From positions 1 through 22,160 of IMG/VR virus record IMGVR_UViG_3300020183_000510: DNA of 22,160 nucleotides. One strand, given 5' to 3'. The stretch comes from a virus. The first letter of the stretch is position 1. Each line of letters starts with the position of its first letter. This document shows positions 1-22,160 of this stretch, one piece after another. The position numbers were made by a program, and so were the translations under genes. The notes beneath the pieces are model-generated. The model saw only the letters and a program-made list of their open reading frames with translations. It made no database searches and was not told where the DNA came from.

Positions 1-6
1 TTGTAA

Positions 7-13
7 CTAAATA
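7..13 (+). promoter_or_regulatory. T4-late-like promoter box CTAAATA
   Basis: CTAAATA matches the late-promoter box seen at several other places in this window and resembles the T4 late consensus TATAAATA. The predicted transcript start, about 6 bases after the box, lies within two bases of the ATG at 21, so the mRNA would have almost no leader. The box lies near the window edge, so its upstream context is unknown. Confidence 0.45.
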
Positions 14-20
14 GTTGACC

Positions 21-176
21 ATGGCTAGCAATTCACGCAAAGGAAAGGGTACTGGTGGACTTCGCACTCTTCGTGCAAGAGAGCGTAAGGATATCGCCTA
101 CCTTAAGAAAGTAAACCGAGTACTGAATTCTGAGAGATGCACCGTGAGCCGTGCAGAGACCAGAGGCAAAGTATGA
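21..176 (+). CDS. small basic protein, 51 aa, unknown function
   Basis: A short open frame begins with ATG shortly after a CTAAATA late box and is closed upstream by an in-frame TAG at 12-14, so it cannot extend left. The product is rich in Arg and Lys (starts MASNSRKGKGTGG, contains RARERKD) and has no membrane segment. No Shine-Dalgarno site is visible, which fits a near-leaderless transcript. Its TGA stop overlaps the ATG of the next gene (ATGA at 173-176), a typical coupled arrangement here and the main support that it is real. I do not recognise the family. Its charge would suit nucleic-acid binding, but that is inference. Confidence 0.5.
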   Translation: MASNSRKGKGTGGLRTLRARERKDIAYLKKVNRVLNSERCTVSRAETRGKV

Positions 177-874
177 AAGCACATAGAATGGCGAAGGTCG
201 CTGATGAGATTGCTCCTCTGTCAGAAACCGTTTATGAAATGAGGATGGCGGATCCTAAGTTGTACGACGCTGCGAGAAAGAGTTTCCCTCCGACATTCGC
301 TGCAAGACTAGGAAAAAGTAGTGAGTGGTACAACGAAACCATCAACAAGATGACAAGAATAATGTTCGATATGTGGGCATCTCAAGGTGGAAGAATGTCG
401 ATGGATCAGTTGGCTAGATCTGCCAAGGTCAAGTTGGGTCTGTTTGGTGAGTCAACAGAAGTTAACGAAGCACCTGTCATGGACATGCCCGTCCAATCGA
501 TGCGTGGGTACAGCCCACAACAGTTTGAGAATAGGTTCCGAGATCTCATGGGAATGCTTGGCTTCTCAAAGGCTCTACCTATCAAGAAGTTCGGATCCTC
601 GTTCTGGGTCTCCTTCACGAACATGCCAAAAGCAAAAGACTTCGCAGTGACTCTTGAGAAACTTCTCAGAAGAAGTGTGAAATCCAACATGAGACTGACG
701 AGAGTCATAGAAATAGATCCTGACGATGAAGCAATTCAAAAGGGGTATGTTCCATCATCAACCCGTGCGGCTGTCGTAGTCAATATGGCAAGCGTAATGG
801 AAAGCGTTCTGATCGATCAAGGATTCCAAGACTTACTTGAATCACTAAACAACTTTCAAATAGAAGGGGAATGA
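173..874 (+). CDS. hypothetical protein, 233 aa, with VNE|A site
   Basis: I chose the ATG at 173, not the in-frame ATG at 137, because it overlaps the previous stop as ATGA and has AGAGG at Shine-Dalgarno distance; the upstream start lies inside the previous gene. No known domain is recognised. The N-terminus contains PLSE|T at residues 15-19. A linker at residues 93-100 reads ESTEVNEA, nearly the same as a linker (ESVEVNEA) in the next gene product. Both fit the (I/L/V)-x-E specificity of T4-type prohead proteases. The sequence after the linker (residues 112-233) looks like a separate alpha/beta domain. It is followed after three bases by the 752-residue gene, so the two are probably co-transcribed and related in job. 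Confidence 0.8.
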   Translation: MKAHRMAKVADEIAPLSETVYEMRMADPKLYDAARKSFPPTFAARLGKSSEWYNETINKMTRIMFDMWASQGGRMSMDQLARSAKVKLGLFGESTEVNEAPVMDMPVQSMRGYSPQQFENRFRDLMGMLGFSKALPIKKFGSSFWVSFTNMPKAKDFAVTLEKLLRRSVKSNMRLTRVIEIDPDDEAIQKGYVPSSTRAAVVVNMASVMESVLIDQGFQDLLESLNNFQIEGE

Positions 875-877
875 GAT

Positions 878-3136
878 ATGTGGCAACATTGGCAACGCAT
901 CATTAAAGAAGAAGCCGAAAAGTACGGTTATGGACAGAAAGAGGAAGTGCATGTATCTGAAGCAACTTCGATCTCCTTACCCTTCTCCTTCATTCGTCAG
1001 CAGCAATGGGAGGAAATGAGATCCAAGTACAAGCCTGGTACGCCTGTCAGCATAACCCTAAAGAACGGCAAGACCGTTCCGGGAATACTTATCCGTATAG
1101 ACAAGTATGATAAAGGGTTTACAATGCAGGGTCATTTGCTCCGTGTCAAGACCGCACATGGTAATGTGAAGATCGAAGATGTGGAGATCAAGAGCGTTCA
1201 ATGGAACGATGATCCTAAGACCAGAATTGGTGAGGAAACAGAGATCGAAGAGGCGAAAGCCCCACGCTTTCCTAAAGGGTTGTTGCTATCAACCAAAGAG
1301 GAAGTTGAAGAAGCATACGCTCCCCTTGACACGAAGGGAATCGTCGGTGCGTTCACCGAGGCAACGAAGAAGAAGCGGTTTGAGTACCGCAATTCAACCG
1401 ATTCATGGGGCAAGAGTCATGGGTTCCCACACGAAGTCTGTGTCTCTTCACCCGGCGGGGGACTTACCCAATGGAGATCAGCGAATGTCAAGGGAACCGT
1501 CTGCTACATTGTTGTCGATGAGGGAGAAGAAGGCAAACCCGTGACAGAGAAGTGGGTAATCCGCAACCATGTCAAGTATGTGAAGGCTGAGAGTGTTGAG
1601 GAGGTTCAGAAGGAAGAGGAAGAGCAGTTGGATGAATTGACTGGTGGCGAGGTGATGATGTATACTATGGCAAGTTTTGTTGCGTTGTATCCTACCATGC
1701 CTCCCATGTTGATCGCTCGGTTCCTTGCGTCCAAGGCTGCTGACAAGTTCAAGGACTTGATCGCCAAAGTCAAGTCCAACAACAGGATTAGCCCATCGGA
1801 AAAGGATACCCTCAAGTCTGCTATCAAGGGAACAAAGGCTGAGAGTGTTGAGGAGGTTCAGAAGGAAGAGGTCTCCGAAGGCGTTCGCATGATGGCGGGT
1901 GTTGAGAAGATGCTCAAGGACGAGGGTCATCCGACGATGGTCGGTTCCCTCCGCAACACCAAGAAGTCGCTTGAGGGTAAGCCCACAGGTAGCGTCATGG
2001 TTCTCACCAAGGAGAAGAGTCCTGAGAGCATGGAGATCAAAATCTATGAGCCAAGCGACTTCGCTTCGATGACGAAGGGTCTCACCAAGAAGGCAGAAGC
2101 CAAGGTTGGTTCCAAGGGCAGTTGGTCGGGCGGCGAAGTTACCGTCATTGCCATCAAGGAAGAGGTCGAGATCAATGAGAGGTTCACTCAACAGAATGCA
2201 CAGATGATCAAGCAGCAGTTGGGTGGAGGAAAGTTCGTTGCCATGACAGGTGCAAAGAATTTCCTGTTCCACAGCAAGGACTCCTATCTTTCCTTCAAGA
2301 TCGGTGGGGGTGCGAAGAATGGAATCAACTACATCAAGATCATCTACAACCAAGGCAAGGATGACTACACGATGGAGTTCTACACCATCCGTGGCATGAA
2401 TCCCGCCACGATGAAGCACCGTGTCGAAGGCGTATATGCGGATCAACTTCGGGAGATCTTTGAAAAGCACACAGGATTCTACACTTCCTTGGGCACGATG
2501 GGTTCACGAAAGGAATCGGTCGAGGTTAACGAAGCCAAGTTCAGCACTAACGATCTGCTCGACTCTATTGAGAGTGCTTACAAGAAGGGTGGACTCAAGG
2601 GAGTCATCCAAGGCGGCAAGAAGTTTGGTCTGATCGATAGAACAACCGTTGATGAACTACTTGACTCTGCCAAGAGTATGTTTGGTGCCGACCTCAAGAA
2701 GGCAGCAACAGAGATTAAGGGATTCCTCAAGCCACAGGACTATGCGAAGTACAAGACCAAAATGGAGAGCGTAGAAGAGAGTGATAATTGGAAGCAGATC
2801 TATGAATCCAAAGCAGATGAAGCAGCAAATCTTGCCAACGAGATTCGCAAAGTGGCGAAGAACAATGGTGTGTCCATTACCGTAGAGAGTAATACCTCTG
2901 TTTCTTTTAGTAAGGACTTCACAAAAGGCAACATGGATGAATTCTTTGCTGCTTATCGTGACTGCGATCAAGTTCGTAGAATGGTCAAATTCAAGAGCAG
3001 AGGAAATGAGTGGGGCTGCGGATCGAGTGGTTTCGGAATCGGCGCACAAGAATGCGTCAAGAGCGGCAAAGTTAGACTGAGTAAGAGTGGTGACGGTGCC
3101 TCATACTTACTCAAGGCACTAAGCAAACGATTCTAA
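878..3136 (+). CDS. 752-aa modular protein, possible polyprotein with repeated linkers
   Basis: The ATG follows AGAAGGGGAATG three bases after the previous stop. The protein is a chain of roughly 80-120-residue modules joined by acidic linkers containing ESVEE or VNEA. Candidate (I/V/L)-x-E sites fall at IIKE 8-11, VSE 26-28, IEE 123-125, VEE 143-145, LDE 251-253, VSE 332-334, INE 432-434, VNE 550-552 and VEE 632-634. Residues about 34-107 look like a small beta barrel of SH3/KOW type. Residues 254-320 contain a hydrophobic stretch (MYTMASFVALYPTMPPML). The module at 435-540 (ending HTGFYTSLGT) and the C-terminal glycine/cysteine-bearing module match no family I can name. In T4, the prohead protease gp21 cuts after (L/I)-x-E. 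I infer that the product is cut into small virion peptides. It could instead be one intact structural protein. Confidence 0.85.
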   Translation: MWQHWQRIIKEEAEKYGYGQKEEVHVSEATSISLPFSFIRQQQWEEMRSKYKPGTPVSITLKNGKTVPGILIRIDKYDKGFTMQGHLLRVKTAHGNVKIEDVEIKSVQWNDDPKTRIGEETEIEEAKAPRFPKGLLLSTKEEVEEAYAPLDTKGIVGAFTEATKKKRFEYRNSTDSWGKSHGFPHEVCVSSPGGGLTQWRSANVKGTVCYIVVDEGEEGKPVTEKWVIRNHVKYVKAESVEEVQKEEEEQLDELTGGEVMMYTMASFVALYPTMPPMLIARFLASKAADKFKDLIAKVKSNNRISPSEKDTLKSAIKGTKAESVEEVQKEEVSEGVRMMAGVEKMLKDEGHPTMVGSLRNTKKSLEGKPTGSVMVLTKEKSPESMEIKIYEPSDFASMTKGLTKKAEAKVGSKGSWSGGEVTVIAIKEEVEINERFTQQNAQMIKQQLGGGKFVAMTGAKNFLFHSKDSYLSFKIGGGAKNGINYIKIIYNQGKDDYTMEFYTIRGMNPATMKHRVEGVYADQLREIFEKHTGFYTSLGTMGSRKESVEVNEAKFSTNDLLDSIESAYKKGGLKGVIQGGKKFGLIDRTTVDELLDSAKSMFGADLKKAATEIKGFLKPQDYAKYKTKMESVEESDNWKQIYESKADEAANLANEIRKVAKNNGVSITVESNTSVSFSKDFTKGNMDEFFAAYRDCDQVRRMVKFKSRGNEWGCGSSGFGIGAQECVKSGKVRLSKSGDGASYLLKALSKRF
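1583..1618 (+). repeat. 36-bp direct repeat, copy 1
   Basis: An exact 36-base match to 1835-1870, beginning AAGGCTGAGAG and ending GAAGGAAGAG. It encodes the linker KAESVEEVQKEE in the 752-aa protein. The copies are 252 bp apart (84 codons), so both are read in the same frame and enclose one complete module. Identity at every base, including third codon positions, points to recent duplication or recombination, not selection on protein alone. Confidence 0.9.
1835..1870 (+). repeat. 36-bp direct repeat, copy 2
   Basis: Second copy of the linker-coding repeat, identical to 1583-1618. Recombination between the two would delete or duplicate the enclosed 84-codon module without a frameshift. Confidence 0.9.
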
Positions 3137-3168
3137 TCGAATCAGGAACAGGAATTTCGAAGAACTTC

Positions 3169-3197
3169 TTGACACGCCCCGCAAGGGGCGTTATCCT
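3169..3197 (+). promoter_or_regulatory. sigma70-like promoter with hairpin in spacer
   Basis: TTGACA at 3169-3174 is followed after 17 bp by TATCCT at 3192-3197. The spacer holds the perfect stem-loop CGCCCC-GCAA-GGGGCG. The predicted start near 3204 gives a leader of about 58 nt before the ATG at 3262. The -10 match is only 4 of 6, so this is a moderate call. Confidence 0.5.
3175..3190 (+). terminator. hairpin, possible terminator after the 752-aa gene
   Basis: A six-bp GC stem (CGCCCC/GGGGCG) with a GCAA tetraloop is followed by TTATCCTTT. The T run is weak, so termination may be partial. It lies 39 bp after the stop of the upstream gene, a natural terminator position, and also inside a promoter spacer. 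Confidence 0.5.
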
Positions 3198-3211
3198 TTA
3201 CACAATCCTCG

Positions 3212-3245
3212 GTGCGACCTTCCCTCATGCGACGGGGGTTCGCAC
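3212..3245 (+). other. leader hairpin upstream of small membrane protein gene
   Basis: GTGCGA at 3212-3217 pairs with TCGCAC at 3240-3245, and inner C-rich and G-rich stretches extend the stem. It would lie in the 5' leader of a transcript starting near 3204. It leaves the AAAGG before the ATG free, so any regulatory role is open. No T run follows, so it does not look like a terminator. Confidence 0.35.
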
Positions 3246-3261
3246 ACCAAGAAAGGCAGAC

Positions 3262-3492
3262 ATGAAATACAAAAAGCCCACAATCATCGTCGCATTCTTC
3301 CTTACTGCAATCACAACTCTCGCTCTTTCAATTGGACTCAATCTGGCATGGTTCGCCCTCTATGAGTTCACGAAGGACAGTCTCTCCCTTTCGTACTTCC
3401 GAACATCTTGTTTGATCGGGGGGCTGATTTGGTTTGTGGTCATGGCTCGTAATACTCCCAAGATCTTGAACGATTTTGAGAGCAATCAATAA
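3262..3492 (+). CDS. small membrane protein, 76 aa, two TM segments
   Basis: The frame is open from 3169, but I chose the ATG at 3262 because GAAAGG precedes it and the upstream part runs through structured leader sequence. The protein starts MKYKKPT and has two hydrophobic segments at about residues 8-30 (VAFFLTAITTLALSIGLNLA) and 50-66 (TSCLIGGLIWFVVMA), separated by a charged loop, giving a hairpin-type inner-membrane topology. No family is recognised. Small two-TM phage proteins include holins, antiholins and superinfection-exclusion proteins, but nothing here decides between them. It has a sigma70-like promoter and structured leader, unlike the late genes on both sides. Confidence 0.7.
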   Translation: MKYKKPTIIVAFFLTAITTLALSIGLNLAWFALYEFTKDSLSLSYFRTSCLIGGLIWFVVMARNTPKILNDFESNQ

Positions 3493-3495
3493 ATA
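3489..3495 (+). promoter_or_regulatory. T4-late-like promoter box ATAAATA
   Basis: ATAAATA contains the TAA stop codon (3490-3492) of the upstream gene. The predicted start near 3501 gives a 13-nt leader with GAAAGGAAA before the ATG at 3514. Unlike several other late boxes in this window, this one leaves room for a Shine-Dalgarno site. Confidence 0.6.
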
Positions 3496-3513
3496 CACCG
3501 AAAGGAAATATAC

Positions 3514-4005
3514 ATGAGTGACAGTAGAGTTCTACTTACTACGCCAGCATCGCCTATTTATCACAACTCTGAACCGACAGATACAACAGACATTGAAGTT
3601 CAAAATCGATGGAAAGGCAAGTGCCTTGAAGAGTTCTATGATATTAGAGGGGCAGGCCAAGAGACCACTCAAGACGGAGTTCAAACGAAACAGGAACTTG
3701 TTAGATCAATTCTTGTTTGGGATGCTAATAGCAAAGCCCCTGCTATTTTCATGGATGGAGTCTGGACAAACTATGGTTACACCAGAGATGCCTTAATTGT
3801 GCCCGGTACGAGTGACCAAATTCGTGCAGAGTTTGACGATTGGTACAGCAAAAATCCAAACAATTCGATTCGATCAAACACATGGAATGTTCAAGTTGAT
3901 CCGAAGATTGGTACTGTCGAGGATGCAAAGAAAGAAATACATGGAATCTTTGCAAACTACCTGACAGAAATTGCATCCTCTGTCACATCTTCCGTGGTGC
4001 TATAA
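3514..4005 (+). CDS. hypothetical late protein, 163 aa
   Basis: The ATG is preceded by GAAAGGAAA and an ATAAATA late box. The product is soluble, with no signal peptide or membrane segment. It is rich in Trp, Thr and Asp, with stretches such as SILVWDANSKAPAIFMDGVW that suggest beta structure. No domain is recognised and no capsid-targeting-like N-terminus is visible, which sets it apart from the next genes. A late promoter and a following stem-loop suggest a single-gene late unit, possibly a virion protein (inference). Confidence 0.75.
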   Translation: MSDSRVLLTTPASPIYHNSEPTDTTDIEVQNRWKGKCLEEFYDIRGAGQETTQDGVQTKQELVRSILVWDANSKAPAIFMDGVWTNYGYTRDALIVPGTSDQIRAEFDDWYSKNPNNSIRSNTWNVQVDPKIGTVEDAKKEIHGIFANYLTEIASSVTSSVVL

Positions 4006-4043
4006 ACATAGCAAACAAATACATCGACCTTGGCAAGGGGCGG

Positions 4044-4057
4044 GAGGGGAAACCCTC
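4044..4057 (+). terminator. GAAA-tetraloop hairpin, possible terminator
   Basis: GAGGG-GAAA-CCCTC forms a compact stem-loop 38 bp after the upstream stop, followed by TCGCTTTC. It lies just before the late box at 4073, so it may separate the two late units. The T tract is poor. Confidence 0.4.
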
Positions 4058-4072
4058 TCGCTTTCAATATGG

Positions 4073-4079
4073 CTAAATA
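4073..4079 (+). promoter_or_regulatory. T4-late-like promoter box CTAAATA
   Basis: CTAAATA in GGCTAAATACTCCC. The last A taken as -6 places +1 at 4085, the G of a GTG codon that opens a frame starting MISFRQHINE. This predicts a leaderless mRNA and helps choose that start. Confidence 0.65.
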
Positions 4080-4084
4080 CTCCC

Positions 4085-4372
4085 GTGATATCATTTCGTC
4101 AACACATCAATGAGAATAGCACAGCGAATATGCTCTACTTAAGTGGTGGAGCAGGATTTGCTTTGGATAGAGTTGCATCTAATTTTGATGTTGAGGACTA
4201 TCCAGAGAAGAAGAAATCGATGAAACCTTGGGAAGTTGAAAACGCTGATTTGGCAAATAAGAGAAGAGAGTTCATTATGAACTGGATGAAAGCGGTCTCT
4301 GCAAACAAAGAAGAGGCAGTCAATTCAAAGAGTTTACCAAAAACACCAGCATGGCAGTCGAGGACAAGATGA
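4085..4372 (+). CDS. possible internal virion protein, 95 aa, capsid-targeting-like N-terminus
   Basis: The frame is open further upstream, but GTG at 4085 sits on the predicted +1 of a late promoter and gives the N-terminus MISFRQHINE|NST. This resembles the next gene's start (MKSFKSYITE) and, from memory, the T4 internal-protein capsid-targeting peptide MKTYQEFIAE, cut by gp21 after I-x-E. The first downstream ATG (4130) has no Shine-Dalgarno site and would lose this motif. The rest is soluble and Lys-rich with no recognised domain. The end overlaps the next start as ATGA. Packaging into the head is inference. Confidence 0.65.
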   Translation: MISFRQHINENSTANMLYLSGGAGFALDRVASNFDVEDYPEKKKSMKPWEVENADLANKRREFIMNWMKAVSANKEEAVNSKSLPKTPAWQSRTR

Positions 4373-5286
4373 AGTCATTCAAGTCTTACATCACGGAGAA
4401 ACATGATGGAGATGGAGATTGTATGCAGGCGGCTGCAAATCTCATGATGCGGTTCTACACCGATTTCTTTGGTCCTAAGATGAAAGCCAAGGGTAGCCCT
4501 CTTCTAGTACACTCTCTGGTATATGGTCAAGGAAAAATTAAAGGGTATAGATTCCCTCATGCTTGGGTTGAGGATGGAGACACAGTTTATGACTACTCAA
4601 ATGGACGGAAAGTTGAGATGAGTAGAGCGGTGTACTATGCAATCGGTAAGATTGATCCGAAGGAAAAGGGTGCTTACAAGAGATATGCTTTCTCAGACAT
4701 GAAAAAGAAAATGATGTCCACAGGTCACTATGGACCTTGGGAATTAGATGAAACTCTTGAGGAATCAAGAGGCATCATCACAAACAGAAAGCAAATAGGT
4801 AAGCGTCGTAAAAGTGTTTCCACAGAAATACTACGGGCAATCAGAGAGTCATTGGGTGAAGGAATCGTAAGTGACCGTCCCACCACGGGTGCATACGCAG
4901 GCACACGCACGGGGGCGCAGGCGCACACGCCCGTGACATGGAACGATCTAAAGAGACTTGAGTCTGTATTGGACAACATGTTTCGTGCGGCGAAACTTGA
5001 TATAGCATTCACACGACACTTCTGGGAACGAATCAACGGTAGCCGTGGATATGGTGGTACAGTTAGCATTCCAGAAATCCAAGATGCGTTCCGTAAGACA
5101 TACCAAAAGTATGCACAACAGATCAGTACACATCCAGTCGATTGGAAGGCAATCATCAATGATGTGAGTAAGGATTTGAATATGCCTTTCACTCTGGATT
5201 GGCAAGGTAGCATGAAGAAGATGGTCATGGTTACAGCGATGAAGAAACCAGACTTTAAGAGTTCAGATCCAAAACTAAAGGTTTAA
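4369..5286 (+). CDS. two-domain protein, 305 aa: Cys-His-Asp hydrolase-like plus conserved C-terminal domain
   Basis: I chose ATG 4369 over in-frame ATG 4351 because GAGGA lies at Shine-Dalgarno distance and it overlaps the previous stop. The N-terminus MKSFKSYITE|K looks like a T4-type capsid-targeting sequence. Residues 15-128 hold Cys18 (GDCMQAAANL), His64 (PHAWVEDG) and Asp75 (YDYSNG), an arrangement like papain/NlpC/transglutaminase-type hydrolases; this is a motif-level reading. Two more (L)xE sites (LEE 130-132, LGE 162-164) and a GC-rich repeat-coded linker at about 172-190 separate a second domain (191-305) that ends in FKSSDPKLKV, a type of ending I recall from other T4-like phage proteins. 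It may be a virion-packaged effector (inference). Confidence 0.75.
   Translation: MKSFKSYITEKHDGDGDCMQAAANLMMRFYTDFFGPKMKAKGSPLLVHSLVYGQGKIKGYRFPHAWVEDGDTVYDYSNGRKVEMSRAVYYAIGKIDPKEKGAYKRYAFSDMKKKMMSTGHYGPWELDETLEESRGIITNRKQIGKRRKSVSTEILRAIRESLGEGIVSDRPTTGAYAGTRTGAQAHTPVTWNDLKRLESVLDNMFRAAKLDIAFTRHFWERINGSRGYGGTVSIPEIQDAFRKTYQKYAQQISTHPVDWKAIINDVSKDLNMPFTLDWQGSMKKMVMVTAMKKPDFKSSDPKLKV
4886..4935 (-). repeat. GC-rich linker repeat, inverted relative to 21911-22048
   Basis: Fifty GC-rich bases encode the interdomain linker. The reverse complement shares an exact 18-base word (CCCGTGCGTGTGCCTGCG) and a 16-base word (GTGTGCGCCTGCGCCC) with the tandem repeat in the lysozyme-like gene at 21.9-22.0 kb. 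Composition is sharply different from the surrounding coding sequence. Confidence 0.75.
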
Positions 5287-5296
5287 GGGGAAGAAG

Positions 5297-6301
5297 ATGT
5301 CGAAGACATATGATAAATTCAGACAATACTTGGAAGAGAAGTTGCTCATCCTCGGAGGAGGAAAGAAGTACGGTCAAGCAGTCATACTTTCGGGTGGAGC
5401 AGGATCGGGAAAGTCATACGCCACGAATCACTTCATTCAGGGAGAGAACTACAAGATCTTGAATGTCGATGATCTAAAAGATCTCGTACTCAAGTTATCG
5501 AAGTCCTCTCAGAGAGTGGGACTCAGCACACAGATGCAACTTCTGCTTCCTCAGGTTTCGAAACTTGATATGAGAAATCCTGAGGACACATCCAAATTAC
5601 ATCAACTCATGAGAGACTTTGACCCCAAGGAGAAAAGAATCTCACAGATACTATTCAATCCAGGTGGTACTAGATCTTACATGCCAAACTTGATGTTCGA
5701 CTGCACTCTCAAGTCACAGGGAGATGCATACTGGATTGTTGGTACACTTCGGGCTGCTGGTTATAAACCTGAGGACATTCACATCGTTTGGATTTTGACT
5801 GACTATAAGATTGCTCTCCGACAGAATTATAACAGAGGAAGAAGGGTCTTTAATGACATTCTTCTCGATACACATCTTGGTGCAAGGATGACCATGACCG
5901 ACTTGGTATTCAAGGACTATGGTAAACTCAACATCAATGGTGACTTGGCAGTTATCGTGGGTGGACCTCAACAGAAGTATGGAAATATGTCTTGGCAGAC
6001 AGCAGGAAGTACAATGATAAAGAGTGGTGGACAGGTTCTCCCTGTTCACTTAGATAAGAATGGTAATCCTATGAAACCAGGTTTCACAGGGAAGGCATAT
6101 GGGCAAACTGCTCCTGCTCCAGCAGAGTGGGCAAAGGACTTCACTTACTTCAGATTGAAGAAGGCTGGAAAGCAAGGAATAGACGATTCACAGATAGAAA
6201 GAATAAATTGGTTCATGAGTCTATTGGCACCGTTTGGAGATAGGAATGCAATAGCGAGCGATCTGTCGAAAATGTATCCTGAAACCAGCAAATCTAAGTG
6301 A
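5297..6301 (+). CDS. P-loop kinase / zeta-toxin-like protein, 334 aa
   Basis: The ATG follows AAGGGGAAGA. The N-terminus MSKTYDKFRQYLEE|K again resembles a capsid-targeting peptide with an L-x-E site at 12-14. A Walker A motif GGAGSGKS lies at 33-40, followed by NVDDLKD (56-61) where zeta-toxin-like kinases have an acidic catalytic residue. A later FDCTLKS (132-138), a strand-like IHIVWILTD and an Arg-rich segment RQNYNRGRR (173-181) resemble the substrate and lid regions of zeta-type and polynucleotide-kinase-type phosphotransferases. The C-terminal 110 residues are unassigned. It lies within the run of capsid-targeting-like genes, so it may be a packaged kinase or ATPase acting early in infection (inference). 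Substrate is unknown. Confidence 0.75.
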   Translation: MSKTYDKFRQYLEEKLLILGGGKKYGQAVILSGGAGSGKSYATNHFIQGENYKILNVDDLKDLVLKLSKSSQRVGLSTQMQLLLPQVSKLDMRNPEDTSKLHQLMRDFDPKEKRISQILFNPGGTRSYMPNLMFDCTLKSQGDAYWIVGTLRAAGYKPEDIHIVWILTDYKIALRQNYNRGRRVFNDILLDTHLGARMTMTDLVFKDYGKLNINGDLAVIVGGPQQKYGNMSWQTAGSTMIKSGGQVLPVHLDKNGNPMKPGFTGKAYGQTAPAPAEWAKDFTYFRLKKAGKQGIDDSQIERINWFMSLLAPFGDRNAIASDLSKMYPETSKSK

Positions 6302-6342
6302 TATTCATTTGAACATAGCAAACAATGGAGTAAACTATCAGC

Positions 6343-6948
6343 ATGAACAACCAAAATCTCTACTCTCTACTTGAAGCAAATAGCAAACTAGCCCGTGAGA
6401 GGAAAGAACTCATTCGACTCATTCGAATTCTCAACAAGACAATCACAGAGTTGTCTGTTGCTGCCGAACTGTATGGTGAGGGAATGTCAATTGAGGCTCA
6501 CAAGTACAAGAGTATTCCCAAGGGGTTCATCAATGCGATGATGGAGAATCGCAAGATGGTTGAAGATGTGACGAAGATGAGCAAGCAAAGTGTTGCAACC
6601 GTAGAGAAGAGTATGGTTGAGAGATCGGGTGGAGTTGACGATCAACTCATGGGGAATGCTTACTTCGAATCTCTCATCGAGGAGATGAATCGGCTCAAGA
6701 ACAATTCCATCAAGAACAACTACATGAACCAACTATGGTTCGAAGGTTACATGGGAGCCGATGGTAACTGGAAGTTCAAGAAGGTCAACAAGAATCCAAA
6801 GGACATCAACAAGGCATTTGGTGATGATCTAAACAAGTATCTGACTGATGCAATCAATCAGATGTTCAATCAGATGGATAACAAGCCTGATGATGAACCG
6901 CATCACGATGATCGTGACTACTATCTTGGAGAACCTGACGAGGGATGA
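6343..6948 (+). CDS. hypothetical protein, 201 aa, helical, LLE|A site near N-terminus
   Basis: The ATG has TGGAG upstream. The N-terminus is MNNQNLYSLLE|A, with an L-x-E site at residues 9-11. Residues 12-130 are strongly helical with many Lys and Glu (for example KLARERKELIRLIRILNK), likely coiled coil. The C-terminus is acidic and His/Asp-rich (DDEPHHDDRDYY). No domain is recognised. It is coupled to the next gene through an ATGA overlap. A head-internal or scaffold-like role would suit the composition and the site, but this is inference. Confidence 0.75.
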   Translation: MNNQNLYSLLEANSKLARERKELIRLIRILNKTITELSVAAELYGEGMSIEAHKYKSIPKGFINAMMENRKMVEDVTKMSKQSVATVEKSMVERSGGVDDQLMGNAYFESLIEEMNRLKNNSIKNNYMNQLWFEGYMGADGNWKFKKVNKNPKDINKAFGDDLNKYLTDAINQMFNQMDNKPDDEPHHDDRDYYLGEPDEG

Positions 6949-7538
6949 TCTTGGAAAACTGCAATACTTATTTGATCAACGAAGCATCGATGGTTCGCCT
7001 CTACCAACACACGGTAGAGAGGAACATTGGAATCATTTCTGCTTCCCGTGGTAGATACACCAAGTCCGAGAATCTAGACCGAAGTCGGAAGTTGGAGTCT
7101 GATATTCGTGCAGCGGGGTTTGGTTTCTATCGCCTTGAGGGTCACTACATCGAAGGATACAAGACCGATAAGGCAAAGGATGTCAAGGAGAGATGTTACC
7201 TGGTCATCGGTGAAAAGATGGCTGATAACGGAAATCTCAAGGGCATTCTCAAGAAACTAGGGTCGAAGTACAATCAAGACTCGATTCTTTACAAGCCCTA
7301 CAACGACAAGAAAGCATACCTTATTGGAACTCAGGCGACAGATGAAGAAGGAAACTCTGTTGACTTTCCCGGTCTTGGCAGAGAGGTATCTGTGGGAGAA
7401 TTCAAGCCTATGAAGGTTGGAGAATTTTATTCACGCATGAAGGGCAAGCCATTTGTGTTTGAATCTTATGGGGTACCGAAGACTTGGGTTGAGATGTATG
7501 CTGAATACTTGCGTACTAGGTTGGAAGACCGGGCTTGA
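6945..7538 (+). CDS. hypothetical protein, 197 aa, INE|A site near N-terminus
   Basis: The ATG overlaps the upstream TGA and has GAGG before it. The N-terminus MILENCNTYLINE|A carries an I-x-E|A site at 11-14. The body looks like one alpha/beta domain: NIGIISASRGRYTKSEN, then RKLESDIRAAGFGFYRLEGHYIEGY, then a strand CYLVIGEK, a pattern I recall from phage proteins of unknown function. There is no membrane segment. The stop codon TGA lies inside the -35 box of the following promoter, and the gene closes the run of capsid-targeting-like genes that starts at 4085. Confidence 0.75.
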   Translation: MILENCNTYLINEASMVRLYQHTVERNIGIISASRGRYTKSENLDRSRKLESDIRAAGFGFYRLEGHYIEGYKTDKAKDVKERCYLVIGEKMADNGNLKGILKKLGSKYNQDSILYKPYNDKKAYLIGTQATDEEGNSVDFPGLGREVSVGEFKPMKVGEFYSRMKGKPFVFESYGVPKTWVEMYAEYLRTRLEDRA

Positions 7539-7563
7539 CATTTGTTTGAGTCGGGGGTATACT
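7535..7563 (+). promoter_or_regulatory. sigma70 promoter giving a predicted leaderless mRNA
   Basis: TTGACA (7535-7540), 17 bp, TATACT (7558-7563). The -35 box contains the upstream stop codon TGA. The expected start, 7 bases after the -10 box, is the A of the ATG at 7570. No Shine-Dalgarno site could fit in the transcript. Confidence 0.85.
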
Positions 7564-7569
7564 TGTGGT

Positions 7570-7920
7570 ATGAACAACCTCAACGATGAACTCACCACCA
7601 ATGAACTTGCAGAACTGACCGAATCTGTCCATCTTCTTCGGCAGGCATTATCGGAACACATTTGCTTGATCAACTTCACCAAGTCGGATGGTACCGAGCG
7701 ACAGATGTACTGCACTCTTCGTAGTGACTGTCTTCCGTCCCGTACCATTGAGCAAGCGGCAGAGTCTTACAAGAGGCAGAAGGAACAGAGACCTCGACCT
7801 CTGAGCAACATTTCTGTTTGGGACTTGGAGAAGGATGGATGGAGATCATTTGATGTGAACAATCTCACTTCGTTTGTTGTTGGGGTCGAGTATCCTCCAA
7901 ACAAATCTGAGAACTCCTGA
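7570..7920 (+). CDS. WYL_2 (DUF2693)-like protein, 116 aa
   Basis: ATG 7570 is chosen because a near-consensus promoter ends 7 bases upstream; the longer open frame upstream overlaps the previous gene. Residues about 34-107 contain FTKSDGTERQMYCTLRSDCLP and later ISVWDLEKDGWRSFDVNNL, which match the SH3-like WYL_2/DUF2693 pattern (a strand pair, a CTL motif, then VWD...WRSF near the end) found in many phages. The role is unknown; related WYL domains bind nucleic acid or ligands. A helical N-terminus (residues 1-33) precedes the domain. The gene heads the early-type unit that also carries the first four tRNAs. Confidence 0.8.
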   Translation: MNNLNDELTTNELAELTESVHLLRQALSEHICLINFTKSDGTERQMYCTLRSDCLPSRTIEQAAESYKRQKEQRPRPLSNISVWDLEKDGWRSFDVNNLTSFVVGVEYPPNKSENS

Positions 7921-7930
7921 AACCAAACCT

Positions 7931-8004
7931 GTCTCCGTAACTCAGTTGGATAGAGTAACTGCCTTCTAAGCAGTAAGTCACAGGTTCGAATCCTGTCGGG
8001 GACG
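7931..8004 (+). tRNA. tRNA-Arg(TCT)
   Basis: Full cloverleaf: acceptor GTCTCCG/CGGGGAC, anticodon loop CTTCTAA (anticodon TCT), T arm CACAG-GTTCGAA-CCTGT type, discriminator G. Reads AGA codons. CCA is not encoded. Confidence 0.95.
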
Positions 8005-8009
8005 CTTTT

Positions 8010-8082
8010 GCTTCGGTAACTCAGTTGGTAGAGTAACTGGCTTTTAACCAGTAAGTCGTGGGTTCGACCCCCACCCGAAGCA
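8010..8082 (+). tRNA. tRNA-Lys(TTT)
   Basis: Acceptor GCTTCGG/CCGAAGC, anticodon stem ACTGG/CCAGT with loop CTTTTAA (anticodon TTT), discriminator A. Five bases separate it from tRNA-Arg. No encoded CCA. Confidence 0.95.
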
Positions 8083-8085
8083 TTT

Positions 8086-8169
8086 GACTTTGTGGCGGAA
8101 CTGGCATACGCAAAGGTCTTAGAAACCTTCGGAGTAACATCCTTGTGGGTTCGACTCCCACCAAAGTCA
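8086..8169 (+). tRNA. tRNA-Leu(TAG)
   Basis: Class II tRNA with long variable arm; acceptor GACTTTG/CAAAGTC is perfect; anticodon stem AAGGT/ACCTT with loop CTTAGAA (anticodon TAG). Reads CUA. No encoded CCA. Confidence 0.95.
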
Positions 8170-8187
8170 TTCGGAAAGGAATTATTT

Positions 8188-8271
8188 GGCCTTGTGGCGG
8201 AACTGGCAGACGCAGCAGACTTAAAATCTGCCGCCTTAAACGGCGTGGGGGTTCGATCCCCCCCTTGGTCA
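8188..8271 (+). tRNA. tRNA-Leu(TAA), mismatched acceptor stem
   Basis: Class II tRNA; anticodon stem GCAGA/TCTGC with loop CTTAAAA (anticodon TAA), variable arm GCCGCC...GGCG, T arm GGGGG/CCCCC. Acceptor GGCCTTG against CTTGGTC has a G-U pair and two adjacent U-U oppositions at positions 5 and 6. The rest of the molecule is sound. Confidence 0.85.
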
Positions 8272-8293
8272 TTCAAAGATGTGACATAAGTAG

Positions 8294-8515
8294 ATGTATA
8301 TGGAAGACGATAAGAGCGGAATCAACTGGGAAAAGGAAGATAGAAAGACCTTGATCGCATTGGTCAAGTTCTCTCTTAACTTCGCATCCTATGTTAAGGA
8401 GATGGATCCTACTCTTTGGCGTAAAGCGGGGGAGTATGCCGCAGATTTCACAAAGGAAGATGGCGTGGAGTTTACACCACAGCATGACGGAGAAACGGAA
8501 AATGAAAAAGAGTAG
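8294..8515 (+). CDS. hypothetical protein, 73 aa, acidic
   Basis: An open frame follows the tRNA-Leu(TAA) gene by 22 bases. It may start at ATG 8294 or at 8300 (MEDDKSG). No convincing Shine-Dalgarno site is seen, so its start is uncertain. The product is acidic and helical (KEDRKTLIALVKFSLNFASYVKEMD), with no membrane segment or known domain. The next gene starts inside its 3' end, a normal arrangement for real genes here. Function unknown. Confidence 0.6.
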   Translation: MYMEDDKSGINWEKEDRKTLIALVKFSLNFASYVKEMDPTLWRKAGEYAADFTKEDGVEFTPQHDGETENEKE

Positions 8516-8795
8516 TTGGTCATTCAAGAGCCGATACGGTCAGGATAGAATCCTAACGAAGATCGAAGAGAATCTCTACTCTCTTGAGGGAACCACGATG
8601 TTCACTAGAGGAGGGTTCACTAATGACCCTAGCAGCGGGATTGAATACATCGATATGGAAGGTGGTCCTTTTGTTCAACTGAACGATACGATTACCGATA
8701 CATTTGGTATATTGAAAGATGATCGCAAGATTTTCAAAATCAGTTCGATTCCCACTGGAAAAGATTATGCATACATTCTGATTCGTGTCTCTTGA
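8502..8795 (+). CDS. hypothetical protein, 97 aa
   Basis: I chose ATG 8502, preceded by CGGAGAAACGGAAA and overlapping the end of the previous gene by 14 bases; earlier in-frame ATGs lie deep inside that gene. The sequence starts MKKSSWSFKSRYGQ and has mixed beta-type composition (FVQLNDTITDTFGIL, DYAYILIRVS). No family is recognised. Its TGA stop is part of the -35 box of the next promoter. Confidence 0.7.
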   Translation: MKKSSWSFKSRYGQDRILTKIEENLYSLEGTTMFTRGGFTNDPSSGIEYIDMEGGPFVQLNDTITDTFGILKDDRKIFKISSIPTGKDYAYILIRVS

Positions 8796-8820
8796 CACTC
8801 TCACCGACACTCTTTATAAT
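8792..8820 (+). promoter_or_regulatory. consensus sigma70 promoter upstream of 104-aa gene and tmRNA
   Basis: TTGACA (8792-8797), 17 bp, TATAAT (8815-8820): a full consensus match in both boxes. The -35 overlaps the upstream stop TGA. The expected start is near 8827, only about 9 bases before ATG 8836. It is the nearest visible promoter for the tmRNA. Confidence 0.92.
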
Positions 8821-8835
8821 TACTCCAACATCGCC

Positions 8836-9150
8836 ATGGAAAACTCTACACAGATATCTCAAAGCACTTGCATTCGTGAAGTCCTTGCTGATTACATCGT
8901 GACCAAGATTCGGGAAATCAGCGAAAGAAATTATGGAGCCGCATGGGAGAGTGAAATCGAATTCCTAATCTGGGAAGCGATTCAGGGTGATCCCACAAGT
9001 CGGATTCTTGATGAGGACGAAGTTAAGTATCTCAAGATTGCTTCCGACACATTGAACATGTGGGCAACAAGAGAACCAAATCTGTTCGGAGAAGAAATCA
9101 TTATGATTCCTATCTCTGAATGGAAGCGCAAGTACGAAACGCAAATCTAA
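8836..9150 (+). CDS. hypothetical protein, 104 aa
   Basis: ATG 8836 is chosen because a perfect promoter would start transcription near 8827, which excludes the in-frame ATG at 8785. The short leader carries no Shine-Dalgarno site. The product is acidic and largely helical (CIREVLADYIVTKIREISERNYGAAWESEIEFLIWEAI), with no recognised domain. Its TAA stop directly abuts the first base of the tmRNA gene. Processing of the tmRNA 5' end from this transcript would cut the mRNA exactly at the stop codon, an odd and tight arrangement. Confidence 0.75.
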   Translation: MENSTQISQSTCIREVLADYIVTKIREISERNYGAAWESEIEFLIWEAIQGDPTSRILDEDEVKYLKIASDTLNMWATREPNLFGEEIIMIPISEWKRKYETQI

Positions 9151-9543
9151 GGGGGCGAACTGGTATCGACTAGACAAGACATACAAGAACAGCATGCAGG
9201 AGATGGTTACTAGGCTCCTTTAAAAATGTGACCAAACAACAACTGCCAATAAGAAGCGCAGATTCGTTTACGCAAAGCCCGCTGCTCGTCAGCGTCGCCT
9301 TGCTCTCGCCGCCTAAAAACCGGTGAGAAAGAGTTGGATGATCCCGATAGTCCAACTCTGTATATCGGGACTCGCACTAGGGACAAACGGCTTAACTCAC
9401 ATGTGCCGTGTGCGTATGAGAAACATGTGAGAGCCTCATGAGGAACCCTTGGCCTCATGAGGAAATATCAAGGGGAAGCATGTAGGTAAAGTGGTTCTTG
9501 TAAGAATTGTATTAGCACGGGGGTTCGATTCCCCCCGCCTCCA
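9151..9543 (+). ncRNA. ssrA: tmRNA (transfer-messenger RNA), one-piece
   Basis: The 5' end GGGGGCGAACTGGTATCGAC and the 3' end GGGGGTTCGATTCCCCCC then GCCTCCA form the tRNA-like domain: acceptor GGGGGCG/CGCCTCC with a T arm and discriminator A. The conserved AAGCATGTAG element lies upstream of the 3' half. The mRNA-like part starts at a GCC resume codon (9245) and ends at TAA (9314-9316): 23 codons, beginning ANKKRRF and ending RRLALAA. tmRNA rescues stalled ribosomes and marks the products for proteolysis; an ALAA-type end is the usual ClpXP signal. The tag is unusually basic. CCA is not encoded. It lies within a phage tRNA cluster. Stem pairs 9547-9564 just beyond it may aid 3' processing. 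Confidence 0.93.
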
Positions 9544-9546
9544 TTC

Positions 9547-9564
9547 GGGGATGTAGCCATCCCC
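9547..9564 (+). other. stem-loop just after tmRNA
   Basis: GGGGATG-TAGC-CATCCCC, a perfect 7-bp stem starting 3 bases after the tmRNA discriminator, followed by AATTCAAC with no T run. It may define the 3' processing border or stabilise the downstream mRNA. Confidence 0.5.
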
Positions 9565-9590
9565 AATTCAACTTCAACAAAGGAGAAAAA

Positions 9591-9800
9591 ATGGCTAAGA
9601 ATGAGACTGGTTCGTGTCCGTTGTTTGGTGGTTGCGATAAGTTGTCGTGCCTTCTTTCGAAGGTCGGCATCAACCGTAGCCTTCTGATTACGCTTGGACT
9701 TCTTCCGTTCGCATGGAACGGTGTGGTCTTCCTTAAGAACTTCGCTGTCAGCGTTTGGTCGCATCTTTCGACCGGTCTGACTACGGCGTTCGGTGGCTGA
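9591..9800 (+). CDS. small hydrophobic protein, 69 aa
   Basis: The ATG is preceded by AAAGGAGAAAAA, one of the best Shine-Dalgarno sites in the window. The product starts MAKNETGSCPLFGGCDKLSC with three closely spaced cysteines, then a likely membrane segment (LLITLGLLPFAWNGVVFL) and a further amphipathic part ending in TTAFGG. No family is recognised. It is likely an early membrane-associated small protein, given its place between the tmRNA and tRNAs. The cysteine pattern could bind a metal, but this is a guess. Confidence 0.75.
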   Translation: MAKNETGSCPLFGGCDKLSCLLSKVGINRSLLITLGLLPFAWNGVVFLKNFAVSVWSHLSTGLTTAFGG

Positions 9801-9824
9801 TCAAAAAGTCTCTTATGACATGTA

Positions 9825-9844
9825 CCCTTGCAGGGATGCAAGGG
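9825..9844 (+). terminator. stem-loop upstream of tRNA-Gly
   Basis: CCCTTGCA-GGGA-TGCAAGGG, a perfect 8-bp stem ending 4 bases before the tRNA-Gly 5' end. The following GTTTGAG is not a strong T tract, so it may be a processing or spacer stem, not a terminator. Confidence 0.4.
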
Positions 9845-9848
9845 GTTT

Positions 9849-9920
9849 GAGGATGTAACTCAATGGCAGAGTGTTGGCCTTCCATGCCAAATGTTGCGGG
9901 TTCGACTCCCGTCATTCTCT
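9849..9920 (+). tRNA. tRNA-Gly(TCC)
   Basis: Acceptor GAGGATG/CATTCTC (one G-U), anticodon stem TTGGC/GCCAA with loop CTTCCAT (anticodon TCC), T arm GCGGG-TTCGACT-CCCGT, discriminator T. Reads GGA. Confidence 0.92.
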
Positions 9921-9923
9921 TTC

Positions 9924-9995
9924 GGGTCGATAGTTCAACGGCAGAACACTGCCTTTGCAAGGCAGGGGTTAGGGGTTCAAATCCCCTTCGATCCA
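9924..9995 (+). tRNA. tRNA-Ala(TGC)
   Basis: Acceptor GGGTCGA/TCGATCC (one G-U), anticodon stem CTGCC/GGCAG with loop TTTGCAA (anticodon TGC), T arm AGGGG/CCCCT, discriminator A. Starts 4 bases after tRNA-Gly. Confidence 0.93.
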
Positions 9996-10010
9996 CTCAG
10001 GAGACAAACT

Positions 10011-10214
10011 ATGAACTACAATCCAGGACAAGGATACCGTGACGGATACAGCGACAGAAAGAGTGGATCTAGAAGCCGTTGCCCATTTGGATCAGGCACG
10101 ACAGATGACCCCTATTGGAGAGAATACAAAGAGGGATACGCTGATGCTGATATGAAGATCCTTGAAGATGCACGAAGAGGAATGAAAGAACAGAATCAGT
10201 TTTTGTCGGAGTGA
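10011..10214 (+). CDS. small hydrophilic protein, 67 aa, GY-rich
   Basis: The ATG has AGGAG at good distance, 15 bases after tRNA-Ala; the longer upstream frame runs through the two tRNAs and is not used. The product has repeated GY motifs (NPGQGYRDGYSDRK and later YWREYKEGYADAD) and an acidic helical end. Small proteins with this GYxxGY pattern occur in many phages with no known role. It is probably expressed with the surrounding tRNA genes. Confidence 0.75.
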   Translation: MNYNPGQGYRDGYSDRKSGSRSRCPFGSGTTDDPYWREYKEGYADADMKILEDARRGMKEQNQFLSE

Positions 10215-10220
10215 AATTTT

Positions 10221-10308
10221 GGATGGGTGGCAGAGTGGTCGAATGCGGTAGTCTTGAAAACTACTTTGGAGTTATACTCCAACGGGGGTTCGAATCCCTC
10301 CTCATCCG
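10221..10308 (+). tRNA. tRNA-Ser(TGA)
   Basis: Class II; acceptor GGATGGG/CTCATCC (one G-U), anticodon stem GTAGT/ACTAC with loop CTTGAAA (anticodon TGA), long variable arm TTGGAGT...ACTCCAA, discriminator G. Confidence 0.94.
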
Positions 10309-10328
10309 TTTGCGTATACGCTTTGTTT

Positions 10329-10418
10329 GGACAGATGGCAGAGTGGTCTAATGCTGCGGTTTACTAAACCGCCGATGGTTCTTGAAGCCATCCGGGGGTT
10401 CGAATCCCTCTCTGTCCG
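10329..10418 (+). tRNA. tRNA-Ser(ACT), unusual A34 anticodon
   Basis: Class II; acceptor GGACAGA/TCTGTCC is perfect; anticodon stem GCGGT/ACCGC with loop TTACTAA gives anticodon ACT; long variable arm GATGG...CCATC; discriminator G, the serine identity base. The usual bacterial form is GCT; here the wobble base is A. Confidence 0.92.
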
Positions 10419-10424
10419 TTTTGA

Positions 10425-10496
10425 TGGCTCGTAGCACAACGGTAGTGCATCCCGCTGTTAACGGGAGGGTTGAAGGTTCGAATCCTTCCGAGCCAG
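10425..10496 (+). tRNA. tRNA-Asn(GTT)
   Basis: Acceptor TGGCTCG/CGAGCCA, anticodon stem TCCCG/CGGGA with loop CTGTTAA (anticodon GTT), T arm GAAGG/CCTTC, discriminator G. Confidence 0.95.
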
Positions 10497-10497
10497 T

Positions 10498-10568
10498 TGA
10501 TCCGTGGTGTAAAGGTAGCACAGGAGATTTTGATTCTCCTTGTCTTGGTTCAAATCCAGGCGGATCAG
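10498..10568 (+). tRNA. tRNA-Gln(TTG)
   Basis: Acceptor TGATCCG/CGGATCA, anticodon stem GGAGA/TCTCC with loop TTTTGAT (anticodon TTG), discriminator G. One base separates it from tRNA-Asn. Confidence 0.94.
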
Positions 10569-10570
10569 TA

Positions 10571-10644
10571 CGGGGCGTAGCACAGTTTGGTAGTGCGCCT
10601 GCTTTGGGAGCAGGAGGTCACAGGTTCAAATCCTGTCACCCCGA
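10571..10644 (+). tRNA. tRNA-Pro(TGG)
   Basis: Acceptor CGGGGCG/CACCCCG with one C-A opposition at position 6, anticodon stem CCTGC/GCAGG with loop TTTGGGA (anticodon TGG), T arm ACAGG/CCTGT, discriminator A. Confidence 0.92.
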
Positions 10645-10647
10645 TTC

Positions 10648-10675
10648 TTGACATCGTCCGAATTGCTGTTACAAT
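10648..10675 (+). promoter_or_regulatory. sigma70 promoter giving a predicted leaderless mRNA
   Basis: TTGACA (10648-10653), 16 bp, TACAAT (10670-10675). Seven bases after the -10 box is the A of the ATG at 10682, so the message should begin at the start codon. The box begins 4 bases after tRNA-Pro. Confidence 0.85.
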
Positions 10676-10681
10676 TGCCAT

Positions 10682-11227
10682 ATGAACATCTTTGTACTAG
10701 ATCCTGCCCCACAAGTGGCCGCACGAAACCTTTGCGACAAGCATGTCGTAAAGATGATTGTCGAGAGCGCACAGATGATGTCAACGGCGCATCGTGTTTT
10801 AGACGGTGAGCCTACGACCCGTGTGACCAAGACGGGTAGGAATGTCAAGCATTGGGATCATAGAAATCAGACGCTATGCCTTGCAACGATGGTACATCAC
10901 CCTTGCACACAATGGGTTATGCGTACAAACAAGAACTACCAATGGTTGTATCAGCATGCATCTGCCATGCTCATGGAATACAATCTTAGGTATCACAAGA
11001 TCCATGCCATGGAGAATTTGATTTCTGTTCACCTCAGTAGTTGCCCTAAAAACATTCCACTTGGCGATCTAACACCCTTCGCACAGGCGATGCCCGACAA
11101 GTATCGTTCTAAAGATGCGGTCACCGCCTATCGCAACTACTACCTTGGTGATAAGGCGAGATTTGCCAAGTGGAAGAATGTTCAAGCACCAAATTGGTGG
11201 ATGCAGGGGGTTCATATTGGGCAGTAA
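10682..11227 (+). CDS. conserved phage protein, 181 aa, unknown function
   Basis: The ATG coincides with the predicted transcript start. The N-terminus MNIFVLDPAPQVAARNLCDK followed by HVVKMIVESAQMMSTAHR is the signature of a family I recall from many phages; other landmarks are HHPCTQWV (76-83), LTPFAQAMPDKY (129-140), AYRNYY and a C-terminal PNWW. Conserved His, Asp, Lys and Trp residues suggest an enzyme or nucleic-acid-binding protein, but I know of no proven function. The stop overlaps the next small gene by 11 bases. Confidence 0.85.
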   Translation: MNIFVLDPAPQVAARNLCDKHVVKMIVESAQMMSTAHRVLDGEPTTRVTKTGRNVKHWDHRNQTLCLATMVHHPCTQWVMRTNKNYQWLYQHASAMLMEYNLRYHKIHAMENLISVHLSSCPKNIPLGDLTPFAQAMPDKYRSKDAVTAYRNYYLGDKARFAKWKNVQAPNWWMQGVHIGQ

Positions 11228-11357
11228 GCATAGCGCAGGAAAGGGCGACATCTATCGAAAGGTGGACTATTCGAAGTGGTCAAAGAATTGGGATACGATC
11301 TTTGGTAAAAAGCGTAAACCAAAGACAGCCCGAAAGTCCCGTAAGACCAAGTCATAA
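11217..11357 (+). CDS. small basic protein, 46 aa, TTG start
   Basis: The coding segment (GSKHSAGKGD, then YRKVDYSKWSKNWDTIFGKK) is a small-protein type I recall from many phages. No ATG lies near that N-terminus. TTG at 11217 is preceded by AGGGGG with a 6-base gap, inside the end of the upstream gene, and is the best start. The C-terminus is a dense Lys/Arg tail (KKRKPKTARKSRKTKS), suited to nucleic-acid binding. The TAA stop (11355-11357) is part of the next late-promoter box. Confidence 0.75.
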   Translation: MGSKHSAGKGDIYRKVDYSKWSKNWDTIFGKKRKPKTARKSRKTKS

Positions 11358-11360
11358 ATA
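11354..11360 (+). promoter_or_regulatory. T4-late-like promoter box ATAAATA
   Basis: ATAAATA includes the upstream TAA stop. With the last A as -6, +1 is 11366, exactly the A of the next ATG. This predicts a leaderless late mRNA. Confidence 0.65.
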
Positions 11361-11365
11361 GCCCT

Positions 11366-11734
11366 ATGAACATCATCACCAAACTACTGACAGTTCAGGC
11401 TCAATTAAGAGTTTATCACTGGCAAACCAAGTCCTACGCAGAACACAAGGCACTTGGCAAGTTATATGAGTCACTTGATGAACTGGCAGATGAATTCATC
11501 GAAACTTTGGCCGGATCAAAGGGAGGAGTTCCGTCTGCGAAAGATAACTTCACATTCATTGCAGACAACTACAAGGACAATAAGACTGTTATTGCCTTCC
11601 TTGATGAGTTCATCGTCTACTTATCACAGGATGTTCCGCAGATGCTTGACAGTAAGAATACCGATCTGCTCAACATTCGTGACGAGATGCTTGGGGCAGT
11701 GAATCAAACTAAGTATCTACTCAGACTGAGGTGA
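11366..11734 (+). CDS. DUF5856 / ferritin- or Dps-like protein, 122 aa
   Basis: The N-terminal half, LTVQAQLRVYHWQTKSYAEHKALGKLYESLDELADEFIE, matches the helical pattern of the DUF5856 family known from T4-like phages, with the HW...H...E...D/E spacing seen in Dps-like four-helix proteins. Candidate metal ligands are His18 and His27 plus Glu and Asp residues of the following helices. Whether it stores iron or binds DNA is not shown by the sequence. The start codon lies on the predicted +1 of a late promoter, with no Shine-Dalgarno site. It is followed by a PAP2 phosphatase gene after three bases. Confidence 0.8.
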   Translation: MNIITKLLTVQAQLRVYHWQTKSYAEHKALGKLYESLDELADEFIETLAGSKGGVPSAKDNFTFIADNYKDNKTVIAFLDEFIVYLSQDVPQMLDSKNTDLLNIRDEMLGAVNQTKYLLRLR

Positions 11735-11737
11735 CTA

Positions 11738-12421
11738 ATGCTAAGATTTCAGCAGATTAATTCGTTGGACACAATTGTCGGCTACATGAAGTCGAAGTAT
11801 CTTGTACAGATTGATCAACACAAGAACGATCCATCAACAGCACTAAGTAAGTTTTTGATGTCTGGAGTTCCTGTGTCAAGAGTTCTTGATATGCCGCCAT
11901 CCAACAGCAGCACCAAGACCATCAATGAACTGAACTACATCATCAATAGAATGGCGGAAGCCACTATTGAGGAAAGAGAATTTGCACAGAGAATGGACGA
12001 TTTGGATGACCATTACGACATGTGGTCAGACGAAACAGAGTCTCTTACAGGAAAGTATTATGGGAGAGATTGGTTCTATGGATTAACTAATAAGACGGAC
12101 GGGTTTCTCAACCACCTGAAGATGCATTTCAATCGTGCTAGACCATTTCAGATCGCACCAGAGTACGGTAAGAAAATCGTTATCCGAATCAAGGATCCGT
12201 CAACTCCTGCTTATCCCTCTGGACATTCGTTCGATGCCTGGATGTTCGCTACGGTTCTATCGGAGAGACATCCTGAGCACACGGACGAGTTCGGTGAGAT
12301 TGCCGACAGAATTGGTGACTCTAGAGTCGTTGCTGGTGTTCACTATCTATCGGATCTTGAGGCAGGAAAACGAGCAGCGATTTATGCAGTAAGAAACAAG
12401 TTAGTGAAGGCAATCCTATGA
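11738..12421 (+). CDS. PAP2-family (class A acid) phosphatase, 227 aa
   Basis: All three motifs of the PAP2/vanadium-haloperoxidase superfamily are present: K-x6-RP at 128-136 (KMHFNRARP), PSGH at 160-163 (YPSGHSFDA), and SR-x5-H-x3-D at 195-206 (SRVVAGVHYLSD). Members of this superfamily hydrolyse phosphomonoesters through a phosphohistidine. There is no signal peptide or obvious membrane segment, so it resembles soluble class A phosphatases. The ATG follows GAGGTG. Its end overlaps the next gene (HAD nucleotidase-like) as ATGA, which suggests linked phosphate or nucleotide chemistry. The N-terminal 100 residues are helical and unassigned. Confidence 0.9.
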   Translation: MLRFQQINSLDTIVGYMKSKYLVQIDQHKNDPSTALSKFLMSGVPVSRVLDMPPSNSSTKTINELNYIINRMAEATIEEREFAQRMDDLDDHYDMWSDETESLTGKYYGRDWFYGLTNKTDGFLNHLKMHFNRARPFQIAPEYGKKIVIRIKDPSTPAYPSGHSFDAWMFATVLSERHPEHTDEFGEIADRIGDSRVVAGVHYLSDLEAGKRAAIYAVRNKLVKAIL

Positions 12422-12951
12422 AAGACTTTTTAGAATACTTCCCCGAAGCATTTCAACATAAACCAACAATCTATTGTGACATGGATGGAGTTTTGGTTGA
12501 TCTTGTTGCGGGATTAGCCAAACTGTACAACATTCCAAACTTGTCTAACAAAAACTTTGACTCCTTTATCAATCCGATCAAGAAAAGGATGGATGAGGAA
12601 CACCCCAATCTATTCGCAAACCTTCCTTGGATGCCGGATGGTAAATTGCTTTGGAAATACATCACGAAGTACAAAGTTGAGATTCTTTCTGCACACACGA
12701 CAACATGGCAACCGTCATCAAAGGCAGACAAACTGAAATGGATTGAGAAGAATTTGAACCCCAAGCCACATTTCTCAAATGTTGTGCTTCGTCATCAGAA
12801 GAAAGACTATGCAACAACGAACGGTAAGCCAAACATTCTAATCGATGATTGGAAGAAGAACATCCAAGATTGGACTGCTGTAGGTGGTATTGCAATCTAT
12901 CACAAGAGTGCGAATCAGACAATCGCAGAGTTGAAAAAACTTGGTCTTTGA
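12418..12951 (+). CDS. HAD-family hydrolase, 5'(3')-deoxyribonucleotidase-like, 177 aa
   Basis: HAD motif I is CDMDGVLVDL (nucleophile Asp21, Asp23), motif II is the Ser in ILSAHT (Ser91), motif III Lys lies in RHQKKDYA (about 128-130), and motif IV is LIDDW (Asp143-Asp144). The size and small cap match 5'(3')-deoxyribonucleotidases, which dephosphorylate dNMPs, and related phage HAD proteins. The ATG overlaps the phosphatase stop. Fourteen bases... after the stop codon, and partly using it, the tRNA promoter begins. Nucleotide dephosphorylation during host DNA recycling is the likely job (inference from family). Confidence 0.88.
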   Translation: MKDFLEYFPEAFQHKPTIYCDMDGVLVDLVAGLAKLYNIPNLSNKNFDSFINPIKKRMDEEHPNLFANLPWMPDGKLLWKYITKYKVEILSAHTTTWQPSSKADKLKWIEKNLNPKPHFSNVVLRHQKKDYATTNGKPNILIDDWKKNIQDWTAVGGIAIYHKSANQTIAELKKLGL

Positions 12952-12954
12952 CAG

Positions 12955-12982
12955 TTGACACTCTCTAATCGAGCATTACAAT
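12955..12982 (+). promoter_or_regulatory. sigma70 promoter for tRNA-Leu/tRNA-Val/94-aa gene
   Basis: TTGACA (12955-12960), 16 bp, TACAAT (12977-12982), ending 9 bases before the tRNA-Leu 5' end. Transcription would start about 3 bases before the mature tRNA. Confidence 0.88.
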
Positions 12983-12991
12983 CATCGCACA

Positions 12992-13075
12992 GCCGAAGTG
13001 GATGGAATGGCAGACACGGCGGATTCAAAATCCGCTGCTCTGAAGAGCGTTTGGGTTCGACTCCCACCTTCGGCA
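12992..13075 (+). tRNA. tRNA-Leu(CAA)
   Basis: Class II; acceptor GCCGAAG/CTTCGGC is perfect; anticodon stem GCGGA/TCCGC with loop TTCAAAA (anticodon CAA); variable arm GCTCT...AGAGC; discriminator A. Reads UUG. Confidence 0.95.
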
Positions 13076-13079
13076 TTTC

Positions 13080-13152
13080 GCCTCCTTAACTCAGCGGCTA
13101 GAGTGCTTCCTTTACACGGAAGAAGTCGTAGGTTCGAATCCTATAGGAGGTA
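13080..13152 (+). tRNA. tRNA-Val(TAC)
   Basis: Acceptor GCCTCCT/AGGAGGT (terminal G-U), anticodon stem CTTCC/GGAAG with loop TTTACAC (anticodon TAC), T arm GTAGG/CCTAT, discriminator A. The acceptor 3' strand AGGAGG also sits at Shine-Dalgarno position for the gene starting at 13155. Confidence 0.94.
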
Positions 13153-13154
13153 CT

Positions 13155-13439
13155 ATGGCAAAGCGTAAACTATGGGCAATCGGAATCATGCATGGTGGTG
13201 ATCTTCAAGGCCACTTGGTCGAGAGGTCCAATATCGTGGCCGTCTACGATAGCGAGGATGCCGCTAAGAAGGAAGCCAAGTGGCTCAATGACTTCCATAA
13301 AAAGTCCTCCTCTAAAACCACCTATGAGCCTATTCGATGGAAGGATGATGGCAGCGAAACTTCCATTCAGTTCAAGGAAGAAAAGGCATTCAACTATTCA
13401 AAGATGGACGATGGGCTGACTGCTTTGTTTGAGAATTGA
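13155..13439 (+). CDS. hypothetical protein, 94 aa
   Basis: The ATG starts two bases after the mature 3' end of tRNA-Val, and the only Shine-Dalgarno sequence (AGGAGG, 4-base gap) is part of the tRNA acceptor stem. The product begins MAKRKLWAIGIMHGGDLQGH, then VERSNIVAVYDSEDAAKKEAKWLND, and looks like a small alpha/beta domain of the kind that reads out a signal or binds a ligand. No family is recognised. It shares the promoter at 12955 with the two tRNAs. Confidence 0.8.
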   Translation: MAKRKLWAIGIMHGGDLQGHLVERSNIVAVYDSEDAAKKEAKWLNDFHKKSSSKTTYEPIRWKDDGSETSIQFKEEKAFNYSKMDDGLTALFEN

Positions 13440-13445
13440 ACCAGC

Positions 13446-13452
13446 ATAAATA
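13446..13452 (+). promoter_or_regulatory. T4-late-like promoter box ATAAATA
   Basis: ATAAATA seven bases after the stop of the 94-aa gene. With the last A as -6, +1 is 13458, one base before the GTG start of the next gene. Near-leaderless transcript predicted. Confidence 0.6.
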
Positions 13453-13458
13453 ACAAAT

Positions 13459-13884
13459 GTGAACAATCCCTTCAAAAACACCAGTAAAGAAATGATTGAT
13501 GCTATCAATGGTATCATTAATGAGCAAGATCAACCGCAAGCATTAAAGACCCTAAATGTTGGTGGTAGAGTGGCACAGACACTTGATTTTACCATGTCAA
13601 CAGATGATCCCGATGTTTACCTTAAAGGAATGGGAACTATGCCACTATCGACGATTAAGAAACTGGTCAAGTTCGACTTGCAAAGATTCGCTGATCGAGT
13701 CGGAGTGATTAGTTCGAAAGAACTATTATCAGTTCTTACAGATGTTGAAGGTAATATGAAGTCTAGTCCATACGGAAACTTTGCATACCGTATTCGTGGT
13801 TTGGCAGAGATCGAGGACTTCATGAATAGACCCGAAACCAAGCGTAAGATATCCATGATGAAGAAGAAGAGTGGAATTGTCTAA
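13459..13884 (+). CDS. hypothetical late protein, 141 aa, INE|Q site near N-terminus
   Basis: GTG start, supported by the late box immediately upstream; no Shine-Dalgarno site fits. The N-terminus MNNPFKNTSKEMIDAINGIINE|Q is amphipathic and ends in an I-x-E site at 20-22, like the prohead-protease-type sites of the 4085-7538 genes. The rest is a helical/mixed domain (LSTIKKLVKFDLQRFADRVG) with no recognised family. It overlaps the next gene by 14 bases. A virion-internal role is inference. Confidence 0.75.
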   Translation: MNNPFKNTSKEMIDAINGIINEQDQPQALKTLNVGGRVAQTLDFTMSTDDPDVYLKGMGTMPLSTIKKLVKFDLQRFADRVGVISSKELLSVLTDVEGNMKSSPYGNFAYRIRGLAEIEDFMNRPETKRKISMMKKKSGIV

Positions 13885-14278
13885 AGCAATCCGAAACTAC
13901 GCAAGGATTCAGAAGTGCCAATCTGCTGATTGCTCACCCGATAGCGATCAAATGGCAGAAGTATCAATGCATCTTGGAAAGAGGGGCAAATCCAAGATGG
14001 CCGGATTCAATCACCTGAACGAACTAGTTTCGATGATGAAAGAATCAAATGTTTGGACAGGTTCGATCAAGGGGTATTTCTTCCGAGGAACTATACCCAC
14101 AAAGATGAAGTCAGAGATACAAGAGTATTCAAGAGTTGCTGGATGGCAAAGTAAGACCACTAAACGAATGAGCAAATCTGGAATACTATGGAGGGCGAAG
14201 GGTAAAAGATATCTACTGATCTTCGCAACCTACCGTGGAATGGGCAACAGAATCTATTGCTCTCTCACGATAATCTGA
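13871..14278 (+). CDS. hypothetical protein, 135 aa
   Basis: No ATG lies near the expected start. GTG 13871 or TTG 13877 are possible, both within the end of the upstream gene; a purine-rich GAAGAAGA precedes the GTG. The product is basic (KKRGKSKMAGFN, QSKTTKRMSKSG) with a strand-rich C-terminus (YLLIFATYRGMGNRIYCSL) and one Cys pair (CQSADC, 16-21). No family is recognised. It shares the late transcript of the previous gene and stops just before a strong promoter. Confidence 0.65.
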   Translation: MELSKAIRNYARIQKCQSADCSPDSDQMAEVSMHLGKRGKSKMAGFNHLNELVSMMKESNVWTGSIKGYFFRGTIPTKMKSEIQEYSRVAGWQSKTTKRMSKSGILWRAKGKRYLLIFATYRGMGNRIYCSLTII

Positions 14279-14306
14279 TTGACATACTCAATTCGATCCC
14301 TATAAT
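14279..14306 (+). promoter_or_regulatory. consensus sigma70 promoter
   Basis: TTGACA (14279-14284), 16 bp, TATAAT (14301-14306), starting right after the upstream TGA stop. It gives a short leader with AAAGGAGGTG before ATG 14329. Confidence 0.92.
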
Positions 14307-14328
14307 AGTACAACAAAGGAGGTGCAGA

Positions 14329-14628
14329 ATGATGCACAATGTTAGTTTCTGGGTGAGTGTTTGTACGAGCATTTGGGCAGGAGTCTTCCTCGTTCTCTGG
14401 CTCAAGAAGAGCGGTGATTTTCGGCGTTACCGTGACATGATTGATCTTCGTGATGATTCACGGTATCAACAAGAGCAACTTAACGATATTAGTCGTAGTT
14501 TGAGTGATCAAATTGACGAAATTCGTCGTGAGATCGGTGGGGTCTACAACGAATTGGACAGTCGAATTTCTCGCAATAGTAGCGGTTCATACCTCGTTAA
14601 GAGCCGAACGAAGAAGTTGGACTTCTGA
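14329..14628 (+). CDS. membrane-anchored coiled-coil protein, 99 aa
   Basis: ATG 14329 follows AAAGGAGGTG and a consensus promoter. A single membrane segment at about residues 6-25 (SFWVSVCTSIWAGVFLVLWL) is followed by a basic stop-transfer patch (KKSGDFRRYR) and a long heptad-like region (QQEQLNDISRSLSDQIDEIR), likely coiled coil on the cytoplasmic side. There is no signal cleavage site. Function unknown; this layout is seen in phage membrane proteins that oligomerise. It is followed by a stem-loop and tRNA-Thr, probably in the same transcript. Confidence 0.8.
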   Translation: MMHNVSFWVSVCTSIWAGVFLVLWLKKSGDFRRYRDMIDLRDDSRYQQEQLNDISRSLSDQIDEIRREIGGVYNELDSRISRNSSGSYLVKSRTKKLDF

Positions 14629-14633
14629 TCCTC

Positions 14634-14655
14634 TGGTGGCCTTTCGGGACCACCA
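14634..14655 (+). terminator. stem-loop between 99-aa gene and tRNA-Thr
   Basis: TGGTGG (14634-14639) pairs with CCACCA (14650-14655) around a CC-TTTC-GG top with one bulged A. No T tract follows and it ends 2 bases before tRNA-Thr, so it may serve processing instead of termination. Confidence 0.4.
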
Positions 14656-14657
14656 AC

Positions 14658-14729
14658 GCCGTCTTAGCACAGCGGTAGTGCAGTTGATTTGTAATCAACA
14701 GGTCATCGGTTCAAATCCGATAGGCGGCT
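14658..14729 (+). tRNA. tRNA-Thr(TGT)
   Basis: Acceptor GCCGTCT/AGGCGGC (one U-G), anticodon stem GTTGA/TCAAC with loop TTTGTAA (anticodon TGT), T arm ATCGG/CCGAT, discriminator T. Reads ACA. Confidence 0.95.
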
Positions 14730-14767
14730 TTAAGATAACAATCACATCTTGATGCATTCAAGATTGG

Positions 14768-14774
14768 CTAAATA
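14768..14774 (+). promoter_or_regulatory. T4-late-like promoter box CTAAATA
   Basis: CTAAATA whose last A is also the first base of an ATG at 14774. With that A as -6, +1 is 14780, exactly the next in-frame ATG. This favours a leaderless start at 14780. Confidence 0.65.
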
Positions 14775-14779
14775 TGAGC

Positions 14780-16024
14780 ATGAAACCCATTTGCCTCTCT
14801 GATTTCATTCGCCAACAAGAATATCTTGAGCCTGAAATTCTTATTTCAGAGGGCACATGCCCCCCTATAAGCGGACACGGGTTCGCATTAGAGAAGTCCA
14901 TCGCAACATCAATGAAGTGTGCTGCTGAGAATCTGCTGCAAAGCACTCGCCAAGCCAGATTCACAGTTGGGGATAGTGCAGGAAACGACAATGATAAACC
15001 CGATTTGGTTATCAAAGTACGCAAGGTAGCGGGATCTTCATTCTCAGGCGATATCAACATTGAGATTAAAGACGAGAGCGCACAAGGAACTCAGATTGGA
15101 TTGCGGAATAACTTTGATCCTGAGAAGGCTGAAGATGTGACTGAAACATCTTGGACTCAAAGTGGACGAAAGATGGTTCGTGTCGATAAAGAAATATGGC
15201 TCGGAATCGTCAGGGCGATTCATACTAAGAAGTTCGAATTGATTAAACAAATTCAGCAGTATCTTCGAACTTCAATGGATCCAACTCCACTTCACAAGAA
15301 GTCGATCATTCCTGGCCGACTACCTTTCGGAAAGGTCTCTAAAATTGCATGGAAGGATGTTGGAAATAAGGGAACTATCTTCACTCAAAGTGGAGATAAA
15401 CTCACATTCAACATCAATGAGTACATGGAGGATTCTGCCAACATTCAGTTCTATGAAGAGATCTTGAGACAGAAGAATGTGCATTTCATATACATCAATG
15501 GAAGAGGACTATTCTCAACGGGATCGAGTGGTACACCCGCCATTAGGGGTATTCCACGACTTTCCGATGCATGTAAGGGTGCCGCACAGGTTGAGATTCG
15601 ACTTAAAGCCAGTGGAGGATCATACTCAAAAGTTGACGAGAAGTTGGCAACTACTTCAGTTGTGCGGCATCTCTACTGCAACCAAGACCCCACTACGATC
15701 AAAGCAAAGAGAATTTACATGGAAGATTGGGCAGGAAATACACCATCGAATCAGGCCAAACTCTACATGTTTGATGACGATGACAAACTGCCGCCTGAAA
15801 TTTCCCACACAAAAGGGAATGAGGTTGCTAGACTTGTCCGAATTAAAGAGATCAAACCTACAGACAAACCATACAAGTGGTCAGTTCGTATGGATATGAC
15901 TCACAGAACTACAAGTCCTACACTTCAGTTTACGACCCGAATCACATCTAAGAACTTCGCTGAGTCACCTTACAGGTTCGATACAACTGAGCAGATGGTA
16001 CATTTCCTACAGTCTATTCCATAA
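14780..16024 (+). CDS. large late protein, 414 aa, possible PD-(D/E)xK nuclease core
   Basis: Of two in-frame ATGs (14774, 14780) I chose the second because the first overlaps the promoter box and the second sits on the predicted +1. From this start, Glu38 (GFALEKS), PD at 74-75 (KPDLVIKV) and EIK at 95-97 (INIEIKD) follow the order and spacing of PD-(D/E)xK nucleases, including a strand-turn-strand between PD and ExK. An I-S-E|G site lies at 22-25, close to the N-terminus, as in the suspected packaged proteins. The C-terminal 250 residues are unassigned. A restriction-type or DNA-processing nuclease is possible; the motif alone is moderate evidence. Confidence 0.8.
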   Translation: MKPICLSDFIRQQEYLEPEILISEGTCPPISGHGFALEKSIATSMKCAAENLLQSTRQARFTVGDSAGNDNDKPDLVIKVRKVAGSSFSGDINIEIKDESAQGTQIGLRNNFDPEKAEDVTETSWTQSGRKMVRVDKEIWLGIVRAIHTKKFELIKQIQQYLRTSMDPTPLHKKSIIPGRLPFGKVSKIAWKDVGNKGTIFTQSGDKLTFNINEYMEDSANIQFYEEILRQKNVHFIYINGRGLFSTGSSGTPAIRGIPRLSDACKGAAQVEIRLKASGGSYSKVDEKLATTSVVRHLYCNQDPTTIKAKRIYMEDWAGNTPSNQAKLYMFDDDDKLPPEISHTKGNEVARLVRIKEIKPTDKPYKWSVRMDMTHRTTSPTLQFTTRITSKNFAESPYRFDTTEQMVHFLQSIP

Positions 16025-16051
16025 GTGCTTGTAATCAAACAACTTGGAAAA

Positions 16052-16058
16052 CTAAATA
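16052..16058 (+). promoter_or_regulatory. T4-late-like promoter box CTAAATA
   Basis: CTAAATA in ACTAAATATACTG. The predicted start near 16064 gives a leader of about 30 nt with GAAGGAGG before ATG 16094, unlike the leaderless late units. Confidence 0.6.
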
Positions 16059-16093
16059 TACTGTAGGGCTAAACCCCCCGAAGGAGGTGTTCT

Positions 16094-16840
16094 ATGAGAA
16101 GCCTTTGGGTAGTAGGACTGCTTCTTGCAGTCACAGTAAGTACATCTGTAGATCGTGCGGGAGTCAAGGCAAAAATAGCCGAGGCTCCCGTGGTCGTTTA
16201 TGGGGACGCTAAGAATGTGGCAGAGAGAGTGCTATCACACTCTGTCGTGATTCTATATGAGACCTTAGAGGGAAAGAAGTGTCTAGGGTCGGGAGTTCTC
16301 TACAAGAAAGATGGCTGTTGGTTTGTTATGACTGCTGCACATGTGATAAAAGACGAGAAAGAATTTGGCAAAGGAAAGATATCGGTTGCTTTCACACCGT
16401 ATGATTCCGATGTTCCTATGAATGCATGGAAAGGAATTCTTCTTGCTCACAATGAATCCCTTGACGCAGCAATAGTTGGACTAGAGAATGCGGACAATAT
16501 GGATGATTCGATGGATACGATATTCCAAAGAAGTGAAGCGAGAATCGGAAGAGAGGTTTACGCTGTTGGTAATCCTCTTGGGGAGGTCAACACCGTAACG
16601 GATGGAATCGTGAGTAACAATCGACGCAAAGTTGAATGGACAAAAGAGCAGCATATGCAGATCACTTCAAACGGTGCACTTGGTTCTAGTGGAGGTGGTG
16701 TGTTTACAAAAGATACTGGTGAATGCATTGGTATCATTGTGAGAATCAACTATGGGACACGCATTCTTATGGTTGTGCCTACAAACAGAGTGTTTGACTG
16801 GCTGTCAGCAAATAATCTTTCGGCTATAGCACCTGACTGA
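16094..16840 (+). CDS. secreted trypsin-like (HtrA/DegP-type) serine protease, 248 aa
   Basis: A signal peptide is likely at residues 1-22 (MRSLWVVGLLLAVTVSTSV). The catalytic triad is visible: His83 in MTAAHVI, Asp124 in LDAAIVGL, and Ser199 in ALGSSGGGVF, with the VGNPLG segment (158-163) typical of HtrA-like proteases. There is no PDZ domain, so the protein is only the protease module. It would act in the periplasm or outside the cell. A strong Shine-Dalgarno site (AAGGAGG) and a late box precede it. Trypsin-fold proteases are rare in phages; possible roles are virion-linked proteolysis or host envelope remodelling at lysis (inference). The stop abuts the clamp-gene promoter. Confidence 0.9.
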   Translation: MRSLWVVGLLLAVTVSTSVDRAGVKAKIAEAPVVVYGDAKNVAERVLSHSVVILYETLEGKKCLGSGVLYKKDGCWFVMTAAHVIKDEKEFGKGKISVAFTPYDSDVPMNAWKGILLAHNESLDAAIVGLENADNMDDSMDTIFQRSEARIGREVYAVGNPLGEVNTVTDGIVSNNRRKVEWTKEQHMQITSNGALGSSGGGVFTKDTGECIGIIVRINYGTRILMVVPTNRVFDWLSANNLSAIAPD

Positions 16841-16868
16841 TTGACTTCCTCCTTGTGGGCTGTATACT
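16841..16868 (+). promoter_or_regulatory. sigma70-like promoter of the sliding-clamp gene
   Basis: TTGACT (16841-16846), 16 bp, TATACT (16863-16868), beginning right after the upstream TGA. The predicted start near 16875 lies inside the loop of the inverted repeat 16848-16888. Confidence 0.85.
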
Positions 16869-16888
16869 CTTCGCATCCCACAAGGAGG
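16848..16888. promoter_or_regulatory. 12-bp inverted repeat covering promoter spacer and clamp RBS
   Basis: CCTCCTTGTGGG (16848-16859) and CCCACAAGGAGG (16877-16888) are perfect inverted copies with a 17-base loop that contains the -10 box. The right arm holds the Shine-Dalgarno AAGGAGG four bases before ATG 16893. In a read-through RNA the arms would pair and hide the ribosome site; an RNA started at about 16875 lacks the left arm. Confidence 0.85.
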
Positions 16889-16892
16889 AAAC

Positions 16893-17582
16893 ATGACAGA
16901 TACCGGCACATGCGTGAAGATCTCTCCCGAGACTCTTTCGATTCTCAAGAACTTTGCATCTATCAACCCAAGCCTGCTCATTCGTAAGGGCAGCAAACTC
17001 AACACCGTTTGTCCTTCCAACCGAATCCTCGCAGAGGCACAGGTTGCCGAAGAATTCCCAATCGAGTTTGCCATCTACGATATGGCGCAGTTCCTTGGCA
17101 TCGTGAGCCTATTCAAGGATCCTGTCTTTGAGTTCAAGGACACCCATCTTGTCATCGCATCTGACGGTGATGGCAACAATCGTTCCGTGAAGTACTTCTA
17201 TACGAACCCCGAGTTCATTCAAAACAAGGGAGATAAGAAGATCAAGATGCCACAGTCAGTTGTCAACTTTACCATGAGTGACAAGGATCTTGGATCGGTC
17301 ATGAAGGCGGCTTCGATTCTTCAAGCCCCCGACATGTGTGTCACGAACGAAGATGATATGATCGCTATCCGAGTGTGCGACAAGAAGAACCCCACTGGCA
17401 ACAGTTGGCAACTCTTGGTACAGGAGAATGATGTTGATGCTCCGTTCCCGTTCTGGTTCACAATCGACACTCTGAAGATGATTCAGGATGACTATGAGGT
17501 TTCGATTGCATCCAAGGCAGTCGCTAACTTCAAGGGCAAGACTGTACCAGTTCAGTATTGGATCGCTATGAGCGCAGGATGA
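16893..17582 (+). CDS. 45: DNA polymerase sliding clamp (T4 gp45-like), 229 aa
   Basis: Length equals that of T4 gp45 (about 228 residues) and the sequence has its pattern: an N-terminal SPETLSILKNFASINPSLLIRKG segment, central IYDMAQFLGIVSLFKDPVFEF, and C-terminal ASKAVANFKGKTVPVQYWIA. The trimeric clamp tethers the replicative polymerase and, in T4, activates late transcription together with gp55 and gp33; the late boxes in this window fit such a system. It heads a 45-44-x-62-regA block and is followed four bases later by the clamp-loader ATPase. A promoter and RBS-sequestering repeat lie upstream. Confidence 0.95.
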   Translation: MTDTGTCVKISPETLSILKNFASINPSLLIRKGSKLNTVCPSNRILAEAQVAEEFPIEFAIYDMAQFLGIVSLFKDPVFEFKDTHLVIASDGDGNNRSVKYFYTNPEFIQNKGDKKIKMPQSVVNFTMSDKDLGSVMKAASILQAPDMCVTNEDDMIAIRVCDKKNPTGNSWQLLVQENDVDAPFPFWFTIDTLKMIQDDYEVSIASKAVANFKGKTVPVQYWIAMSAG

Positions 17583-17586
17583 ATGA

Positions 17587-18522
17587 ATGAACCACTTCCT
17601 TTGGGTAGAGAAGTATCGTCCGAAAGACATTGACTCTTGTGTCCTTCCTGAGAGGATTCAACAGACCTTCCATGACATTGTCAAGGCGGGTCAGATTCCA
17701 AACATGATTCTCACAGGAAGTGCGGGATCAGGCAAGACCACAGTAGCCCGAGCATTATGTAATGAGATGAACTTAGACATGCTGTTCATCAATGCATCGG
17801 ACGAGAGTGGTATTGATGTGCTTCGTACCAAGATTCGCAACTTTGCTTCCACCGTTTCTATCAGCGGAGGAAACAAGGTTGTGATCTTGGATGAAGCAGA
17901 TTATCTGAATCCTTCATCGACTCAGCCTGCTCTTCGTGGTTTCATGGAAGAGTTTGCAGCGAACTGTAGGTTCATTCTCACTTGTAACTTCAAGAACCGA
18001 ATCATTGAACCTCTGCACAGTCGATGCACCGCCATTGACTTCAGAATTCTTAGTTCTGAGAAAGTCTCTGTGGCATCGAAGTTTAGTCAGCGAGTGAAGA
18101 CTATTCTCGACGGAGAGGGGATTGAGTACAGCGAAAAAGTACTTGCCGATCTGATCATCAAGAACTTTCCCGACTTCCGAAAGACACTAAATGAGTTGCA
18201 GAGATACTCTGTCGGTGGAAAGATTGATGTTGGTGTTCTATCGGCAGATGCGAATGTCAGTATCAAGGCTTTGGCAAAGGCACTCAAGGCTAAGAGTTTC
18301 ACAGACATTCGTAAGTGGGTGATCGAAAATAGTGACAAGGATACTACTCATGTCTTCAGATCCATTTACGATGGATTACAGGATCACTTGACACCAGATT
18401 CGATTCCACAAGCGGTTCTAATTATTGCAGAGTATCAGTATAAAGCAGCATTCGTTGCCGATCAGGAAGTGAACCTTGCTGCATGCTGTATCTCACTCGC
18501 TGCTGATTGCACCTTTAAGTGA
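17587..18522 (+). CDS. 44: clamp-loader ATPase large subunit (T4 gp44-like), 311 aa
   Basis: AAA+ protein with Walker A GSAGSGKTT at 44-52, Walker B VVILDEAD at 98-105, sensor LTCN at 131-134 and the arginine-finger SRC motif at 145-147 (LHSRC). The opening FLWVEKYRPK is typical of clamp loaders. T4 gp44 is about 319 residues. Four copies with one gp62 load the gp45 clamp at primer ends. I chose ATG 17587, preceded by CAGGATGA, five bases after the clamp stop; the ATG at 17583 is in another frame. The C-terminal collar domain (from about residue 220) is present. Confidence 0.95.
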   Translation: MNHFLWVEKYRPKDIDSCVLPERIQQTFHDIVKAGQIPNMILTGSAGSGKTTVARALCNEMNLDMLFINASDESGIDVLRTKIRNFASTVSISGGNKVVILDEADYLNPSSTQPALRGFMEEFAANCRFILTCNFKNRIIEPLHSRCTAIDFRILSSEKVSVASKFSQRVKTILDGEGIEYSEKVLADLIIKNFPDFRKTLNELQRYSVGGKIDVGVLSADANVSIKALAKALKAKSFTDIRKWVIENSDKDTTHVFRSIYDGLQDHLTPDSIPQAVLIIAEYQYKAAFVADQEVNLAACCISLAADCTFK

Positions 18523-18541
18523 TTTCAACAGACACAGTACC

Positions 18542-18548
18542 ATAAATA
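18542..18548 (+). promoter_or_regulatory. T4-late-like promoter box ATAAATA
   Basis: ATAAATA 20 bases after the gp44 stop; predicted +1 near 18554 and a 25-nt leader with GAAGGAGG before ATG 18579. It suggests late expression of the inserted gene within the replication block. Confidence 0.55.
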
Positions 18549-18578
18549 CACTCGTACTATCCTCTGAAGGAGGCAGTC

Positions 18579-19316
18579 ATGGAAGCAGTAAAAAGCCTCA
18601 ACGATTTGTCGATCAAGATACATGAGATCGGAAAGAAGTACGACATCAAGAATTTCGTGACCGAATTCAAGACTTCGGTTCGTGAAATTAATCAGAAGGC
18701 ATGGGATGAGATTGATACCATCACCGCATCTGAAGTTTCCGAGGCAACTCCTCTGTCTAAAATTATGCTGATGTCTAGCATTCTTAATGACGAGGATCTG
18801 TCGAGGGTGATGAAGGTCTCTGAGAGCCTTAACAAAAAGTATCACTACGAAACATTCAGCAAGGAGTGCGAAGTTGTTCGCCGCAAATTCCTTGAGGAAA
18901 GAAACAACTACTTCTCAGTAAAAGCAATTCAAACTACTAAGGGTCAAGATACTGGTGGTCTCAATTCTTATGTTGAGATCACAGGTATGTCAGACATGAT
19001 GCTTGGCAGTTGGATATACAAAATTCTTGAGCGGATCTATCCATACACATTAGACATTGAATATGAGACCCTGAATGGCAGTCGTGTCAAGACACAGATC
19101 GTTCACAAGAATAACATCGTGTCTAACAATTACATTGAATGTCCCCTCATTCCGAGGTATCATGGTAGCAATGGATATGATCAGTTCTTGTTGAACTCAT
19201 ACTACGACAACAACAAGATGAAGTGGATCTACATTCCGATTAGACTAATTGTGAATCTCTCATCACCTGACGGAATCAATCTAGATGATTTGGACTTACC
19301 CGATGAGCATGAGTAA
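18579..19316 (+). CDS. hypothetical protein, 245 aa, between gp44 and gp62
   Basis: The ATG has an excellent GAAGGAGG and a late-type box upstream, so it may be expressed independently of its replication neighbours. Residues 1-125 are charged and helical (LNDLSIKIHEIGKKYDIKNF); the C-terminal half is beta-rich with IYKILERIYPYTLDIEYETL and SNNYIECPLIPRYHG, ending in an acidic tail (DDLDLPDEHE). No family is recognised. In T4, gene 62 directly follows 44, so this is an insertion relative to T4. It overlaps the gp62 start by 14 bases. Confidence 0.85.
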   Translation: MEAVKSLNDLSIKIHEIGKKYDIKNFVTEFKTSVREINQKAWDEIDTITASEVSEATPLSKIMLMSSILNDEDLSRVMKVSESLNKKYHYETFSKECEVVRRKFLEERNNYFSVKAIQTTKGQDTGGLNSYVEITGMSDMMLGSWIYKILERIYPYTLDIEYETLNGSRVKTQIVHKNNIVSNNYIECPLIPRYHGSNGYDQFLLNSYYDNNKMKWIYIPIRLIVNLSSPDGINLDDLDLPDEHE

Positions 19317-19704
19317 ACGACTTTCGCCATTCGATTTCGTAAAGAGTATAAACGAGAAGACGGAGAACCTGATTCATGTGCAGCCTGAAGCAGAGAAGGA
19401 TTATCTTCCCTACATGGTTAACCGTGCCTTGTCGTTCAGCCCCGATACCATTCTTTACGCCAACTCCATGAATCAAAGGTGGACTTTAGACAAGAAGTTG
19501 CAGTATGACTTCCTCTATGGCTCAGTCCGCCGTCGCCGTCGCTACGACAAATGGATGAAGCGTGAGGAGGACGAGATGCTTCCTTTGGTCATGGAACTCT
19601 ACCAAGTTAACCAAAGACGAGCAGCGGAATACCTGTCACTATTGACAGACGAACAGAAGCAACAACTCCGCAGAGGCCGTGGAGGAGACTGTATTCCTAA
19701 ATAA
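19303..19704 (+). CDS. 62: clamp-loader small subunit (T4 gp62-like), 133 aa
   Basis: The landmarks KDYLPYMVNRALSFSPDTI, LYANSMNQR, LQYDFLYGSVRRRRRYDKWMKR and LYQVNQRRAAEYLSLLT correspond to conserved segments of T4 gp62 (FMVENALSQFP, YGKWAK, RYQVN). It is clearly shorter than the T4 protein (187 residues), as in other distant relatives. ATG 19303 or 19309 (MSMSKRL) inside the previous gene is the start; the in-frame ATG 19285 is too far upstream. gp62 bridges the gp44 ring and is needed for clamp loading. Its stop TAA overlaps the late box before regA. Confidence 0.88.
   Translation: MSMSKRLSPFDFVKSINEKTENLIHVQPEAEKDYLPYMVNRALSFSPDTILYANSMNQRWTLDKKLQYDFLYGSVRRRRRYDKWMKREEDEMLPLVMELYQVNQRRAAEYLSLLTDEQKQQLRRGRGGDCIPK
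19697..19703 (+). promoter_or_regulatory. T4-late-like promoter box CTAAATA
   Basis: CTAAATA overlapping the gp62 stop codon; predicted +1 near 19709 and a 27-nt leader with CAGGAG before the regA ATG. Because the box is shared with coding sequence it could be chance. Confidence 0.4.
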
Positions 19705-19735
19705 CTACTGAACCTCACTATGGTCAGGAGTTATA

Positions 19736-20161
19736 ATGTCTTTAGTAGATACATTCGTTGAAGTGGAATTGCAAGATCCTCAAAACTTTTTGAAGGTTAG
19801 GGAAACACTAACCCGAATCGGTGTGTCTTCAAAGACCGAAAACAAACTGTATCAGTCTTGTCACATTCTCCATAAGAAGGGCAAGTATTACATCGTTCAC
19901 TTCAAAGAACTCTTTGCTCTTGATGGGTTGTCTAGTGCTTTTCCCGATCAAGACAAAGGTCGAAGGAACACAATAGCAAACCTTCTTGAGGAGTGGGGCT
20001 TGGTAAAGATCGTAAACAAAGATGCGACAAAAGAACCTTTATGTCCCATCAATCACATGAAGATTCTTCCGCACTCTGAGAAGAAAGACTGGCAACTAAT
20101 TCCCAAATACACCATAGGAACTCGCCACAAATCAGTTGACAGCGGCAACAAGTCGGTGTAA
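19736..20161 (+). CDS. regA: translational repressor RegA, 141 aa
   Basis: The sequence is a clear RegA: VEVELQDPQNFLKVRETLTR, LYQSCHILHKKGKYYIVHFKE, IANLLEEWGLVKIV, and KKDWQLIPKYTIGTRH, each matching T4 RegA (LYQSCHILQKKGLYYIVHFKE, LLEDWGL, LVPKYTIG). RegA binds the start region of many early phage mRNAs, including those of 44, 45 and rIIB in T4, and blocks ribosome binding. Length is slightly above T4 RegA (122 residues) because of a C-terminal tail. It has an SD (CAGGAG). Its stop codon is the start of the next promoter's -10 box. Confidence 0.95.
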   Translation: MSLVDTFVEVELQDPQNFLKVRETLTRIGVSSKTENKLYQSCHILHKKGKYYIVHFKELFALDGLSSAFPDQDKGRRNTIANLLEEWGLVKIVNKDATKEPLCPINHMKILPHSEKKDWQLIPKYTIGTRHKSVDSGNKSV

Positions 20162-20164
20162 GAT
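20136..20164 (+). promoter_or_regulatory. sigma70-like promoter of the dUTPase operon
   Basis: TTGACA (20136-20141), 17 bp, TAAGAT (20159-20164), lying inside the end of regA; the -10 box begins with the regA stop TAA. A leader of about 22 nt with GTGAGG precedes ATG 20193. A second TATAAC lies at 20171. Confidence 0.75.
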
Positions 20165-20192
20165 AGACGCTATAACAAGTGAGGTATAAAGT

Positions 20193-20738
20193 ATGAACAT
20201 GGGCGATTCTATTCGCACGGTGTCTGTTGGTGTACACAAATTGCACCCTGAAGCATTTGACCCTGTGTATGCAACGGCAGGGTCTGCTTGTTTTGATATC
20301 CGTGCTTGCTTTGCAAACGGCAGATGTATGGTCAAGAACTACTCCCCTGACGGTAAGGAGTTGATGTCGTTGGCCGCAGCCGACAACGGCGAAACCAAGA
20401 ACATCAGCATTCTTTCCGGTCACAGGGCCATGATTCCAACTCAACTTGTCTTTGACATTCCAGAGGGGTTTTCGATTCGTTTACATATGCGGTCTGGCCT
20501 TGCTATCAAGGGTGGACTTGTGCTTTCGAATGCCGAAGGAGTGATCGACTCTGACTATATCAATGAATTGATGGTGCTGATGACAAATACAAGTCAGGTT
20601 CCTGTTCGCATCAACCACGGAGATCGGATTTGTCAGGGAGAGATTGTTCCTGTGTTCGCAGCAGAGTTCTATTCCTGCACAGAACCAAAACCTAAGACTA
20701 ACAGAAGCGGTGGCTTCGGTTCAACGGGGAAATCATGA
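20193..20738 (+). CDS. dut: dUTP diphosphatase (trimeric dUTPase), 181 aa
   Basis: All five dUTPase motifs are visible: motif 1 AGSACFDIRA (29-38), motif 2 RSGLAIKGG (100-108), motif 3 NAEGVIDSDY (113-122), motif 4 GDRICQGEIVP (143-153), and the C-terminal P-loop-like motif 5 RSGGFGSTG (171-179). It hydrolyses dUTP to dUMP, keeping uracil out of DNA and feeding dTMP synthesis. It is longer than the typical ~150 residues because of an insert at about 46-75 between motifs 1 and 2. It overlaps the DUF6065 gene as ATGA. ATG 20193 is preceded by GAGG; ATG 20199 is an alternative. Confidence 0.95.
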   Translation: MNMGDSIRTVSVGVHKLHPEAFDPVYATAGSACFDIRACFANGRCMVKNYSPDGKELMSLAAADNGETKNISILSGHRAMIPTQLVFDIPEGFSIRLHMRSGLAIKGGLVLSNAEGVIDSDYINELMVLMTNTSQVPVRINHGDRICQGEIVPVFAAEFYSCTEPKPKTNRSGGFGSTGKS

Positions 20739-21559
20739 CTCAAGAACAAGAAATGAATTATGAAGATGACGATAAGCCTTTCATCATAGGCTATGAATTT
20801 GATTCGTTGAAGGATTGCTACGAGATGGTACCTTCGAACCCAAATCGTGATTGGATGGATGAAACTCCAAATCGTTTTGCGTATCGGTGTCTGCCACTAA
20901 TCATGGGCAATTCTATTGGGTGGCAGATCAAGACCAAATTTCCATTTATTGTTCACTGGAATGGCGGGAGGGCCGTTACAGATTTGACAATTGGATTTCC
21001 CGACACAGATCCAAAACGATCAATTGGACAAAGGCAGTCTGCGATTTCACACTTTGGATCAGGAATCCTCACATTTTCCCTGCCGTTTTTATTCAGAACA
21101 AGCAGAGGACACAACTTGTTTGCGATGGGTCCAACGAACGAACCAAAGTCTCATATCACTCCATTAGTTGGTATTATCGAAACTGACTGGCTTCCTTTCA
21201 CCTTTACGATGAATTGGAAAGTGACTACCCCAAACACACCGATAATCTTTAAGCCTGGTGATGTTATCTGTCAATTCTTCCCTTATCCGAGGGGATACCC
21301 CGAAAAATTTACGGCTCTCACCGACAAAATTTCAAACAACCCATCGGTTGATGCCGAATACAAGGAGTGGAGTGAGTCAAGAGGAGACTTCAATCGAAGA
21401 CTTAAAGATCCTAATGACCCATCGGTTACAGGTAAAGATTGGCAAAAGAATTACTTCCGTGGAACTCATAAGGACGGAAGTAAGTTTGACGATCACCAAT
21501 CCAAGTTCAATGTCTGTCCATTTATGAAACTGCCCAAGGGCAAGGAGACCACAGAATGA
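20735..21559 (+). CDS. DUF6065-family protein, 274 aa
   Basis: The segments FSLPFLFRTSRGHNLFAMGP and GIIETDWLPFTFTMNWKVT, followed by IIFKPGDVICQFFPYPRG, match the DUF6065 pattern as I recall it (a jelly-roll-like domain with ETDW and FTMNW). Its function is unknown. The C-terminal third (residues 205-274) is charged and contains a Cys/His pair (VCPF). It is translationally coupled to dUTPase upstream and to the MazG-like gene downstream, which suggests a link with nucleotide or small-molecule metabolism, but only by context. Confidence 0.8.
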   Translation: MTQEQEMNYEDDDKPFIIGYEFDSLKDCYEMVPSNPNRDWMDETPNRFAYRCLPLIMGNSIGWQIKTKFPFIVHWNGGRAVTDLTIGFPDTDPKRSIGQRQSAISHFGSGILTFSLPFLFRTSRGHNLFAMGPTNEPKSHITPLVGIIETDWLPFTFTMNWKVTTPNTPIIFKPGDVICQFFPYPRGYPEKFTALTDKISNNPSVDAEYKEWSESRGDFNRRLKDPNDPSVTGKDWQKNYFRGTHKDGSKFDDHQSKFNVCPFMKLPKGKETTE

Positions 21560-21888
21560 CCCGTGACGAACTATTGAAGTCTCATAACGAATTGACAAAG
21601 AAGGCTCACGAACTCATGAAGCGAAAGAATGCTGACTACGCCGGTAAGGCTGGTACGGAACCATTCGCTAACTTCACACGATGTGAAGCAATGGGAATCT
21701 GCAATACAGAAGCAGGAATGCTTGTGCGGATGACGGACAAGTTATCAAGACTCTCCTCCTTCGTTGAAGCGGGGGCTTTTCAAGTCAAGGATGAAAGTCT
21801 TGAGGACACTTGTGTTGACATCATCAACTACGCTGTTTTGTTTCACTCCTTCGTTCAGGACAAGAAGAACTCAAACCGAAAGGACTGA
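21556..21888 (+). CDS. Nmad1/DUF1599-type MazG-like protein, 110 aa
   Basis: The sequence KKAHELMKRKNADYAG, FANFTRCEAMGICNTEAGMLVRMTDKLSRLSSF and DESLEDTCVDIINYAVLF fits the DUF1599 (Nmad1, nucleotide modification associated domain 1) family: helical, with KNxDY, MxDKxxR and E(S/T)xxDxxxDxxNYA motifs like the metal-binding helices of MazG/all-alpha NTP pyrophosphatases. A role in nucleotide handling is inferred from family and from its place behind dUTPase. The ATG overlaps the previous stop. Confidence 0.85.
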   Translation: MTRDELLKSHNELTKKAHELMKRKNADYAGKAGTEPFANFTRCEAMGICNTEAGMLVRMTDKLSRLSSFVEAGAFQVKDESLEDTCVDIINYAVLFHSFVQDKKNSNRKD

Positions 21889-21892
21889 CTTC

Positions 21893-22160
21893 ATGAATTG
21901 GATTCTCTCCTGCGTGTGCGTGTGTGCGCCCGTGTGTGCGCCTGCGCCCGTGTGTGCGCCCGTGCGTGTGCCTGCGCCTGCGCCCGTGTGTGCGCCCGTG
22001 CGTGTGCCTGCGCCTGCGCCCGTGTGTGCGCCCGTGCGTGTGCCTGCGGCCCTGACTCCTGAACTACTCGCTGCCATTCGTCAGGTTGAGAGTGGTGGGG
22101 ACGATAAAGCCGTGGGAGATAATGGACGAGCAATCGGACCTTATCAGATTTGGGAAATCT
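21893..22160 (+). CDS. lysozyme/lytic transglycosylase-like protein, N-terminal part, cut by window end
   Basis: ATG 21893 opens a frame that runs off the window. It starts MNWILSCVCVCAP, a short hydrophobic stretch that may be a secretion or anchor signal, though it is short. Then comes a Pro/Val/Cys-rich 12-residue tandem repeat (VCAPVRVPAPAP, 2.8 copies). The catalytic-type domain begins with LTPELLAAIRQVESGGDDKAVGDNG, with Glu in VESGG and GPYQIW, as in SLT/lysozyme-like muralytic enzymes. Peptidoglycan cleavage is the likely role. It is coupled to the preceding gene (4 bp apart). The linker is coded by a GC-rich repeat very unlike the rest of the window. Confidence 0.8.
   Translation, partial: MNWILSCVCVCAPVCAPAPVCAPVRVPAPAPVCAPVRVPAPAPVCAPVRVPAALTPELLAAIRQVESGGDDKAVGDNGRAIGPYQIWEI
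21949..22048 (+). repeat. 36-bp GC-rich minisatellite in lysozyme-like gene
   Basis: The 36-base unit (12 codons) occurs at 21949-21984 and 21985-22020, with a third partial copy at 22021-22048. A related degenerate stretch (21911-21948) precedes it. The period is a whole number of codons, so copy-number change keeps the frame. The same sequence type is found inverted at 4886-4935. Confidence 0.9.

Follow-up and report, generated by a model that had tools for sequence, protein, structure and literature searches.

A shuffled, multi-module polyprotein with protease-type linkers in a T4-like phage points to a possible way of loading the phage head with a changeable cargo

The window analyzed here, a stretch of 22,160 nt, is by its sequence a 22-kb record of a T4-like phage. 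PHROG profiles identified a sliding clamp gene at 16893 and a clamp loader gene at 17587, and the closest clamp loaders of cultured phages (54-56% identical) are those of Pelagibacter, Methylophilales, Stenotrophomonas, and cyanophage myoviruses. The genes from 137 to 7538 form a block, several products of which carry T4-like signals, located directly 5' of a tRNA cluster (7931-10644). Inside this cluster of 14 tRNA genes lies a phage tmRNA at 9151-9546 (Rfam RF00023, 102 bits; tag ending in LALAA); phage tmRNAs have been reported e.g. in methylophage and Stenotrophomonas phages (PMC9004378, PMC8928761). Short tandem repeats at 21871-22133 give rise to low-complexity minus-strand ORFs (GAGTRTGAHT-type) and are probably non-coding.

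The gene of main interest, designated W, had been described in a first-pass annotation as encoding a 752-residue protein of modules separated by repeated protease-site linkers. The ORF was found as described, with AAGGGGAA immediately 5' of its ATG. The linker repeats named at that time were also recovered, namely ESVEEVQKEE (twice), ESVEVNEA, and ESVEES in W, and ESTEVNEA in the neighbouring protein, which comprises 233 aa when read from the ATG at 173. The two occurrences of ESVEEVQKEE are encoded by a perfect 37-nt DNA repeat, AAGGCTGAGAGTGTTGAGGAGGTTCAGAAGGAAGAGG, whose two mismatch-free copies bracket the module formed by residues 254-334. The features of the locus are listed in the table.

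Table. Features of the polyprotein gene W and of neighbouring genes (res, residues; ↓, predicted cut)
Feature	Coordinates	Strand	Remarks
Neighbouring gene	137..874	+	Signal-like MKAHRMAKVADEIAPLSE, module X, linker ESTEVNE↓A, module B
Gene of 752-aa modular polyprotein (W)	878..3136	+	ORF; start signal common to L002, L003, L004
Capsid-targeting-like signal MWQHWQRIIKE, N-terminal	878..910	+	Predicted cut after E11
Module D, res 29-125	962..1252	+	LSM/SH3-like by weak profile matches
Apparent remnant of a deleted module, res 126-145	1253..1312	+	Both ends match L002 module ends
Module F, res 146-253 with linker	1313..1636	+	phrog_23785 1.3e-13; pLDDT about 95
37-nt linker repeat copy 1, KAESVEEVQKEEE	1583..1619	+	Perfect direct repeat
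Module res 254-334, helical	1637..1879	+	37-nt repeats on both flanks; modelled helices, moderate confidence
37-nt linker repeat copy 2	1835..1871	+	Perfect direct repeat
Module I, res 335-434	1880..2179	+	In L096, L140, L146, L004; pLDDT about 90
Module J, res 435-552 with linker	2180..2533	+	phrog_9437 2.9e-25; pLDDT about 95
Module K, res 553-634, helical	2534..2779	+	In L002, L004, L096, L146; separate domain in model
Module L, res 635-752, alpha/beta	2780..3133	+	In L002 (92%), L003 (56%), L099 (46%)
Second two-part signalled protein, 311 aa	4351..5286	+	Starts MKSFKSYITE↓K
P-loop protein	5297..6301	+	Signal-like start MSKTYDKFRQYLEE↓K (N-terminus by eye); phrog_5268 1.1e-44
S-AdoMet lyase Pfam family protein	6945..7538	+	PF23780, 47.9 bits, cut-off 28

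Scans of viral contigs revealed eleven further proteins of the same kind (355-1098 aa). In the resulting twelve polyproteins, eighteen module families are present in differing subsets and orders: D-F-I-J-K-L in W; F-H-K-L in L002 (734 aa); N-E-T-L in L003 (471 aa); B-C-H-G-T-K in L004 (1098 aa), in which G is followed by a weak I ahead of T; B-C-R-I-E-G-H-K-F-M in L096 (1066 aa, on a 168-kb contig); D-E-Q-F-B-O-M in L097 (953 aa); B-E-F in L098 (457 aa); F-N-X-L in L099 (538 aa); F(truncated)-J in L014 and its near-copy L015 (355 aa); B-C-T-Q-G-E-R-I in L140 (774 aa); B-C-O-F in L142 (543 aa); and H-I-K-T in L146 (723 aa). These orders were obtained by seed searches and omit unseeded segments; single-linkage clustering of the cut segments fused unrelated modules and was replaced by the seed searches. 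The order of two modules can also be inverted, as E precedes G in L096 and G precedes E in L140, and B precedes F in L098 and F precedes B in L097. Since subsets and orders differ in this way, the modules must have been swapped, re-ordered, lost, and shortened among the relatives. The L004 chain, which has a perfect 24-nt linker repeat of its own, gave no match in cultured phages.

The modules of W share this history to different degrees. Module D, whose Pfam LSM match was below the cut-off, has a 58-62% identical copy at a different place in the L097 chain. For the 20 aa at residues 126-145, the intact counterpart is a 75-aa module of L002 (residues 27-101), so that this segment looks like the remnant of a deleted module that L002 has kept. 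Module F is present in seven further polyproteins and module I is 62-81% identical in L096, L140, and L146 and weaker in L004. For the module at residues 254-334, no relative was found in the viral contig scans. Pairwise comparisons gave dN/dS values of 0.04/0.63 for module L with L002, 0.11/0.61 for module F with L096, 0.08/0.30 for module J with L014, and 0.11/0.80 for module I with L096. As dS exceeds dN several-fold, these modules are maintained as proteins.

Two of the related sequences showed peculiarities. In L002 (524-2728), an extended segment at residues of about 427-563 is hydrophobic and rich in glycine. It matches parts of PHROGs annotated as peptidase and endolysin, is perhaps a membrane-inserting module, and is not present in the W chain. 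A relative of the L146 polyprotein at L148:4293-6206 has its frame split into several ORFs, due to sequencing errors or decay.

Several of the modules also exist outside of polyproteins. Module J (phrog_9437) was detected at 234 viral loci and is a gene by itself at many of these; free-standing forms also occur in Milano, phiN3, and other phages, and module F is free-standing in phiM12. The free-standing forms of J and F start at or a few residues from the predicted cut and stop short of the linker. Two of the modules, as free-standing genes in other phages, lie among small accessory genes, which suggests a role in host take-over or anti-defence rather than in capsid structure. In L058, families J, H, and B are encoded by separate adjoining genes, of which those for H and B have their own signals, MWQNWQNKILRE↓AAKFGY and MYNWDKKLARE↓AMKWGY. 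The two-part genes of the window show the same transitions: of the modules of gene 137-874, X is part of the L099 polyprotein and B of six other polyproteins, and the 311-aa protein (4351-5286) corresponds to two genes in L002, starting MKSFKSYLTE and MKSFKSYIIE↓A. Because the same families exist as separately signalled genes, a joint fold or joint action of the modules is not necessary.

The first-pass annotation had placed nine (I/V/L)xE sites at the module borders, with fragments starting at residues 12, 29, 126, 146, 254, 335, 435, 553, and 635. All nine are present at exactly these positions, but they were picked from 20 [ILV]xE motifs of the chain, seven of which fall within domains. The total of 20 compares with 13.2±3.1 in shuffled sequences of the same composition (p 0.023), and [ILV]xE[AGS] occurs eight times compared to 3.0±1.7 (p 0.0095). 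As this count is only weakly above chance, it is the position of the sites and not their number that bears the argument, and motif counting was rejected as the sole argument. Defining the linkers by pLDDT <50, which places nine of the 20 sites in 28% of the chain, was likewise unconvincing alone.

The positions were evaluated with all twelve related proteins. Homology ended ≤5 aa from a site in 70 of 168 cases, compared to 33.2±4.7 with rotated sites, and none of 20,000 rotations equalled the observed value. When seeds were padded, 39 of 47 module starts lay within 3 aa of a site (expected 6.7±2.4). The density of sites outside module interiors was 3.9-fold that inside, with borders partly chosen by hand, and the figure of 60/62 for hand-chosen seed borders is biased by their having been picked with the sites in view; weight is therefore placed on homology ends and padded seeds. 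Finally, 58 of 61 windows of 17 aa at module starts contained the motif, compared to 31.1±3.4 after shuffling each window, and 48 compared to 9.1±2.7 when P1' was limited to A/G/S/Q. Since the excess persists after this local shuffling, the frequency of the motif is not explained by the linkers being acidic in composition. At 60 border sites, P4 is E in 31 cases, P3 is V (27), I (17), or L (16), P2 is E/S/N/T, and P1' is most often A (29), followed by G (9), Q (6), and S (5). The known rule of the T4 prohead protease is L/I-x-E, and in T4 IPIII a change of the P1 Glu to Asp inhibits processing (PMC9026906). The chief difficulty is that P3 at the borders is most often Val, which this rule does not cover.

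The departure at P3 speaks for a rival reading, in which the chain is packaged and ejected whole, or minus its signal, and acts as one multidomain protein, with the acidic linkers serving as flexible spacers and the motif being incidental. Such a behaviour would resemble that of polyvalent proteins, which join 2-15 domains per delivered chain (PMC5512222) and, like W, combine many effector-like domains with extensive shuffling; several unrelated domains shuffled between relatives were indeed found here. Large polyvalent protein associated domain 29 (LPD29) is above the cut-off in L146, which on sequence grounds connects T4 internal proteins with polyvalent proteins. In the W chain, none of the typical polyvalent domains (MPTase, ART, DarB-type, LPD) was above the cut-off. 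Unlike polyvalent proteins, W has linkers with head-protease sites and a T4-type signal, and an autopeptidase (MPTase) was not found. The excess of border motifs over local composition and the separately signalled genes argue against delivery of the intact chain, and we consider this explanation unlikely.

Structure prediction and comparison with relatives, by which the first-pass annotation had proposed to check its claim, both agreed with a modular chain: the modules occur alone, shuffled, and re-ordered, with borders at protease-type sites, and the models show separate domains with mostly low-confidence linkers. With AlphaFold2 (whole chain, 37 alignment rows, pTM 0.35), modules F, I, and J were confident domains with pLDDT of about 90-97. 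Values <50 were obtained for residues 17-42, 75-150, 237-248, 250-264, 318-333, 538-557, 631-638, and parts of module L, and the I/J border (434) showed a slight dip. Modules K and L predicted together formed two domains, L being a domain of its own, with a gap at 633-639. The models of D, 254-334, K, and L were built on few sequences, and linker pLDDT was lowered in part by missing alignment rows there; for these reasons the models support folding as separate domains without proving it. A search of the chain against PDB sequences gave no match at E up to 1, and Foldseek searches against the PDB gave nothing under 0.001. The best VIA-align Z scores were 7.5 for the first model (mostly module J) and 5.4 for the second, the usual level without true matches, and no function was obtained from the Foldseek and VIA-align comparisons.

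The N-terminus of W, MWQHWQRIIKE↓E, resembles in sequence a T4 capsid-targeting signal (about 10 residues ending in L/I-x-E, here IKE); T4 ipIII, according to its record, starts MKTYQEFIAE↓A. MWQHWQRII[KS]E↓E is shared by W, L002, L003, and L004, while the remaining chain differs. L096, L098, L099, L140, L142, and L014 have a QR[RS][IL]L-type signal followed by [AE]A[AV]K[FY]GG or a close sequence (pattern M..(x)QRRILAE↓A, e.g., MNEFQRRILAE↓A), and the common signal is absent from L097 and L146, whose N-termini differ. T4 IPI-IPIII and Alt resemble W in that their N-terminus is a short signal of the form M..[FYW]...[IL].E↓A with an L/I-x-E cut (PMC9026906). Like the presumed cargo encoded by W, the T4 internal proteins are fast-changing, and their genes form a block beside a tRNA cluster, with ipIII and ipI flanking it, one on each side. 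In the block of the window, the 6945-7538 protein has a signal-like start MILENCNTYLINE↓A (LINE↓A), judged by eye, and may be an anti-restriction enzyme that is carried within the head; no report of a phage SAM lyase in virions was found in the literature searched.

The candidate for the cleaving enzyme is the prohead protease gp21, which is not encoded on the 22-kb window itself but on contigs of relatives. Those of L004, L096, and L014 carry gp21 (PF03420, E 1e-33 to 1e-35), gp22, and gp23, and alignment of their major capsid proteins with T4 gp23 showed YLRE↓[AS]APTNF, a site of the same class as those in the linkers, at the expected propeptide end. The window contains another protease, an HtrA/DegP-like serine protease (16094-16840, Trypsin_2 1.2e-19), adjoining the sliding clamp gene and conserved in the relatives G001, G002, G004, and G008. 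It is highly improbable that this or a host enzyme cuts the chain, be it in the cell that makes the phage or in the one newly infected, as the product starts with a signal-peptide-like stretch, its closest solved relatives, HtrA/DegP, are not glutamate-specific, and the targeting signals and gp23 point to gp21.

Several prohead-protease cuts per chain, as proposed for W, are known for T4 gp22, gp67, and gp68 and for the propeptides of SPN3US gp53/gp54 (PMC9026906, PMC10052503), where the fragments arise as a scaffold or propeptide is removed. W might accordingly be a scaffold or core protein that is shredded by gp21 like gp22, the modules being filler that leaves the head, and gp22 of the relatives is likewise full of such sites. 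This is very unlikely: gp22 is already present as a separate gene between gp21 and gp23, the W chain gave no gp22 profile match, and the modules are conserved, folded, and exchangeable domains under purifying selection that also exist as genes of their own, even in unrelated phages.

We thus regard it as probable, on the basis of the sequence comparisons, that W is an internal-protein polyprotein which uses a single targeting step, is cleaved by gp21 to give several small cargo proteins, and is rearranged in units of cassettes. By analogy to T4 internal proteins, the single N-terminal signal would carry the entire chain into the prohead core. At head maturation, a T4-type gp21 would cut after (V/I/L)-x-E in the linkers, as the coincidence of sites and module borders suggests, removing the signal and releasing about seven independently folded small proteins. 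These presumably stay associated with the DNA and enter the host by ejection when the phage next infects. The comparison of relatives indicates that phages acquire and lose modules, change their order, and exchange them with one another, and the perfect 37-nt and 24-nt repeats suggest that exchange is aided by recombination in repeated linker DNA. The earlier proposal of a capsid polyprotein cut into small proteins finds good support in the comparisons with respect to a head polyprotein with protease-type borders; a capsid-building role is not supported, because the modules look like ejection-type cargo behind a T4-like capsid-targeting signal.

In T4, each signal serves one cargo, cut at the propeptide end (in Alt also near the C-terminus). 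W differs in having one signal for about seven modules, which are exchangeable and have a site at every border. The literature searched, largely outside subscription journals, contained no account of a polyprotein of this type from T4-like phages, and the organization is likely, though not proven, to be new to the literature. The shuffled, lost, or separate pieces in the relatives point to a possible, so far undescribed way of loading the head with a changeable injected cocktail.

Tailed phages inject proteins along with their DNA. To our knowledge, few such cargo sets have been recognized, and they are hard to spot by sequence. If the chains are cut at the linkers, the linkers mark cargo, and any segment lying between two sites can be taken as a candidate for an injected effector; the list then comprises 18 or more module families, of which nearly all lack a known function. 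W would then be an example of a cargo polyprotein processed by a protease in a DNA phage, and chosen proteins could be loaded into phage heads by means of its signal-and-linker grammar. We see even chances that aquatic T4-like phages in general load cargo in this way: a single signal would bring in three to ten unrelated effectors in equal numbers, the head protease would release them in the capsid, and repeats in the linker DNA would make each of them an exchangeable cassette. The injected cocktail could then be re-assorted without new targeting signals.

Such a system may extend to marine multidomain proteins, e.g., L016, L036, and L044. Together with L038 and L051, these are marine phage proteins of 510-668 aa with a C-terminal module J and several VNE-type linkers, and they seem to follow this principle in phages of other kinds. 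L036 and L038 start with MKLKELHE or MRLKDLHE followed by nucleotidyltransferase-like sequence, and the others start with SKKQQKFMG.
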